Part shown: piece after piece, positions 1 to 64,000 of the stretch
How positions within the stretch are numbered: position 1 is the first letter of the stretch
How the letters are laid out: each line of letters opens with the position of its first letter
From: an uncultured Bacteroidota bacterium
Lineage (GTDB): Bacteria > Bacteroidota > Bacteroidia > Chitinophagales > Chitinophagaceae
Length of the DNA: 64,000 bases
NCBI GenBank assembly: GCA_903835005.1
Contig: CAILLK010000149.1
Span: forward strand, 1-64,000
Direction: 5' to 3'
Notes under the pieces: model-generated
Database searches by the model: none
Seen by the model: the letters and a program-made list of their open reading frames with translations, nothing else
Told to the model about the DNA's origin: nothing
Position numbers and translations under genes: made by a program

Positions 1-34
1 CCCATTCAGGATGAGCTGATGTTGTTTTTGACAT
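1..34 (-). CDS. Possible 5' end of a gene leaving the left edge
   Basis: On the minus strand an ATG at 34-32 opens eleven codons (MSKTTSAHPEW) that run off the window. A Bacteroidota-type -7 box (TACGTTTG, 54-61) lies 19 nt upstream in the right orientation, so the start is plausible. The N-terminus faintly recalls some transposases, but eleven residues cannot support a family call. Function unknown. Confidence 0.3.
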   Translation of the reverse strand, partial: MSKTTSAHPEW

Positions 35-35
35 A

Positions 36-61
36 ATACGTATTTACGTATTACAAACGTA
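36..61 (-). promoter_or_regulatory. Putative promoter and TACGTA repeat for the left-edge gene
   Basis: Read on the minus strand, TACGTTTG (54-61) matches TAnnTTTG. Between it and the ATG at 34 lies a near-palindromic pair of TACGTA hexamers (about 36-53). A further TACGTA occurs near 111-116. This could be an operator for autoregulation. Confidence 0.3.
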
Positions 62-71
62 CAATAAAAAA

Positions 72-95
72 ACCGTCAAACCTAACATTGACGGT
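72..95. terminator. Hairpin with A/T run
   Basis: ACCGTCAA (72-79) pairs perfectly with TTGACGGT (88-95). An A-run on the left side gives a U-run after the stem for minus-strand transcription. It has the form of a minus-strand intrinsic terminator, although no minus-strand gene is visible to its right. Confidence 0.4.
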
Positions 96-97
96 AC

Positions 98-351
98 TTT
101 CTCTGAGCTAATACGTAATTTTATTCCAAGTTACGGTTTAATAAATATTAATTAATCATAAAATTTGGAACAAAGGTAGGGCTAATAGTTTAAAAATCCT
201 AATTATCAGGCATATTTATTTGTTAAACTTGGAAACGCCAAGTTTCCAGAAGGAACGGTATTTTTGAAAAACTGGCAAGTTTGCTCAGACGGGGCGGCTT
301 GAAACGGGGCTTTGCTACATACATGAACCAGATTGAAAATTATTGAATAAG
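98..351. other. Gene-free stretch with an inverted repeat
   Basis: No credible ORF. A perfect 8-bp inverted repeat AAACTTGG/CCAAGTTT (225-232 and 238-245) overlaps an alternative pairing GGAAAC/GTTTCC. A lone minus-strand TACCTTTG box is at 171-178. These may be leftovers of a mobile element end, but nothing decides it. Confidence 0.4.
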
Positions 352-380
352 TTGAAAATATCAGAAAGATTGTATCTTTG
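352..380 (+). promoter_or_regulatory. Promoter of the abiF RNA/abiF unit
   Basis: TTG (352-354) and TATCTTTG (373-380) are separated by 18 nt and match the Bacteroidota -33/-7 pattern. Initiation about 6-8 nt downstream would start a transcript just before the nested hairpin at 391-428, which fits a non-coding RNA leader. Confidence 0.5.
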
Positions 381-385
381 TGACA

Positions 386-472
386 ACAGAACTCGCCACG
401 CTACCCGTAAGATCAGCGTACCAGGGCGAGTCTTTTGCATTTATAACTGTTCCGAAAGAGGCTTTCTAATTA
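386..472 (+). ncRNA. Structured leader RNA, probable abiF RNA
   Basis: Between the -7 box and the abiF start lies a nested stem. The outer arm ACTCGCC (391-397) pairs with GGCGAGT (425-431). Inside it ACGCT (398-402) pairs with AGCGT (415-419). A second hairpin GAAAG/CTTTC follows (454-466). A conserved structured 'abiF RNA' is known upstream of Abi_2/AbiF genes and is thought to act as an RNA antitoxin or partner. Position and nested structure fit, but the exact Rfam consensus could not be tested. The 3' boundary is approximate. Confidence 0.55.
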
Positions 473-512
473 TTGGTATTATTCTAATATTGCTGCAATT
501 TATTCTTTTACT

Positions 513-1421
513 ATGCGATATAATAAACCTGCATCAACAATTGCGCAACAAATAGCTCTATTAAAAAGGCGTGGCCTTTTTATTGCTGATGAATTAAAAG
601 CTGCGCACTACCTGAACAACATAAGCTACTACAGACTGGAAGGCTACTGGTGGCCTATGCAAAGTGATAAAACACAACATATATTTAAACCCCACAGCCG
701 GTTTGAAGATGTTATATCCCTATATAATTTTGACCGTGAATTAAGATTGTTGCTTTTTGATGTAATTGAACGAATAGAAATTGCATTAAGAACGAAGATG
801 ATTTATCATGTAAGCCATGAAACAGACCCATGGTGGTTTGAAAACGGAAGCAATTTTAAAAACCTGGTGCAACACACAGATACTCTGATAAGTATAGACA
901 GGGAACTACAGCAATCGAAAGATACGTTTATAAAAGAGCATTATATAAAATACCATACAGATACGAGGCGACCACCAGCATGGAAAACGCTTGAAGTTAT
1001 CAGTTTTGGTACACTCTCGAAATTGTACTCGAATCTTAACCCCGCTATAAAATCAAAAGATATAATTGCGGCTGAACTGAATACTGTAAACCATAGTTAC
1101 CTGCATAGCTGGCTTCTGGCAATTGCACAAATAAGAAATATATGTGCTCACCACGGAAGGCTGTGGAATAAAAACCTGCCTGGCAGGCCGAAACTGCTTC
1201 CTAAACCACCGGCACCATGGGTTGCGGATGTGCCTCAACCCACGGAATATCACAAATTGTATGTGCATATGTGCTGTATGAAATACCTGCTTGATGCAGT
1301 AAGCCCGGGACATCATTTTGCAAAAAGGCTGATGGAAATACTCACCAAACATCCTAATGTGGATATCCTTGCTTTAGGGATAAAACAAAACTGGGAGAAG
1401 GAACCTTTGTGGCAGATCTAA
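513..1421 (+). CDS. abiF: AbiF-like Abi_2 family HEPN protein
   Basis: 302 residues matching the Abi_2/AbiD-AbiF abortive-infection family. The N-terminus has the typical pattern 'Y.KP..T...Q...L..RGL.I', followed by 'ISYYRL.GYW' (37-46). Two Rx4-6H motifs are visible: R93-x5-H99 (RTKMIYH) and R208-x4-H213 (RNICAH). The second is the canonical HEPN RNase motif. Family members stop phage growth by RNA cleavage, and AbiF proteins have been proposed as relatives of the ancestors of Cas13. The ATG at 513 fits the family start and lies about 40 nt after the structured leader. The HNH/methyltransferase-HIT pair follows on the same strand, which suggests a small defence island. The RNase activity is inferred. 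Confidence 0.88.
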   Translation: MRYNKPASTIAQQIALLKRRGLFIADELKAAHYLNNISYYRLEGYWWPMQSDKTQHIFKPHSRFEDVISLYNFDRELRLLLFDVIERIEIALRTKMIYHVSHETDPWWFENGSNFKNLVQHTDTLISIDRELQQSKDTFIKEHYIKYHTDTRRPPAWKTLEVISFGTLSKLYSNLNPAIKSKDIIAAELNTVNHSYLHSWLLAIAQIRNICAHHGRLWNKNLPGRPKLLPKPPAPWVADVPQPTEYHKLYVHMCCMKYLLDAVSPGHHFAKRLMEILTKHPNVDILALGIKQNWEKEPLWQI

Positions 1422-1806
1422 TAGCCCCTAAAAGGAGGCTATATTTAAGCTACGATTGGCCATACACAGGGCTTGGCAACAAACCTGCAACAATTCTGAA
1501 TGGTGTGGACCATGTGCATAGAGAGATCAAATACATTAACTCTTTGCAATTAGTGCACTTTGGCTGTTCTTTCCAGACTAAGGTTTTCATTTAGCTGCTG
1601 ATCAGTGATTGGGATTAGCCGTTTCAGAGCAACGGCTATACGGAATTAATGATAATACGTGTGCTACAAACGCGAACGAGTGGGATATGAGTTCGAATGA
1701 AATATAAATCAAAATTAAAATTTGGTTTTGATAGGTTGGCAAGTTTATCTAAATTTGAAATCTATCAGGTGATGTAAAAATTTCAGCATGAAGATAGAAA
1801 TTAACG
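1422..1806. other. Intergenic stretch between abiF and the HNH gene
   Basis: No convincing gene. A 7-bp hairpin AGCCGTT/AACGGCT (1617-1623, 1631-1637) without a T-run is the only clear structure. The small ATG frame starting at 1409 overlaps abiF and has no recognisable content. Confidence 0.4.
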
Positions 1807-2922
1807 ATGCGCAATGATGTCTTTTTTAATATAAGTAAAATCATTGAACGTGACAGTAAAAGTACAACGTATAAGTATGCCCTTTTGCGTGGAGTGATTG
1901 ACATTATCCAAAATAACTCACCTTTCATTTCCATTTCTGAAGGAAGAGTTCATTTCCCAACTGGGTTATTGATTGAAAAATGGATACTGTATTATTATCC
2001 TATTTTAGAATCATCAAATTATATACCTCAAATAAATGGGGAAAATGCAAACCTAGCGTTTGCAAATCAGTTGCGAAAAATCATAGAATCATATGCACAG
2101 AAAGGCGGATTTTCGGCTTTCTATAACGACATGAAAAACAAAGGAATACCAAATAATTTACAGGGATATTTTTTTGATTTATCAAAAAAACTAAAAGACA
2201 CAATAACGAAAATGCCCATGAAACATATTGGGCGATCTATAAACAATGATTACTATTCGATTTTTAATTATGATTCTATAAAATCAAATCGAAATTCGAA
2301 TTGTGTAGATGTGGAATTTCTAATAAATAATTTCGGATCATTCTCAATTCCAATTGATTATTATGAAGCATTTCAGATTCTAGGTAGTTTTATTGTTGGT
2401 CAGGAATCTATCCTTTTCAAATGGGCCGAATTTTCAGTAAATGCATCAGGCAAGTGCTTGTCAATAGAAAAGGTTGTAAATGAAGTTTTGAAAAGCCCAA
2501 TAACTGAAAGAGATGTTGAGGAATCAAAAAAGATTTACAGAACCATACTAACAAATGAAGGAAAAGTATTTTGTGTCTGGACAGGGAAAGAAATCACCAA
2601 ATACGATGTTGATCACATGATCCCGTTTTCCGTATGGAAGAACAATGATTTATGGAATTTACTTCCATCTCAAGCTACAACAAACAACCAGAAAAGAGAT
2701 AAAATACCTTCCGTTGAATTGATCGAAAAGCGAAAAGATTTGATACTTCACTATTGGGAATTAATAAATCAGCATCAATCCCAGCGCTTCCAAAAAGAAA
2801 TTCATATTGCACTTATGGGAAATAATCCAATGACTAAATGGCATGAAAACGCAATTGCCCAATTGAAAAATAACTGCAATTATTTAATTACAAACCGGGG
2901 ATACGAAGAATGGAAAATGTAA
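1807..2922 (+). CDS. HNH endonuclease domain protein
   Basis: 371 residues. The N-terminal ~240 residues are not recognised: AT-rich, mostly helical, rich in Asn/Lys. The C-terminal part carries an HNH nuclease core: C256, then 'DVDHMIPFSVW' (267-277, catalytic H270), 'NNDLWNLLP' (279-287, N284) and 'NNQKRDKIP' (293-301). The arrangement matches HNH enzymes of restriction or defence systems. The stop overlaps the start of the next gene by 13 bp, so the two are probably translationally coupled. With abiF upstream, a defence role is likely. DNA as substrate is inferred from the fold, and a recognition role for the N-terminal region is a guess. Confidence 0.75.
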   Translation: MRNDVFFNISKIIERDSKSTTYKYALLRGVIDIIQNNSPFISISEGRVHFPTGLLIEKWILYYYPILESSNYIPQINGENANLAFANQLRKIIESYAQKGGFSAFYNDMKNKGIPNNLQGYFFDLSKKLKDTITKMPMKHIGRSINNDYYSIFNYDSIKSNRNSNCVDVEFLINNFGSFSIPIDYYEAFQILGSFIVGQESILFKWAEFSVNASGKCLSIEKVVNEVLKSPITERDVEESKKIYRTILTNEGKVFCVWTGKEITKYDVDHMIPFSVWKNNDLWNLLPSQATTNNQKRDKIPSVELIEKRKDLILHYWELINQHQSQRFQKEIHIALMGNNPMTKWHENAIAQLKNNCNYLITNRGYEEWKM

Positions 2923-3776
2923 AATCAAACTCATTTAGTCACCTTACTGCGAAGGAAAGAGAGCAACTTTCTTTTCCTGCGAGACAATTATTTAATAAGA
3001 TGCTATTAGTCGGAGATGTACTTGATTTTGGTTGTGGTTTTGGAAAAGATGTTGAACTTTTGAAAGAAAAAGGTATTGCTATTTCAGGATATGACAAACA
3101 TTATTTTCCAGCACTACCGCTGAAAAAATTTGATACAATAACTTGCCTTTATGTGCTTAATGTATTGATGCAGGAAGAACAAGCTGGCGTTTTAATGAAA
3201 ATCTCTCAATTGCTTAAACCGGCAGGCAAGGCATACTATGCTGTAAGGAGAGATTTGCAATATGAAGGATTCAGAACCCACAAAATACATCAAAAACCTA
3301 CTTATCAATGTAACGTAAAGTTGCCTTTTAAATCCATCATCAAAAATGGAACTTGTGAAATTTATGAGTATCAGCACTACAACCAGATTGCCAAAATTGA
3401 AAATCTATCCTGCCCTTTTTGTAACCCTGAATTTCAAAGAGAACTGATTGTAGAAACAGCCACAGCATATTCAGTTTATGATAAATTCCCGGTTAGCAAT
3501 GGTCATGCACTAATAATTCCAAAGCAGCATTGCGCCGATTATTTTAATTTAACATTTAAACAGCAATCCGCTTGTTGGTTTATGATAAATACAGTAAAGC
3601 AAATTCTGAAAGAAAAATTTAATCCAGATGGATTTAATATTGGGGTAAATGTATGTAACGCAGCAGGTCAAACTGTTTCTCATGTCCACATACATTTGAT
3701 ACCACGTTATAGTGGTGATGTAAAGGAGCCGAGGGGTGGTGTAAGAGGTGTGATACCTCATAAACAAAGTTATTAA
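2910..3776 (+). CDS. SAM-dependent methyltransferase-HIT fusion protein
   Basis: 288 residues, two domains. Residues ~20-125 form a class I methyltransferase: motif I 'VLDFGCGFGKD' (37-47), an acidic strand end 'GYDKHY' (60-65) and 'FDTITCLYVLNVL' (74-86). Residues ~165-285 are a HIT domain: zinc-like pair CPFC (168-171), 'NGHALIIPKQH' (197-207) and the histidine triad HVHIH (258-262). HIT enzymes hydrolyse nucleotidyl phosphoramidates or phosphoanhydrides. Bifunctional methyltransferase/HIT proteins exist as an annotated family, but I know no established function. The overlap with the HNH gene makes a two-gene module likely. The methyl acceptor is unknown; self-DNA protection is one option, nucleotide-signal turnover by the HIT half another. 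Confidence 0.82.
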   Translation: MENVKSNSFSHLTAKEREQLSFPARQLFNKMLLVGDVLDFGCGFGKDVELLKEKGIAISGYDKHYFPALPLKKFDTITCLYVLNVLMQEEQAGVLMKISQLLKPAGKAYYAVRRDLQYEGFRTHKIHQKPTYQCNVKLPFKSIIKNGTCEIYEYQHYNQIAKIENLSCPFCNPEFQRELIVETATAYSVYDKFPVSNGHALIIPKQHCADYFNLTFKQQSACWFMINTVKQILKEKFNPDGFNIGVNVCNAAGQTVSHVHIHLIPRYSGDVKEPRGGVRGVIPHKQSY

Positions 3777-4049
3777 TTACAAAGCTTTAATTACAATCTT
3801 TTATTCTTATTTGAACGGTTCCACTAAAACTAATAAGATATTCTAAAACCAGGACACCAAAAACCTTTTACCTTTTTTCAGTGTCATTACCAAAGTTCAT
3901 TGCTTCATTATTGCAGCAATTTTCATAGCCTCAGTTCCTGCCTGATTTATTCAGCCGGCAACGTTAAGTTATTAACAACTGTGAATTACTTTGTCTTGCC
4001 CGATGCCGCAGGAGTACTACTTTCGGTAAAGAAAAAGAAAGCAGAAAGA

Positions 4050-4688
4050 ATGGATATCGAACAACTCATGCCGCATGTAGAGGCGCTGGTATTTGCAAGT
4101 GAACGGCCTCTTACACAGATCGAAATGACTGAGGTGCTGGGCCAGGCGCTGGAAACGGTTATTGAAGCAGAGCGCATTGCTACCTGCCTCGATGCTATAA
4201 AGGAAAAGTATGATGCCGATTATTATCCCTTCCAGCTCAGGGAAATAGGTGGTGGCTACCAGTTCCTTACCAAGAAGGCTTTCCACAAAACCGTTCTGCA
4301 GCTCAATGGCGACAAGCACATAAAGAAGCTTTCCACCGCGGCTATGGAGACACTCTCTATCATTGCCTACAAGCAACCCATTACCAAAAGCGAAATAGAA
4401 TATATACGCGGTGTAAGCGCCGATTACAGCATTCAGAAACTCCTGGAAAAAGAACTGATCGTTATCTCGGGCCGCAATGAAAATATGGTAGGCAAACCCC
4501 TGATCTACAATACTTCCAAGAATTTTATGGATTACCTGGGCATCAACTCCCCATCGCAGTTGCCCCAGCTCAAGGATATCACCGATATGCAGATTGTAAT
4601 GCCTACCAGCGGCCAGGAAGCAATTCCGCTCGACTCGCCCAACCTGGTGATGGTAAACGAGCATGGCGATCTTAAAAAAGCTTCCTGA
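4050..4688 (+). CDS. scpB: Segregation and condensation protein ScpB
   Basis: 212 residues. ScpB is the winged-helix subunit that joins ScpA and SMC in the bacterial condensin. The family pattern is clear: 'HVEALVFASERPLT' near the N-terminus, 'METLSIIAYKQPITKSEIEYIRG' and 'LIVISGRNENMVGKPLIYNTS' in the middle. The ATG at 4050 was chosen because the family pattern begins there; upstream in-frame ATGs lie in unrelated sequence. scpA is not in the window. A strong terminator follows. Confidence 0.92.
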   Translation: MDIEQLMPHVEALVFASERPLTQIEMTEVLGQALETVIEAERIATCLDAIKEKYDADYYPFQLREIGGGYQFLTKKAFHKTVLQLNGDKHIKKLSTAAMETLSIIAYKQPITKSEIEYIRGVSADYSIQKLLEKELIVISGRNENMVGKPLIYNTSKNFMDYLGINSPSQLPQLKDITDMQIVMPTSGQEAIPLDSPNLVMVNEHGDLKKAS

Positions 4689-4723
4689 TTACGTTATTTA
4701 AAATACTACAAATTCACAGCCTG

Positions 4724-4749
4724 CCGCCTCCATCTGAGGCGGTTTTTTT
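4724..4749 (+). terminator. Rho-independent terminator of scpB
   Basis: CCGCCTC (4724-4730), 5-nt loop, GAGGCGG (4736-4742), then seven T (4743-4749). Confidence 0.85.
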
Positions 4750-4998
4750 ATCTCTTCAGAAGATGATATTTCAGGTACTGAGATTCTAAATGGTATCGTT
4801 TTAACCTGATTCATAAGCGATTTATACCTGTTCAGATAATTTAATCTCTTTTTATGCTCATTTATTTTTAGCTTGCTTAAAATAATAAGTACCAGAACTG
4901 ATTGTCACTTTTTGGTTTTCACCATTATCTACCAAAGCCAGTTATAATAAGTGGATAAAATGGGGCTAGTATCACCTGGATCAACTGAAAACAGCTAT

Positions 4999-6699
4999 AT
5001 GAACAAAACAAATCAATTTTCCGGAAACCTGCTTTTGCTGAAAAGCTTATTGGTGCTGACACTGGTAATTACCTTTTTCAGCTCGGGCGCCCAATCATTA
5101 AAATGCCAATGGGCACGTGCTTCTGGTACCATAGGAAATGGAGAATATGGAGGTGTAGCTACAGACCAGCTAGGAAATGTTTATATATCGGGTATATTTT
5201 ATGATTCTGTATTGATTTTCGGATCTGATACACTTTTAAATAGTGCTGTAGGGACGGCAGATATTTACGTTGTAAAATACAATTTCTATGGCGGCATAGT
5301 ATGGGCGAAACGTTTGGGTGGTGAAGAGAATGATGATATTAACGGGATAGCTACAGACAATGCAGGCAACCTGTATCTTACCGGATATTACGAAAGTCCG
5401 TATTTTGCTGCAGGCCACGATACATTACGAAGTCCTGGTAATACATTTGTTTTAAAGTATGATGCATCAGGCAATGAAATCTGGGCCAGAACATCGGTTG
5501 GTAGCAGTATGTCCACATCAATTGCCATAGATATAAAGGGCAATGTCTGCGTTGCGGGTGATTTCTGGAATACGTTTACTGCCTTTGGTAATGATACTTT
5601 AAGAGAGGTTAATTACAGGGGCCATAATATTTTTGCTGTAAAGTACAATGCTGCTGGTAGTCTGCTATGGTTAAAAGGTGGAAATCAGACATTGGATGGA
5701 GACGCCTCGCTTTACGATATTAAAACTGATGCTTCCGGGAATTTTTATGTTTCAGGGTGCTTGAGTACGCAGTTGGTTTTTGGTGCAGACACGCTTATTC
5801 CCTATATTTTTGCAGAGTATAGTTTGTTCCTGATTAAGCTGGATAGTTCAGGAAATTCACAATGGGCCAAATGTATCGGAAGTTTCGGTTATCCTCCATA
5901 CCAGTCTTCAACGATTGATGCTGCTGGGAACGTCTTCCTGATTGGTGATTTTACCTATTACCCCATTAATATTGGTACCGATACAATCCAGGCAAAACAG
6001 TACGATATATTTATAATTAAGTATAATTCAAGCGGTAACCTGGTTTGGGCCAAAACAGCAGGTAACGGTGATACTGCCGAGGCAATGGTATACGGCAGTT
6101 GTACTGACCCCCAAGGGAATATTTATATATCCGGTTATTTCTCAAAACCTTTATTGATTATTGGGGGTGATACGCTTTACAACCCGGATAGTGCACAGGT
6201 AATTTCATTGCTGAAATTAGATAATAACGGAAATGCACAATGGCTAAAAGGCGCCGGCCAGCATGGCTATAATATAGGCTCATCAGTGGCTTCAGATGTC
6301 CTGGGTAATATCTATATGACAGGTAGTTTTTCAGATACTGCAATATATTTTGACAGTGTAAGATTTATACCTGGCTCAACAAATGTTTCAGGAGTGTATC
6401 TGGCCAGGTATGGCTATGCGAATGAATCAGTTCCGGGTTCAGAAACAAATGAGCAAACCCTGAAAATTTACCCAAATCCTGTTTCGGAAGGCAATGCAAT
6501 CACTGCAACTTTTAACCAAGGACAGTATGATCATATTAGCATCTTTAACAGTTTGGGCCAATTTGCAGCGAAGGCGGAGATCGGGATCAATGATACGAAG
6601 GTGGTGATCGCATTACAGTCACTGCCTGGTGGTATGTATTATCTGAAGGCAACGGGAAAGGACAATAATGCGGCCCTGCCGGTTATCATCCGCCATTGA
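4999..6699 (+). CDS. Secreted SBBP-type beta-propeller protein with T9SS sorting domain
   Basis: About 566 residues from the ATG at 4999, chosen because the signal peptide follows it directly (basic N-terminus, LLVLTLVITFF). The body is a run of repeats of the form 'D..GNVY.SG.F...' and 'KY...G...WAK', typical of SBBP/beta-propeller proteins. The C-terminal ~80 residues have the type A T9SS sorting pattern: 'IYPNPV', then a beta-rich domain with 'LGQ' and 'LPGGMYYLKATG'. It is predicted to be exported through the outer membrane and cleaved or anchored at the surface. Ligand unknown. Confidence 0.85.
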   Translation: MNKTNQFSGNLLLLKSLLVLTLVITFFSSGAQSLKCQWARASGTIGNGEYGGVATDQLGNVYISGIFYDSVLIFGSDTLLNSAVGTADIYVVKYNFYGGIVWAKRLGGEENDDINGIATDNAGNLYLTGYYESPYFAAGHDTLRSPGNTFVLKYDASGNEIWARTSVGSSMSTSIAIDIKGNVCVAGDFWNTFTAFGNDTLREVNYRGHNIFAVKYNAAGSLLWLKGGNQTLDGDASLYDIKTDASGNFYVSGCLSTQLVFGADTLIPYIFAEYSLFLIKLDSSGNSQWAKCIGSFGYPPYQSSTIDAAGNVFLIGDFTYYPINIGTDTIQAKQYDIFIIKYNSSGNLVWAKTAGNGDTAEAMVYGSCTDPQGNIYISGYFSKPLLIIGGDTLYNPDSAQVISLLKLDNNGNAQWLKGAGQHGYNIGSSVASDVLGNIYMTGSFSDTAIYFDSVRFIPGSTNVSGVYLARYGYANESVPGSETNEQTLKIYPNPVSEGNAITATFNQGQYDHISIFNSLGQFAAKAEIGINDTKVVIALQSLPGGMYYLKATGKDNNAALPVIIRH

Positions 6700-6733
6700 A
6701 TCATGTTCGAGAATACCACCTCCTCAAATTGAA

Positions 6734-6761
6734 GAAGGCTACCAAATGAATGATAGCCTTC
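6734..6761. terminator. Hairpin between the T9SS gene and typA
   Basis: GAAGGCTA (6734-6741) pairs with TAGCCTTC (6754-6761). It lies between two convergent genes and may terminate either. The T-richness on the + side is weak. Confidence 0.5.
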
Positions 6762-6819
6762 CGGTTTCTATGTTTTAAACACTACCGGCAATTGTAAACT
6801 GTAAATTGCCAACAGTTAA

Positions 6820-8628
6820 TTATGCTTCCTGTTTCATCATCTTAGCTGATTTCTTGCGCTCTTCTTCATCGAGCGATATCTTGCGGAGCCGGATGTTTTT
6901 AGGGGTTACCTCTATGCACTCATCCTGCTGAATATACTCCATGCACTCTTCGAGCGTGAAATCGATCTTGGGGGTAATCCTTGATGTGTCATCGGTACCG
7001 CTGCTGCGCATATTGGTCAGCTTCTTGGTTTCCGCAGTGTTCACCACCAGGTCTCCCGGTTTTATGTGCTCGCCTATTATCTGGCCTTCGTACAGTTCCT
7101 GTCCCGGATCTATAAAGAAAGAACCACGGTCCTGCAATTTATCAATAGAATAAGCTGTAGACTTACCAGCGGTTTTTGCGATCAACACACCATTGTTGCG
7201 GCCGGGTATAAAGCCTTTCCATGGTTTGTAAGCATCGAAGCGGTGGGCCATTACCGCCTCACCGGCAGTATTGGTGAGCATCTGCGAACGCAAGCCTATG
7301 AGCCCGCGCGATGGAATATCGAATTCGAGGTGCTGCATCATGCCCTTGGTTTCCATGATGTGCATTTCGCCCTTGCGCTGTGTAACCAGATCAATCACCC
7401 TGCCACTGAATTCAGCAGGCACATCTACCACCAGTATTTCATAAGGCTCATTCTTCTTGCCATCTATTTCCTTTGTGAGCACCTGTGGCTGGCCTACTGT
7501 AAGCTCATAACCCTCGCGGCGCATGGTTTCTACCAATACGCTCAGGTGGAGGATACCCCGGCCATACACCAGAAATTTATCGGCATCATCCGTTTCCGCT
7601 ACACGCAGCGCCAGGTTTTTCTCCAGCTCCTTCATCAGCCTGTCGCGCAGGTGGCGGCTGGTCACAAACTTGCCTTCCTTACCAAAGAAGGGCGAGTTGT
7701 TGATGCTGAACTGCATATTCATCGTAGGCTCATCTATAGGGATGATTTCAAGAGCCTCAGGTTTTTCAAAATCGGCTACGGTTTCACCTATCTGGAAGCC
7801 TTCAATGCCCACAATGGCGCATATATCGCCACACAGCACTTCAGGCACCTTCTTCTTGCCCATATCCACAAACTCATACAGTTCCTTCACCTTGCTGCGC
7901 TGCATAGATCCGTCTACCTTGCAAAGCATCACATTCTGGCCTTCTTTCATAGTGCCCCTTACTATCTTGCCGATAGCGATACGACCCAGGAACGATGAAT
8001 AATCGAGCGAGGTAACCTGCATCTGCACCGGTCCGTCAACAATTGTTGGTGGTGGCACTTTCTCAAGGATGGTGTCGAGGAGTACAGTTATATCTTCGGT
8101 CTGTGTGAGCGAAGTATTGAACCAGCCATGTTTGGATGAACCATACAGGGTAGGGAAGTTCAGTTGTTCTTCAGTAGCATCGAGCTGGTAAAACAGTTCG
8201 AAAACGGCATCATGCACCTCATCGGGCCGGCAGTTAGGTTTGTCTACCTTGTTGATCACCACAATCGGGTGCAGGTTCAGGTTCAGCGCCTTCTGCAGCA
8301 CAAAACGCGTTTGTGGCATAGGCCCTTCAAACGCATCGACCAGCAGCAGCACGCCATCGGCCATTTTGAGTACACGCTCCACCTCACCGCCAAAGTCGGC
8401 GTGACCCGGAGTATCTATCACATTTATCTTAACGCCCTTGTAGGTAACAGAGATGTTTTTAGCCAGGATGGTAATACCCCTTTCCCGTTCCAGATCATTG
8501 CTGTCCATGATCAGTTCACCGGTTTCCTGGTTGTCTCTGAAAACGTGCGTGGCGTGCAATATCTTATCTACCAGTGTTGTCTTGCCATGGTCAACGTGCG
8601 CGATAATGGCAATGTTACGAATATCCAT
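6820..8628 (-). CDS. typA: Ribosome-associated GTPase TypA/BipA
   Basis: 602 residues, the normal length. A translational GTPase with the EF-G-like layout: P-loop 'HVDHGKTTL' (11-19), switch I 'RERGITI', G3 'DTPGHADF', G4 'NKVD' (near 131), then EF-Tu-like domain 2, EF-G domains III/V and the TypA C-terminal domain. It assists late 50S assembly and stress or cold adaptation. Monocistronic, convergent with the T9SS gene. Very secure call. Confidence 0.97.
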
Positions 8629-8775
8629 AAAAACTTCCTTTGTCTGTCCGCCGTGGCGAACAACTCTTTTATTGTAGTATTCTCCTCAAAAATTACCCTT
8701 CCCGGGGAGAAAATCAGGAAGGGGTTTTCCAATCAGGGCGCCCGCCCAAAAATGCTATATTTTCGTACGGGCGGG

Positions 8776-8783
8776 CAAAGGTA
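8776..8783 (-). promoter_or_regulatory. Possible typA promoter -7 box
   Basis: TACCTTTG on the minus strand, about 147 bp before the typA ATG. No well-spaced -33 TTG was found, so this is tentative. Confidence 0.3.
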
Positions 8784-8814
8784 CGGAAATAAAGGCCAAG
8801 ATAAATCAACATAA

Positions 8815-9155
8815 CGTTAATTTGTGGTAATATTGAGGAGTGTTTGCTTCAACCCTGAAAAATATCGTTATCATTGGATACCAGGTTTGCTACTTAAAAT
8901 TTCCGGATTTGCTTCCGATTGCAGATTGGGGTACAGCAATTGTAAATTGGACCGATTTTTTCCAATATCAGCTTCAGTGCCCTGACTGACGGAGCCTCTA
9001 ATGAAGAATGGAGACTCATATAGGGGAAGACCAATTCCAAACAGATTCCGCACCTGCAGGGCTTTTTTACTCAAAATGTAATATCGAGGTGCTTCACCTT
9101 TCGCTGATGGATCAGACCATTACAGGGCCAAGCCAGGCGTTATTTCAATCAATCC
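8815..9155. other. Intergenic stretch, nothing recognised
   Basis: Only short overlapping frames on both strands, none resembling a protein. No repeat or structured RNA was evident. Confidence 0.4.
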
Positions 9156-10631
9156 TCACCGCTCATAAACCCTGTAAACCGTCCAAATATACGATCGGCT
9201 TTGCCAGTTGGTGAAATTGAAGGGGGCCATCCAGGATGGGAGAATACAGTATACTTTTTCGAGCCTGAAATTTTGGAGCACAGGGTCGGGGATAAGCTGG
9301 TGGTTTAAAAACAATACGGGGCGGCCATTGGCGGTTTTCAGAATTCGGGTCAGTTCGCCGGGGTTGGAAATTGTATGCTCTTCGAGGTTTTTGGGCTGGT
9401 AAAAGTTAACGCACAACCCTACCAACTGGTACACGGGAGTTTCGTAAGATACCAATACAGGTTTCTGTTTTCCGGCATAGTTGTAGATAGCTTCGTAATA
9501 TTTAATGGCCTCATGTGCGGGCGTAAAGATTTTTACTACCAACATTATACTGTTAAGGGCTGCGAATAGGGGTATGGCCCACCTGTAATATTTCCTACCG
9601 GGGTATAGCTGCACCAGATACTCGAAACCACTGCAGGCCAGGAAAATAAACGCCAGCGAAACGGGAAATAAAAACCGGATCTCTTTATGGGCTATTAGGC
9701 AATGGGCGGCAATAAAAGCGATAACTATCCAGCTGAGCACATGCTGCCTTTTTTGCCACACTCCTATAAAAAACAAGGTCAGCAATACCACACTTATGGG
9801 CGGCACACCAATATCGAGATACTTGGTGAAATAATACCACCACGGGTCCACCCCGAATGCTGCTGCTTTGTGGTTTATCATATTTACACTGAAGTAATTC
9901 CAGGGTGAAAAAGTCCAATCTCCGTAAAACCAGCGGTCGATGCAAACAGATAAGGCTATTGCAATAATGCCGCCTGCGCCTAGTATAAGCCAAAGCCGGA
10001 TGGGCCATTTGCCGTAGCGCAATAACCAGCAGACCAGGCCCAGGACAGCGATGCCCAGCTGAAGACGAATGAAGACGGAAAAACCCAATAGTAACCCAGC
10101 GAGCAGCAACCTTGCTAATGGATTCTTTGCAGCAAGATCATGGAACGGATACAAAAAAGTAAAGGACAGGAAAAAGAAAAGGCCGGAAATATTCTCGGCT
10201 GAAAAACGTACGCCCACATAGGGTACAAACCACAAGAAAAAACCGCACCATACCAGCGCCTGTTTACCTCTTTGAGTTATCAACTCTGGAAACAACCGCC
10301 TCACTATGCGGGTTGTAGTCCACCAGGTCAGCAAGCCCATTATCAGGCGCAACAAGAAGGCGATGGTAAACGGATTGTACCAGCCCGCCAGTTGCAGGCC
10401 GCGCCCCATCGCATAAACCACCGATGGCTGCAGGGCTGAACGGCACCGTGCTGCATACTCCCAAGCAAGGTCGCAGCCGGGTGAAAGCCCCAGCTTATGG
10501 TTTGCAAACTCCAGCACCTGGAAATGCTCATCGGGCTGATGGTAGCCGATACTGAACCATGCGGCCACCATCTGCACCAGCAACCCCAGTATAAACCAAT
10601 TGCGGAATTGAAGGTTTGGGGCAATTTTCAT
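9156..10631 (-). CDS. GT22-like (GT-C fold) mannosyltransferase
   Basis: 491 residues with about ten membrane segments. It shows hallmarks of the GT22/ALG9-PIGB-type family (GT-C fold): the early loop 'HQPDEHFQVLE' (31-41) with the DE catalytic pair, and the later 'HKEIRFLFP' loop (residues ~317-325). Such enzymes transfer sugar from a polyprenyl-phosphate donor on the outer face of the membrane, here probably to a surface glycolipid or polysaccharide. Monocistronic. Donor and acceptor cannot be read from the sequence. Confidence 0.8.
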   Translation of the reverse strand: MKIAPNLQFRNWFILGLLVQMVAAWFSIGYHQPDEHFQVLEFANHKLGLSPGCDLAWEYAARCRSALQPSVVYAMGRGLQLAGWYNPFTIAFLLRLIMGLLTWWTTTRIVRRLFPELITQRGKQALVWCGFFLWFVPYVGVRFSAENISGLFFFLSFTFLYPFHDLAAKNPLARLLLAGLLLGFSVFIRLQLGIAVLGLVCWLLRYGKWPIRLWLILGAGGIIAIALSVCIDRWFYGDWTFSPWNYFSVNMINHKAAAFGVDPWWYYFTKYLDIGVPPISVVLLTLFFIGVWQKRQHVLSWIVIAFIAAHCLIAHKEIRFLFPVSLAFIFLACSGFEYLVQLYPGRKYYRWAIPLFAALNSIMLVVKIFTPAHEAIKYYEAIYNYAGKQKPVLVSYETPVYQLVGLCVNFYQPKNLEEHTISNPGELTRILKTANGRPVLFLNHQLIPDPVLQNFRLEKVYCILPSWMAPFNFTNWQSRSYIWTVYRVYER

Positions 10632-10918
10632 AAGTTAACTGCAAGCGCTACAGGTTGATATGTGCAACTGGAAATAAATAAAGCAAGTTTGGTGCCAGAA
10701 AATAGTTACGGCAACAGAGGTTTCATTGAGCAGCCGGTAAATCTGTAATCATAAATAATATAGTACCTAAATTTTTAACCACAAGGTGCACAAGGTATAA
10801 ATACAAAGAGTGCCTAAAATTGTATTAAAATAAAGGAACGGGCAAAAGTAAATTTCCCTCTTATTATGACAGGCAAGTAAATTCAGCATTGCCAACTTGT
10901 ATAGACTATTGCTGAGCT

Positions 10919-11329
10919 TTATTTCGCGGTACTATCGGGCCGGAACAATTTATTTACAGGTGCAAGGGCACGCATCAGCTTTTCTTTTCGGACTTCAGGG
11001 CTTTCCATATTGCCTTTATCGGCCAGCTTCAGCAATTTGTTGTAGCAACCGATGAGTTTGCAGAGTATATCAACTGTATCCATGCAGGGGATGGGGGCAC
11101 CTTTTTTGAGCATATCCTTTGATACCGTGCGTATAAATTCCTGAATTCGGGCTGCGAAGAACAAGGGTAAGCCGGGATCGGCAAAAGATAAATGCGCCCA
11201 CTGGTCCACGGTTTTTTCTTCATGTACCTTTTCGAGGGAGATTACAGAGTTCTTACCTGTTTTATCGAAATAAGGCAGTACTGCCAGCTGCCTGAAATTT
11301 TTGGTTGTCTTGTTCATAACTGTGTTCAA
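10919..11329 (-). CDS. Hypothetical protein, 136 residues
   Basis: Not recognised. No signal peptide or membrane segment. Basic N-terminus, a probable globular middle, and a helical C-terminus rich in Lys/Leu. It stands alone between the mannosyltransferase and the lasso-like locus, all on the minus strand but well separated. Confidence 0.55.
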   Translation of the reverse strand: MNTVMNKTTKNFRQLAVLPYFDKTGKNSVISLEKVHEEKTVDQWAHLSFADPGLPLFFAARIQEFIRTVSKDMLKKGAPIPCMDTVDILCKLIGCYNKLLKLADKGNMESPEVRKEKLMRALAPVNKLFRPDSTAK

Positions 11330-11479
11330 AATGCTGCACCTGTAATTTCCATTATCCTGACAATACCGCGCAGCAGGTAAATACTGTTACCGGAAGGTCT
11401 GTAAACAAAGGTCAGAATAGTTCCATTAATCAGCAAATCGGATTTCAGTTAATTACTGTATTCATTACAATAAAAATAA

Positions 11480-11686
11480 AGTATTTTCTTAACCGCAATT
11501 AATTGCGATGACAGGCTGTTCAGTGTTACTAAAAATATTGAGGAATATGCTCTCAAAATTCCAGCTATTCTGAAAAAGCATACCGGCCTGCCCAATCACC
11601 GCGCCACAGGATACAGAACAATCCCTCATTACCTCACCATCGGCTCAAACAAAATGCAAATCAAATTTTATGATGCAGAATCATAA
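11480..11686 (+). pseudogene. Possible gene remnant (start missing)
   Basis: An open + frame without any start codon ends at TAA 11684-11686. It encodes about 68 residues that look protein-like, for example 'EEYALKIPAILKKHTGLPN' and '..HYLTIGSNKMQIKFYDAES'. It could be the 3' end of a deleted gene. Family not recognised. Confidence 0.25.
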
Positions 11687-11758
11687 AACGCTACAGCAAA
11701 AAGATGCTGCAAATAAACGGGGAGGGATATGTAAAGAATGCAATATTGCTGAGTAAAC

Positions 11759-11902
11759 TCAGGAATCATATGTGGTGTAATGCGTAGGTGACGGACTGCC
11801 CATGGTTACTTTTGAGCCTTCTACCTCACCGTGATGATTAGAGCCGGTTTTGATTTTATCCATTCTGATAATATCGAAACGAGGAGCGGTCCAGGCTTTC
11901 AT
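11759..11902 (-). CDS. Candidate lasso peptide precursor
   Basis: A 47-residue peptide encoded about 77 nt after the cyclase stop on the same strand. A GTG at 11950 would add 16 residues; the ATG at 11902 gives the usual precursor size. The leader-like part is 'MKAWTAPRFDIIRMDKIKT', with the W/Y..P pattern of lasso leaders and a Thr at the cut region. The core would begin at Gly20: G1 S N H H G E7 V E9, allowing a 7- or 9-residue macrolactam with E7 or E9. A 19-residue Ser/Thr/Tyr/His-rich tail follows. The call depends on the neighbouring cyclase. B1/B2 partners are not in the window. Confidence 0.5.
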   Translation of the reverse strand: MKAWTAPRFDIIRMDKIKTGSNHHGEVEGSKVTMGSPSPTHYTTYDS

Positions 11903-11979
11903 ACCTGCACGAAAATTACTGCCTTCTGGTAAATTTTTATCGGAAGTCACTGATAATGTTTTTGTAAAGATATGGAATT

Positions 11980-13848
11980 TTAGAAATTACCAACATTTTT
12001 TTTTAGCCAACACAATAAAATATTATACTTCATCAGATTCCCATTATCATTAAATAAATTTAATATTTTTTCTTTCTGAGCCTCGCTGTACCGTGTAAAA
12101 TTATTTACCTGGAAATTAAAAGCTTTCAATTCATTTTCAAATACGTGTGGTGCAAAAGTATAAGGAAACATGATGCCTGTTTTGGAATCGCGCCTAAGTG
12201 TTTCGGGCGGCAGGTATTTACCCATACTTTTGCGCCAAGCTGTGCGTGTAAGTTCGCCTTCGTATTTGATGGCATTGGGCATAGACAAGTAAAACTGAGT
12301 AAGCCTTATATCGGCCATAGGAAACCTGTTTTCCATACGGAACCATGCAGCATAATTATTTTCGGTTTCCATGCGCTGTGATATCTGGGGTTTGAGCAGC
12401 TTGTATTTGAGTAAGTGCCGGTGAGATTTATATCGCTCCCTGAATGTGCTGTCGCGCCATGCTTCATCGCCGCGCCTGAAACGGTTTGAGAAAGGAAACG
12501 GGAATAACAGGGCAGAGGTTTTGACATCATACTGATTCAGCTTAGTGAGATTACTGATTTTATGCAAAATGTATTCCAAACCCGCAGGGATGAATGGTTT
12601 GTATTTATTAAAGCCATAGCGGCTTTTAGCCTTAAAATATTCAGAATAATTTTTATTGTCGAGATGATCCATAAAATAAAAATCGCCCCTGTAAGTAGCC
12701 ATTTCATCACCGGGGAAGCCTGAAAACATAGTACGGACATTGCGATCCATGGCCTCTTTTTTTATGGGCAATTGCCATGAGAGGTACCATCTTTCGAGCC
12801 CGTCGTTAATCTGTTCCACCAATTCTATCACCCTGAGGGGATCATCATAAATGTCCCGGGTTATCCATACCGGGTTATCGATGCCATTGAAACGGATTAC
12901 TTCATTTGCATACTGGACTTCGCTACCAACCCCCAAGGAGGTATAGGGGAAAGATTCCTCACTATCAGCATTAGTAAACGTATAGATATTTTTTCCGGTA
13001 CCCTTAAGAAAATTACTGGCCACACCTGTAATAGAAGCAGAATCCATACCACCGCTCAGCTCTATGCCAATAGGATAGTTGGTTCGGAGGCGACACTGCA
13101 TAGCGGTTTCGAAGTGGTGACGCAGGCCATCGTAATAATCAACCTTCCGGGCCAACTTTAATTCGGTGGTAGCATCAAGCGTCCAGTATTGAGAAGTGGT
13201 GAGCTTATTCTTTGCCGGGTAAAAACTCAGGCAGTGTGCAGGCTTCAGTTTGAGGATATGCAGGTAGATCGTGGTATCGGCCGCCTGAATATGCATAAAA
13301 AAACTCTGATTGTAGAAGTACTGTTTATTGACTGCCTTATTGACCGGCAGGCAAAGTAATCCTTTCTTCTGGGAGGCAAAAGCAAACAGATTATCTCTGA
13401 AATAGTAAAAGAAGGATTTGATACCCATCTGATCGCGGGCACAGAACCATTTCTGGTTAGGGCCATCCCAGATAGCAAAAGCGAAATCGCCCACGAGGTA
13501 GTTTACACAATCTTCGCCATACTTTTGGTATGCCAGCAGAATAAGCTGGCTATCGGCCATGAGTTTTTGAGAAGGGGCTGTGATACCGAAAAGCCGGAAC
13601 AGTTCGTCGCGGTTATCAATTCTGGCATCGGCGGTGATGGTGATCTGGCGTTCTGTATCGGTAAAGGGGAGTTTTTCATTGACGGATTCTGGTGTATTGA
13701 ACAACATGAGATGCCCCATACCGTTATTGCCGGCACACCAGGTATTTTTAACATCTGCTACCCAGTGGTTCAGCTGGGTTGTCATCAGGTCAAGTTCTTC
13801 AGTTACAGGCTTATTGTCGGTATAGCACAGGCCAAAGATTGCACTCAT
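11980..13848 (-). CDS. Asparagine synthetase-like protein, probable lasso peptide cyclase
   Basis: 622 residues. The N-terminal Ntn glutaminase-like domain starts 'MSAIFGLCY', so the catalytic Cys2 of AsnB is replaced by Ser. Glutamine hydrolysis is therefore unlikely, as in lasso macrolactam synthetases (McjC/LarC type). The C-terminal synthetase domain keeps the ATP pyrophosphatase loop 'ELSGGMDSASIT' (near 265). The reaction expected is ATP-dependent isopeptide bond formation on a leader-free core. A short precursor-like gene follows on the same strand. No B1 recognition protein, B2 protease or transporter is nearby, so it may depend on genes elsewhere. An amidotransferase for another substrate is the alternative. 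Confidence 0.75.
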   Translation of the reverse strand: MSAIFGLCYTDNKPVTEELDLMTTQLNHWVADVKNTWCAGNNGMGHLMLFNTPESVNEKLPFTDTERQITITADARIDNRDELFRLFGITAPSQKLMADSQLILLAYQKYGEDCVNYLVGDFAFAIWDGPNQKWFCARDQMGIKSFFYYFRDNLFAFASQKKGLLCLPVNKAVNKQYFYNQSFFMHIQAADTTIYLHILKLKPAHCLSFYPAKNKLTTSQYWTLDATTELKLARKVDYYDGLRHHFETAMQCRLRTNYPIGIELSGGMDSASITGVASNFLKGTGKNIYTFTNADSEESFPYTSLGVGSEVQYANEVIRFNGIDNPVWITRDIYDDPLRVIELVEQINDGLERWYLSWQLPIKKEAMDRNVRTMFSGFPGDEMATYRGDFYFMDHLDNKNYSEYFKAKSRYGFNKYKPFIPAGLEYILHKISNLTKLNQYDVKTSALLFPFPFSNRFRRGDEAWRDSTFRERYKSHRHLLKYKLLKPQISQRMETENNYAAWFRMENRFPMADIRLTQFYLSMPNAIKYEGELTRTAWRKSMGKYLPPETLRRDSKTGIMFPYTFAPHVFENELKAFNFQVNNFTRYSEAQKEKILNLFNDNGNLMKYNILLCWLKKNVGNF

Positions 13849-14346
13849 GGGGCAAAGGTAAGGATGCTTGAAGTAAAATGAACAAATGAATGATACAGGG
13901 AATAATTCAGAATTTTGAGTCCTTTTTCACTTAATATCGCTATGGAATCTAATCGTAATCATGTATTGGGTATCCATATTCCGGAATAAGACCGATCTGC
14001 AGTGCCCAATTTTTTAGTATAATGTATTTTGTGCCCACATCGGGAATGCAGCTTGATAAGAACCTATTTAACGTCAGTATTGAATTTAAAAATATGATTA
14101 TCAATTTATTATGCCAATTTGTAGTATGGCAGCAAAAATATTTGATACCTATCACTATGGCAGAAGCAACTGCAGAATATAGTCAGTATCACAGAAATTT
14201 CCTGAGTGATGTATATAAACATATAATCCCTTCAGGATTATCACATAAGCAGTAAAAAATAAGTTTCAAATAACGAATTAAGTCATTGATGCCACCTTAA
14301 TATCAGGATGAACAAGCACCCTTATTTTCATATGGAAAAGTGGCGT
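13849..14346. other. AT-rich intergenic stretch
   Basis: Overlapping short frames exist on both strands (e.g. 14022-14255 + and 13949-14155 -), but none has family features or a convincing start. It may contain the promoter of the cyclase operon. Confidence 0.35.
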
Positions 14347-14853
14347 CTAATTAATAAATGAAATTACTGCTTCATTATTCTGAGCCGCTAAAGAATAGAA
14401 AGCCTGAACTCTTTGGAAATATTCAAAATGATAGTCAAAAGCTTCCTCACCTTCGGGCCAAAGGATACCCGGATAAATATCTGACCGCATTTTTAAATCA
14501 GAATTCAGTAACATGGTTCTGAAATCATCCGCAGTAATATTTTTTATGGCTTCATTCACCTCGCTCACCTGAGCTGGTGTGCGATAATCTGCAGGGCCAT
14601 ACCCCAGATCTTGATCTTCATCAATAATATAATCACCAAAAACAACCCACTTAAGCGGGGGTTCTGCCTTTTCAACCTGCTCTATTGTATAACCAGTTAA
14701 AATATAGAGCAAACCATCCCAGGTTTTATCCAGATCAAGCAAATTGGGGTTTTCCTCATCATTAAATATTACGTCTTCCAACTTAGAACTATCGATAAGG
14801 AACAGATTAAGTTCCTCCTCAGAAACACGGACTAAATTGCCGATCATGCTCAT
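14347..14853 (-). CDS. DUF1877 (YfbM-like) protein
   Basis: 168 residues. The start 'MSMIGNLVRVSEEELN', the middle 'LDLDKTWDGLLYILTG' and the tail 'YFQRVQAFYSLAAQNNEAVISF' match DUF1877, a family of small cytosolic proteins of unknown function with E. coli YfbM as type. It lies just downstream of kbl on the same strand (27 bp apart) and may be cotranscribed. Confidence 0.82.
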   Translation of the reverse strand: MSMIGNLVRVSEEELNLFLIDSSKLEDVIFNDEENPNLLDLDKTWDGLLYILTGYTIEQVEKAEPPLKWVVFGDYIIDEDQDLGYGPADYRTPAQVSEVNEAIKNITADDFRTMLLNSDLKMRSDIYPGILWPEGEEAFDYHFEYFQRVQAFYSLAAQNNEAVISFIN

Positions 14854-14880
14854 AGCTGAAGATAAATTAGTTGTAAAGTA

Positions 14881-16086
14881 CTAACTGATTGTTTCGGCTT
14901 TTAGCACACCCAAATCCTTGCCAGCCCGGATAAAGGCATCAATGGCTTTATCGAGGTGGTGGCGCTCGTGACCGGCGGATATCTGCACGCGTATGCGGGC
15001 GAGGCCCTTTGGCACAACGGGGAAGAAGAAGCCGGTTACGAATATGCCTTCGTCCTGCATACGTGCGGCAAACTTCTGTGCTACTACTGCATCATAAAGC
15101 ATAATAGGGCAAATAGGGTGAGTGCCTGGTTTTATGTCGAAACCGGCATCGGTCATGCGCTTACGGAAGTATATTGTATTTGCTTCGAGCTTATCGCGCA
15201 GTTCGGTGGTTTCGCTGAGCATATCGAGCACGGCTATTGAGGCGCCGACAATAGACGGGGCGAGGGAATTGGAGAACAGGTATGGGCGGCTGCGCTGGCG
15301 AAGCATATCAATAATCTCTTTGCGGCCGCTGGTAAAGCCGCCTGATGCGCCACCCAGGGCCTTGCCCAGTGTGCCGGTGATGATATCTATACGGCCCATA
15401 ACGCCACACAGCTCATGCACACCACGGCCGGTGGCACCCATAAAGCCGGATGAATGGCTCTCATCAATCATAACCAGGGCGTCATATTTATCGGCCAGGT
15501 CGCATATTTGGTCAAGACGGGCTATGGTGCCATCCATCGAGAATACAGAGTCGGTAACGATAAGACGTGTGCGACAGTCCATATTGGCTTGTAACTGGGC
15601 CTCGAGGTCGGCCATATCGTTGTTTTTGTATCGGCCACGGCGAGCCTTGCACAGGCGCACACCATCTATGATGGAGGCATGATTGAGTTCATCGCTGATA
15701 ATGGCATCATTTTCGCCCAACAAGGGTTCGAACACTCCGCCATTGGCATCAAAGCAGGCCACATATAGTATAGCATCGTCGGTGCCGAGGAATTTAGATA
15801 TCTTTTCTTCCAGCTCTTTATGTATATCCTGAGTGCCGCAGATAAAGCGCACGGAGCTCATGCCGTAGCCCCGGTGATCTATAGCTTTATGGGCAGCTTC
15901 AATCACCTTGGGGTGCGAGGAGAGGCCGAGGTAGTTGTTGGCACAGAAGTTGAGTACCTGGCGGCCATTTACAGTAATTTCAGGGCCCTGAGCTGACTCA
16001 ATAATACGTTCGCGTTTGAATAAACCGGCGTTTTCTATTTCCTGCAATTCGGATTGCAGCCTGGTGTAAAATGAGGGACTTGACAT
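14881..16086 (-). CDS. kbl: 2-amino-3-ketobutyrate CoA ligase (glycine C-acetyltransferase)
   Basis: 401 residues, the usual length for this PLP enzyme of the alpha-oxoamine synthase family. It splits 2-amino-3-ketobutyrate with CoA into glycine and acetyl-CoA in threonine breakdown. Family strings are present: '[10 protein letters not shown]', '[19 protein letters not shown]', '[17 protein letters not shown]' and the PLP-lysine region '[15 protein letters not shown]'. A threonine dehydrogenase partner is not in the window; a threonine aldolase is encoded at 18.9 kb. Serine palmitoyltransferase is a related alternative, but the sequence is clearly closest to Kbl. Confidence 0.93.
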
Positions 16087-16127
16087 GACTTAAAAAAATT
16101 TAAAACCAACTAAAATGAACAGTTCAA

Positions 16128-16856
16128 CTATAATTTAGTATATATTGAAGTGCAGTTTTCAGCCGGATTAGTTGGTGTGCTAGTTGCGCTATAATTGATA
16201 ATCATCTGTGTAAGTGTAAATGTACCCGTACCACTTACTGTGCTGCCATTACCACATATTTGGCTGGGAATAGATATTGTATTATCCTGCTGATTGAAAT
16301 ACACCAGTACGTTTACATTAGTGCCATACCCGCCAAAGTTGTTGATATTAAGCACATTAGTCTGGCCACCATAAGTACCGGTAGCGCCGAATTTATAATT
16401 GCGGGCGGTACAGGCATTGCTGTCGGAGAGGCTGCCGTAGAAGAGCGCGCCGGCATCGGGAGACACTACAATCAGGTTCAGATTGTAAACCCTTGGCACC
16501 ACCTGTGTAGGCGTATAGGCAGTAAGCGCTACCTGGTATGTGCCATGAGCCATATGATTGGTATAAAAAGTAAAATTGGTGGTATAGGTGGGCACAGCGC
16601 TGAATGAGTCGGGGGTTACTTTGATGCCCTGTGGCAAGGATGAAAATACCAGCATAACAGAATCTTCGGGGTAGCCATTGAGAAATTTTACCAACGCAGA
16701 CATGGTATAGACACCGGTATCGGGCAAATAAACATCATATACGCCTGAAACATTGGCATCGTTGGTTACGGTGTAATTAAGAGGCTGTTTCTGTATTTTT
16801 TCGCAGGAGGCATATAAGACACAAGAAGTCAGTAAAAATAAAACTATTTTTCGCAT
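16128..16856 (-). CDS. Lipoprotein of unknown function
   Basis: 242 residues with a lipoprotein signal peptide: 'MRKIVLFLLTSCVLYAS|C' with the lipobox Cys near residue 19. The mature part is beta-rich with Tyr/Thr/Asn-rich strands, probably Ig-like, and has the look of small Bacteroidota surface lipoproteins. No family recognised. It lies upstream of kbl on the same strand, 41 bp away. Confidence 0.7.
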   Translation of the reverse strand: MRKIVLFLLTSCVLYASCEKIQKQPLNYTVTNDANVSGVYDVYLPDTGVYTMSALVKFLNGYPEDSVMLVFSSLPQGIKVTPDSFSAVPTYTTNFTFYTNHMAHGTYQVALTAYTPTQVVPRVYNLNLIVVSPDAGALFYGSLSDSNACTARNYKFGATGTYGGQTNVLNINNFGGYGTNVNVLVYFNQQDNTISIPSQICGNGSTVSGTGTFTLTQMIINYSATSTPTNPAENCTSIYTKL

Positions 16857-17051
16857 ACGGTAATTTTAAAGCGGAAAGATACGTTCATAATATTAAAAAA
16901 GCATCTGAAAACGGGCTATTTTTTTGAATTAAAGAAATAGCAGTATTCTCATGATCTAAAAAGGGAATGTATAAACCAAAACAAACATGGAAATGATACC
17001 CGTTAACCGGTAGTGGATTTTAAACTGAGCCCGGACAAAATGAGCAAGTAA

Positions 17052-18318
<1,267 letters not shown>

Positions 18319-18335
18319 CTGAAAGAAACAGGGTT

Positions 18336-18845
18336 TCAATAATCAATTCCCATATCCTTGTTATACATTCCAGCTTCCAGGAGCCCATCGAACAACATGG
18401 TTTTAGTTTTGGGATCATAGAATTTTACAGCGGTAATTTCCACTCCATCCATAAGTGGTACCATATCGGTAATGATGGCGGGCACTTTTTTGTGTTTTGC
18501 ATTTTCGATGCAGGCAAGACCATTGGAGAGCAGAAAGGCCCCGACACCGGCCTGCATCAACCGCTGTAATTTACTGTGGTATTCCTGGTGAAAGCCGGGG
18601 AAGAATTCCAAAACGTAATTGCCGGCGGTATCCAGTCCACATGATTTGCCAAAGGTAGTATCGCCGGTTTCCTGAAGCAATTCCATAGCCCTGTTGATAT
18701 CTTTAATGGTAAAAGAAAGGATATAGCCCTGAAATAATACATGCACCTGGGGCCTGGTCCAGATATTTCTCATCTGAATTGCTCGCTGGGCGAAAGAGGT
18801 AAAAGAAAGAATAAATGCCAGTAAAAGCAGTGATAACCGTTTCAT
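18336..18845 (-). CDS. Secreted hypothetical protein, 169 residues
   Basis: Signal peptide at residues 1-19 (LSLLLLAFILSFTSFAQ, cleavage after AQ-like site). The mature part of ~150 residues has no motif that I recognise. Predicted periplasmic. It stands between the repeat array and the divergent threonine aldolase. Confidence 0.65.
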   Translation of the reverse strand: MKRLSLLLLAFILSFTSFAQRAIQMRNIWTRPQVHVLFQGYILSFTIKDINRAMELLQETGDTTFGKSCGLDTAGNYVLEFFPGFHQEYHSKLQRLMQAGVGAFLLSNGLACIENAKHKKVPAIITDMVPLMDGVEITAVKFYDPKTKTMLFDGLLEAGMYNKDMGIDY

Positions 18846-18908
18846 CAGCCGGTTTTAATTCTCTAAAGTACTGAAAAGAACTAAATTTAACCCCTGATTC
18901 AATTATTT

Positions 18909-19934
18909 ATGAAAAGTTTTGCCAGCGACAATTATGCCGGAGTATTACCTGAAGTGATGGAAGCACTGAGCAGGGCGAATATGGACCATGCCCGATCTTA
19001 TGGCGCAGATGCCGTTACGAAGCGCACCGTTTCTTTATTCAGAGAAGTGTTTGAAGCTGAGGTGGATGTATACTTTGTATTTAACGGCACGGGTGCGAAT
19101 ATACTCAGTATCAGCAGCGCCACACAGACGTTCAATGCAGTTCTTTGCGCAGATACAAGCCATATATACAATGACGAATCATCGGCCCCTGAGACTTTTA
19201 CAGGATGCCGATTTTTCCCACTCAAGGCAAATGACCATGGTAAGCTGGATGTGGATACCATCGGGGAAAGACTGATAAGAAAAGGTGATGTGCATTATCC
19301 GCAAACGGCTTTGCTGTCCATTACACAGGCCACAGAATATGGTACCGTATATACCCCTGAAGAAATACGACTGATAGCGGATCTGGCCCATGAGCATGGC
19401 CTATACCTGCATATGGACGGATCGAGGTTTTTTAATGCCGCTGCCTCCCTGGGCTGCGGGCTGAAAGATATAAGCGGTGATGCAGGAGTAGATATTCTTT
19501 CGCTGGGGGGCACCAAAGCAGGAATGATGTATGGCGAGGCCGTAGTAGTTTTTAACAAAGAGCTATCAAAGCAAATTGCCTATAAGCATAAGCAGGTAAT
19601 ACAACTTGCATCGAAAACCAGGTTTATTGCTGCGCAATTTGAAGTAATGCTTCAGAAAGAATTCTGGCGGAAACCGGCTACACACTCCAATGAGATGGCA
19701 ATCTTGCTAAGTAAGGCACTAGCAGCATACCCTAAAGTTGTAGTCACAAAACCAGTTCAGGCCAACGCCATATTCGCTGAGATACCCCGCAGCTGGTATG
19801 CGCCGCTACAGGAGCATTTCCCTTTTTATGTATGGAAAGACAGCACTCATGAGGTAAGGCTTATGTGCTCATGGGATACAAGAGAAGAGGATATAGCAAG
19901 GTTCAGCAAGGCTATAAATGCTTTAAATGTATAA
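18909..19934 (+). CDS. ltaE: Low-specificity threonine aldolase
   Basis: 341 residues. PLP enzyme of the aspartate aminotransferase fold that cleaves L-threonine/allo-threonine to glycine and acetaldehyde. Family marks: 'FASDNYAGVLPEVMEAL' at the start, 'HIYNDESSAPE', 'LHMDGSRFFNAA' (aspartate that binds the PLP nitrogen), and 'SLGGTKAGMMYGEAVV' with the PLP lysine. With kbl nearby, the region holds two independent routes from threonine to glycine. Confidence 0.9.
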   Translation: MKSFASDNYAGVLPEVMEALSRANMDHARSYGADAVTKRTVSLFREVFEAEVDVYFVFNGTGANILSISSATQTFNAVLCADTSHIYNDESSAPETFTGCRFFPLKANDHGKLDVDTIGERLIRKGDVHYPQTALLSITQATEYGTVYTPEEIRLIADLAHEHGLYLHMDGSRFFNAAASLGCGLKDISGDAGVDILSLGGTKAGMMYGEAVVVFNKELSKQIAYKHKQVIQLASKTRFIAAQFEVMLQKEFWRKPATHSNEMAILLSKALAAYPKVVVTKPVQANAIFAEIPRSWYAPLQEHFPFYVWKDSTHEVRLMCSWDTREEDIARFSKAINALNV

Positions 19935-19949
19935 GCAGGTTATTTCTGA

Positions 19950-20099
19950 TTATTTTGAAACAGGTTGGGGAACTGTATCCATTACCTCAGTTTTCGGTGT
20001 AAAGAAGTAGTTTTTTACCAGTGCAAAGGTTACCGGTAATATGAGTATAAGTATGAAAACTATAATTACCAACAGACTTTTAGTACTTGGTTTTGCCAC
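19950..20099 (-). CDS. Small single-span membrane protein
   Basis: About 49 residues from a GTG at 20099 (an upstream ATT would add four). Lys-rich N-terminus, one strong membrane helix (LLVIIVFILILILPVTFAL), then a short polar tail ending at TAA 19950. It lies 62 bp downstream of where the MutS-like gene ends, on the same strand, so it may be the last gene of that operon. No family recognised. Confidence 0.45.
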   Translation of the reverse strand: MAKPSTKSLLVIIVFILILILPVTFALVKNYFFTPKTEVMDTVPQPVSK

Positions 20100-20161
20100 T
20101 TTGACGAGAATTTTCTGATTGCAAATTTAATTACTAATCACTGAAAAATTAAGACTGTTTT

Positions 20162-21493
20162 TTAACGATCTGGATTATGGCTGAGCAGATCAATAACACC
20201 TTCTTTCTGCAATATCCGGTATCCTATTCTGTCGTTTGAAATACCGGGAACGAGCTCATAGGTGAATTCATAGCCACCATCCTGAGACATTGTAGTAACA
20301 AAACATTCAAAAATAATTTCCTTGTTGGTACTGAATTGCTGAGCTACTTCATAAAGGTGTGTGGATAAAACCATGAGGTGGTCGTGGTAATTGAGCAAAC
20401 CGTCCAGAACGGCCTTTGTGCATTCAAATGCATCATGTACGTTGGTGCCTTTAAACAGTTCGTCCATAAGTACCAGGTGAGGCTGGCGGTGCAATAACTT
20501 TTCAGCAGTCAGTTTCATACGCTGCACCTCAGCAAAAAAGTAACTTTCTCCTTTCAGAATATTATCTTCAACCTGCATGTTGGTGATTACCCCCTGCAGG
20601 AAACTAATTTTCAGATGCCCGGCCGGAACACCCATTCCCAGATGAGCTAACAGAGCGCTGACACCAAGAGATCGCATAAAGGTGGTTTTGCCCGACATGT
20701 TGGCACCGGTAAGCAATAAAAAATTGCGGCCATTCTCAAATGCTATATCATAGGCCACTGGCTTTTGCAGCAATGGGTGGAAGAGGCCCTGAGCCTGAAA
20801 ACACACAGGTGACTGCGACAATAATTCAGGGAATATCCAGCGATGCTCATTAGTTGCAACTGCCATTGACCGCCAAGCATCCAGCCTTGCGAAACTATGT
20901 ATAAGCCGGCAGGCCCGGTTTTTCAGTTCCCGGCGGGCGTTATAATTGATTTTCAGGAGTTCATTATAGCTTGTATCCTTGGAAATACCTGTTATAGTAT
21001 CCACGAGCCGGTGCTGCAACTCTTCTTTAATAAGGTTCAGTTCTCTTAATAATAAATCGGGGACTCCGGGCCGGTCAATTATTTCAATGAGTTGTTTGCA
21101 TCCTTTAAAAAGATCGGCCAGGTGAGAGAGTGAGAACTGAATAAAGAAATACTCCTGCTTATTAAATATTTTCTGGAAAAAGGAGCTCAGCAACAAAGGA
21201 ATGCCAGAAGGAGGAGCTGAAACAGAGTCGGCCGACTCAAAATAAGTATCCAGCATTACCAGGGTACCATTAAGTATGTTTTTTGGCCAGAGATTATAAT
21301 TTGCAGACCAGAACTTTATTGTATCCTGAACTTCAATAAGGCTATCAAAAGTGCCGGGGGGATGGGCAATATGTTTGCGCAACGCATCCCTTCCAGCTTG
21401 GGTTACAGTACGGTCGATGAGATCAAATACGCTGCTGCTACCATCAGAAGTGAAAATGGAGAGGTCTTTTAAAGTTGTTTTGTCGTTGCGCAT
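20162..21493 (-). CDS. MutS-family ATPase without mismatch-recognition domain
   Basis: 443 residues, half the length of MutS. The N-terminal ~230 residues form a lever/clamp-like helical region. The C-terminal ABC-type MutS domain has Walker A 'TGANMSGKTT' (262-271), Walker B 'LVLMDELFKGTN' (~339-350) and 'STHLYEVA'. MutS domain I (Phe-x-Glu) is absent, so this is not the mismatch sensor. It resembles small MutS-like proteins common in Bacteroidota, possibly acting on branched or recombination DNA. Its ATG overlaps the pyrC stop (TAATG), implying coupled translation. Function unproven. Confidence 0.82.
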   Translation of the reverse strand: MRNDKTTLKDLSIFTSDGSSSVFDLIDRTVTQAGRDALRKHIAHPPGTFDSLIEVQDTIKFWSANYNLWPKNILNGTLVMLDTYFESADSVSAPPSGIPLLLSSFFQKIFNKQEYFFIQFSLSHLADLFKGCKQLIEIIDRPGVPDLLLRELNLIKEELQHRLVDTITGISKDTSYNELLKINYNARRELKNRACRLIHSFARLDAWRSMAVATNEHRWIFPELLSQSPVCFQAQGLFHPLLQKPVAYDIAFENGRNFLLLTGANMSGKTTFMRSLGVSALLAHLGMGVPAGHLKISFLQGVITNMQVEDNILKGESYFFAEVQRMKLTAEKLLHRQPHLVLMDELFKGTNVHDAFECTKAVLDGLLNYHDHLMVLSTHLYEVAQQFSTNKEIIFECFVTTMSQDGGYEFTYELVPGISNDRIGYRILQKEGVIDLLSHNPDR

Positions 21494-22824
21494 TACCTGT
21501 TAAATTTCAATCTTTGCCCTCTTACAGACGCATTTACTATCCCATTTTCATAAGCAACTGCTCCATTTACAAAAGTGTAGCGGATGGCGGCAGGAAATTG
21601 ATGCCCTTCGAATGGCGACCAGCCGCATTTATATAAAATATTTTCTTTAGTTACTGTTGTTGAATTATTCATATCCACCAATACAAGGTCAGCGTTAAAG
21701 CCTTCCCTGATGAAACCCCGATCTGCAATCTGGAAACAAATTGCCGGAGCGTGGCTCATTTTCTCTACTACTTTCTCTATACTTATCCGTCCCTCCTTCA
21801 CATATTGCAGCATAAGTAACAATGAATGCTGAATAAGGGGCACACCAGATGGCGCTTTTTGGTAAGGCTGTTGTTTTTCTTCCCAGGTATGCGGCGCATG
21901 GTCGGTGGCAATAATGTCAATCCGATCATCTAAAAGGGCTTCCCAAAGGGCGGCTTTGTTTTCCGGGGCTTTTATTGCCGGATTGCATTTTATGAGGTTA
22001 CCGAATTTTGCATAGTCACCGGAAGTAAAATGGAGGTGATGGACACAAACCTCAGAAGTAATACGTTTATCAGCAAGCGGCAGCATATTGCTGAAGAGTT
22101 GCAATTCCTTAGCTGTTGAAATGTGCAGTATGTGTAACCTGGTGTTATGTTTTTTTGCAAGTTGAATGGCAGCAAAAGAACTTTCAAAACAGCCTTCTAC
22201 ATCCCTTATCAGGGGATGAAATGAAGCGTTATCGGCAGAAGCATATTTAAGCTTGTTGGCGTTAATTATCTTTTCATCTTCACAGTGAGTGGATATCAGC
22301 AATTCGGACTCAGAAAATATTTTAGACAGGGTGAGATAATTATCAACGAGCATATCTCCGGTACTTGAGCCCATGAAGATCTTTACGCCACAAACGTCCT
22401 TTTTTTTATTGTTTGTCCTTAACACTTCATCTGCATTATTATTAGACACACCCATAAAAAAGGAATAGTTGGCGACTGATGTGGCAGCGGCTACATCATA
22501 TTTCCTTTCCAGTATTTCCTGTGTGAGAGCCGGGGGATTGGTATTAGGCATTTCCATAAAAGAGGTTGTGCCCCCTGCTATGCCAGCCCGCGCTTCGGTT
22601 GCAATTGTGGCTTTGTGAGTAAGGCCCGGTTCACGGAAATGCACCTGATCATCGATAACACCAGGTAGCAGATAAAGCCCTTCGGCAGATATTTCGCGGC
22701 AACCTGCCTGTGGCTGAATATCTTTTTCAATCCGGTCTATAAAACCATCCCGGATTAAAACATCCCTGATCTGTTTCGACCCTTCATTGACGAGGGTAGC
22801 CTTTTTTATAAGTATTGAAGACAT
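21493..22824 (-). CDS. pyrC: Dihydroorotase
   Basis: 443 residues, class I amidohydrolase that cyclises carbamoyl aspartate to dihydroorotate in pyrimidine synthesis. Metal and active-site strings: 'DDQVHFREPG' (usually DxHxHxREPG, so the first His is Gln), 'CGVKIFMGSSTG' with the carboxylated Lys, 'STHCED', 'LHILHIST' and 'IATDHAPH'. The Gln variant appears to be usual in Bacteroidota dihydroorotases. Divergent from remB; followed by and overlapping the MutS-like gene. carB at 43.4 kb serves the same pathway. Confidence 0.92.
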   Translation of the reverse strand: MSSILIKKATLVNEGSKQIRDVLIRDGFIDRIEKDIQPQAGCREISAEGLYLLPGVIDDQVHFREPGLTHKATIATEARAGIAGGTTSFMEMPNTNPPALTQEILERKYDVAAATSVANYSFFMGVSNNNADEVLRTNNKKKDVCGVKIFMGSSTGDMLVDNYLTLSKIFSESELLISTHCEDEKIINANKLKYASADNASFHPLIRDVEGCFESSFAAIQLAKKHNTRLHILHISTAKELQLFSNMLPLADKRITSEVCVHHLHFTSGDYAKFGNLIKCNPAIKAPENKAALWEALLDDRIDIIATDHAPHTWEEKQQPYQKAPSGVPLIQHSLLLMLQYVKEGRISIEKVVEKMSHAPAICFQIADRGFIREGFNADLVLVDMNNSTTVTKENILYKCGWSPFEGHQFPAAIRYTFVNGAVAYENGIVNASVRGQRLKFNR

Positions 22825-22851
22825 ATTGCTTAATTCGTTGCGTTAGTGCTG

Positions 22852-22859
22852 TATATTTG
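22852..22859 (+). promoter_or_regulatory. -7 box upstream of the remB-like gene
   Basis: TATATTTG matches TAnnTTTG, 45 bp before the ATG at 22905. A well-spaced -33 TTG is not obvious. Confidence 0.45.
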
Positions 22860-22904
22860 TGAACCCTGCAAATCTACCACCAGAACATCTGAAAAACTTA
22901 CTTT

Positions 22905-24707
22905 ATGCTTAAAAAAGCTTGCCTGACAGCAGCAATTATTTTTATTTATGTTTCTGCTTTTGCACAAACTACGCTTCTACCTATTGGTTCGGAAGACTTA
23001 TATCTGCTTGACCGGCTGGAAACTTTATCCGGGAGGTTGTGCGATAGCCTGGCAACCGGCGACAAGCCAGAATTGCGCAGAAATGCAGTAAATTTCCTTG
23101 AATATATAAAAAATAAGAATAAAATTAATCAAGGAATCGGACAATTAAAAAAAGAAACAGACAGCGTTAAGCATTCAAAAAATGTACTTAGCAAAATTGA
23201 TGAGTACAACCTGAGGCAAATGATATCTGAAAACGGCGAATGGGCAACTAAAGATAATGAAACTATTTTTTCGAAGCACCCATGGCTCAAAACCTTTTAT
23301 CTCACACCTTATGACTTTATTCATGTTAAAACGGAGGACTTCATGCTGGATAAAGACTTTTTTCTTGTTATAAATCCGGTTATCAGCGTGATTGCTTTGG
23401 AACAACACAATAACCCGCAACCAACTGGTATTTCCAATACATTAATTACCAACAGCCATGGAGCGGAAATAAGGGGTTGGATATCTCATAAACTGGGTTT
23501 TTATACTTCACTTACAGATAACCAGGAGAAATTTCCTTATCCTGTGTATTCACTTGCAGCCAATACAGGCAGGCAGGCAGTGCCGGGTGCAGATTATTTT
23601 CTGAATACCAGTAAGAATTATTATGACTACTTCCAGGCCAGCGGTTATATCAATTTCGATGCCATAAAGAACCATCTCAATATCACTTTTGGTTCGGGCA
23701 AACACTTTATTGGTGACGGTATCAGCAGTATGTTCCTTACTGATTATTCTTCCAATATGCCCTTCCTTCAGGTACAAACCCGCATATGGCATATTAATTA
23801 TGAATGCCTTTACCTGGAACTTACCCCGCAATATGATAAAACACTTGGCGACGGACTGCTGTATCATAAATATTCCACCATACACTACCTGACCTGGAAT
23901 GCGGCGAAATGGCTGAACCTGGGATTTTTTGAAGCAGAAGTTTTTGACCGTCCGAATGTGTACGAGATATCCTACCTGAACCCTATTATTTTCTCAACAG
24001 CTGTAAACAGGTTTAACGGTGAGGGAGATAAATCAATATTGGGAATGAGTGGTAAGATAATAGCCGCCAAACATGTGCAGCTTTACGGGCAGTTAATGTT
24101 CAATGAATTCAGGGCAAGTGAACTTTTCGGCAGCAGGAATTGGTATGGCAACAAATGGGGGGTGCAGGCAGGTGGGAAATATTTTGATGTATTCAATATC
24201 CCTAATCTGGACCTGCAGGCTGAGGTGGATGCAGTAAGGCCATATACTTATTCTGCAAAAGACACGCTGGCCAACTATACCAATTATAACCAGCCAATAG
24301 CCGATCCTCTGGGCGCCGGGTTTGTTAAGGTTATCGGAGTGTTGAAATATCAGCCGGTAAAGAATCTTTATTTTACTGTAAAAGGAACATATTATGTGCA
24401 GGGTGTGGATACAGGCGGGCTGAATTTTGGTAATAGTGTTTTCAATCCCTACAGCACTGCAGATCATATATATGGTGTAACAATGATCAATGGGCCAAAA
24501 GCGCATTGTGAGATTTTGAATGTAAATCTGTCCTATCAGTTGTGCCGGAATGTTTTTCTTGATTTAGGAGGTACTTACCGGAAATATGTTACCAATGTTA
24601 CCGATGGTATGACCAGCACTGGCCCGGTAAACGGCCCGCTGACTACTGATTATGTTTATTTCGGGTTAAGGATAAATACTGTAAGGCGGGATTACGATTT
24701 TTTTTAG
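22905..24707 (+). CDS. RemB/Wzi-like outer-membrane beta-barrel protein
   Basis: 600 residues. Signal peptide (residues 1-20, ending SAFAQ), a ~100-residue periplasmic helical part, then a long series of amphipathic strands typical of an outer-membrane barrel, ending in aromatic 'RRDYDFF'. Strings such as 'FGSGKHFIGDGISSMFLTDYS' and 'YEISYLNPIIF' recall gliding-motility RemB and Wzi capsule-assembly proteins. A role in surface polysaccharide attachment or motility is likely but inferred from similarity. Confidence 0.75.
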   Translation: MLKKACLTAAIIFIYVSAFAQTTLLPIGSEDLYLLDRLETLSGRLCDSLATGDKPELRRNAVNFLEYIKNKNKINQGIGQLKKETDSVKHSKNVLSKIDEYNLRQMISENGEWATKDNETIFSKHPWLKTFYLTPYDFIHVKTEDFMLDKDFFLVINPVISVIALEQHNNPQPTGISNTLITNSHGAEIRGWISHKLGFYTSLTDNQEKFPYPVYSLAANTGRQAVPGADYFLNTSKNYYDYFQASGYINFDAIKNHLNITFGSGKHFIGDGISSMFLTDYSSNMPFLQVQTRIWHINYECLYLELTPQYDKTLGDGLLYHKYSTIHYLTWNAAKWLNLGFFEAEVFDRPNVYEISYLNPIIFSTAVNRFNGEGDKSILGMSGKIIAAKHVQLYGQLMFNEFRASELFGSRNWYGNKWGVQAGGKYFDVFNIPNLDLQAEVDAVRPYTYSAKDTLANYTNYNQPIADPLGAGFVKVIGVLKYQPVKNLYFTVKGTYYVQGVDTGGLNFGNSVFNPYSTADHIYGVTMINGPKAHCEILNVNLSYQLCRNVFLDLGGTYRKYVTNVTDGMTSTGPVNGPLTTDYVYFGLRINTVRRDYDFF

Positions 24708-24769
24708 AAGCACATCCCGATTTACAATTGCCACCGCCCAGCGAAGATTTGTTTGTATTCAGCAGTACA

Positions 24770-25903
24770 TCAAGCACTGACCCAATCTAAATAATTTGTC
24801 TGATTAAGAATTGTAAACCCAGCACCGGGATAAGCTTTATCAAAGGCAACCGGTTTTTTTGATTTTTGCGATTTCCATTTACACTCAATGGCCTGAAGCT
24901 TTCCGTTTTGAAGCTCCAGTAAGTCTAATTCCTGCCCATCGTATGTGCGCCAGAAAAAGTATTGGGGTGCGTATGCCCTGTAGCTGTTATATTTCATACG
25001 TTCGCTGATTATGTATTGCTCCCACAACTGACCGATATCGTTGCGGCCGCTGAGCGGGCTGAAATTATTGATCAGCGCATTACGGATGCCATTATCATAA
25101 AAAAACCATTTTTTACTTTTGGTGATTTCCTTTCGCAGATTACCGCTATAGCCTGAGAGCGGGTAAATGATAAATACTTTTGTAAGCAGGTCAAGGTATC
25201 TTTCCACAGTCAGTTTATTGATCTGAAGACTGTTGCCTAATTCCACAGTACTTACAATACTGCCCACCTGCCATGCCAGGAGTTGCAATAATCTGAACAA
25301 TACACCTGCGCCTTTTATATTTTCCATCATCAGCAGGTCTTTGAGCAGATAACTGTTCACCAGTTGTTTTAAATATTCAGCCTGCTCATCCTTATTTTGT
25401 AAATGCCATAATTCAGGGTAACTACCATAAATGAGGCGGTCTTCCAGGTTTTGCATCGTAGTCAGATTATCTTCAGTAGCACTTAGTTCGCACTGAGCAA
25501 CAGGGTATAAATAGTGCACAATATTGCGACCCACCAAAGGCTCTCCGGTTTTATTTACTAAATCGAAACTGCTGCTACCAGTAACGATGAGCGTAATGCC
25601 TTTAATGTTATCAATCATCAATTTCAGCACTTTTCCGATTTCGGGGATAGCCTGAGCTTCGTCAATTATAATTAATTTTTTGCCCCCAATGAGCTTACGA
25701 TAACCTGCAATTGTTCTTCGGCCAAGCAATTCGGCCACCTGCATATCTTCGCCCTGCATAAGCAGTACATCAGCTCCATGCTTTTCTGCAATATTTTCAA
25801 TGATAGTCGTTTTCCCTGTACGGCGGGTGCCATAGAGCAATATCACTTTTTGCTTGCCGATCTGCCTTTCAATTTTTTGCTGTAAAAGCCTTAGTACATT
25901 CAT
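24770..25903 (-). CDS. AAA_14/DUF4143 ATPase, copy 2
   Basis: 377 residues and the same architecture as the gene at 17.1 kb: Walker A 'GTRRTGKTT', Walker B 'LIIIDEAQ', sensor 'VTGSSSFDLV', then DUF4143 with the PD-(D/E)xK-like end 'ELDLLELQNGKLQAIECKW'. The two copies are clearly paralogous but divergent, so not a recent duplication. The ATG at 25903 sits 3 bp from a perfect 36-bp palindrome and its repeat array. It is convergent with the remB-like gene. Biological role unknown. Confidence 0.88.
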   Translation of the reverse strand: MNVLRLLQQKIERQIGKQKVILLYGTRRTGKTTIIENIAEKHGADVLLMQGEDMQVAELLGRRTIAGYRKLIGGKKLIIIDEAQAIPEIGKVLKLMIDNIKGITLIVTGSSSFDLVNKTGEPLVGRNIVHYLYPVAQCELSATEDNLTTMQNLEDRLIYGSYPELWHLQNKDEQAEYLKQLVNSYLLKDLLMMENIKGAGVLFRLLQLLAWQVGSIVSTVELGNSLQINKLTVERYLDLLTKVFIIYPLSGYSGNLRKEITKSKKWFFYDNGIRNALINNFSPLSGRNDIGQLWEQYIISERMKYNSYRAYAPQYFFWRTYDGQELDLLELQNGKLQAIECKWKSQKSKKPVAFDKAYPGAGFTILNQTNYLDWVSA

Positions 25904-25906
25904 AAA

Positions 25907-26078
25907 ATGTAAATTAGGTCAGTTAACTGACCTAATTTACATTAATTAAGTCAGAAGAATGTCGCAATTTACATAATTAGGTCAGAATTAGCGATAATAT
26001 AAACAAATATTATTAAGACTGACTCAAATTATATTAAATAGGTCAGGAGCCTGACTTAATTAATATAAAATAAGTCAG
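25907..26078 (-). repeat. Palindromic repeat array before AAA_14 copy 2
   Basis: A perfect 36-bp palindrome at 25907-25942 (centre GGTCAGTTAACTGACC) abuts the ATPase start. Partial copies of the arm 'AATTTACATTAATTARGTCAG' follow: GTCAG at 25918, 25950, 25981, 26042 and 26074, with inverted CTGAC at 25927, 26019 and 26051. Steps are 31-32 bp (one gap of 61, about two units). The sequence differs from the array at 18.2 kb, but spacing, position and linked gene type are the same. Confidence 0.85.
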
Positions 26079-26426
26079 CAAGAATGAAAACATTGAAACA
26101 AGTAATAATATTTATAAATCCTTTAACTGAATGCTGCCCGCCACTTCAGTATAATTGCTTCAATGAGAAGGGATAAAAAAATGTTCCTTTTTCCGGCCCC
26201 TTATACTCTTATCAAGAACTTAACTGTAACTGAACTAAAAAAGAAAAACGACCAGAGATATTACAATGCATTTATATTTACACCCTAAAATACGAATAAA
26301 TTAAGATTAATATGAGGTAAAACGCTTTAAGATAATCATTAATTTGGGGACTTGGAAAAAACACGAGGTATGAATAACATATAAGGAAAAGATTTTCAAA
26401 TTGTTAGCCCCGAAAAAATTTACATG
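26079..26426. other. Gene-free left flank of the phage cassette
   Basis: AT-rich and without credible genes. No remnants of terminase, portal, transposase or integrase were found here, so the phage cassette begins abruptly. Confidence 0.45.
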
Positions 26427-26470
26427 ATGTACCGTATACGGTACATGACAGTACGAAAACCGTACTGTCA
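26427..26470. promoter_or_regulatory. Two adjacent perfect inverted repeats before the phage cassette
   Basis: A 20-bp perfect palindrome (26427-26446, core ACCGTATACGGT) is directly followed by a 10-bp perfect inverted repeat TGACAGTACG/CGTACTGTCA (26446-26455, 26461-26470). They lie 70 bp before the protease start. They look like repressor operators or a structured leader controlling the cassette. No matching regulator gene is in the window. Confidence 0.6.
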
Positions 26471-26539
26471 TAAAAAGTTCTTTTGCCAAAAAGGAATATC
26501 CGATTCAACTTTGTGCCACAAAACAACGAAATCCCTATC

Positions 26540-27541
26540 ATGGAGAAATTCAAGAAGATTGAAAGACAATATATACTCTCGGACAGCACGGTAAATGAGT
26601 ATGGATTCAGACTGCTTACCTCGGGATACCAGATGGAAGCGTTTCAGAAAAACCCAATAGGCTACTATATGCACCGGCGCGAGGATGGCATAGTGCTGAA
26701 GTGGGAAGACCTGCATGTGGAAGATGATAAAGTATTGGGTATACCAGTTATCAATCTATCGAACGGCAGAGGTATACAAACCTGCGATGAGGCAGAAAAT
26801 GGCTTCCTGAATGCTGCTTCGGTAGGGCACATAGTGGTACTGGAATACAGCACAGATCCGGAAATGATGCTGCCAGGACAAACCGGGCCTACTATAACAA
26901 AATGGTATAACAAGGAATGCAGCCTCGTGGATATACCCGGTAACTGCAATGCATTGACAAGGCTTTATGATGCACAGGAAAATGAGCTGAACCTGGCAGA
27001 CCTTCAGATAGTGTCTCCGGCAGTAAAAATAATACAGCAAAGCCTGACAAGGGAACTAAAGAGCCTGCTGCACCTGGCTGAAGATGCTGATGACAGGATA
27101 CTTACAGCCACCGTAGAAAAGCTGGCCGCCAAGGCAAATGAGCTGGAAGCTGATAAAGGAAACTTGCTTAATGATAAACACAGCCTGCAGCAGCAGGTAG
27201 ATGACCTGATAAGTGCACGTAACAAGAGTGAAATAAGCGCAATACTGGACAGGGCGCTTGAGGATAAGAAAGTAACTATAGAACTTCGGGATAAACTGGC
27301 AAATGATTATGCCACAAACCCGTTGGGGCTGAAATCGCTGGTAGCGGCTATGCCTGCATACCGATCAATTGCGGAATACCTGAAAAATAACCAGCAGGAC
27401 AGATCGGAGGCGCAATGGCTATGGGATGATTTTGAAAAGAACGATCCATCAGGTAAAAAGCTAAAAGAGCTAAGGGGAAATGACCCGGTGAGATACAGGG
27501 AATTGTTTGAGGAGAAGTTTAACCCGGCACCAACCCTCTAA
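26540..27541 (+). CDS. Phage prohead protease with scaffold-like C-terminus
   Basis: 333 residues from the ATG at 26540 (upstream frame has no family sequence). The N-terminal ~150 residues fit the HK97-type prohead protease: 'FRLLTSGYQMEAFQKNP', catalytic His in 'YYMHRR', and 'LNAASVGHIV' with the catalytic Ser. After residue ~170 comes a long coiled coil (LAAKANELEADKGN...), the expected scaffold region. The equivalent in Mu is gpI/Z. The protease processes the scaffold and coat during head maturation. First gene of the cassette. Confidence 0.82.
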   Translation: MEKFKKIERQYILSDSTVNEYGFRLLTSGYQMEAFQKNPIGYYMHRREDGIVLKWEDLHVEDDKVLGIPVINLSNGRGIQTCDEAENGFLNAASVGHIVVLEYSTDPEMMLPGQTGPTITKWYNKECSLVDIPGNCNALTRLYDAQENELNLADLQIVSPAVKIIQQSLTRELKSLLHLAEDADDRILTATVEKLAAKANELEADKGNLLNDKHSLQQQVDDLISARNKSEISAILDRALEDKKVTIELRDKLANDYATNPLGLKSLVAAMPAYRSIAEYLKNNQQDRSEAQWLWDDFEKNDPSGKKLKELRGNDPVRYRELFEEKFNPAPTL

Positions 27542-27563
27542 CCCCCACCCCCTAAAGGGAAGT
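27533..27563. repeat. Dispersed C-rich 'ACCCCCTAAAGGG' repeat
   Basis: The stretch spanning the protease stop contains 'CTAACCCCCACCCCCTAAAGGG', a short element scattered near gene ends in many Bacteroidota genomes. A related element lies between mreC and mreD. Confidence 0.4.
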
Positions 27564-27900
27564 CAAGGATTCAGCTTATGCGAAAATTATTTTGCTAAAA
27601 ATATCTGTTCAGCGAATTTATTTCCTGGCGAAAATGAAATCATTTCTATAAATATTTACCAGGAGCAGGCGGTTTTTAGGCCTTATTCCTAGGGCTGCGT
27701 GGTCGGACATTTTTCCCGCCTGTTTCCTGGTTATTTACCATTGTGTTCATCGCTGTCAGTACAGCCAAATCTATGCCAAAAAAGATTCTCTTTAAATCAG
27801 AGAATGAATATCCGATCTATGGCTAAAAATGCCATTCCGATAAATTATCTCAAGTTTTTTTCTAGTCTACATATTTAATCACAAAACAACAATTTAAACA
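27564..27900. other. Gap between protease and capsid genes
   Basis: No phage-like frame is visible. In Mu-type phages protease and coat genes are normally adjacent, so this ~340-bp gap is larger than expected. An AT-rich leader precedes the capsid ATG. Confidence 0.4.
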
Positions 27901-28815
27901 ATGGCAATTCAAAAAGAGATCTGGGAAGATCACATCGAAGGGAACCTGTTCAAGAACAATGAATTCCTGCTGGCCTCAACAGATGCAGGTCAGTATGTAC
28001 TGAAAGGAATGGTGGTGCACATACCTCAGGCAGGAGCAACACCTAACATCGTGAAAAACCGTACGAGCCTTCCGGCAACAGTGGTTCAGCGCACGGATAC
28101 AGACGTAACCTATACACTGGATGAGTATACTACTGACCCAATACTTATTCCAAACGCCGATCTGTTTGAGCTGAGCTATAACAAGAGGGAAAGTGTATTA
28201 TCGGAGTATGAGTCATCGCTGAGGCAAACCATTGCCGATAATATACTGGTAGACTGGGCACCTACTGCAGGCACGGGTCTTATAATGCGCACATCGGGAG
28301 TTGCAACAGCCTCAACACTGGCAGGGACGACTGGAAACAGGGCCAAGTTTACAGTAAATGACCTGAAAGGAGCACAACTGCAGCTTAATAAGCAGAATGT
28401 GCCAATGGAAGGCAGATATGCCCTGATAAGCGCTGATATGTTTCAGCAACTTACAGATGATATGTCGGCTACACAATACCGGGATTTCAGCGCCGCTTAC
28501 GACGTAAAAGACGGGGTTCTTGGCAGGCTTTTTGGTTTCAATATCATGATGCGCAGTGGTGTGGTTAGCTATAATAACGGAACAAGTCCGGTGGTAAATG
28601 CATATGGTGCGACAGCTAACCCTACTGATAATGATGGCGCATTGTGCTGGCAGATAAGCGCTGTGGAAAGAGCAGTAGGACAAATCAGGTTTTATGAGCA
28701 CATGGGTGATCCAACCTATTATGGCGATGTGTACAGCGTAAGTGTACGTATGGGAGCGCGGATTCGCAGACAGGATGCAATGGGAATTGTAGCCATCGTA
28801 CAGGCAGCAGCGTAA
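27901..28815 (+). CDS. Phage major capsid protein
   Basis: 304 residues. Position after the protease/scaffold, size and composition fit a HK97-fold coat protein: a long N-terminal arm, then 'LRQTIADNILVDW', 'AQLQLNKQNVPMEGRYALIS' (the usual 'R.al.s' coat strand) and the C-terminal 'DVYSVSVRMGARIRRQDAMGIVAIVQ' that ends many coat proteins. It corresponds to gpT of Mu in order, although sequence relation to gpT is not evident. The frame is intact. Confidence 0.75.
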   Translation: MAIQKEIWEDHIEGNLFKNNEFLLASTDAGQYVLKGMVVHIPQAGATPNIVKNRTSLPATVVQRTDTDVTYTLDEYTTDPILIPNADLFELSYNKRESVLSEYESSLRQTIADNILVDWAPTAGTGLIMRTSGVATASTLAGTTGNRAKFTVNDLKGAQLQLNKQNVPMEGRYALISADMFQQLTDDMSATQYRDFSAAYDVKDGVLGRLFGFNIMMRSGVVSYNNGTSPVVNAYGATANPTDNDGALCWQISAVERAVGQIRFYEHMGDPTYYGDVYSVSVRMGARIRRQDAMGIVAIVQAAA

Positions 28816-28837
28816 TTTATATGCTATTCCGAAGGGC

Positions 28838-28948
28838 ATGAAACAGGTAAGAAATTCATTGAGGCGGGGTATCATGGTGGTGAGACATAGTCAGGTCAGG
28901 TGGGTTGGTATGAGCGAAATCATACTGCACAGAGCAGGTGATAAATAA
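28838..28948 (+). CDS. Possible small basic ORF after the capsid gene
   Basis: 36 residues, Arg/Val-rich (MKQVRNSLRRGIMVVR...). A purine-rich GAAGGG sits almost at the ATG, too close for a good ribosome site. May be noise. Confidence 0.22.
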   Translation: MKQVRNSLRRGIMVVRHSQVRWVGMSEIILHRAGDK

Positions 28949-29071
28949 AATACCATTTGAAACAGGATGCCATGATATACCCGCAGCAATGAGTAACGTA
29001 ACAAAACAATGGGCTGGGAAAAAAATTTTTAACTATCCGGAAAAACAATACCGGTTAAAAACGAACAAAAT

Positions 29072-29512
29072 ATGCTATTCGAAAAAATAAAAAACAAATT
29101 TAAAGTGCTTCTGAATGACTTTGACAACTTTTTAGACTCGCATCTGAATATCGCGTTACAGATAACAACAGAGCTTAAAAACATATTATCGGAGCCTCCA
29201 TCTGATATAATATCAGCTATAATTCCTGCTAGCATTACCCCTGCTTTGCGCCAGGAGATAATAACGGCAATTGATCAAACAGTTACTGCCCTGAACCTGG
29301 CGGAGACATGTAACCAATATACTGATCTGAATGAGAAACTGAACTGTTTTATACAACAGGTGCAAAAAATGGATCCCGATCTGCAGGAAGCAGTGCTTCA
29401 AAAGATTACAAGCCTGATGACCGGAATCCTTCACGGTAAAAGCCTCAAACAATATATGTATGACTTGTACGCTCAAATAAAAACCAGCGCTCAAAAAGCC
29501 GCAGTAAAATAA
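29072..29512 (+). CDS. Phage structural-region protein of unknown function
   Basis: 146 residues, helical and acidic to neutral, with 'ISAIIPASITPALRQEIITAI' and 'VQKMDPDLQEAVLQKITSLM'. Proteins of this type sit between capsid and sheath genes in Mu-like prophages of Bacteroidota. Head completion or connector duty is possible; no motif decides. Confidence 0.6.
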   Translation: MLFEKIKNKFKVLLNDFDNFLDSHLNIALQITTELKNILSEPPSDIISAIIPASITPALRQEIITAIDQTVTALNLAETCNQYTDLNEKLNCFIQQVQKMDPDLQEAVLQKITSLMTGILHGKSLKQYMYDLYAQIKTSAQKAAVK

Positions 29513-29566
29513 GCCAGCCCCATTTACCTTATCCGGCAAAATACCAGCAAGCACAAATAAATAGTT

Positions 29567-29800
29567 ATGGAACGAGCAACTGTATTATCTGATCAGCACT
29601 CAAAGAATAATAAATTATGGTTTACCAGTGACCACCTTGTCTTTTTTGAAGAGCAGAAAGCAAGGAACCATGCCAGGAACCTGGCCGATAAAACCATAAC
29701 CTCAAAGACAAAAGAAAGAGTGGAATCGGAACTTGAGGCATTAATAAATGACACCTCTGAAGAAGATGTGGCTTACTACCTTACAGATGATGAGGAGTAG
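29567..29800 (+). CDS. Small phage-region protein, 77 residues
   Basis: Polar and helical, with a basic N-terminal half and an acidic C-terminus (EEDVAYYLTDDEE). It begins 54 bp after the previous gene and 65 bp before the sheath gene. Not recognised; kept because of its place in the cassette and good coding look. Confidence 0.5.
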   Translation: MERATVLSDQHSKNNKLWFTSDHLVFFEEQKARNHARNLADKTITSKTKERVESELEALINDTSEEDVAYYLTDDEE

Positions 29801-29865
29801 TGAACCGGGGAATTATAAAATTATTTTTTTTTACAATGAATTCTAATCAATAAAAAAGAACAGGT

Positions 29866-31041
29866 ATGGGAAGTGTAAATATTTCACTGGCGGATGGCCA
29901 GTTAGGAGCAACGCTCCAGACAAATGACGGAATAACAGGGATTGTACTTACAGGTATAACCGATACCGGAGGATATGTATCGGGTATTCCCACCTATGTG
30001 ACCAGTATGGCTGATGTAGCAAGTGCAGGAATTACTGAGACAAGTAACCCATTTGCAATTAAACAACTACAGGAATTCTACAACCAGGCAGGAGACGGGG
30101 CAGAATTATACCTGATGCTTGTGCCACCTACTATGACAATAGCCCAGATGGCAGATAATACAAATGCAAACGGAGCAAAAAAATTACTGGATTTTGCTGC
30201 CGGCCAGATAAAAGTACTGGGATTACTTAGCGATGATACTGCCATTGCCGGCGGAGGAGGCACTATTACGGTTACAGACGGATTAAACGAGGATGTGTAT
30301 ACTGCTGCAAGTAATATGGTGGTGATGGCGGAAGCGTATTTTGCAGCTGAAAAACCATTCAGATGCGTAATTGGAGGAACGCATTATTCAGGAGTTGCAT
30401 CCAGCCTTACCAATGAAACAACCGGCACAACCAATAACCGAACAGCGATTCTGATAGGTGATACAGCCAGCGGTGTGTCAGCTTGTGTAGGATTATTACT
30501 TGGTGTTGTATCGTCTATACCGGTTCAGCGTAAAATAAGCAGAGTCAGATCTGGAGCTTTGACAAATACAGAAGCATACCTTGGCACTACCGCGCTGGAA
30601 AGTACAGGAGGCGATGCAGCAACCATATCTGGCAAGGGATTTATAACCTTTACAACCTACCCTAATGTGAGTGGATACTTCTTCAGCGGAGACCCTATGC
30701 TGACGGCCACAACAGATGATTACAGCATGCTTGCTCGTGGAAGAGTAATTGATAAGGCACATGTACTCGCATATACTACCTTTATTCAGGAAGTGGATGA
30801 TGAGGTCCCGGTGAATGCGGACGGCACGCTAGATTCCGGCTTTTGCAAATGGCTGAGCCAGCAGATAGTAAACCAGATAAACAATACTATGACCGCTAAT
30901 AAAGAGATAAGTGATGTAAGCTGCTACATTGACCCATCTCAGAATATACTGAGCACAAATACGCTTGCAGTTGTGCTGAAAGTAACACCGGTAGGCTATG
31001 CAACAAATATTGAAATAACTCTTGGTTTCCAGAACCCATAA
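29866..31041 (+). CDS. Contractile tail sheath protein (DUF2586-like)
   Basis: 391 residues. It matches the DUF2586 sheath type of Bacteroidota Mu-like phages: the start 'MGSVNISLADGQLGA', 'NPFAIKQLQEFYNQAGDGAELYLMLV', 'DDYSMLARGRVIDKAHVLAYTTFIQEVDDEV' and a C-terminal beta strand ending 'ITLGFQNP'. Sheath subunits polymerise around the tube and contract to drive it through the envelope. Equivalent to gpL of Mu. Frame intact. Confidence 0.85.
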   Translation: MGSVNISLADGQLGATLQTNDGITGIVLTGITDTGGYVSGIPTYVTSMADVASAGITETSNPFAIKQLQEFYNQAGDGAELYLMLVPPTMTIAQMADNTNANGAKKLLDFAAGQIKVLGLLSDDTAIAGGGGTITVTDGLNEDVYTAASNMVVMAEAYFAAEKPFRCVIGGTHYSGVASSLTNETTGTTNNRTAILIGDTASGVSACVGLLLGVVSSIPVQRKISRVRSGALTNTEAYLGTTALESTGGDAATISGKGFITFTTYPNVSGYFFSGDPMLTATTDDYSMLARGRVIDKAHVLAYTTFIQEVDDEVPVNADGTLDSGFCKWLSQQIVNQINNTMTANKEISDVSCYIDPSQNILSTNTLAVVLKVTPVGYATNIEITLGFQNP

Positions 31042-31153
31042 ACTCCTGCTGCTCGAACTGAATGAACATAATCTTGTTCCGGTAAGAAGGCCCGAGCTAT
31101 TTATTGAGCAACAGAATATTAACCGGCTCCGTATAAGAGTACTAAACAAATAA
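31022..31153 (+). CDS. Possible small ORF between sheath and tube
   Basis: A 43-residue frame from TTG 31022, overlapping the sheath 3' end by 20 bp: '...ELNEHNLVPVRRPELFIEQ' and 'NRLRIRVLNK'. Codon use is like its neighbours, and no other feature explains the gap. The start is uncertain. Confidence 0.35.
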   Translation: MVSRTHKLLLLELNEHNLVPVRRPELFIEQQNINRLRIRVLNK

Positions 31154-31196
31154 GCACTTTCAGACAAATTAATTATTAACGATAAAATTTAAAAGT

Positions 31197-31628
31197 ATGC
31201 CATCAATAGTATTTTTTGATAGTAAAGATTGTGAGTGGGCTGACATGACTGTGATGTTTGCCGGATCGCCACTCACCAAGATACGCGGCGTGAAATATAA
31301 AGCTGCTAAAGATAAACAGTTGCTACACGCTGCAGGAGATGAGCCAATAAGCATACAGAGCGGCAACCGCACCTATGAAGGACAAATAAAAGTTCTTAAA
31401 GGAGCAATTGATGATATGAACAGGGCTGCAATAGCAGCGGGGGGAGAAGATATCCTGGATATTCAGTTTGATATTGTCATCACCTATAAACCACAGGGAA
31501 CACGAGCATTGCAGACAGATACGCTGGTAAGTGTAGAAGTTAAGGATTTCGAAAAGGGATGGGAGCAGGGCGCTAAGAATATGGATGTAACGCTGCCGAT
31601 TTTGTTTATGAGGTTGATAACGGAGTAG
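31197..31628 (+). CDS. Phage tail tube protein
   Basis: 143 residues. Directly after the sheath, with the tube-protein pattern: 'DCEWADMTVMFAGSPLTKIRGVKYKAAKDKQL', 'GDEPISIQSGNRTYEGQIKV' and 'VSVEVKDFEKGWEQGAKNMDVTLPILFM'. Tube subunits form the rigid inner channel. Equivalent to gpM of Mu. Confidence 0.82.
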   Translation: MPSIVFFDSKDCEWADMTVMFAGSPLTKIRGVKYKAAKDKQLLHAAGDEPISIQSGNRTYEGQIKVLKGAIDDMNRAAIAAGGEDILDIQFDIVITYKPQGTRALQTDTLVSVEVKDFEKGWEQGAKNMDVTLPILFMRLITE

Positions 31629-31779
31629 CAACCAGTCTTTGCCCACCTGCCCATGAAGGTGAGTATGCAAGTTCAGCGATATCTTGCTTCAACTCAATTT
31701 TTGAATTAGTTAATTATTTTCAAACGAGGTCAAAGAATTTGTTAACAAGCAATTTTCTTTCCTGATAAAGAAACACAAA

Positions 31780-32100
31780 ATGAGTACAGAATTTGAATTA
31801 ACAGGTCAGGCTTCTGAGGACCAGATAAATGAATGGAAGCGCAAACATAAAACCGGAATTTATTCGGTGGAAGTAGATGGCCATATAGGATACTTTAAAA
31901 ATCCGGGACGTAATGAACTGAACTGCGCAATGAGTAAAGCAGACAGAGAGAAAGCTCTGGATATATTTGAAGAACTGGCTAATATAACTTTCCTTGGCGG
32001 CAGCGAAGAGATACTGAAGGACGACCAGATGTTTATAGGAGTGAGCCAGGAGCTGAAAGTGAAACTGGACGGTAAAAAAGCAATACTGGTAAACTTATAG
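31780..32100 (+). CDS. Tail assembly chaperone, short form
   Basis: 106 residues in the slot between tube and tape measure that is always filled by a tail assembly chaperone (Mu gp41, lambda gpG). The sequence is acidic/helical: 'WKRKHKTGIYSVEVDGHIGYFKNP', 'ADREKALDIFEELA'. It ends at TAG 32098-32100. Shortly before that, an A6 run (32074-32079) coincides with the point where the -1 frame opens, leading to the long form. Confidence 0.75.
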   Translation: MSTEFELTGQASEDQINEWKRKHKTGIYSVEVDGHIGYFKNPGRNELNCAMSKADREKALDIFEELANITFLGGSEEILKDDQMFIGVSQELKVKLDGKKAILVNL

Positions 32101-32258
32101 AGGAGTCGCGAGGGGGCCCGGCGCACGACTCCTTAGGGTATCTGGAAACATTAATTGAATATTACCTGCCGGGCCTGGATCACAGATCTCTGACAGATGA
32201 GGCATTTGCACAGAAGATTGCTCATCTGCAATATATCAGGAGAAAAATAAATGATTAA
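31780..32258 (+). CDS. Tail assembly chaperone, long form by -1 frameshift
   Basis: After the A6 run at 32074-32079 the -1 frame is open to TAA 32256-32258 and closed just upstream (TAA at 32073-32075). It encodes a sensible C-terminal domain (HDSLGYLETLIEYYLPGL..., ...HLQYIRRKIND) but has no ATG, GTG or TTG, so it can only be made by frameshifting. The A6 run is not in the phase of the classical X-XXY-YYZ heptamer (0-frame GGT AAA AAA GCA), so slippage on the homopolymer, translational or transcriptional, is implied. The layout matches gp41/gpGT of other phages. Confidence 0.65.
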
Positions 32259-32305
32259 TGGGAAAAGAGAAGCCGAACAATAGTGTTTTTTTAATCAGGA
32301 ATTGA
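32258..32305 (+). other. Short frame at the expected tape-measure start
   Basis: ATG at 32258 overlaps the chaperone stop (TAATG) and gives only MGKEKPNNSVFLIRN before a stop. It could be the original tape-measure start, cut off when the antisense SHOCT gene entered. Confidence 0.25.
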
Positions 32306-32789
32306 GCAACCTTTCTTTTTGTATTGTAAATTCTTCATCAGATAATACCCCCTGTATTCTTAATTCATTCAGTTTATACAATTGGTCGGCAATTGAACTG
32401 GCTGCAGTTTTGTTTTCAGCTATATCCAGCATTTTTTCCTGGTATTCCTCATCAATTAACTTAGTTGAACTAAGCGTCATGATCAATCCGATCAGAGGAG
32501 AGAGTAACAATGAAAGCGCATAAGCCCCTAAAACTCCAATTTTTCTATCTCTACCAAGCATTGCAACAATTGTTGAAAATATTAAGATCAGAATGCCCAA
32601 TAGAGTCCAATACCCAGGAATTGCATCTGTGAATAAAAGGAAAAGCATGCCAATAACATCAATTAAAACAACAATTAAAATGGAATCATTTTTTGATTTT
32701 GCATCATGTAGTCTTTTCACAAACGAGACATTTATAGAAGTTAGAAATGTTTTTGCCGGAATTTTCTTGTATTTAATGGAGCAGAACAA
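32295..32789 (-). CDS. SHOCT-domain membrane protein, antisense inside the cassette
   Basis: 164 residues: basic N-terminus, three or four hydrophobic segments (~residues 40-110), then a C-terminal SHOCT module 'QLYKLNELRIQGVLSDEEFTIQKERLLNS'. It is the only minus-strand gene in the phage cassette and lies between chaperone and tape measure. Cargo ('moron') genes placed so often alter the host surface or exclude other phages, but function here is unknown. Confidence 0.7.
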   Translation of the reverse strand: MFCSIKYKKIPAKTFLTSINVSFVKRLHDAKSKNDSILIVVLIDVIGMLFLLFTDAIPGYWTLLGILILIFSTIVAMLGRDRKIGVLGAYALSLLLSPLIGLIMTLSSTKLIDEEYQEKMLDIAENKTAASSIADQLYKLNELRIQGVLSDEEFTIQKERLLNS

Positions 32790-32874
32790 GGATATTCAAC
32801 TTTTTCAAGGCGAAAAAATTTAGCCACAATATACAAATTGAATTTAAAATATCAAACTATCTATAAACTCAGCT

Positions 32875-33885
32875 ATGAAATACCAAAATATAACGGAAGG
32901 GGCTGATGAACGGAAACAAATACTTTCCAGACAAACGAACGATTTTAATAAGTTCACCACAGCCTTGGAAAAAACTTTAGAAACGGTTATTGAACTGGAT
33001 AACACCTTTTCGCTTTTGAATGCTCAGCTAATCTTGATTATCCCTTTAAATTCTGGCTTAATACTGGATACTACGGATGAATCTATCGATCATATAACAT
33101 CCAAAATCGGAACTGAAAACAATAAAGGCCTGCCAGTCGGGAATGAATATGCCAGTAAAAAAAGCCAGAGTGAAGTTGAGGGCCTTTCAATCGCGGAAAT
33201 AATCAACAAGATGGCGACGGTAGGAGAAGGGGCTATAAAGGCAAGCACCGCTTTAGGAGAATTGCCGCCGGCAATAAACAAACTGAAAAAAGCATTCAGT
33301 ATTATAGGCGACATGAATGAAGGAGGCAAAGGAATTGCGGGGTTATTTACAGGGCTGGAAGGAGGTATAACATCAGCAGAGGCTGTTTCAGCAGCCGGTG
33401 AGTTAATAACCGGAGCTACTGGTGTTGCTGAAGCAGGGGCTGGATTTGGCCCGCCTGGATGGATTGTTGGAGCTGGAGCTTTGATAATAGGTGGAATAGC
33501 GGCAGTTGCGGCATCTCAGAAGCAAGAGAAATCATATAATCCGAAAGAATTCACCTTAGATAAATGGAAGAGATATTACTGGGACGAGGAGTTAAAAAAG
33601 GACCGGGAAAAAATGATTGAATTAAGGCAACCGGGCAATTATAAACAATTGGAAGAAATTGAAGATGATTTAAATGCCAAATTTTTTGTTCAAGACAGAT
33701 TAAAACGAGTTGAACTGGCATTGGCAGAACAGTCTTATGAAGTATACAACTATAGCCACAAGCAGGTCTTGAAAATTCCTGAAATCTATTTGCCGGTGAG
33801 TGATCGGTTAGGATTAACAGGTAAAAACATTTGGGATATCAATTTGAATAACGGGAATAATGATCCGGTTGAACAGGATCTGTAA
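32875..33885 (+). CDS. Tail tape measure protein, N-terminal part
   Basis: 336 residues. Helical N-terminus (FTTALEKTLETVIELDNTF), a Gly/Ala-rich hydrophobic middle (~residues 165-215, 'GPPGWIVGAGALIIGGIAAVAA') and a charged C-terminus, as in tape measure proteins. Tape measures set tail length, so even with its continuation (~456 residues) it predicts a short tail, roughly 0.15 nm per residue. The frame ends at TAA 33883-33885, but continues in the same frame with family-like sequence to 34245. Confidence 0.65.
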   Translation: MKYQNITEGADERKQILSRQTNDFNKFTTALEKTLETVIELDNTFSLLNAQLILIIPLNSGLILDTTDESIDHITSKIGTENNKGLPVGNEYASKKSQSEVEGLSIAEIINKMATVGEGAIKASTALGELPPAINKLKKAFSIIGDMNEGGKGIAGLFTGLEGGITSAEAVSAAGELITGATGVAEAGAGFGPPGWIVGAGALIIGGIAAVAASQKQEKSYNPKEFTLDKWKRYYWDEELKKDREKMIELRQPGNYKQLEEIEDDLNAKFFVQDRLKRVELALAEQSYEVYNYSHKQVLKIPEIYLPVSDRLGLTGKNIWDINLNNGNNDPVEQDL

Positions 33886-34245
33886 ACTAAAAATAATGAA
33901 ATCTACCAGTTTACGAATGCGGCCACCAAACCCAAATTGGCAAATGAGCCATATCGGTTACCTGATGAAGATGAATGGGAAGCAGCACTAAAAAAAATTA
34001 ATGATATTCCAATACAACCAGTATTAAAAAACAGGGGTGGGCAAAACAACAGGCAATCTTACTCAATTAAAAACCCAATAACTAAAATTCCCCCAAGCAA
34101 AGTGATCAATATTAATATCAATAAGCCGATGATAGAAAACTTGGTTATCAATACAAAAGGAGAAAATGAGGGGCTTAATGATTTTAAGCATAAGGTTGAA
34201 GAAGTACTACTTGAAATTTTAAACAGTGCAAATACAATAAAATAA
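33886..34245 (+). CDS. Tape measure C-terminal part, in frame after a TAA
   Basis: The same frame as 32875-33885 stays open from 33886 to 34245 and lacks an ATG near its beginning (first usable start is TTG 33937, giving 102 residues). Its end, 'KVINININKPMIENLVINTKG...VEEVLLEILNSANTIK', is the kind of C-terminus seen on tape measure proteins of related elements. It is either the tail of a tape measure broken by one nonsense codon, a readthrough product, or a separately started subunit. Confidence 0.55.
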   Translation, partial: TKNNEIYQFTNAATKPKLANEPYRLPDEDEWEAALKKINDIPIQPVLKNRGGQNNRQSYSIKNPITKIPPSKVINININKPMIENLVINTKGENEGLNDFKHKVEEVLLEILNSANTIK

Positions 34246-34247
34246 TT

Positions 34248-34895
34248 ATGGCAGAAATATCTTTTAGTTTAGGCGATCTTTTTGAACAAGCCTTCGGATA
34301 TAAAACCCAGGCTTTTGAGCCGGAATTTCAGCAGGTTCAAGGTGTAAGAGCACCTTACCGAACTCAGCAGGGGTCCTTGGGATCACCTTACTACTCCTCC
34401 GACGCCCTTGGGAAGGAATACTATATGCCGGTAACTATAAAATATCCAGACAACAGCCAAACAAACCTGCAAACCAATAGCTCTGGAAATAGCCCGGGTA
34501 TTCTAAAAATCTGGGAATTGCCCTACCCCGTTGTTTCAATTTCAAGCAGGAAAACGATTATTGAAACACCAGTAACAGAGCGCAGGGGAACTGTAAAAGA
34601 ACTCATCAATATACAGGATTATGAAATCGCCATAAAAGGGTTCATAATAACAAAGGCAAATGAATTCCCTGAAAACGATGTCACAACCTTGCGGAATATT
34701 TACGAACAAAATGCAGCTCTGTCAATACAATGCCCGCTGACCGACATTTTTCTGTTAAGACCAGACAGGAGCGGAAGTGACCAGGTGGTAATAAAAGAAT
34801 TGAAATTTCATGAGGTAAGCGGGATAAAAAACGTGCGGCCTTATGAACTGCAACTTCTTAGCGATGCGCCTTTCAATCTTACTGCGATATCTTAA
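34248..34895 (+). CDS. Phage baseplate/tail protein (DUF6046-like)
   Basis: 215 residues. It follows the tape measure with 2 bp between, in the slot of Mu gpN. Patterns such as 'ISSRKTIIETPVTERRGTVKELINIQDYEIAIKGFI' and 'FLLRPDRSGSDQVVIKELKFHEVSGIKNVRPYELQLLSD' match the DUF6046 type seen in Bacteroidota contractile phages. Likely joins tube and hub. Confidence 0.7.
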   Translation: MAEISFSLGDLFEQAFGYKTQAFEPEFQQVQGVRAPYRTQQGSLGSPYYSSDALGKEYYMPVTIKYPDNSQTNLQTNSSGNSPGILKIWELPYPVVSISSRKTIIETPVTERRGTVKELINIQDYEIAIKGFIITKANEFPENDVTTLRNIYEQNAALSIQCPLTDIFLLRPDRSGSDQVVIKELKFHEVSGIKNVRPYELQLLSDAPFNLTAIS

Positions 34896-34935
34896 GCTGC
34901 CTCATTATTTAAACCTATTCCTAAAAGTAAAAACT

Positions 34936-35973
34936 ATGTTCGCTTTATGCAGTGATATAACTATTGGCAAATTCAGATTCAGCGGGGTAAATGAAGTGCG
35001 GATATCAAAAAGCATACATTCTATTTCCGATACTGCTGTAATAAAGTTGCCATCTATAGCAAAGGTAATCACAGGTGGTAAAGTAATGCCTGAATATGTT
35101 ATTACGGGTAAACAATTCAACGAAGGAGATCCGGTAACAATCAATTTGGGGTACGATACTTCATTTACGGAGGAGTTTCAAGGATTCGTAACCCGGTGTG
35201 ATTTGGGTATGCCGCTTGAAGTAATTTGTGAAGGCTATAGCTGGCTTTTGAGAAGGAATAATATAAACCGATTCTGGGTATCTGTATCTATAAAAGAACT
35301 GCTTGAAGCGGCAGTAGATGGCATAGATCCGGATTATACAATTACTGTACAATGCGAGGTGGATATGCAATTGGCAAACATCCGCATAAATGATGAAAGC
35401 GGATTTGATGTTATCAGCAACCTGTCGAAATACACAGATTACTGCCTGACCTGTTACTTTATACAACCCAATGTCTTGTGGTGCGGGCTTGTGTATACTC
35501 AATTTGCTCTGGGGAATAATGTTTTGAATGACCAGGTAATCAGTTACAGGCTGGGATACAATTGTATCAAAGATAATAATCTGAAAGTGCGCAAAACCGA
35601 GAATGATCCGGTGGAAGTAAAATACTTTAAGAAACAGGCTAATGGCACAAAAATATCAGCCACATCGGATATAAACAATATTGCAGCCGCCAACCATACC
35701 AAAATCATTAACCATGCCAGTGATCAGGCAAGTCTCCAGGATATGGCTAATGAGAAGGCCTACATGTTAAACTACGCAGGCTATGAAGGCGATTTAACTG
35801 CATTTCTGCAACCTTATGCCTCTCCCGGCAACGAAGCATATATTACCGACAGCAGGTATCCGGAGCGCAATGGCAATTACCTGATTGAAAGTACTGAAAT
35901 AAATTTTGGTATAAACGGAGCCAGAAGGATATTGGAAATAGGCCCGCTGTCCGGGTTTGCAAACCAGAAATAA
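34936..35973 (+). CDS. Baseplate hub protein (gp27/gpD-like)
   Basis: 345 residues from the ATG at 34936, which avoids overlapping the previous gene. The content fits hub proteins of the late-control-D/gp27 kind: 'GDPVTINLGYDTSFTEEFQGFVTRCDLGMPLEVICEGYSWLLRR', then 'YPERNGNYLIESTEINFGINGARRILEIGPL' at the end. Equivalent to Mu gpP. The hub trimer receives the spike encoded next. Confidence 0.78.
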   Translation: MFALCSDITIGKFRFSGVNEVRISKSIHSISDTAVIKLPSIAKVITGGKVMPEYVITGKQFNEGDPVTINLGYDTSFTEEFQGFVTRCDLGMPLEVICEGYSWLLRRNNINRFWVSVSIKELLEAAVDGIDPDYTITVQCEVDMQLANIRINDESGFDVISNLSKYTDYCLTCYFIQPNVLWCGLVYTQFALGNNVLNDQVISYRLGYNCIKDNNLKVRKTENDPVEVKYFKKQANGTKISATSDINNIAAANHTKIINHASDQASLQDMANEKAYMLNYAGYEGDLTAFLQPYASPGNEAYITDSRYPERNGNYLIESTEINFGINGARRILEIGPLSGFANQK

Positions 35974-35974
35974 A

Positions 35975-36526
35975 ATGAACAGGAACAGTTTAAAAATAAA
36001 GGAAGGGATAAGGAAATTAACCAACAGGCCCAATGAGATCATCACGGGAACAGTAGTAGCCGGCAGTGTAGATAATACTTCATACACCATGAATGTGCAA
36101 CCAAGTGATGACTCGGCACCGATAGAAGGGGTGTTGCTGAATGCAATTTCAGGTAATGATGACGGCATGATCCTTATTCCTGCAGATGACAGCGATGTAA
36201 TTATTGGAAGTATTGACGGACCAGGTGAATGGGTGTTACTTAAGGCCAGCAAAATTACAAATGCTAAGATTACGATTGGGAATGTAACTTATGAAATGGA
36301 CAGCACCCAGGTGAACATACAAAACAGCAATGTGGTTTTAAACATTTCAGATTCTCTGTTTAAAGTTAACACCGCTTCAGAGAGTTTATTTCAGTTGCTG
36401 AAAGATTGCTTCACTTATATAACTGAGCTAACAGTACCCACTCCATCGGGCACAAGCAGTGTACCTGTAAATGTTGCTGACTTTAACAATCTCATTACCA
36501 GGTTAAATAATTTACTCACCAGCTAA
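35975..36526 (+). CDS. Baseplate spike protein (gp45/gpV-like)
   Basis: 183 residues from the ATG at 35975, one base after the hub stop. An OB-fold-like N-terminus ('IITGTVVAGSVDNTSYTMNVQPSD...GVLLNAIS') and 'MILIPADDSDVIIGSIDG', then beta-helix-like repeats ('NAKITIGNVTYEMDSTQVNIQNSNVVLNIS') are typical of membrane-piercing spikes. Equivalent to Mu gp45. Confidence 0.78.
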   Translation: MNRNSLKIKEGIRKLTNRPNEIITGTVVAGSVDNTSYTMNVQPSDDSAPIEGVLLNAISGNDDGMILIPADDSDVIIGSIDGPGEWVLLKASKITNAKITIGNVTYEMDSTQVNIQNSNVVLNISDSLFKVNTASESLFQLLKDCFTYITELTVPTPSGTSSVPVNVADFNNLITRLNNLLTS

Positions 36527-36535
36527 ACTATTCTT

Positions 36536-36763
36536 ATGCCTTTAGATACCTCTACCCTGGCAGCGTCGCTGAAATCAGCCTTTCTAGCAAATTTACCAGC
36601 TCCTGATGCCGGGCAAATAACTCAGGTTACTACTCTTGCTTCAGCAATTGCAAGCGCTATGCAGGTGTTTGTGGAGGGCGCTGAAATTACTTATACAGCC
36701 GGGTTGATTGCACCGGGAGGCGGGGGGCCAGTTACCGGAGTATTCGGGAATACTATCAGTTAA
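36536..36763 (+). CDS. Small baseplate-region protein, 75 residues
   Basis: Ala-rich helical N-terminus and Gly-rich tail ('APGGGGPVTGVFG'). It lies 9 bp after the spike and 34 bp before the gp25-like gene. The Gly-rich end could sit at the spike tip or as a linker, but no family is recognised. Confidence 0.55.
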   Translation: MPLDTSTLAASLKSAFLANLPAPDAGQITQVTTLASAIASAMQVFVEGAEITYTAGLIAPGGGGPVTGVFGNTIS

Positions 36764-36797
36764 AACGATTGGTTTAAAAAAATAAAAATTACATTTT

Positions 36798-37097
36798 ATG
36801 GCTACTGAAATGATGGATATAAGCCTGGATGCAGGCTATGATCTGGTATTTGAAGGTGGTGACTTTATAATAACAGAAAGCACACCGCAACACCAGCAGC
36901 AACTTATCCTCAATAATAAAGGAGACTTCAAGCAAAACCCGGCTATATGTGTTGGTGCATTTAATTACCTGGATGATGAAAACTTCCAGGAGCTGAGCAG
37001 GAACATTAGTATAGAGTTTACGCGTGATGGTATGGATGTAATCAGCATTCAGCTCACGCCAACAGGTATCATAAATTCGGATGCTTTCTATCAATAG
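36798..37097 (+). CDS. Baseplate wedge protein, gp25/gp46-like
   Basis: 99 residues. The pattern 'MDISLDAGYDLVFEGGDFIITESTPQHQQQLILNNKGDFKQNP...GVGAFNYLDDE'-like order is that of short gp25/W or Mu gp46 proteins: 'G.DL....GD......Q....L....G......P..G'. It anchors the sheath to the baseplate. Confidence 0.75.
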   Translation: MATEMMDISLDAGYDLVFEGGDFIITESTPQHQQQLILNNKGDFKQNPAICVGAFNYLDDENFQELSRNISIEFTRDGMDVISIQLTPTGIINSDAFYQ

Positions 37098-37136
37098 CCC
37101 TTAACCACTCCAAATAAATTTTCTAAAATCAATTTC

Positions 37137-38087
37137 ATGACTACTATAACAGCTTTGCCCAATCAGAGTATGCTGGATATCATTAACCAGGGGTGCGGTT
37201 CAATTGAAGCGGGTATGCAGTTTTGCCTGGATAACAATATTGCTATTTCTGATTATCCGGATGTGGGAACAGAATATAGTATCAGCAGCACGGCACTGAA
37301 TATCGGAGATGGCGGTGTATTGCAGTACATGGCGCAAAATGGAATAGTACTGGGTACGCTGGGTGTGGTTCCTTTACTTGGGTTCGGTGTAGCACTGAAG
37401 CCGGTAATGGAGGCAGTACCTACAGACCCTAATCCACCATCAGTTTCCGGGTTTTATTCCTACAACCTGCAGGCCAATACTTCCGCATTTATCAATGTGA
37501 ACTCAATTGCAGCCGGTGACTATCCAACAAATAATACAGTAACCTATGAAACTGAAGACCGGGTAATAGCAGGATACACACCCGAAACAACCGCTGAAAA
37601 TGCCACATCATTGGTTATGAGCAGCAAAGTTATTCCCTACAGAATTCCTTGGGTTCCCTACAGGGGTTTTATGATGATCTGGAGTGATTTGGGTGCAACA
37701 GCCAAAACTGCAACATTTGTTGATATTGCAGGAAATCAGGCCTATGTAAGCCCTATGGTAGTGCTGGACAGCGCCTCGCAGAATGTAGAAGAATACCTTG
37801 TTGCTGATCTGGTGGTTGAGTTGGTAAGCGCCGGTTACAACACTTTGCAATTGCGGCTGATAAGAAGTCATGCCCCGGTGATACATGCGGATTTTGTGAA
37901 TCAGGTGATGACCTGGCTGCATGATGCGGCAGGCGGAACACCAGACCCGCTTGACCCAACCAATGCAGATAAAACCATTGTAACGCTGACCAGGGGAACT
38001 TACACATTTGGCGTAGGAACAGTTTACTGGAATGGCTCCATACCTTATCCGGCCAGCGCTTTCAGCATGGTGGTTGTAGTATCCTGA
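37137..38087 (+). CDS. Baseplate protein with LysM-like N-terminus
   Basis: 316 residues. Residues ~3-50 ('ALPNQSMLDIINQGCGSIEAGMQFCLDNNIAI...') look like the LysM-type fold found in baseplate proteins of contractile phages. The rest is beta-rich and unrecognised, ending 'YWNGSIPYPASAFSMVVVVS'. It sits between the gp25-like and J-like genes, where Mu has nothing of this size. Confidence 0.55.
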   Translation: MTTITALPNQSMLDIINQGCGSIEAGMQFCLDNNIAISDYPDVGTEYSISSTALNIGDGGVLQYMAQNGIVLGTLGVVPLLGFGVALKPVMEAVPTDPNPPSVSGFYSYNLQANTSAFINVNSIAAGDYPTNNTVTYETEDRVIAGYTPETTAENATSLVMSSKVIPYRIPWVPYRGFMMIWSDLGATAKTATFVDIAGNQAYVSPMVVLDSASQNVEEYLVADLVVELVSAGYNTLQLRLIRSHAPVIHADFVNQVMTWLHDAAGGTPDPLDPTNADKTIVTLTRGTYTFGVGTVYWNGSIPYPASAFSMVVVVS

Positions 38088-38155
38088 ATCCGGGAACCAA
38101 AGAATCAGACTGAATACTTTTTACTTAAAATAAGCAGGCCTAAAATTATCATAGA

Positions 38156-38983
38156 ATGGCACGGAGTATAGCACAAATTCAAGCGGCGATTGTAGCTGCA
38201 AAAGATGCAGACGGAACATTAAGCGGACTCACCAGCAGCAGTATGACTGCAATATGGCTGCTATGGACTTACGTGGTGGCAACCTGTCAGTGGACATTGG
38301 AAAATCTGTTTGATGCACATAAAAATGAAGTAGCCGGAATAATAACTACCGGAAAGCCTCATACGTTGCAATGGTATGCTACAATGGCAAAGGCATTTCA
38401 GTTTGGAGTATCACTACCTGCAGGCAGCGATACCTATGCGGTGGTTCCTCCTGCCAGTTTATCTGTGCTGGTAGTACAGTTTGCTGCGGCGGTGGAGCTT
38501 ACCAACCTGATAAGGATTAAAGTTGCAGGGCTTACTGGCGGGATATTGGGGCCGTTGAGTATCACCCAGATGAATGCATTCACCACTTACATGGGCCTGA
38601 TTAAAGATGCCGGAGTTCGGCTTCAATGCACAAGCAGCGTCGCGGATACTTTTCAGCCTACCATGATCATTTATTACGATCCTCTGGTGCTTGATGCTAC
38701 CGGAGCCCGTCTTGATGGTACTGAGCCCACACCGGTAAAAGATGCCATTAATACCTTCCTGGGCAGCCTGCCCTTTAACGGGGTATTTATACTCAATAAT
38801 TTTATTGCAGCCATGCAGGCAATACCGGGTGTTGTAATAGCAGATGAAGTATCGGTTCAGGCATTTTATGGTATGGTGGCACCTGTTATAATAGCTGCCA
38901 GATATGTGCCTGATGCAGGTTATATGGCGCTGGACAATGTATGGTTTGCAGCCAATGTTTCTTATGTGGCATATGCTTCCTAA
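38156..38983 (+). CDS. Baseplate J-like protein (Mu gp47 slot)
   Basis: 275 residues. 'SIAQIQAAIVAAKDADGTLSGL...SMTAIWLLWTYVVATCQWTLENLFDAHKNEV...KPHTLQWYATMAKAFQFG' is the start of the J-like baseplate proteins of Bacteroidota phages, often misnamed nucleotidyltransferase. 'MIIYYDPLVLDATGARLDG' and 'LPFNGVFILNNFIAAMQAIPGVVIADE' follow the gp47 pattern. Forms the baseplate wedge. Confidence 0.78.
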   Translation: MARSIAQIQAAIVAAKDADGTLSGLTSSSMTAIWLLWTYVVATCQWTLENLFDAHKNEVAGIITTGKPHTLQWYATMAKAFQFGVSLPAGSDTYAVVPPASLSVLVVQFAAAVELTNLIRIKVAGLTGGILGPLSITQMNAFTTYMGLIKDAGVRLQCTSSVADTFQPTMIIYYDPLVLDATGARLDGTEPTPVKDAINTFLGSLPFNGVFILNNFIAAMQAIPGVVIADEVSVQAFYGMVAPVIIAARYVPDAGYMALDNVWFAANVSYVAYAS

Positions 38984-39030
38984 CACCGGATTGTGATTCT
39001 GATGTTTGTTCATTTTTAATTACTTTTTTT

Positions 39031-39546
39031 ATGGGAATATTTGATATTGATTATGCCGGACTGATAGTGCAATTGCTGCCCACCAGATTAAGGAACAATA
39101 AACTTTCAGCCTGGCTCAATTGCCTGGTGTCGCCCGTTGTGTGGCTGTTTAATCTGTTTACCGCCAACCGCACCAACAATTTGTACATACTGGCACATGA
39201 TAGCCAGGTGTGTTATCTGCAGGCTGCACTGAATGATGTATTTGACCCTGTATCGAGAGGGATACTTATTGCAGACGGTCCGTTTGAAGATCCGCTTTTC
39301 CTGTACCTGAATACCGAAATAAAACCATTATGGCTGGGACTTGTGAGCGAAGAAGGCGCCACTCCTTATCCCGATCCACAGGTACTTTATACCAATGGTG
39401 AAACGTATGCTCTTGGTATTTGCTTTATTGTAAAAGTACCGGTGGCAGTGGCTGCTGGCGCGGGATACGATGTACAGAGACTAAAAGCATTGGTAGATTA
39501 TTACCGGTTGCCGGGAAGAAATAATTATAGTGTAACTACATACTAA
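39031..39546 (+). CDS. Baseplate protein, Mu gp48-like
   Basis: 171 residues from the ATG at 39031. 'LIVQLLPTRLRNNKLSAWLNCLVSPVVWLFNLF' and 'HDSQVCYLQAALNDVFDPVSRGILI' match the partner of the J-like protein in Bacteroidota contractile phages. Equivalent to Mu gp48, joining baseplate and fibres. Confidence 0.72.
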   Translation: MGIFDIDYAGLIVQLLPTRLRNNKLSAWLNCLVSPVVWLFNLFTANRTNNLYILAHDSQVCYLQAALNDVFDPVSRGILIADGPFEDPLFLYLNTEIKPLWLGLVSEEGATPYPDPQVLYTNGETYALGICFIVKVPVAVAAGAGYDVQRLKALVDYYRLPGRNNYSVTTY

Positions 39547-39567
39547 AAAGCAAATAAAACTCAGGAA

Positions 39568-40392
39568 ATGAAAGCAATAGATTTTACACATGCCGGCGGC
39601 TTTCCGCTCACACAGGATGAACTGGATTACCTGCAGCAGGCCTATACTGAATGTATCAATGCACTGGCACTTATGGGAGGGAGCGGGCCTGTATTAATAA
39701 GTGGAATGGGCACTAACCTAATTGGTGGAACTACCATTATAGCCAACGGCTGGTTTTTCTACAACGGGGCAATGGTGCAGTTTGTATCCGGATCTTATTC
39801 CAGTATCCCGGTGGGAGATGTGGTATTGGTTACCATAACACCATCGGCTACCAGCCTCACCTATAACGATGGAAGCAGCTATGGCGCCATTCTTTCTGCC
39901 ACTGCAACCATAACCCTGGGGCCCAGCGCCACATCAGCTACCCAGTTTCCTTTATCAGCGCTGCAGCTATTCCAACTGGTGTTTGGACAGAATGGAAGGG
40001 AAGCTGCCTGGAGTTCACTTGCTGTAAGTACGCCGGTACTGAGCGGAGGAGTTACCGGAACGATATATTATAAGAAAGACCTGATGGCCAATACCCTTCA
40101 GATTAGAGGCTTGCTGACAGCCGGAAACGCACAGAATTTTGGAGCATCGCCATCGGCTTTGTTTTACGATATGGGGACATTACCTGTCGGGTATATACCT
40201 AATAATAACGCCTATTTTACAGCTCAGTATTTTATTTCTAGTTTAATTAAAGATGACCTTGGTATTGCTTGGATTAAGCTTATAAATTGTGCTGTGTCAT
40301 CATCTGGTCAATTATTAATAAACTGGATTAGACCTGATATATCTATTGGAGGATATGCTGTAGAATTTAACACTACAATACCTCTTGATTAA
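39568..40392 (+). CDS. Tail fibre/receptor-binding protein candidate
   Basis: 274 residues, last gene of the cassette. The N-terminus 'IDFTHAGGFPLTQDELDYLQQAYTECINALA' resembles fibre or base-attachment proteins that follow gp48. The rest is Ser/Thr/Ala/Gly-rich beta sequence and ends 'AVEFNTTIPLD'. The last ~250 bp is more AT-rich than the preceding part, as often seen in exchanged fibre tips. The host range target is unknown. No fibre chaperone follows. Confidence 0.65.
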   Translation: MKAIDFTHAGGFPLTQDELDYLQQAYTECINALALMGGSGPVLISGMGTNLIGGTTIIANGWFFYNGAMVQFVSGSYSSIPVGDVVLVTITPSATSLTYNDGSSYGAILSATATITLGPSATSATQFPLSALQLFQLVFGQNGREAAWSSLAVSTPVLSGGVTGTIYYKKDLMANTLQIRGLLTAGNAQNFGASPSALFYDMGTLPVGYIPNNNAYFTAQYFISSLIKDDLGIAWIKLINCAVSSSGQLLINWIRPDISIGGYAVEFNTTIPLD

Positions 40393-40398
40393 ACAAAC

Positions 40399-40944
40399 TT
40401 AAATCCTTGTAGTCCCCTGCCGGGTAAAGAGCAAAAGGTAAACTATTATAAACAACATTGAAGTTAAAGCAGATGCGACAACTTTAAGCAGCAAAAATCC
40501 AAAATTGGAGAAGTTCCACAACTCTATAGTGAAGTAAACAAAATGGTGAATAATAATGAGAAAGGCGCTGTAGACCAGGAAGGGCATCCAGCCCATGGTT
40601 TTAATGTTGGGATGCTGACCTGCATATTCCGATAAATTGCGGGGCAGCAGTGCACTGAGCACATTGGTGCGCAGATAGGCAATGAGCAATGTAGCACAGG
40701 CATGCATACCAGCAGTGTTCATAAATACATCAACAGTAGAACCCAGAACAAAACCAAGGATCAGTAATGCCCATACAGGAGTTTCGAATGGCAGCAACAG
40801 GATAAATAATGGGTAAACATAAGGAATAAAGACCGGGAAGCCCGAAGGCTCACTCCACCAGCGCAGCGTGATCTTGTTCAGGATCAGCACCTGCAGCAGG
40901 ATAATGACAAAGAAGCGTAAAATATTTTTTATATAAACGTTCAT
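40399..40944 (-). CDS. mreD: Rod shape-determining protein MreD
   Basis: 181 residues with about five membrane segments. The Bacteroidota MreD pattern 'LRWWSEPSGFPVFIPYVYPLFILLLPFETPVWALLILGFVLGSTVDVFMNTAGMHACATLLIAYLR' is clear. It links MreC to the cell-wall elongation machinery in the inner membrane. It follows mreC on the same strand. The phage cassette, not mrdA/rodA, lies beyond its stop, at 6 bp. Confidence 0.9.
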   Translation of the reverse strand: MNVYIKNILRFFVIILLQVLILNKITLRWWSEPSGFPVFIPYVYPLFILLLPFETPVWALLILGFVLGSTVDVFMNTAGMHACATLLIAYLRTNVLSALLPRNLSEYAGQHPNIKTMGWMPFLVYSAFLIIIHHFVYFTIELWNFSNFGFLLLKVVASALTSMLFIIVYLLLFTRQGTTRI

Positions 40945-40961
40945 TTTTTACTCTTTAACCA

Positions 40962-40994
40962 CACCCTCTCCTTTGGAGAGGGCCGGGGTGAGGC
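40962..40994. repeat. Dispersed palindromic 'CTCTCCTTTGGAGAGGG' repeat
   Basis: CCCTCTCC (40964-40971), loop TTT, GGAGAGGG (40975-40982), then CCGGGGTGAGG. The same short element is widely scattered between genes in Bacteroidota genomes. Here it separates mreC from mreD. Confidence 0.6.
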
Positions 40995-40996
40995 CT

Positions 40997-41854
40997 TTAT
41001 TTTTTCATCGTTGAGTCTTCCAGTTGTTTCTTCTCATCAGCCATTGTATTGCCTATTACATATACATACTGCAGGTTATGAAAATTGGTCGACGACAGCA
41101 GGTATATCATCAGTGTACCCTTTTTCTTTTCCTTCTCTGTTTTTATCACTGTGCCTATAAGCACATCGGGAGGGAAATAAAGGGAGTAATTGTTGGTGAA
41201 AACGGAATCGCCTTTTTTTATAGATACATAATCCCTTACTTCTGTCATTGCCAGTATATCCGGGCTTTTCTCATCCCATATCACAAAGCCGTTGGTGCCT
41301 CCCTTCAGCTTGGCATTTATCTTGAGTTTGGTACTCAATACAGACAGCGCACTGGAAAAATGCCTGGATACATGCTCTACCCTGCCCACAACGCCGGTAC
41401 CTGATATTACAGCCATACCTTTGATGATGCCATCTGCCGATCCGCGGTTTATAGTGATATAATTATCGCTTGCATTGATGGAATTATTGATAACCCTGGC
41501 TGTCATGTAAAGATAGTCGGCATATTTTACAACATGTATAGCTGTATCGGCCTGTGCTATACGGGTATGCACCAAACTGTCTTTAAGTGTATCAATACTA
41601 TAGGCAAGGTCTACTTTTTTGCGCAGCAGGGCGTTTTCACTCAGCAGGCTGTCGTTCATTTTCCTCAGCCCGAAATAATAGACCACATCATTCTGCTTTT
41701 TGTAAATGAGCCCGGCAGCGGCATTGGCAGAGCTGATCAGGTCGTTTCCCTGCAGGGTATTGGTACGCTCAATCATTACAAAGCAAACAATTTCCAACGC
41801 CAGAAACAGCAGGAGATTAAAAAAGCGGCGTATGAAAAAAATAAAATTGCGCAC
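40997..41854 (-). CDS. mreC: Cell shape protein MreC
   Basis: 285 residues: N-terminal membrane helix, coiled coil (~60-100), then the beta-rich MreC core with 'GSADGIIKGMAVISGTGVVGRVEHVSRHFSSALSVL' and 'NGFVIWDEKSPDILAMTEV'. The periplasmic scaffold binds PBP2 and MreD. It lies 183 bp downstream of mreB. Confidence 0.93.
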   Translation of the reverse strand: MRNFIFFIRRFFNLLLFLALEIVCFVMIERTNTLQGNDLISSANAAAGLIYKKQNDVVYYFGLRKMNDSLLSENALLRKKVDLAYSIDTLKDSLVHTRIAQADTAIHVVKYADYLYMTARVINNSINASDNYITINRGSADGIIKGMAVISGTGVVGRVEHVSRHFSSALSVLSTKLKINAKLKGGTNGFVIWDEKSPDILAMTEVRDYVSIKKGDSVFTNNYSLYFPPDVLIGTVIKTEKEKKKGTLMIYLLSSTNFHNLQYVYVIGNTMADEKKQLEDSTMKK

Positions 41855-42037
41855 TGTATTTATGAAATTAAGAATTCACCCCGTAATATAATAATCATTG
41901 AGCTACATAACTATTTTACCAATTCCCAATTAATAACAATAATAAATTAAGTTATAAAAACGGAGATCAGGGAAGTTACTAAAGTTGATGTTACAAGCTA
42001 AAGTACTCCTCCATTTAGTGGTCGGGGTTTCAGAGGT

Positions 42038-43069
42038 TTACTTCATCAGGAACGGCATTCGCGCAATATTTTTCAAAGCCATACCTGTGCCCCTTACCAC
42101 TGCGCGCAGCGGATCATCGGCCACATGTACCGGCAATTTTATTTTGTGCGATATCCGCTTGTCCAGCCCGCGCAGCAATGCCCCGCCACCGGTTAGGTAC
42201 AGGCCCCTGCGGTATATATCAGCCGCCAGTTCGGGTGGTGTACTCTCCAGCGCTTTCAGAATCGCTTCTTCTATTTTGAATATCGATTTATCAAGCGCTT
42301 CAGCCACTTCCTGGTAGGTTACCATTATCTGCTTGGGGATACCGGTTACCAGGTCGCGCCCGTTAACCGCAATATCATCCGGCGGATTATCCAGTTCCTT
42401 CAGCGCAGAACCAACATGTATTTTTATCTGCTCGGCGGTGCGCTCACCTATCATAAGGCTGTGGTAGCGGCGCATGGTTTCCATTATATCGGTGGTAAAT
42501 TCATCACCCGCAATGCGTATAGACTGATCGCAAACAATACCGGCAAGGGCTATTACCGAAATACCGGTTGTTCCGCCGCCTATATCAATGATCATGTTGC
42601 CGGTTGGCTCTTCCACATCTATACCTATACCCAGCGCTGCTGCCATTGGCTCGTGTATCATATACACTTCTTTGGCTCCGGCCTGCTCAGCCGAGTCGCG
42701 CACGGCGCGCTTCTCCACTTCAGTGATGCTTGAGGGTATACAGATAACCATTCGCCAGCTGGGCGGGAACATCGGTTTTTTGGGATAAACGAGTTTGATC
42801 ATTTCCCTGAGCATGCCTTCCGCAGCATTAAAGTCGGCTATAACGCCATCTCTCAGCGGCCTGATGGTTTTCAGGTTATCATGCGTTTTTTCATGCATCA
42901 TCATTGCCTTCTTCCCTACGGCTACAATTTTGTTAGTAGTGCGGTCTATAGCTACAATGGATGGTTCATCAACCACCACCTGGTCGTTGTGTATTATCAG
43001 TGTATTGGCAGTGCCAAGATCTATTGCGATTTCCTGTGTAAGAAACTTAAAAAAACCTAAAAAACTCAT
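42038..43069 (-). CDS. mreB: Actin-like rod shape protein MreB
   Basis: 343 residues, the standard length. Actin-fold ATPase motifs: 'AIDLGTANTLI' (phosphate 1), 'IDIGGGTTGISVIAL' (phosphate 2), 'LTGGGALLRGLDKRI' (adenosine). Forms membrane-bound filaments that direct lateral wall synthesis. First gene of the mreBCD operon, divergent from carB. Confidence 0.97.
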   Translation of the reverse strand: MSFLGFFKFLTQEIAIDLGTANTLIIHNDQVVVDEPSIVAIDRTTNKIVAVGKKAMMMHEKTHDNLKTIRPLRDGVIADFNAAEGMLREMIKLVYPKKPMFPPSWRMVICIPSSITEVEKRAVRDSAEQAGAKEVYMIHEPMAAALGIGIDVEEPTGNMIIDIGGGTTGISVIALAGIVCDQSIRIAGDEFTTDIMETMRRYHSLMIGERTAEQIKIHVGSALKELDNPPDDIAVNGRDLVTGIPKQIMVTYQEVAEALDKSIFKIEEAILKALESTPPELAADIYRRGLYLTGGGALLRGLDKRISHKIKLPVHVADDPLRAVVRGTGMALKNIARMPFLMK

Positions 43070-43341
43070 TCTGGGGGTAATTTAATAATAATCGCAAAAG
43101 TGCGAAAAAAGTAGTAGAGTTTCAGACGGATTTATCCGGCAACGGCAAAATTATGGAATTTATCATCCCCACAGCATAATTTATATTGCCGGACATCTAT
43201 TTGGCATTTATATTCTACATATTTCGTTAATTACACGTAAGTATAAATAATTAATTTTCTATGACTGAAAATTGCCAATAAAAACTTGATGAGTGAAAGC
43301 CGGATGCAATGATTTAACAGGTGATGCATTTCATTTTTACC
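43070..43341. other. mreB-carB divergent intergenic region
   Basis: AT-rich. It should hold the mreB promoter, but no minus-strand -7 box could be placed with confidence. No small ORF or attenuator-like peptide for carB is seen. Confidence 0.4.
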
Positions 43342-43349
43342 TACTTTTG
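43342..43349 (+). promoter_or_regulatory. carB promoter -7 box
   Basis: TACTTTTG, a full match to TAnnTTTG, 79 bp before the carB ATG. It implies a leader of about 70 nt. Confidence 0.5.
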
Positions 43350-43428
43350 CACCCCGAATACCGAGCCTTATTATTCTTTTGCTCCTGATTTATAACTTTA
43401 GTTTTTTACTTTTGAATTTATATATATA

Positions 43429-46284
43429 ATGCCGCGCGATCTTTCAATTAAAAGTGTACTCATTATTGGTTCAGGGCCCATTATCATTGGCCAGGCATGC
43501 GAATTCGACTATTCAGGCTCACAGGCAGCCCGAAGCCTCAGGGAAGAAGGCATTAAGGTAATCCTTATCAATTCCAATCCGGCAACCATAATGACGGATC
43601 CTATTATGGCCGACAGGGTTTACCTGCTGCCACTTACGGTGGAGAGTATTGAGCAGATACTGGAAGAAAATGAGATTGATGCCGTTTTGCCAACCATGGG
43701 AGGACAAACTGCGCTTAACCTTGCCAAGGAAGCAGAGGAACTGGGCATATGGGAACGGTTTAATATCCGGCTTATTGGTGTTGATATTAAAGCAATTGAT
43801 AAGGCTGAAGACCGCGAGTTGTTCAGGAAATGGATGATTGAGCTGGGTGTACCCGTGGCTCAGGCAAGAACCGCCAACTCCCTGCTGGAAGGTAAAGAAT
43901 TTGCACAAACAATAGGTTTGCCTATCGTAATCAGGCCTTCCTATACCCTGGGTGGAACAGGCGGAGGTATTGTAATGCACAAGGATGAGCTGGATGGAGC
44001 CCTGGAGCGTGGCCTGTCGGCTTCGCCTATGCACGAGGTGCTGGTAGAAAAAGCGATGCTGGGATGGAAAGAATTTGAACTGGAGCTGCTGCGCGACCAG
44101 AATGATAATGTGGTAATCATATGTACGGTTGAGAATTTTGACCCTATGGGCATTCATACCGGCGACAGCATTACCGTGGCGCCTGCTATGACCCTCAGCG
44201 ATACAGCATTTCAGCTGATGCGCAATACGGCAATAAAAATGATGCGCGACCTGGGCAATTTTGCGGGAGGCTGCAATGTGCAGTTTGCGCTGAACCCGGA
44301 TACAGAAGAAATTATTGCCATAGAGATCAACCCGCGTGTGAGCCGTTCTTCTGCGCTGGCATCCAAAGCCACAGGTTATCCTATCGCAAAAATTGCCGCT
44401 AAGCTGGCAGTTGGGTATTATCTTGATGAACTGAAAAACCAGATCACACAGACCACTTCAGCTTATTTTGAACCTGCACTGGATTATGTGATCGTGAAAA
44501 TGCCAAGGTGGAATTTCGATAAATTCAAAGGTGCAGATGATACATTGGGACTGCAGATGAAATCGGTAGGCGAGGTAATGGCTATAGGCCGCACATTTAC
44601 CGAGGCATTGCAGAAAGCCTGCCAGAGCCTGGAAAACAATGCCACCGGCTTGTCGTTCATAAGTACCAGCCGCATGAGGCCAGAAGAACTGATCAATTCA
44701 CTGAAGCGGCCAACCTGGGACAGGATATTCCGTATTAAGGAAGCCATGGCTGCAGGTGTTTCTATAAAAACCATAAGGGAGCTTACACAGATCGACCGAT
44801 GGTTTCTGTACCAGATACAGGATATTGTAAACCTGGAAACGGAAATAAAGAAATACAAGCATCTCGAAAAACTGCCTGCCGACTTACTGAGCAAGGCAAA
44901 ACAAATGGGATTCGGAGATGAACAGATAGCCGAACTGGTAAAAGACTGCACCGGCGAGGAAGTATATGAACACCGGAAGGCAATGGGGATAACCCGTGTA
45001 TATAAGATGGTGGATACCTGCAGCGCAGAGTTTGAAGCTAAAACCCCTTATTACTACAGCACTTTTGAAAATGCCCCTTTGGCATCGCCGGGAGGATCAG
45101 GAGTGGCTGTAAATGAAAGTAAATTAACCGGGAAGAAGAAAATAATAGTACTCGGATCGGGCCCGAACCGCATTGGTCAGGGCATTGAGTTCGACTATTG
45201 CTGCACCCACGGCCTGCTGGCTATCAGGGAATGCGGTTATGAGTCGATAATGGTGAACTGTAACCCCGAAACGGTATCGACCGATTTCGATATTGCCGAT
45301 AAATTGTATTTCGAACCTGTTTACTGGGAGCATCTGTGGGAGATTATAGAGCATGAACAACCCGATGGCGTTATTGTTCAGCTGGGCGGACAAACTGCGC
45401 TGAAACTGGCTAAGCGGTTGAATGAAAAAGGAATAAAAATTATAGGCACTTCATTTGATGATATGGATATTGCCGAAGACCGCGGAAGGTTTTCGGATAC
45501 GCTGAAGGAACTGGGTATACCCTACCCGAATTATGGCACTGCCTATACCACCGATGAGGCAATAGAGGTAGCCAAAGAAGTGGGCTACCCCGTACTGGTG
45601 CGGCCCAGTTATGTGCTGGGCGGACAGCGGATGCGGATAGTGATCAATGACGAAGAGCTGGAGAAAAGCGTGGTGAGCCTGCTTAAACACCTGCCGGGAA
45701 ACAAAATACTGATAGATCATTTCCTGGACCGCTGCCAGGAGGCGGAAATAGATGCGATTTGCGATGGGGAGAAGGTGCATATAATGGGTATTATGGAGCA
45801 CATAGAGCCTGCAGGAATACACAGCGGCGACAGCCACGCCCTGCTGCCCGTATTCAACCTGGCCCCGCTGGTGGTAGATGAGATGGCTGATATTGCCACC
45901 AAAATAGCCCTGAGGCTGAATATCAGAGGGCTCATCAACATACAGTTTGCCATTAAAAACGGCAAGGTATTTGTAATAGAAGCCAATCCGAGGGCGAGCC
46001 GAACAACGCCATTTATTGCAAAAGCCTATGGCATACCCTACCTCAATATAGCAACCAAAGTAATGCTGGGCGAAGTGAAGCTGAGAGACCTGAAAATTGA
46101 AAAAAAACTGGATGGTTTTGCGGTGAAAGAACCCGTATTCAGTTTCAATAAATTCCCGAATGTAAATAAAGAACTTGGCCCGGAAATGAAAAGTACCGGC
46201 GAAGCTATACGATTTATAAAAAACCTGCGCGACCCATGGTTCCGGCAGCTATACAAAGAACGGAGTATGCACCTGAGCAAATAA
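43429..46284 (+). CDS. carB: Carbamoyl-phosphate synthase large chain without allosteric domain
   Basis: 951 residues, against ~1070 in E. coli CarB. Two ATP-grasp halves are clear ('IGSGPIIIGQACEFDYSGSQA' and 'LGSGPNRIGQGIEFDYCCTHG'; 'RPSYTLGGTGGG' and 'RPSYVLGGQRMRI'). The sequence stops after 'STGEAIRFIKN', so the C-terminal MGS-like domain that binds UMP/ornithine is missing; this also appears in other Bacteroidota. It makes carbamoyl phosphate for pyrimidines and arginine; carA is not in the window. Confidence 0.95.
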   Translation: MPRDLSIKSVLIIGSGPIIIGQACEFDYSGSQAARSLREEGIKVILINSNPATIMTDPIMADRVYLLPLTVESIEQILEENEIDAVLPTMGGQTALNLAKEAEELGIWERFNIRLIGVDIKAIDKAEDRELFRKWMIELGVPVAQARTANSLLEGKEFAQTIGLPIVIRPSYTLGGTGGGIVMHKDELDGALERGLSASPMHEVLVEKAMLGWKEFELELLRDQNDNVVIICTVENFDPMGIHTGDSITVAPAMTLSDTAFQLMRNTAIKMMRDLGNFAGGCNVQFALNPDTEEIIAIEINPRVSRSSALASKATGYPIAKIAAKLAVGYYLDELKNQITQTTSAYFEPALDYVIVKMPRWNFDKFKGADDTLGLQMKSVGEVMAIGRTFTEALQKACQSLENNATGLSFISTSRMRPEELINSLKRPTWDRIFRIKEAMAAGVSIKTIRELTQIDRWFLYQIQDIVNLETEIKKYKHLEKLPADLLSKAKQMGFGDEQIAELVKDCTGEEVYEHRKAMGITRVYKMVDTCSAEFEAKTPYYYSTFENAPLASPGGSGVAVNESKLTGKKKIIVLGSGPNRIGQGIEFDYCCTHGLLAIRECGYESIMVNCNPETVSTDFDIADKLYFEPVYWEHLWEIIEHEQPDGVIVQLGGQTALKLAKRLNEKGIKIIGTSFDDMDIAEDRGRFSDTLKELGIPYPNYGTAYTTDEAIEVAKEVGYPVLVRPSYVLGGQRMRIVINDEELEKSVVSLLKHLPGNKILIDHFLDRCQEAEIDAICDGEKVHIMGIMEHIEPAGIHSGDSHALLPVFNLAPLVVDEMADIATKIALRLNIRGLINIQFAIKNGKVFVIEANPRASRTTPFIAKAYGIPYLNIATKVMLGEVKLRDLKIEKKLDGFAVKEPVFSFNKFPNVNKELGPEMKSTGEAIRFIKNLRDPWFRQLYKERSMHLSK

Positions 46285-46312
46285 AGAATTAAAAGATAAA
46301 CAATTGCCCCTG

Positions 46313-46352
46313 AGTGTCCCACGCCCTTTACAGGTTTGGGACACTTTACTTT
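46313..46352 (+). terminator. Terminator of carB
   Basis: AGTGTCCCA (46313-46321) pairs perfectly with TGGGACACT (46337-46345), followed by a T-rich stretch. Confidence 0.75.
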
Positions 46353-46401
46353 AATTGCAATAATTAATTTAAATCCTCTATCTTGTTTTAATGAAATTAA
46401 A

Positions 46402-46409
46402 TATATTTG
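46402..46409 (+). promoter_or_regulatory. -7 box of the 46.4-kb secreted protein gene
   Basis: TATATTTG, 16 bp before the ATG at 46426, with a TTG 16 bp further upstream. The mRNA leader would be very short. Confidence 0.45.
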
Positions 46410-46425
46410 TTGAAAATCAATTTCC

Positions 46426-47589
46426 ATGAAGAATAGTATTGTGCTCCTTGGTTTTTTATTACTGCTGGCACATAGCCTGATTGCACAAATCAGCCTGGAC
46501 AGTATGAGCTATCCGGAAACGGAGATCGGCACAGATAGCCTGAAGGTTACAACTTATTCTTCTGCTTTTCCATCCTTTGCACCAATGGCTGGTGGCACCT
46601 GGGACCTGAGCATAGTTACCGATTCCACTCTGGTCCTGTTTGCCAGCCGTGTGCCAACTATATCACCGTATCAATTTGCTGATAGTAATCAATATAGTTT
46701 TGCTGGATTTAATTATAAAGGGAATTTAGAATCATCTATTAATTTTAACGGTTTAAAAAAATTTAATATTATTATACCCAAAGTATCATATGGTCTTGAA
46801 TCATTAACGTTGGGACCAACGGATAGTTTAATAATTCCTGCCCAAGTTGAGATGTACTCATTGCCTTATATAAAAATCGCATTCCCCGCCTCTTATAGTA
46901 ATTCATGGTCATCTTCATATTATTCAAATCTTGATTTTCAACTAACTTATCTAATGGGTGGCGATACATCAGCCCCGGGAATAGTGAGAACATATACTAC
47001 AGAAACGGATTCGGTTGTAGGATGGGGAAAGATGAGAATCAATGATGCCAGTGGCAGCCCGTCACCTTTATTAGATGTATTACAGGTTCAAACGGTAATT
47101 ACTCATACTGATAGCTTTTTCCTAAAGGGGTTACCGTTTTCAACCACGATGCTCACATTTTTCAGTGTAACGCAAGGCCAAAAAGACACTGTATATGAAC
47201 AAAATTTTTATCGGCAGTCTGAGATTACACCGCTGGCACAGGTTGAGTTCAGGGATTCAGGCTATACACAGCCTTATAAGGCTACTACCCATGTACAGCG
47301 CCTGTCGAATGTTGGGGTTCCGGTAACCGGAATTGAATCAAAATGGAAAGTTTATCCGAATCCGGTAGGTGGTAATACTCTAAATATAGACATGCCTGCC
47401 TGCAACGGAACTACTCGTTTTGAACTCAGCAGTATGGATGGCCAGAAAGTGCTTACTGGCCTGCTGCCTGCAAATGAGTCAACTGCTCAACTGGAAATTC
47501 CTTCCTGTATAGCTCCGGGTATCTACACCCTGCAATTGCATATCAAAGGCAGCCCGGTATTTTCAACTCAGGTTGATCTTTTGAAATGA
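46426..47589 (+). CDS. Secreted protein with T9SS sorting domain
   Basis: 387 residues. Signal peptide (IVLLGFLLLLAHSLIAQ), a beta-rich Ser/Thr-rich body without a recognised fold, and a C-terminal type A sorting domain: 'KWKVYPNPVGGNTLNIDM', '...LSSMDGQKVL', 'IAPGIYTLQLHIKG'. Expected to be released or anchored at the cell surface through the type IX system. Confidence 0.78.
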   Translation: MKNSIVLLGFLLLLAHSLIAQISLDSMSYPETEIGTDSLKVTTYSSAFPSFAPMAGGTWDLSIVTDSTLVLFASRVPTISPYQFADSNQYSFAGFNYKGNLESSINFNGLKKFNIIIPKVSYGLESLTLGPTDSLIIPAQVEMYSLPYIKIAFPASYSNSWSSSYYSNLDFQLTYLMGGDTSAPGIVRTYTTETDSVVGWGKMRINDASGSPSPLLDVLQVQTVITHTDSFFLKGLPFSTTMLTFFSVTQGQKDTVYEQNFYRQSEITPLAQVEFRDSGYTQPYKATTHVQRLSNVGVPVTGIESKWKVYPNPVGGNTLNIDMPACNGTTRFELSSMDGQKVLTGLLPANESTAQLEIPSCIAPGIYTLQLHIKGSPVFSTQVDLLK

Positions 47590-47650
47590 ACTGCGTTTGG
47601 ACCTTATGAATCTTTGTACCTTGCTGCCCTCATTTAAACAGAATACTGCT

Positions 47651-49093
47651 ATGAACGGAGGTGGTCAGCCATTAAGGAATGTTGCAAAAATTGCGCTGGC
47701 GGCTCTTTTGGTTTTACTGACCGGCGCTTTCGTTTTTTATAAAGAGCGGGTACTTTTTGCCGATACCGCCTATATTCTGTTCAATATTCTCAACTATCAT
47801 TCCTTTTCTATACAGGAGCACAGGTATGGTTCATTTATAACACAGCTGGTGCCTTATTTGGGTCAGTTGTTTCATCTGCCGGTCAGGGTTTTGATTGTGG
47901 GGTATGGGGTCAGTTTCAATTTGTTTTATTTTGTTGCCGGGGCTGTTCTTGTATACAGGCTAAGGCAGTATTTCCTGGCTGTTCTGATGGCGTTTTATTA
48001 TTTCTTATTCGTCAGCCAATCCTATTTCTGGATCAACAATGAGATTCATCAGGCTGTGGCGTGGATGTTTTTACTGGTAGGGGCTTTGCTCTATTATGGC
48101 GACAGATTGATTAAAAATGGTTGGCTAATGTTGTGTTATTGTTTACTGGCTTTTCTAACTGTATTCACCCACTTTATCGTCATTATACCACTGGTTTTTC
48201 TGTTTATTTATCTGTGGCTGGACAACCGGTACTGGCCATTCAGCAAAAGGCAGTCCTTAATTCCGGCAAGTATTATTCTTGGTGTGATAGCAGCAAAGTA
48301 TGTTTTTAGTGTCTGCCATCCGTCGTGGGACAGTGTTCATTTGCATGGGGTTACCCACTTTTCGTTTAAGGATGTTTACCAATCTTTTTCAAGACCGGTT
48401 GCAACTGTGTTTTTGCAAAGGTGCCTTAACTGTTACTGGCCGGCAATTATTGTATTTATATCAGGTATTGCCAGCCTTATATATACCAGGCAACGGAAGA
48501 AGGCCGCCTGGGTGGTCATATCTGTTATCGGGTATTTTATAATAATGGGGCTTACTTATGCAGGGGATGAAGATGGCAAAATAGAGTTGTTTCATATAGA
48601 GAGTGAATGGCAGTGCCTGGGAATAATTATTGCCACACCATTTGTGTTCTCGTTCTTACCTGCTTTGAAGACTTCTGTTGCGTCTGTTATTGTGATTATA
48701 TTCTTTTTGATCCGGCTGATTTATATAGTTGAGGAGGCACCGGTATTTAAATGGCGTATACAATTCCAGGAACAGGTTCTGGCCCAAATGAGAAAAAAGA
48801 ATATTACCAAACTCGTTTTATATGATAATACAGCAGGTATCAGCAAAAAATACCTGCTTAACTGGGGAGCGCCTTATGAAAGCCTGTTCAGATCTGTTAT
48901 GGATGGAGATAATCCGCAGCTTGTATTTTCATTTGTAAATCCGGACGACAGTTCAACACTAAGTGCATTAAAACCAGACAGGTTTAATACAGGCTTTGGC
49001 ACAATCCCAACACATACACTGAATACTGAATATTTCATTACAGATACTACTCATCCTTACGAGGTAATGGCCTATGATGAGTTTTTAAAATAA
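47651..49093 (+). CDS. Polytopic membrane protein, GT-C-like
   Basis: About 480 residues from the ATG at 47651; an ATG at 47597 would add 18 polar residues. Roughly ten membrane helices with the look of GT-C-type transferases ('ADTAYILFNILNYHSFSIQEHRYGSFITQ' after helix 1), and a soluble C-terminus of ~110 residues. It may be a glycosyltransferase-like membrane enzyme, but no catalytic motif could be identified. It follows the T9SS gene closely on the same strand. Confidence 0.6.
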   Translation: MNGGGQPLRNVAKIALAALLVLLTGAFVFYKERVLFADTAYILFNILNYHSFSIQEHRYGSFITQLVPYLGQLFHLPVRVLIVGYGVSFNLFYFVAGAVLVYRLRQYFLAVLMAFYYFLFVSQSYFWINNEIHQAVAWMFLLVGALLYYGDRLIKNGWLMLCYCLLAFLTVFTHFIVIIPLVFLFIYLWLDNRYWPFSKRQSLIPASIILGVIAAKYVFSVCHPSWDSVHLHGVTHFSFKDVYQSFSRPVATVFLQRCLNCYWPAIIVFISGIASLIYTRQRKKAAWVVISVIGYFIIMGLTYAGDEDGKIELFHIESEWQCLGIIIATPFVFSFLPALKTSVASVIVIIFFLIRLIYIVEEAPVFKWRIQFQEQVLAQMRKKNITKLVLYDNTAGISKKYLLNWGAPYESLFRSVMDGDNPQLVFSFVNPDDSSTLSALKPDRFNTGFGTIPTHTLNTEYFITDTTHPYEVMAYDEFLK

Positions 49094-49109
49094 TCGGCTG
49101 ATTTAAGTT

Positions 49110-49117
49110 TATTTTTG
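49110..49117 (+). promoter_or_regulatory. -7 box of the thioesterase gene
   Basis: TATTTTTG, 25 bp before the ATG at 49142. Confidence 0.45.
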
Positions 49118-49141
49118 CCGGCAGAATATCAAAACCACACG

Positions 49142-49657
49142 ATGCCAACAAAAAAACCACAGGAAAGTTTCGTTATCATGTCTGAACTCGTACTGCCTAA
49201 TGACACCAACACTTTAGGCAATCTTATGGGTGGCAAACTGATGCACTGGATGGATATAGCAGCAGCTATCTCTTCCCAGAAACACTGCAACTGCCCGGTA
49301 GTAACAGTATCTGTAGATAATGTCTCTTTTGCACAACCGGTGAAACTGGGTAACCTGCTTACTATAGAGTCGAAGCTGACAAGGTCGTTCAAAACCTCGA
49401 TGGAAGTATACCTGCGGGTATGGGGCGAAGACCTTTCGGCACAATACAAATATCTCTCCAACGAAGCCTATCTGACCTTTGTTGCTCTAGACCCTAATGG
49501 CAAACCAAGATCAGTGCCGGAACTTGTACCGGAAACAGAGGCAGAAAAGAAAATGTATGAAGGTGCACTCCGTCGGAGGCAGTTGCGTCTTATCCTTGCC
49601 GGCAAAATGAAAACTGAGGAAGCAGGGGAATTGAAAGCGTTATTTTTTAAGGAATAA
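49142..49657 (+). CDS. Acyl-CoA thioesterase, hotdog fold
   Basis: 171 residues from the ATG at 49142. The YciA/BACH-type pattern: 'MSELVLPNDTNTLGNLMGGKLMHWMDIAAAISSQKHCN' with the catalytic Asn/Asp region, 'TVSVDNVSFAQPVKLGNLLTIESKLTRSF', 'YLTFVALD'. Hydrolyses acyl-CoA to free fatty acid and CoA; chain preference unknown. Confidence 0.88.
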   Translation: MPTKKPQESFVIMSELVLPNDTNTLGNLMGGKLMHWMDIAAAISSQKHCNCPVVTVSVDNVSFAQPVKLGNLLTIESKLTRSFKTSMEVYLRVWGEDLSAQYKYLSNEAYLTFVALDPNGKPRSVPELVPETEAEKKMYEGALRRRQLRLILAGKMKTEEAGELKALFFKE

Positions 49658-49713
49658 ATACATTGGCTGAATAATAACCTAATTTTAATAATAAAATTTT
49701 ATTTAAAAATACA

Positions 49714-50997
49714 ATGGTATTAGATCGCAAGTCGCCCCCGGTAATACATGACGCAATAGAGTTTGATTTTAAATTACCACCAATCAATAACCGGCCGCTG
49801 GATAACGGAATTCCGCTGTGGTGGCTGGATGCAGGCGTGCAGGACCTGGTACAGATTGACTGGATATTCCCTGCCGGATTGTGGTTTGAGCAACGGCCAT
49901 CGGTGGCACAGGCAACGGCAGGGTTGCTGAAGAACGGCACTTCAAAATATACAGCAGCTCAGATCAGTGAAGCTATGGAGTTTTATGGCGCACAACTGAA
50001 AACAACAGCGGGAAATGATTATGCCACAATTACATTATACGCGCTTACAAGGCACCTGCCGTCATTACTTCCCATGATTTATGAAATCATAACTGATGCC
50101 AGTTTCCCTGAAGAAGAAATTGCTATTCATAAACAGAATGCGATACAGAAACTGATGGTAAACCTGCGTCAGTGCGAGTTTGTAGCAAACCAAAAAATCG
50201 ATGCTCTTTTATACGGAGAAACCCATCCTTACGGCCGGTATTCAAAGAAGGAAAATATAGAATCGGTGACACGCGATGAACTGGTAAAGTTTTATAAAGC
50301 TTCTTATAACCTTGCTGATGCAAAGATATTTATGGCTGGTAAAATAAGTGAGCAGGAAGTTAAATATGTAAATGATGTATTTGGCAAATTGTCTCTGCAA
50401 AAAACTATACGTGAGTCGCAAAGCTTTACAACACCGCAAATAACATCCCGCATTCATAAATTTGCAAACGACCCAAATGGTGTGCAGGGCGCTATACGTA
50501 TAGGCCGGATGTTTCCCAATCGCCATCATCCCGATTATACACCCATGTTTGTGTTGAATACATTGTTTGGCGGATATTTCGGTTCGCGGCTTATGAGCAA
50601 CATACGTGAAGACAAGGGCTATACCTATGGCATTTACAGTGGCATTACTCCTGAGATAAATGGGGGTTCATTGGTTATCCAAACTGAAACCGGCAGAGAT
50701 GTTGTGGATGCGGCAATTAAGGAGATCTATCATGAAATGAACGTGCTTTGCAATGAAGTAGCTTCTGATGAAGAATTGCTGCTTGTGAAGAACTTCCTGC
50801 TCGGTAACCTTTTGGGTGACCTGGATGGTCCGTTCTCCATTCTTCAGCGCTGGCGCACGCTCATTCTTAATGGCTTTACTGAAGACTATTTTTATAACAA
50901 CATAAACATTTATAAAACCATTACCGCAAAAGAACTACAGTTACTGGCTCAGAAATATTATGTGGCGGATAATTTTTATGAGGTAGTGGTTATATAG
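49714..50997 (+). CDS. M16-family protein lacking the zinc motif
   Basis: 427 residues, the size of a processing-peptidase subunit. The fold pattern is there ('DAGVQDLVQIDWIFPAGLWFE', 'LYGETHPYGRYSK', 'LNTLFGGYFGSRLMSNIREDKGYTYGIYSG'). Where active members have HxxEH it reads 'QATAGLLKNGTSKY', so zinc and catalysis are lost. Such proteins normally pair with an active M16 partner, which is not next to it here. It may serve as a non-catalytic subunit. Confidence 0.82.
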   Translation: MVLDRKSPPVIHDAIEFDFKLPPINNRPLDNGIPLWWLDAGVQDLVQIDWIFPAGLWFEQRPSVAQATAGLLKNGTSKYTAAQISEAMEFYGAQLKTTAGNDYATITLYALTRHLPSLLPMIYEIITDASFPEEEIAIHKQNAIQKLMVNLRQCEFVANQKIDALLYGETHPYGRYSKKENIESVTRDELVKFYKASYNLADAKIFMAGKISEQEVKYVNDVFGKLSLQKTIRESQSFTTPQITSRIHKFANDPNGVQGAIRIGRMFPNRHHPDYTPMFVLNTLFGGYFGSRLMSNIREDKGYTYGIYSGITPEINGGSLVIQTETGRDVVDAAIKEIYHEMNVLCNEVASDEELLLVKNFLLGNLLGDLDGPFSILQRWRTLILNGFTEDYFYNNINIYKTITAKELQLLAQKYYVADNFYEVVVI

Positions 50998-51059
50998 GAT
51001 TCTATACTTAAACCTGTTTGCCGAAACAGAGTTATATATTTACTTGAAAATACTGATGG

Positions 51060-51659
51060 ATGCAGAACCAGTATTCCAGATACCTGCTGACAATTGCCAA
51101 ATTACTTGGTTTATTGTCGCTATGTCTTTGGTATATACCTGCAATTGGTCAGGCGTTTGTTTATGTAGATACCGATAGCCTGATACTCAGAGACAGGCCT
51201 GAAAATGCTTACCTGGTACTGGCAATTCTCCATACTCCATGCAAGCTGAAACTGGAAAAATATGAAGATGGGTATAAAAACAATGAAAAGATAAAAGCTA
51301 AGTTTTACGAGGTGGCTTTAAATTATTGGGATGAAAGAAAATATCATCATTATATAAGCGGTTGGGTAGAGAAAAGGTATGTTGTTACGGCCAGGAATGA
51401 AATTAATAGTCCGGTTGATGATACTGGTCTTAATTTGCATGCATCAATCGTGAAATTAATACCCAGTGCAGGGGACGATGCTCACAACCCAAACAAACTC
51501 AACTGGGCTGATTTTCCGGGACCAAAATATAAAGGAGGTGTAAATGCACCGCCACCATTTAAACGCATTTATCATAAAGGACCGAAAGGCGGTTGCTATT
51601 ATTTAAGCGCCAAGGGGCTTAAGGTTTATGTTAACAAGAGTTTCTGTAAAGGGAAATGA
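51060..51659 (+). CDS. Exported protein with SH3-like domain
   Basis: 199 residues. N-terminal membrane/signal segment (LLGLLSLCLWYIPAIGQ), then ~80 residues resembling a bacterial SH3 ('YVDTDSLILRDRPENAYLVLAIL...GWVEKRYV') and a basic, Gly/Lys/Pro-rich C-terminus with 'HKGPKGGCYYLSAKGLKVYVNKSFC'. Probably periplasmic. Function unknown. Confidence 0.62.
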   Translation: MQNQYSRYLLTIAKLLGLLSLCLWYIPAIGQAFVYVDTDSLILRDRPENAYLVLAILHTPCKLKLEKYEDGYKNNEKIKAKFYEVALNYWDERKYHHYISGWVEKRYVVTARNEINSPVDDTGLNLHASIVKLIPSAGDDAHNPNKLNWADFPGPKYKGGVNAPPPFKRIYHKGPKGGCYYLSAKGLKVYVNKSFCKGK

Positions 51660-51681
51660 AAATTTAATATCAGAGATGTTT

Positions 51682-51689
51682 TACTTTTG
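51682..51689 (+). promoter_or_regulatory. -7 box of the aldehyde dehydrogenase gene, leaderless mRNA likely
   Basis: TACTTTTG ends 5 bp before the ATG at 51695, so transcription would begin at or next to the start codon. Confidence 0.5.
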
Positions 51690-51694
51690 CTCTT

Positions 51695-53152
51695 ATGAAT
51701 CTTTCAGCTCCCGACCATATAGCCAATTATATTGCAGGCTCAATTCAGGCACCTATAAACGGCAGATATATTGAAAACATTAATCCAGCAACCGGTGAAG
51801 TATACAGCGCCACGCCTGATAGTGATATAAAAGATGTAGAAGAAGCTATAGGGGCTGCGAGATCTGCTTTCCCGATGTGGAGTACCACTCCGGTTGAGGA
51901 ACGATTTAAGATACTTAACCGGATTGCACAGCTGATTGATGACAACCTTGATTCACTTGCCCTGGCTGAAACCAATGACAATGGTAAACCGTTATGGCTA
52001 AGCAAAAGGGTTGATATACCAAGGGCATCAAGCAACTTCAGGTTCTTTGCTACGGGTATTATGCACTTCAGTACTGAGAGTCATAATATGGAGGATAAGG
52101 CCATTAACTATACGCTGCGACAACCAATAGGTGTAGCAGGCTGCATATCTCCCTGGAATCTGCCTTTATATCTGTTTACCTGGAAGATTGCGCCGGCGCT
52201 GGCCGCGGGCAACTGCGTGGTGGCAAAACCCAGCGAGGTAACGCCTATGACTGCCTACCTGCTTAGCCTGATATGTATAGAAGCAGGCCTGCCCGATGGC
52301 GTCCTCAATATAGTGCATGGCACCGGGCCCGGTTGCGGATCAGCTATAGTAGCGCATCCTGAGATAAAAGCTATTTCTTTTACCGGCAGCACAAGAGCCG
52401 GCAGAGAGATTGCTGCCGTTGCAGCACCAATGTTCAAGAAGCTGTCGCTGGAGCTGGGTGGCAAGAACCCCAATATCATCTTTGCAGATTGCGACTGGGA
52501 TAAGATGATGCGCACTACACTTCAGTCTTCATTCAGCAATCAGGGCCAGATTTGTTTATGTGGCAGCCGTATTCTTGTCGAGGAAAGCATCTATGAAAAG
52601 TTTAAACACGAATTTGCTGCAAGAGTTAAGAAGCTTACCATTGGCGACCCGCTGGATGACAACAGCAGGCAGGGAGCAGTGGTAAGCAGGATGCATTTTG
52701 ATAAAGTGCTTAGTTGCATAGATCTGGCAAAGGAAGAGGGCGGGATAATTCTGGCTGGAGGCAATTCGGTTATAATAGATGGAAGATGTGCCAATGGATT
52801 GTTTATAGAACCAACAGTAATAGAAGGCCTGGGCCCGCACTGCCGCACCAATATGGAAGAAATATTCGGGCCGGTTGTTACCCTGCAGTCATTTAAAAAT
52901 GAAGATGAAGCATTGCAGCTTGCAAATACCAGCGATTACGGCCTCAGCGCCACCATATGGACACAGGATGTGAGCCGGGCCAACCGTATTGCTGCCCAGG
53001 TTAAAAGTGGGATCATCTGGATTAACTGCTGGCTGCTGCGCGATCTGCGGACTCCTTTTGGTGGTTTTAAAAACAGCGGTATAGGACGCGAAGGGGGATG
53101 GGATGCGTTGCGGTTTTTTACAGAACCTAAGAATATATGTATTGAGTTGTAG
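51695..53152 (+). CDS. Aldehyde dehydrogenase, 2-aminomuconate semialdehyde type
   Basis: 485 residues, NAD(P)-dependent ALDH fold. 'CISPWNLPLYLFTWKIAPALAAGNCVVAKPSE', 'SFTGSTRAGREI', catalytic Glu in 'LELGGKNPN', catalytic Cys in 'SNQGQICLCGSR', and the C-terminal 'LLRDLRTPFGGFKNSGIGREGG' that recalls ALDH8A1/aminomuconate or hydroxymuconate semialdehyde dehydrogenases. It may serve kynurenine-type tryptophan breakdown, but no other pathway gene is nearby. Substrate is inferred. Confidence 0.85.
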   Translation: MNLSAPDHIANYIAGSIQAPINGRYIENINPATGEVYSATPDSDIKDVEEAIGAARSAFPMWSTTPVEERFKILNRIAQLIDDNLDSLALAETNDNGKPLWLSKRVDIPRASSNFRFFATGIMHFSTESHNMEDKAINYTLRQPIGVAGCISPWNLPLYLFTWKIAPALAAGNCVVAKPSEVTPMTAYLLSLICIEAGLPDGVLNIVHGTGPGCGSAIVAHPEIKAISFTGSTRAGREIAAVAAPMFKKLSLELGGKNPNIIFADCDWDKMMRTTLQSSFSNQGQICLCGSRILVEESIYEKFKHEFAARVKKLTIGDPLDDNSRQGAVVSRMHFDKVLSCIDLAKEEGGIILAGGNSVIIDGRCANGLFIEPTVIEGLGPHCRTNMEEIFGPVVTLQSFKNEDEALQLANTSDYGLSATIWTQDVSRANRIAAQVKSGIIWINCWLLRDLRTPFGGFKNSGIGREGGWDALRFFTEPKNICIEL

Positions 53153-53175
53153 ACTCATCACATTTTGTGACGAGT
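53153..53175 (+). terminator. Hairpin after the aldehyde dehydrogenase
   Basis: ACTC-a-TCACA and TGTGA-c-GAGT pair with one mismatch around a short T loop. The trailing T-run is weak. Confidence 0.5.
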
Positions 53176-53202
53176 TGAATTATCATTGAAAAAATTGAAT
53201 CA

Positions 53203-53769
53203 ATGGAACTTCTGCAAATCCAGCAAAAGATATATGAAATAAGAGGCCAGAAAATTATGCTGGACTTTGATCTGGCTGAACTATATGAAGTTCAGACAAA
53301 ACGGTTAAACGAACAAGTTAAACGAAACATTACTCGTTTCCCATATGATTTTATGTTCCAACTAACACAACAAGAATGGAACCTTATCCGGTCGCAAAAT
53401 GCGACCGCATCGGATGGAGATAAAATTATTCAGTCGCAAAATGCGACCGCATCTCAAATGAAACGCAATGTTTCAGCACTACCCTATGCCTTTACTGAAC
53501 AAGGCGTAGCAATGCTCAGTGGCATATTGAAAAGCGAAATAGCTATAAATGTAAATATAGCTATAATGCGGGCGTTTGTATTTATGAGGCAGTATGCAAT
53601 AAGTCATAAAGATCTTACTGAGAAACTGAACGAACTGGAAATTAAGTATGATAAACAGTTCGGAGACGTATACCAGGCGCTGAATTTTTTGATAAAAAAG
53701 GATAAATTGCAATCAGATCAGGAAAACAGGAAACGGATTGGTTTTAAACGGGAAGATGGTAATGAATAA
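53203..53769 (+). CDS. ORF6N domain protein
   Basis: 188 residues. The ORF6N DNA-binding domain: 'IRGQKIMLDFDLAELYEVQTKRLNEQVKRNITRFPYDFMFQLTQQEW', then 'LPYAFTEQGVAMLSGILKSEIAINVNIAIMRAFVFMR', and a helical C-terminus. Found in phages and in many Bacteroidota chromosomes, role mostly unknown. The loop after 'EWNLIRSQ' carries a 14-residue in-frame duplication (SQNATAS twice). Confidence 0.85.
   Translation: MELLQIQQKIYEIRGQKIMLDFDLAELYEVQTKRLNEQVKRNITRFPYDFMFQLTQQEWNLIRSQNATASDGDKIIQSQNATASQMKRNVSALPYAFTEQGVAMLSGILKSEIAINVNIAIMRAFVFMRQYAISHKDLTEKLNELEIKYDKQFGDVYQALNFLIKKDKLQSDQENRKRIGFKREDGNE
53391..53452 (+). repeat. In-frame 42-bp tandem duplication with palindrome inside ORF6N gene
   Basis: The 20-bp unit GTCGCAAAATGCGACCGCAT occurs at 53391-53410 and 53433-53452, exactly 42 bp apart. 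Each contains the inverted repeat GTCGCA/TGCGAC. The duplication keeps the frame. Confidence 0.85.
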
Positions 53770-53796
53770 CTTATTTTAAGGATTAATATTGAAACA

Positions 53797-54300
53797 ATGT
53801 CTGCTCAAACTCTGGATGTGTCAGTAATCGGGTACAGTAAAGATTATGCTCAGGATCTGCTCCGATTGCTTTTATTACTGCAAAGAGATTATTTCTCTGA
53901 AAACGCCTCTGAACAAATAAAGGAACTGAGGGCTGAAAAGGATATAGAAGGTGCATACAAAACTTATGTCAGGTATATAGCAAGCAGGCATGATGATACC
54001 TGGAAAGTATTGCTGGCTGTAGCATCGGGTGAAATCATCGGTTTTATAATTGGGAGTATATTGGTTGAGCCAGACCTGGTAAATGGTATAGTTGGCAGAA
54101 TTGAGGATTGGTATGTAGAGCAGGAATATCGGGGATCAGGGATAGGGCTTGAGCTATATGATGAACTGGAAGACTGGTTTATTGAGAAAGAATGTGATCA
54201 GGTGGTATCGGATACATGGGCGGGTAATGAACTGAGTATTAAGGCCCATAAACAGTCGGGGTTCTTTATATCGGGGATATCATTCAGTAAAAAGCTATAA
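53797..54300 (+). CDS. GNAT family N-acetyltransferase
   Basis: 167 residues. The acetyl-CoA-binding region 'RIEDWYVEQEYRGSGIGLELYDELEDWF' and the late 'AHKQSGFFISGISFSKKL' are typical of GNAT enzymes. Substrate unknown. It follows the ORF6N gene at 27 bp and may be cotranscribed. Confidence 0.82.
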   Translation: MSAQTLDVSVIGYSKDYAQDLLRLLLLLQRDYFSENASEQIKELRAEKDIEGAYKTYVRYIASRHDDTWKVLLAVASGEIIGFIIGSILVEPDLVNGIVGRIEDWYVEQEYRGSGIGLELYDELEDWFIEKECDQVVSDTWAGNELSIKAHKQSGFFISGISFSKKL

Positions 54301-54306
54301 AAAGGG

Positions 54307-54327
54307 AAGCCCCGGAATCCGGGGCTT
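54307..54327. terminator. Strong hairpin after the GNAT gene
   Basis: AAGCCCCGG (54307-54315) pairs perfectly with CCGGGGCTT (54319-54327). No good T-run on + strand; the A-run before it gives one on the minus strand. The remaining ~270 bp up to yifB show nothing else. Confidence 0.6.
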
Positions 54328-54602
54328 ATAGGTAGTTGCACATGAGGAGGGTAATAGGTAGGGATAGGGGCTGGGTTTATAGCACTCAAAATAATAATTA
54401 CAGGGTCCGGTTAATGATAGAGTAATAGTTTGTGGGTTTATGGTTTTCAGCAATTTTTCATTGCCTTCTAACTATATAGGCGTATAAAAAAGGAAAAAGG
54501 TTAGGAATATTTTGAAATATATTTTATCGTAAATTGTTAAGCGCAACTATCGGCTTTCTCGTTATGCTTACATTTGATTAAATTATCAGGGTTAAATCAG
54601 TT

Positions 54603-56144
54603 ATGCTCGTAAAATTATTTGGCAGTGCGGTATATGGAGTAGATGCAATTACCATAACAATAGAGGTAGATACGCCAGGCGGGCCATTGGGGTATTTTAT
54701 AGTGGGATTGCCTGATAATGCGGTGAAAGAAAGCACAGACAGGGTACTTTCGGCAATGCTGAATACGGGGTTTGAAAGACCGCGTGCCAAAATGGTAGTG
54801 AACATGGCCCCTGCTGATATCAAAAAGGCCGGCGCTGCTTACGATCTGCCGATAGCTATCGGGTTTCTTGCTGCGACCAACCAATTACCTGCAGAGCAAC
54901 TTCATGAATATGTGATGATGGGCGAGTTGTCGCTTGATGGATCTATACGGCCCATTAAGGGCGCATTGCCGATAGCCATACAGTCGAGGGCAGAGAAATT
55001 CAAGGGACTTATAGTGCCTAAGGAAAACGCACGTGAGGCCGCGCTGGTTAACAACCTGGATGTATATGGAGTGGAGCATATAAAAGAGGTAGTTGATTTT
55101 TTTAATGGTGTGGGTGATCTTAAGCCACTTAAGGTGAATACCCGTGAGGAGTTTTTTGATTCGCAAAGCCATTTTGAGATAGATTTTAATGATGTAAAAG
55201 GCCAGGAAAATGTAAAGCGGGCGCTCGAGATAGCAGCTGCAGGAGGCCATAATGCAATACTGATAGGCCCGCCGGGTGCGGGTAAGACCATGCTGGCAAA
55301 GAGGCTCCCTACCATATTGCCACCCCTGACCCTGCACGAGGCACTTGAAACCACCAAGATACACTCTGTGGCGGGCAAACTTCCCGGCAATACATCGCTG
55401 GTATCGCAGCGGCCCTTCCGGAGTCCGCACCATACGGTTAGTGATGCAGCCCTCGTTGGTGGAGGAGGGATACCCCAGCCGGGCGAAATTTCGCTGGCAC
55501 ATAATGGGGTTTTGTTCCTCGATGAGTTGCCGGAGTTTAAGCGCACTGTACTTGAGGTGATGCGGCAGCCTATGGAGGAACGGCGGGTAACCATAAGCCG
55601 TGCGAAAGTGAGTATGGATTTCCCGGCCAGCTTTATGCTGATAGCCTCTATGAACCCCTGCCCCTGCGGCTACTTTAACCACCCCGAAAAAGAATGTACC
55701 TGCAGCGCTGTGATGGTGCAGCGCTATTTGAACAAGATAAGCGGCCCGCTGCTGGATCGGATAGACCTGCATGTGGAGGTAACGCCTGTGCCTTTTACCG
55801 AATTGAGCTCGGAGCGGATGAGCGAGGGCAGCGATGCCGTGAGGGCCAGGGTGATCATTGCAAGGGAGATACAGGCGAAACGGTTTGAAATGCATGAGGG
55901 AATATATTGTAATGCACAAATGGGCAGTAAGCTGCTGAAAGAAGTATGTGTGATAAGTAATGTGGGCGCTAACCTGCTGAAGACCGCCATGGACCGGCTG
56001 AACCTCAGCGCACGGGCTTATGATCGGATACTTAAGGTAAGCCGCACTATTGCCGACCTGGCAGGGAGTGAGGATATAAGGCCGGAGCATCTGGCGGAAG
56101 CGATACAATACAGGAGTCTGGACAGAGAAGGGTGGGGAGGATAG
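54603..56144 (+). CDS. comM: YifB/ComM-family AAA+ Mg-chelatase-like protein
   Basis: 513 residues, full length. N-terminal Lon-protease-like domain ('PGGPLGYFIVGLPDNAVKESTDRVLSAM'), AAA+ core with Walker A 'GPPGAGKTMLAKR' (~220) and Walker B 'LFLDELPEF', a zinc-like 'CPCGYFNHPEKECTC' and the C-terminal helical domain ending 'YRSLDREGWGG'. ComM is a hexameric helicase that promotes branch migration in natural transformation. The 3' end is repeated in decayed form at 58.1 kb. Confidence 0.92.
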   Translation: MLVKLFGSAVYGVDAITITIEVDTPGGPLGYFIVGLPDNAVKESTDRVLSAMLNTGFERPRAKMVVNMAPADIKKAGAAYDLPIAIGFLAATNQLPAEQLHEYVMMGELSLDGSIRPIKGALPIAIQSRAEKFKGLIVPKENAREAALVNNLDVYGVEHIKEVVDFFNGVGDLKPLKVNTREEFFDSQSHFEIDFNDVKGQENVKRALEIAAAGGHNAILIGPPGAGKTMLAKRLPTILPPLTLHEALETTKIHSVAGKLPGNTSLVSQRPFRSPHHTVSDAALVGGGGIPQPGEISLAHNGVLFLDELPEFKRTVLEVMRQPMEERRVTISRAKVSMDFPASFMLIASMNPCPCGYFNHPEKECTCSAVMVQRYLNKISGPLLDRIDLHVEVTPVPFTELSSERMSEGSDAVRARVIIAREIQAKRFEMHEGIYCNAQMGSKLLKEVCVISNVGANLLKTAMDRLNLSARAYDRILKVSRTIADLAGSEDIRPEHLAEAIQYRSLDREGWGG

Positions 56145-56273
56145 GTTCGAAACGCTTAATATTATTAGCACGAAGCCAGTCGGTTCCCCCAGGCAACAAT
56201 TATTTTTAATGGTTTTATTTTACAAACCAAGTACCTTTAGAATAGTGAATCGATTATAAAACATCTACGACAA

Positions 56274-57458
56274 ATGAAAATCGAAAGTATCAAGCTGAAA
56301 AATTTCAAATCGTTTCAAAATCTAGAATTAAATAACATATCCGATTTGGCAATTTTTGTTGGAGCTAATGGTTCAGGAAAGACAACGCTTTTTGATGTTT
56401 TCGGGTTCTTAAGTGACTCTTTGAAAAATAACATTAAGCAGGCATTTGCAAAGCGTGGTGGTTTTAGGGAAGTAATCAGCAGAGGACAAACTGGATTAAT
56501 TGAATTTGAACTGCAATTCAGGCTGAACATTGCTGGAAAGAATCGCTTGATTACTTATCGGCTTGAAATAGGTGAAGAAAAAGGGAAACCTTTTATTGAA
56601 CGCGAATTATTGAGATACAAAAGAGGCGCCTACGGATCCCCATATCATTTTTTAAATTTCTCAAAAGGGAGTGGATATGCTATTAACAATGAAGAGGATT
56701 TTGATAAAAAGGATGAAGAGTTAACCAGAGAAGAGCAAACATTAGGGTCTCCTGATATTTTAGCAATCAAAGGTTTGGGCCAATTTGCAAGATTTAAGGC
56801 TGCGAATGCTTTCCGGAATTTCATAGAAAACTGGCATGTTTCTGATTTCCACATTACTGATGCAAGAGGGAGCAAGGAAGCGGGATATGAAGAACACCTT
56901 TCGACTACTGGTGAAAACCTGCCACTCGTTGCTCAACACATGTATGAAAACGACAGGTCAAATTTTGAAAAGGTACTAGACAAGATGAAGAAACGCGTAC
57001 CTGGTATTAATTCCATAACAGCTGAGTCGACCGTGGATGGAAGAATAGTTTTAAGATTTCAGGATGGATCGTTTAAAGACCCTTTTATAGCGAATTATGT
57101 TTCAGATGGGACAATAAAAATGTTCGCTTATCTACTCTTATTGAATGACCCTTCCCCCCATCCGCTACTCTGCATCGAAGAGCCTGAAAACCAACTTTAT
57201 CCAAGCCTACTGGAGGAACTTCTGGAAGAATTCAGGCTTTATTCTAAAAGAGGCGGGCAGGTATTCATTTCATCCCATTCACCTGACTTATTAAATTCGG
57301 CAAAACCTGAAGAGGTATACTGGTTGGTTAAAATGAACGGTTACACAAAAATTGATCGGGTTTCTGATCATCTGGAATTAACAACCCTATATGAAGAAGG
57401 TGAGAAACTTGGCTACTTGTGGAAGGAAAATTATTTTAAAGGTAGTAACCCCAAATAA
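56274..57458 (+). CDS. AAA (SMC/RecF-like, AAA_21) ATPase of a defence-like pair
   Basis: 394 residues. 'MKIESIKLKNFKSFQNLEL' and Walker A 'GANGSGKTTLFD' (~31-42), a long middle insert, then 'VSDGTIKMFAYLLLL' (signature region), Walker B 'LLCIEEPENQLYP' and 'VFISSHSPDLLN'. This is the ATPase half of OLD/PARIS/AbiL-type systems. The next gene starts 2 bp after it. Codon use is more AT-rich than in yifB, which fits acquisition. ATP-dependent sensing of phage is inferred from the gene type. Confidence 0.85.
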   Translation: MKIESIKLKNFKSFQNLELNNISDLAIFVGANGSGKTTLFDVFGFLSDSLKNNIKQAFAKRGGFREVISRGQTGLIEFELQFRLNIAGKNRLITYRLEIGEEKGKPFIERELLRYKRGAYGSPYHFLNFSKGSGYAINNEEDFDKKDEELTREEQTLGSPDILAIKGLGQFARFKAANAFRNFIENWHVSDFHITDARGSKEAGYEEHLSTTGENLPLVAQHMYENDRSNFEKVLDKMKKRVPGINSITAESTVDGRIVLRFQDGSFKDPFIANYVSDGTIKMFAYLLLLNDPSPHPLLCIEEPENQLYPSLLEELLEEFRLYSKRGGQVFISSHSPDLLNSAKPEEVYWLVKMNGYTKIDRVSDHLELTTLYEEGEKLGYLWKENYFKGSNPK

Positions 57459-57460
57459 TC

Positions 57461-58033
57461 ATGAACGAAACTGTGCTCGAAATTTTAACAGAGGAAACTT
57501 CAATGGCTTATTTTCTAGAGGGATTACTTCCAAGGATTTTACCAGGTGATTACTGCTTAGGAGTCAATTGTTTTGTTCGCCCGCATGAAGGTAAGTCTCA
57601 TTTAAAAAAATCACTCCCCAAAAAAATTGGAGCTTACAGCAGATTCCCTTACCCTGTAAAGCTAATAATAGTTCATGATCAGGATTCAGGCGATTGCCTG
57701 TTATTGAAAAATCAGCTGGTAAACTTATGTGAATTTAATAGTAATATCCAATTCAAAGTGCGGATAGTTTGCAGGGAGCTTGAAAACTGGTATTTTGGTG
57801 ATATTCAGGCAATACGGAAGGTTTACCCTGAAATAAACTCACGAAAATTAGCAGGCAAAACAAAAGCTGACAAGATAGATTCATTTCATGGGGCTTATGA
57901 ATTAGAACGGATGACTAAATCATTTTCAAAAACATACGCCGCGAGAGAAATTGCTCAGATCATCAGCATTGATAGCAACCATTCGCCTAGCTATAACCAA
58001 TTTTTAAAGGGGTTGCGGCAATTGATACAATAA
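57461..58033 (+). CDS. DUF4276 protein, Toprim-like effector candidate
   Basis: 190 residues. Conserved acidic marks of the DUF4276/Toprim-like fold: 'EILTEETSM' (Glu near 7 and 11), 'IIVHDQDSGDC' (DxD, ~70) and 'CRELENWYFGD'. It is tightly coupled to the ATPase. In PARIS (AriA ATPase + AriB, DUF4435) and AbiL-like pairs the Toprim-like partner is the toxic effector, so a nuclease-type effector is expected here. That remains untested. Confidence 0.78.
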   Translation: MNETVLEILTEETSMAYFLEGLLPRILPGDYCLGVNCFVRPHEGKSHLKKSLPKKIGAYSRFPYPVKLIIVHDQDSGDCLLLKNQLVNLCEFNSNIQFKVRIVCRELENWYFGDIQAIRKVYPEINSRKLAGKTKADKIDSFHGAYELERMTKSFSKTYAAREIAQIISIDSNHSPSYNQFLKGLRQLIQ

Positions 58034-58062
58034 CGCCCTTATATATTCACAATAATTACATT

Positions 58063-58190
58063 GCTTATTGTCGAATCCCTAATGATTCTTATAAAATAAA
58101 TGACCTTGAGAGGCGTGGGGATATAAGGCTAGAGCACTTGGCATAAGAGATAAAGTACAGGAGTTTGGATAGACAGGGGTGGGGTGGGTA
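58063..58190 (+). pseudogene. Decayed copy of the yifB/comM 3' end
   Basis: 58063-58190 aligns without gaps to 56016-56143 in yifB. The translation keeps the pattern 'AY.RI', 'DIR.EHLA', then a TAA, then '.I.YRSLDR.GWGG' and the stop at the same place. About 42 codons, one internal nonsense codon. It lies just behind the ATPase-DUF4276 pair, so the pair is bracketed by two yifB ends, as when an element enters a gene 3' end and restores it. Confidence 0.82.
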
Positions 58191-58519
58191 AAAGGAGGGT
58201 GAATGCGGGAAGCGATTGAGTTGGAAATTAGTATTGAGAACAGATTTTGTTGATAAATAGACAATTATCTCGATAAAATGGCTAGTTAGTGGTACAGCCT
58301 AGGTACAATATTTCATTCTTTTTGTGCGATTTCCAGGTTATTAGCGTTCTAAATACAGGCGACAAAAAACAGGCTTTAAGCAGGATTTATAAAATAGCCA
58401 CCCAATTGCTTATTATTCCTGAAAAAAGGAAATAAAAATTGTTTCATTTCGAGACATTTTGCATTTTTTTGAAATCAAATTTGCGCATTAAATTTTTACT
58501 TTTTAGCTTTTTAAGCCCT
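58191..58519. other. Intergenic stretch, nothing recognised
   Basis: AT-rich. No integrase remnant, repeat or RNA structure was seen. It should include the promoter of the reductase gene. Confidence 0.4.
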
Positions 58520-59167
58520 ATGCAAAAACTAAGAGTCGACAATTTTTCCATTTCTATTGATGGATTTGGCGCCGGCACAGGCCAGAGTTTAGAAAATCCA
58601 TTGGGTAAAAATGGAATGGATCTCCATCAATGGTTTTTTCCAACAGTTGCTTTTCAGCAAATGAAAGGTGGCAAGCAGGGGGAAACGGGCATAGATAACG
58701 ACTTTGCCTTAAAAGGTTTAGAAAGGGCAGGAGCCTGCATCATGGGCAGGAATATGTTTGGCCCGGTAAGAGGCAAATGGCCCGATGACAAATGGAAAGG
58801 ATGGTGGGCCGAAAATCCCCCCTACCATTGCCCGGTCTTTGTTTTGACGAACCATGCACGGGAATCAATTACTATGGAAGGAGGAACAAGTTTTCATTTC
58901 GAAACTGAAGGAATCCATGCAGCTCTTCAACGGGCAAAGGAAGCTGCCAGTGGTATGGATATCCGGTTATGTGGAGGTGTGCGTACTATCCGGCAATATT
59001 TAAAAGAGGGTCTGATTGATCAAATGCACATCGCTATTTCTTCTGTTTTACTCGGAACAGGTGAGCACCTTTTTGAAGGCATAGATATGGTCGGCCTGGG
59101 TTATAAATGCATACATAGCGCTCCTTCAGCCAGGGTATTGCATGTCATCATCACAAAAGGCAATTAG
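58520..59167 (+). CDS. Dihydrofolate reductase-family (RibD C-terminal-like) protein
   Basis: 215 residues from the ATG at 58520; the upstream in-frame sequence is hydrophobic noise. 'LRVDNFSISIDGFGAG' at the start, 'GACIMGRNMFGPVRG' and 'DIRLCGGVRTIRQYLKEGLIDQMHIAISSVLLGTGEHLFEG' fit the RibD_C reductase family. NADPH-dependent reduction of a pteridine-like substrate is expected; the actual substrate is unknown. Confidence 0.85.
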   Translation: MQKLRVDNFSISIDGFGAGTGQSLENPLGKNGMDLHQWFFPTVAFQQMKGGKQGETGIDNDFALKGLERAGACIMGRNMFGPVRGKWPDDKWKGWWAENPPYHCPVFVLTNHARESITMEGGTSFHFETEGIHAALQRAKEAASGMDIRLCGGVRTIRQYLKEGLIDQMHIAISSVLLGTGEHLFEGIDMVGLGYKCIHSAPSARVLHVIITKGN

Positions 59168-59435
59168 ACTAATATGGCAGATATTAAGAATGTAATAGAA
59201 TTCACTGGCACATAATGATTCTTGGTAATTTTAACCAATATATGCTCATGCAGTCAATATTACAGACGATTGTATTTTTTTTAGTCCTTCTTGCCTCAAA
59301 GCGCATCAAAACTCATTAGGCTTTTTCGTTTTATGCCATCCCGTTGCAGCAATCGCTGGCTTGCCGGCTTAAACAAATGTGCTGGCAGGTAGGCGTAAGT
59401 TGTCTGTATTACGATTAAAATTGTATAAAATGTTC

Positions 59436-59443
59436 TATGTTTG
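59436..59443 (+). promoter_or_regulatory. -7 box of the NHL-repeat protein gene
   Basis: TATGTTTG lies 14 bp before the ATG at 59458 and overlaps an earlier in-frame ATG (59437), which therefore cannot be the start. Confidence 0.5.
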
Positions 59444-59457
59444 CAAAAACAAGCTTT

Positions 59458-60873
59458 ATGAATCGTAAAATACTTTCTATCCTGAGTCTTTCAATGGCGC
59501 TGTATTTGCCTGCTAAGTCTCAGATTATTACTACTTACGCGGGAGACGGGACTAATGGTTACTCCGGCGATGGCTTCGCTGCTACAAGTGCGCAGGTTTT
59601 TTTCCAGTTCGACCTCCAGGTTGAATACGATGGTTCTGCTGTTGCAGCTGATGCTTCGGGAAACATCATTTTTTCTGATCAGGTAAATAACGTGATACGC
59701 AAGGTAAACGCAACAACAGGCATAATTACCACCATTGTTGGCGACGCCTATACAAACGGCACTCCCGTCAATGGCGCCAGTTTCGGCTTTGGTGGTAGCG
59801 GCCGGTACACCGGAGATGGATTACAGGCTACCGCGGCAAGCCTAAATAATCCTGCTGGTATCGCTTTCAACGCAGCCGGCGACCTGTATATATGCGACTA
59901 TAACAACAGTGTAATCCGTAAAGTAAATCATTCCACCAATATCATTACCACTGTTGCGGGTGTCAATGGTAATTTAACCTCATCCGGAGATGGAGGGCCA
60001 GCTACGGCCGCTGGAATTGGCGCACCAATCGGCATCACTTTTGATGCTGCCGGCAATTACTACATTGCCGACGCCGATAACAAGGTGGTACGGAAAGTTA
60101 CCACATCGGGAGTTATCAGCACTGTAGCAGGCGGTGGATCAAGTACTGCCGACGGTGCAGCAGCTACAGCCGAACATCTGGATCTGCCTTATGCACTCAT
60201 TGTAGATGCTTCCGGCAACATATATATATCAGAAGCAGGCAATACATCTAACCGGATAAGAAAGGTAAATTCATCAGGTGTCATTTCAACCTTTGCAGGT
60301 AATGGCACATCCGGCACACCCACCAGCGGAGTTGTGGCTACCAGTACAAGTATTTCTCGGCCGAGGGGTATGACAAAGGATGCACTTGGGAATTTTTATA
60401 TTGCGTCTGATTGCTATATTTGCAAGATTAACACATCCAACATAATTACCTTCATATCTGGCACCAGCACTTGTGGCTATAGTGGCGACTTCGGTATGGC
60501 AAATGTTGCTGAGCTCAATTTTCCGGATAATATCGGTTTCAACAGCCACGGCGACCTCTTTATTATTGATGACAACAATTTTCGTGTTCGTGAAATTGGT
60601 ATTGGCGCGCTAAACATTAATGAAATTGCAGCCGGAAGCAACATCCAGGTTACTCCTAACCCCGGAAATGGTAAATGCTACCTTAATATTCCTGCATCAT
60701 CCTCCCAAAACTCAAAGGTGGTGGTCACAAATGTAATCGGACAGGTGGTGAAAGAATTGCAGGTTGAAACCAACAGCCCGACTGAAGTAACACTTAATGT
60801 TCCAGCCGGTATTTATTTGGTAACCGCATTTACCACCGAAGGGAGTTACAACACAAAAATAGTAGTGCAATAG
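59458..60873 (+). CDS. Secreted NHL-repeat protein with T9SS sorting domain
   Basis: 471 residues. Signal peptide (ILSILSLSMALYLPAKSQ), then six or so NHL-type propeller repeats ('ITT.AG.G..GYSGDG..AT.A.L..P.G...D..GN.Y..D..N..IRKV'), then 'VTPNPGNGKCYLNIPA...VVTNVIGQVVKELQV...VPAGIYLVTAFT', the type A sorting domain. Exported by the type IX system; binding partner unknown. Confidence 0.85.
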   Translation: MNRKILSILSLSMALYLPAKSQIITTYAGDGTNGYSGDGFAATSAQVFFQFDLQVEYDGSAVAADASGNIIFSDQVNNVIRKVNATTGIITTIVGDAYTNGTPVNGASFGFGGSGRYTGDGLQATAASLNNPAGIAFNAAGDLYICDYNNSVIRKVNHSTNIITTVAGVNGNLTSSGDGGPATAAGIGAPIGITFDAAGNYYIADADNKVVRKVTTSGVISTVAGGGSSTADGAAATAEHLDLPYALIVDASGNIYISEAGNTSNRIRKVNSSGVISTFAGNGTSGTPTSGVVATSTSISRPRGMTKDALGNFYIASDCYICKINTSNIITFISGTSTCGYSGDFGMANVAELNFPDNIGFNSHGDLFIIDDNNFRVREIGIGALNINEIAAGSNIQVTPNPGNGKCYLNIPASSSQNSKVVVTNVIGQVVKELQVETNSPTEVTLNVPAGIYLVTAFTTEGSYNTKIVVQ

Positions 60874-61368
60874 CTCAGTGAATTTTCAATATTGGAAAGC
60901 AGTTCTGGAAGATGTCTTTGCCCCGGTGTAGTCTACTTTTCTCAGGGTGTTGTTGTTCAGCATATCGAAGTAAGATATTATAGATGAAACTATTTTTTGT
61001 ATAAGTAATAAATGTATTTAAGATGGCCTACTATTTCCATCTTAGATATATTTCTTAGCTGTTATGCGCTAAGGCTCGCCTGGGCAATCTTACAGATTGC
61101 CTGCACAAATTGTTTATTATTTATCTTATTCATGATCCGCAAAAAGCTTCACAATTTGTGAGGCTTATTTGTTTAAAGTCCTGCACCCGGCTGAGGCTGC
61201 AGATTCGAATCCACTGGTCTATATCAATAATGTAAAATGCAATACACTAAATTCAACCGCTTGGCTTATGGGCCAATGCCATTACGGGCAATTCAAAAAA
61301 CAAACGTTAATATGACTAAAATCAGGGATTTTAAGCATTCCCCTTCTTCATTTTTGCTCTTCCCATCT
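60874..61368. other. Intergenic stretch with hairpins before mdh
   Basis: Two hairpins: GGCAATC/GATTGCC (61083-61101) and a near-perfect AAGC-TCACAA/TTGTGA-GCTT (61144-61166) flanked by A and T runs, a likely bidirectional terminator. No gene recognised. Confidence 0.5.
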
Positions 61369-61376
61369 TATCTTTG
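61369..61376 (+). promoter_or_regulatory. mdh promoter -7 box
   Basis: TATCTTTG, 39 bp before the mdh ATG. Confidence 0.5.
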
Positions 61377-61415
61377 CGCCGTAAATATTAATTTTTAACC
61401 GAAAAATATAAATAA

Positions 61416-62354
61416 ATGAAAATAACCGTAGTAGGTGCAGGCGCAGTAGGCGCTACCTGTGCCGACAATATTGCCCGCAGAGAACTGGCTGAAGAACTGG
61501 TATTGGTGGATATCAAAGAAGGTTTTGCCGAAGGTAAAGCGCTCGATATTATGCAAACTTCAGCTCTTTGTGGTTTCGATACAAAGGTGAATGGCGTTAC
61601 CGGTGATTATTCAAAAACAGCCGGCTCTGATGTATGTGTGGTTACCTCTGGTATTCCCCGCAAGCCCGGTATGACCCGTGAGGAACTGATAGGCACCAAT
61701 GCCCGTATTGTAGAAGATGTTTGCAAAAACCTGCTGAAATACTCTCCCGATACTATTATTGTTATCGTTTCCAACCCAATGGATACAATGACCTACCTGG
61801 CATTAAAAGCAACCGGTCTGCCAAAAAACAGGATCATTGGTATGGGCGGAATACTGGACAGTTCCCGTTTCAAAACTTATCTGCAAAAAGAACTCAATTG
61901 CTCGCAGAATGACCTGCAGGCGGTAGTGATAGGAGGACATGGCGATACGACTATGATACCACTTACCCGCCTTGCTTCATTGAACGGAACGCTGGTCTCA
62001 AACCTGCTCAGCGCAGAAAAACTGAAACAGGTTTCAGCCGATACAATGGTAGGCGGCGCTACACTCACCAAGTTGCTCGGCACATCAGCATGGTATGCTC
62101 CCGGAGCCGCAGTAGCTGCTTTGGTTGAATCTATTGTACGCAATGAGCGCAAAGTTTACCCTTGCTGTGTTTCCCTGGAGGGCGAATATGGCCAATCGGA
62201 TATCTGCCTGGGCGTACCGGTTATCATTGGTAAAAATGGCTGCGAAGGCATCCTCGATTACCACCTGAATGCCGAAGAGCAGGAAGCCTTCAACAAGTCG
62301 GCCGATGCAGTGCGCAGTATGAATAAAGTACTGGATACACTGGTTACTGTTTAG
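61416..62354 (+). CDS. mdh: Malate dehydrogenase
   Basis: 312 residues of the LDH-like MDH class. 'VVGAGAVGATCADNIA' (NAD-binding), 'TSGIPRKPGMTREELIGTN' (substrate loop with Arg), 'VSNPMDTMTYLA', 'GGILDSSRF' and 'VIGGHGDTTMIP' (catalytic His). Interconverts malate and oxaloacetate in the TCA cycle. Monocistronic, with its own promoter and terminator. Confidence 0.96.
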   Translation: MKITVVGAGAVGATCADNIARRELAEELVLVDIKEGFAEGKALDIMQTSALCGFDTKVNGVTGDYSKTAGSDVCVVTSGIPRKPGMTREELIGTNARIVEDVCKNLLKYSPDTIIVIVSNPMDTMTYLALKATGLPKNRIIGMGGILDSSRFKTYLQKELNCSQNDLQAVVIGGHGDTTMIPLTRLASLNGTLVSNLLSAEKLKQVSADTMVGGATLTKLLGTSAWYAPGAAVAALVESIVRNERKVYPCCVSLEGEYGQSDICLGVPVIIGKNGCEGILDYHLNAEEQEAFNKSADAVRSMNKVLDTLVTV

Positions 62355-62378
62355 TTTTTATTTTCTCCATAAATTAAG

Positions 62379-62405
62379 AATGCCCTGCGTCAGCGGGGCA
62401 TTTTT
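62379..62405 (+). terminator. Terminator of mdh
   Basis: AATGCCC..GC pairs with GC..GGGCATT around a GTCA loop, followed by TTTTT. Confidence 0.8.
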
Positions 62406-62648
62406 GCTTTAATGGATAAATGCCACCGGACTTTTTTTTTTGATACTTACATAAAATGGTTCGCTGGTAATCCCTAAGGGATTATATGTTTATAGCAGTC
62501 CATTAGCAGGTCTCATCGTTGCTGAAAGCATCGCATGTATTTACTATAAAATAAGCAATCATAAAAATCAATTGATATTCACATTAATAAACTCCAAACT
62601 GATGCTAGATTATGGGTCCGGTATTCTGACCAATCCAAGGTTATACTT

Positions 62649-63221
62649 TCACACTATATTGATCCCGTATTTCCCCAACAGCCCTGCCAGTCCTTGTTCC
62701 GAAAAACTGGCTTTCTTCAGCTTATTAAGCTCGGGGTCTATATTGTAATTATATGCGGTTACAAAGTTGACACCCGAAAGATCGGTTTCGTTGAAAAAAG
62801 CTGCCGATAAATCGCACTGATCGAATACAGAGCCGGCAATATTCGCTTGTATAAAATTAACCTCCTTCAATGAAGACTTTACAAACTTCGTCTGCACCAT
62901 TTTCCTGCCCATAAAAGTAGAATAATCAAGTATGCAGGCTTCAAAAAACACACTGAATAAAAGATCCTTGCATTCATTGAATTTCACTCCCAGTATCTTA
63001 CAACCAATAAACCGTGCATTAAGCAGGGTACATTGCGGAATCTTCATTCCCGATAAATTGCAACCTTGAAAAGTGCAGTCTATAAATTTATTGCCGGAAA
63101 AATTGCTGTTCGAAAAGTCACATTTCTCAAAAATACATTCCAGAAATTCCTGGCCTTTTACTGCTTTACCTGCCCATGAAGTTTTTTCAAAAGTCTTGCT
63201 TTCAGTAGTGGTTTGGTCCAT
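62649..63221 (-). CDS. Pentapeptide-repeat protein
   Basis: 190 residues of A(D/N)LXX-type repeats, e.g. 'CDFSNSNFSGNKFIDCTFQGCNLSG', forming a right-handed quadrilateral beta-helix, then a C-terminal helix. This is the Qnr/McbG/YjbI-like group; some members shield DNA gyrase, but that cannot be assumed here. Same strand as DUF3098 and ftsX. Confidence 0.88.
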   Translation of the reverse strand: MDQTTTESKTFEKTSWAGKAVKGQEFLECIFEKCDFSNSNFSGNKFIDCTFQGCNLSGMKIPQCTLLNARFIGCKILGVKFNECKDLLFSVFFEACILDYSTFMGRKMVQTKFVKSSLKEVNFIQANIAGSVFDQCDLSAAFFNETDLSGVNFVTAYNYNIDPELNKLKKASFSEQGLAGLLGKYGINIV

Positions 63222-63374
63222 ATGAACAAATAGTGGTTGAGAAAATCAGGATGTAAGTCAGCACTAAAACTCCTTTCTATGAGAAATATTCAGCAATAAA
63301 AGTATAAATAGTCTGCATTAAAACAAAAAGGGCAAGCACACGCCTGCCCTCTCAAAAAATAGTTCTGCTGATAG

Positions 63375-63719
63375 TTAAACAGCCTGGTCTGCTGTATCAT
63401 TTGGCCTTTTCATTATTGCAAATACTTCCACCACAAAACCCAGCAATACTACTATCGGGGCAAGTGTGATGCGACGGAAACTATAGATCTCGTCATAATG
63501 AAATTCGTGCGGATTAGGGCTCTTTCCACCCGACATCAGCAAAAATCCAATAAATATCAGCGCTACGCCTGCTATCATCCACATATAGTTCTCCTTGTCG
63601 AACAAAAATGCCTGGCTGCTTTCAGACGCTGGCTTTTTTTCGGGTGCTTTAGTATAGGGCACAAATGGCTTTGGAGCCGGCGTAGTTGTAGTTTGGTTTG
63701 GTCTTACTGGTGTTGACAT
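63375..63719 (-). CDS. DUF3098 membrane protein
   Basis: 114 residues. Pro/Thr/Lys-rich cytosolic N-terminus, then two membrane helices ('YMWMIAGVALIFIGFLLMSGG' and 'RITLAPIVVLLGFVVEVFAIM') with 'DEIYSFRRI' between. DUF3098 genes follow ftsX in Bacteroidota, as here, and may aid the FtsEX complex. Function unknown. Confidence 0.88.
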   Translation of the reverse strand: MSTPVRPNQTTTTPAPKPFVPYTKAPEKKPASESSQAFLFDKENYMWMIAGVALIFIGFLLMSGGKSPNPHEFHYDEIYSFRRITLAPIVVLLGFVVEVFAIMKRPNDTADQAV

Positions 63720-63838
63720 AACGCAATATTAATCAAAATTTTTAAACCGGGAATCTGTTTGCTGGTGATTTGTGGTTAAATAAGGTTAAAACGCATAACT
63801 ATTGATCTCATAATTACTTTCGACTAACGACTAACGAC

Positions 63839-64000
63839 TCAATACAAATCATCTACATGCATTTTCAGATACTTGACTACTGAACGGTGAGTACTGATTA
63901 CCGAAATAATAATACCCAAAATAATCATAGCGAATACAAGCATTGTAACTAGGCTGGTATCATTGAGCAGGGCCAGCACCGGAAGCTGAGCTTTGGCAAA
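63839..64000 (-). CDS. ftsX: FtsX C-terminal end (partial, runs off the window)
   Basis: 53 C-terminal residues. A membrane helix 'MLVFAMIILGIIISVIST' and the ending 'HRSVVKYLKMHVDDLY' are typical of Bacteroidota FtsX, the membrane subunit of the division ABC transporter FtsEX. The DUF3098 gene follows 119 bp downstream. Confidence 0.8.
   Translation of the reverse strand, partial: FAKAQLPVLALLNDTSLVTMLVFAMIILGIIISVISTHRSVVKYLKMHVDDLY

Follow-up and report, generated by a model that had tools for sequence, protein, structure and literature searches.

A Mu-like structural cassette at a fixed chromosomal site in a Chitinophagaceae genus: candidate half of a multi-locus gene-transfer-agent-like particle

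Gene transfer agents (GTAs) are characterized, in the passages of PMC9662315 that set out their defining features, as derived from caudoviricetes, endogenised often at multiple loci, inherited mostly vertically, and loaded mostly with random host DNA in particles that are too small for their own genome and that deliver DNA to cells. The alphaproteobacterial type I agents (RcGTA and its kin) have in common with the genes described here caudoviricete descent, endogenisation, vertical inheritance, and often several loci (same passages of PMC9662315), a likeness that on our side is read from genes alone. They differ in that the ancestor here appears to have been Mu-like with a contractile tail, the host belongs to another phylum, and packaging and structural genes lie at separate loci with matched operators. 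The section of a review that treats GTA terminases (PMC11841831) describes the known small terminases as without a detectable DNA-binding match, whereas the small terminase (TerS) here retains one (terminase gpP-like, HTH-type). The genome of the Brachyspira agent VSH-1/BhGTA is likely dispersed over several loci, according to the same passages of PMC9662315. This likely multi-locus layout is shared with the genes considered here, whereas phylum and ancestor differ. We know of no shared operator in the Brachyspira agent.

The Mu-like transposable prophages of Bacteroidota, whose hosts include Riemerella and Alkaliflexus, use the same gene families in a head-to-head order, with portal, gp36, TerL, and TerS facing protease, coat, and tail. 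Unlike the modules here, they unite a transposase and a MuB-like ATPase with an early region inside a single element (a difference that, for the transposase, was seen genome-wide with one query), and a MuF-like part is fused to the portal or sits beside it. We use W, J, MuF, Mor, and Mu C here as customary Mu labels. Extracellular contractile injection systems and tailocins have sheath, tube, spike, and hub in common with the cassette; to our knowledge they lack coat, protease, portal, and terminase alike, in contrast to the genome studied here, where these genes are conserved.

The structural cassette and its separated packaging genes

The window is a 64,000-nucleotide stretch of a contig from an uncultured Chitinophagaceae bacterium. 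Family and profile searches place head and tail structural genes (protease, coat, sheath, tube, tape measure, and baseplate) at 26540-40392, on the plus strand unless stated otherwise, and the frames of the original prediction were recovered at its coordinates. The head maturation protease/scaffold (26540..27541) matches phrog_11321, of unassigned function, and phrog_328, with PF10123 just below cut-off. It is followed by the major coat protein (27901..28815; phrog_267, PF19821), by p146 (29072..29512), conserved in position and of no assigned function, and by p77 (29567..29800), likewise of no assigned function and present in part of the genus. The tail sheath (29866..31041) is identified by DUF2586 and phrog_907 ("tail sheath"). 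The tail tube (31197..31628) is assigned mainly by position and by phrog_4579 ("tail protein"); its best match, better than that one, is phrog_9206, annotated "major head protein." Position also suggests a probable tail assembly chaperone (31780..32100; phrog_19076, function unassigned). On the minus strand, an accessory gene for a SHOCT-domain protein (32295..32789; PF09851 below cut-off) recurs in loci L040, L043, and L045.

The original description of near-intact frames holds for the cassette generally and fails for the tape measure, which is split by an in-frame stop at 33883-33885. The first part (32875..33885; phrog_1533, weak) ends at this stop, and the last part (33886..34245), with the conserved C terminus, continues in the same frame. 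The frame is uninterrupted in 23 of 25 comparable loci. In view of the stop, the copy of this strain may be dead, or the assembly may be wrong.

Downstream lie baseplate hub proteins 1 (34248..34895; DUF6046, phrog_5233) and 2 (34930..35973; phrog_4930) and the baseplate spike (35975..36526). The spike gave no match in family searches and is assigned by the likeness of its AlphaFold model to Mu gpV, P2 gpV, and the spike of R2-pyocin (lowest E among the three, 0.004), with likeness also to viral proteins down to E 1.8e-7. After p75 (36536..36763), of no assigned function, come a putative gp25/W-like baseplate protein (36798..37097), placed by position, conserved in the genus, and without a supporting match in family searches, and a putative J-like baseplate protein (37137..38087), also placed by position. 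The block closes with p275 (38156..38983; phrog_38413, function unassigned), a conserved protein of the baseplate/fibre region, the conserved p201 (39010..39546), and p274 (39568..40392), by position a probable tail fibre. Its fixed right-hand neighbour, on the minus strand at 40399..43069, is a gene group that we take to be mreD, mreC, and mreB. The cassette is far beyond chance, as the identical gene set and order recur across the genus.

Packaging genes had been reported missing. Searches with 14 query proteins found no terminase or portal homolog in the window, in agreement with that report, which does not hold genome-wide: the proposed search of the rest of the genome located both portal and terminase on other contigs. 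Loss of terminase, portal, and gp36 is therefore rejected. Portal, gp36 adaptor, small terminase, a tail-terminator-like gene, and c9 lie together on another contig, the small terminase being on contig C122, and the large terminase is found on two further contigs. This packaging module was annotated from relatives' genes together with the genome's own. The candidate late activator c9 gave no significant match to PDB sequences, and its structural matches, all non-significant, include many HTH proteins; Mu Mor ranks 35th among them. An antisense open reading frame, c47, was noted at gp36 in the genome's own packaging module.

Distribution, selection, and descent

Matches to coat, terminase, portal, and gp36 each occur in 28 to 32 of the 35 genus genomes; for portal and sheath, G033 is counted on the strength of distant matches. 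Coat is matched in 28, of which 26 carry the cassette type and two (G024 and G027) a prophage-type copy only, as judged from a terminase next to it and from the low identity of its protease and terminase. Absence of the cassette from relatives, named at the outset as a refuting outcome, is thus not what the genus presents. Three high-quality genomes have no coat match, and two of these, G008 and G032, keep packaging genes without a coat or sheath match. In all 18 non-prophage-type genus loci that extend beyond the last gene, the block adjoins mreDCB, so a mobile prophage at changing sites is rejected; a full prophage at the same site, another outcome named, occurs in none of the 18. The distance from packaging genes to the structural block is 4-124 kb, or the two lie on separate contigs; in six genomes they are 4-5 kb apart, and in the genome studied here they are on separate contigs rather than in one element.

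More distant relatives include Mu-like prophages of 31-38 kb. The phage relatives carry the genes in linked order, with a transposase near one end in 7 of 14 (all of these matches being below the family cut-off), and integrase matches in the phage records are weak fragments. A single Mu-type transposase query found no match in the genome studied here, and hence none linked to its late genes. With the same query, a transposase turned up in 2 of the 35 genus genomes, each time in a separate prophage; the diverged copy in G009 was matched at just 7.8e-10, so further copies could be missed.

The suggested check for purifying selection came out in favour of constraint. With p77 and the tape measure set aside, dN/dS of the structural genes is 0.027-0.155 (about 0.03-0.16), and that of seven packaging-module genes is 0.037-0.154 (G000 against G020). 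Where dS in the structural comparison is near or above 1, it approaches saturation. The value for p77 is 0.282, and the tape measure is a fast-evolving exception. Distances in the structural and packaging modules are closely correlated (Mantel r 0.909) with no supported conflict, and those of the modules against rpoB give 0.63 and 0.59 with one supported conflict per module; in these comparisons the large terminase of G000 is the C125 copy, those of G013 and G021 are incomplete at the stretch edge, and TerS is excluded from the packaging set because it is absent from the stretch in 4 of 17 genomes. Taken by itself, coat tracks the rpoB distances only weakly (r 0.38, 63 of 2000 permutations).

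Putative paired operators at the two modules

Two inverted repeats precede the protease gene: palindrome P2 at 26427..26446, upstream of −33 and with a counterpart that precedes the small terminase gene of C122, and palindrome P1 at 26445..26471. Between them and the gene lies TTTTGCC ... AACTTTG (26481..26513, plus strand), which was recognized by eye in protease and TerS upstream regions across genomes and which we take to be the Bacteroidota-type promoter consensus. The tandem palindromes stand upstream of both blocks, and their letters vary among genomes such that the match within a genome exceeds that between genomes (0 of 20,000 permutations), for a motif that was spotted by eye and then tested. 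The operator pair scores z = 6.4 against −0.5 to 1.2 for seven other upstream-region pairs, and base composition is rejected as the source of the match. The match is uneven, the own partner being the best-scoring operator in 7 of 20 genomes and, in a second comparison, in 7 of 17. The 20-genome comparison includes G067, from another genus, and retains TerS starts that are mis-anchored (in G020 and G028 at least), which lowers the operator signal. Identical k-mers shared among promoters did not decide the matter.

Within the genome studied here, 17 P1-type sites occur at no more than three mismatches, against none for a reversed-pattern control. Four of the 17 precede TerS-family genes. Across genomes, among the sites listed, TerS-family genes lie directly downstream at 19 of 66, in 8 of 9 genomes, with family membership anchored in family searches on the own-genome members. 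The generic operator pattern misses variants, returning zero in the sister genome G020, where the operator is plain.

A candidate split gene transfer agent and its alternatives

We favour, with a probability of about 0.65, the reading that the cassette supplies the structural half of a vertically inherited, multi-locus GTA-like particle of Mu-like transposable phage descent with a dedicated regulator. The proteins are caudoviricete-derived, the genes are endogenised at several loci, and the fixed site and the correlation with rpoB point to mostly vertical inheritance and co-diversification with the host. With as much as 124 kb between loci, or with loci on different contigs, their joint packaging is unlikely. 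Two of the identities first proposed, a domesticated particle and part of a split GTA, fit the genus-wide cassette, its fixed site, low dN/dS, and packaging genes elsewhere in the genome; the third, a satellite, seems to fit poorly with a fixed site and with the lack of a match to the one Mu-type transposase query.

In the mechanism that we envisage, the palindromes would be read by a dedicated DNA-binding regulator, either c9 or one of the TerS-like proteins, that switches both halves on jointly, probably in a small share of cells. The head would be built by coat, protease, and portal, the terminase would fill it with host DNA, and a short contractile tail would join it via gp36 and the tail terminator. 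Release may involve c4, a protein with multiple membrane spans, and the particle would deliver chromosomal DNA to kin. A bolder and rather speculative extension is that a TerS-type DNA-binding family, with four operator-linked members here, binds 17 or more palindromes acting at once as promoters and as sites where packaging begins; chosen stretches of chromosome would then be carried by a multi-locus Bacteroidota GTA, and binder and palindromes would co-evolve into a species-specific code.

The contractile tail genes and the rapid evolution of the tape measure could also indicate a domesticated tailocin or injection-type particle that injects or kills while packaging no DNA, its head and packaging genes being relics. 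We consider this improbable, as coat, protease, portal, gp36, and large terminase are present at dN/dS of about 0.03-0.08, near sheath and tube, and as the head and packaging genes are so widely kept in the genus. That a Mu-like prophage has been broken up and is decaying, its parts persisting through recent descent, might account for the stop in the tape measure and for the three high-quality genomes that have no coat; strong purifying selection, the unchanging site, and operators matched across modules 16 kb or more apart leave it very unlikely and already largely refuted. Least credible is that a split phage, or a satellite, remains mobile, for instance through the transposase of co-resident Mu-like prophages: two genus genomes do hold both the cassette and such a prophage, whereas 33 of 35 gave no transposase match to the one query (which found the G009 copy at only 7.8e-10) and the cassette stays in place.

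A separate doubt concerns the palindromes, which might be a dispersed repeat (REP-like or a small transposable element) lying by chance at two promoters, with matching letters due to gene conversion. No gene is evident at nine of the 17 own-genome sites, and at most of these nine about 150-250 bp of sequence is in common with the protease promoter, as such a repeat might have it. Against this explanation, which we regard as possible yet unlikely, stand the similar placing of palindromes ahead of the promoter in most genomes of a by-eye alignment, the similar arrangement at the divergent promoter of phage L174, and the recurrence of TerS-family genes just downstream.

Returning to the GTA-like particle, if particles carry DNA, this would be a GTA in Bacteroidota that arose independently from a contractile Mu-like phage; the claim that none had been described in this phylum agrees with our literature searches, among the matches listed. 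It would also mean that a GTA can be divided into unlinked blocks that stay connected through a fast-changing operator common to them. The operators make a regulon readable and point to candidate regulators and to 17 sites in one genome, so that coordination of a split agent can be tested. Flavipsychrobacter stenotrophus RB1R16 (L104), a relative that is apparently in culture, has a structural block with the same promoter design, in a comparison that covered packaging genes to about 8 kb.

The tail cassette and its chromosomal site

The structural run of tailed-phage type spans 26540-40392 on the forward strand, as delimited by frames, family searches and position. It opens with the head protease and coat, followed by two small genes of unknown function, sheath, tube, a gene in the chaperone position and the tape measure; then come two baseplate hub proteins, a spike, further baseplate genes identified by their position, and a probable fibre. 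The run is split by an accessory SHOCT-domain gene encoded on the opposite strand. The tube is named mainly by position because its best family match, phrog_9206, is annotated as "major head protein" and its second, phrog_4579, as "tail protein". Support for the putative spike comes from a structure model that is similar to those of P2 gpV, the spike of R2-pyocin and Mu gpV. GC content (0.422) is near equal to that of the flanks (0.423 and 0.430). The original prediction of near-intact frames holds for most structural genes but not for the tape measure, in which the window has an in-frame stop at 33883-33885. This frame is uninterrupted (359-625 codons) in 23 of the 25 loci having both neighbours, the exceptions being the window and L043. 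Between chaperone and hub 1, locus L037 has two full-length tape measure frames, while in L036 a single full frame (98% identical) is accompanied by two C-terminal remnants; the extra copies could possibly represent interchangeable tail lengths.

Named records with at least 70% coat identity belong to Chitinophagaceae, Flavipsychrobacter or Taibaiella, or are labelled only to higher Bacteroidota groups. The coat is present in 28 of the 35 genus genomes, window genome included (two of these, G024 and G027, with a prophage-type copy only), and in 22 of the 25 that are of high quality (at least 90% complete, at most 5% contaminated). The sheath follows with 28/35 and 23/25, both counts including a distant match in G033. 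Outside the genus, three family and two order genomes among 84 others carry the coat. The 35 stretches fetched include 17 genus loci that, prophage type excluded, pass the last cassette gene; in all 18 loci, counting the window, mreD-mreC-mreB bounds the cassette. Loci L058-L060, of Mu-like prophage type with no mreD in the stretch, fall outside this set. The concern that relatives would lack the cassette or hold a full prophage at its site is thus not borne out. The left neighbour differs from genome to genome; here it is an AAA_14/DUF4143 ATPase (24770-25903), matched among fetched loci only in G020 and G025.

Packaging genes elsewhere in the genome

Terminase and portal queries taken from upstream of the cassette in relatives found no homolog in the 64-kb window. 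The genome-wide search called for by the original prediction located both on other contigs of the 5.9-Mb, 163-contig assembly, with the portal and gp36 adaptor on C122 and the large terminase on C52 and C125. The reported lack of DNA-packaging genes is therefore true of the window but not of the genome. The C122 module runs small terminase (TerS), c5, gp36, c4, portal, a glycosyl-hydrolase-like gene inserted between portal and c11, c11, c6 and c9, with c4 on the opposite strand. Because of its predicted membrane spans (mostly 3-4, by a simple hydropathy count), c4 is a candidate holin. The c6 product is tail-terminator-like (phrog_6911; prophage homolog PF05069), and the c9 model is helical, its weak matches including many HTH proteins, none significant. 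TerS matched Terminase_5 or Phage_terminase above the cut-offs; its matches to several HTH families were sub-threshold. The two large terminase copies (L124 on C52, L125 on C125) are 86% identical and lie outside the module. One copy is probably downstream of a second small terminase, spanning the ends of C159 and C52, which carry a common tandem repeat. The repeat, at the L253 and L124 contig ends, is built of the terminal part of the small terminase gene.

Large terminase and gp36 each occur in 31 of 35 genus genomes, gp36 in 24 of the 25 high-quality ones. Coat and packaging genes are 4.3-5.3 kb apart in six genomes and 16-124 kb apart in six others, and are on different contigs in G000 (the window genome), G007, G010, G012, G017, G018 and G020, among others. 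Assembly breaks do not account for the split, as G002, in about 10 contigs, has both halves on one contig 124 kb apart.

Shared operators, common descent and selection

Two palindromes upstream of the protease (26427-26471) recur in reversed order upstream of the small terminase, and a putative Bacteroidota-type promoter follows at both places. The palindrome letters differ between genomes, and the modules match better within than between genomes (0 of 20,000 permutations; 20 genomes, 19 of the genus), in a test that came after the motif was spotted by eye. A second version gave z = 6.4 with 17 genomes and 5.6 when restricted to the 13 more distant genomes, against -0.5 to 1.2 for seven control region pairs. 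Matching is uneven: a genome's own partner ranks best in 7/20 and 7/17 cases, and in G012, for example, it ranks 19 of 20. In prophage L174 a similar arrangement, seen by eye, occurs once, in a divergent promoter, so each half apparently received an operator copy when the element was split.

The window genome has 17 operator-type palindromes and none of the reversed-pattern control; with a generic pattern, 21 of 35 genus genomes show 1-26 sites each, and its control shows none in any of the 35. Seven window-genome sites lie directly upstream of genes, namely those for the protease, the small terminase, the second small terminase, two TerS-like proteins and two paralogous proteins of 205-207 aa (L247:3785-4402 and L252:3771-4394). 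One lies 0.9 kb upstream of a large terminase. Nine show promoter-like sequence but no evident gene (on C84, C13, C67, C42, C73, C127 and C128, and at C125:20195 and C149:73699), most having about 150-250 bp in common with the protease promoter. The 205-207 aa proteins, with no Pfam family and a weak phrog_5990 match, occur behind examined sites in the window genome only. Across examined sites, 19 of 66, in eight of nine genomes, directly precede genes clustering with TerS, and the palindromes may be read by TerS-like proteins or by c9. Some TerS-like genes behind the operator stand alone, as do five in G007 (L298-L302), and have long, variable C-terminal parts.

Distances for nine structural and four packaging proteins in 17 genomes correlate at 0.909 (0/2000 permutations), a value to which linkage contributes, since the halves are within about 5 kb in 4 of the 17; in the other 13 they are at least 16 kb apart or on different contigs. 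Well-supported splits of the two trees are without conflict, and 6 of 14 splits are common to both. Correlations with rpoB are 0.63 and 0.59 for the two halves, with one supported conflict each, and weak for coat distances alone (0.38; 63/2000 permutations).

A dN/dS near 1, named beforehand as evidence against a maintained cassette, was not found. Relative to the nearest relative, G020, and with some dS values close to saturation, dN/dS is 0.027 for tube, 0.034 for coat, 0.042 for sheath, 0.066 for protease and 0.07-0.16 from hub 1 to the last cassette gene, rising to 0.28 for the small gene p77 and, for the tape measure, which aligns poorly, to 0.31-0.46; the neighbours mreB, mreC and mreD give 0.005-0.05. 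Seven packaging-module genes give 0.037-0.154. In four further pairs it is at most 0.17 where dS was computable, the tape measure excepted (0.48 and 0.64).

Relation to gene-transfer agents and Mu-like prophages

We favor, at odds of nearly two to one (about 0.65), the reading that cassette and packaging loci form a multi-locus, vertically inherited gene-transfer-agent-like particle; the uneven operator match slightly lowers our confidence in it. Sequence evidence agrees with three of the six gene-transfer agent criteria in the accessible part of PMC9662315. The small terminase of known agents is said to lack a DNA-binding domain (PMC11841831, accessible part), whereas TerS here retains sub-cut-off HTH matches beside its terminase matches; we therefore class the system as gene-transfer-agent-like rather than as a proven agent. 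The partly accessible literature searched, its scope excluding most subscription journals and all preprints, yielded no gene-transfer agent of Bacteroidota; lateral transduction is reported there in the accessible part of PMC12946183.

Viral contigs with at least 72% coat identity number 16, all 4-20 kb pieces of the same cassette. Another 25 have 35-50% identity, ten of them 31-38 kb long, and in most of the longer distant contigs packaging genes face structural genes. Of 14 distant records tested, 7 have a DDE-type transposase match near one end, always below the family cut-off, whereas four cassette-type fragments have none. A query with one such transposase found homologs in 2 of 35 genus genomes, each time within a separate Mu-like prophage, and none in the window genome; the G009 copy matched only at 7.8e-10. 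These prophages (L060/L192 and L059/L193) carry a transposase and a MuB-like ATPase, and their coats are 59% (G009) and 73% (G012) identical to the cassette coat. No MuB-like ATPase or early region was seen beside the two modules of the window genome. The portal frame here is without the MuF-like part that is fused to the portal in some Mu-like prophages, and c4 and c5 went undetected in distant prophages. In five of the six prophage stretches holding a c9 homolog, the exception being L192, this homolog adjoins and faces the late genes, close to where the early region ends; late activators of Mu are encoded at such a position.
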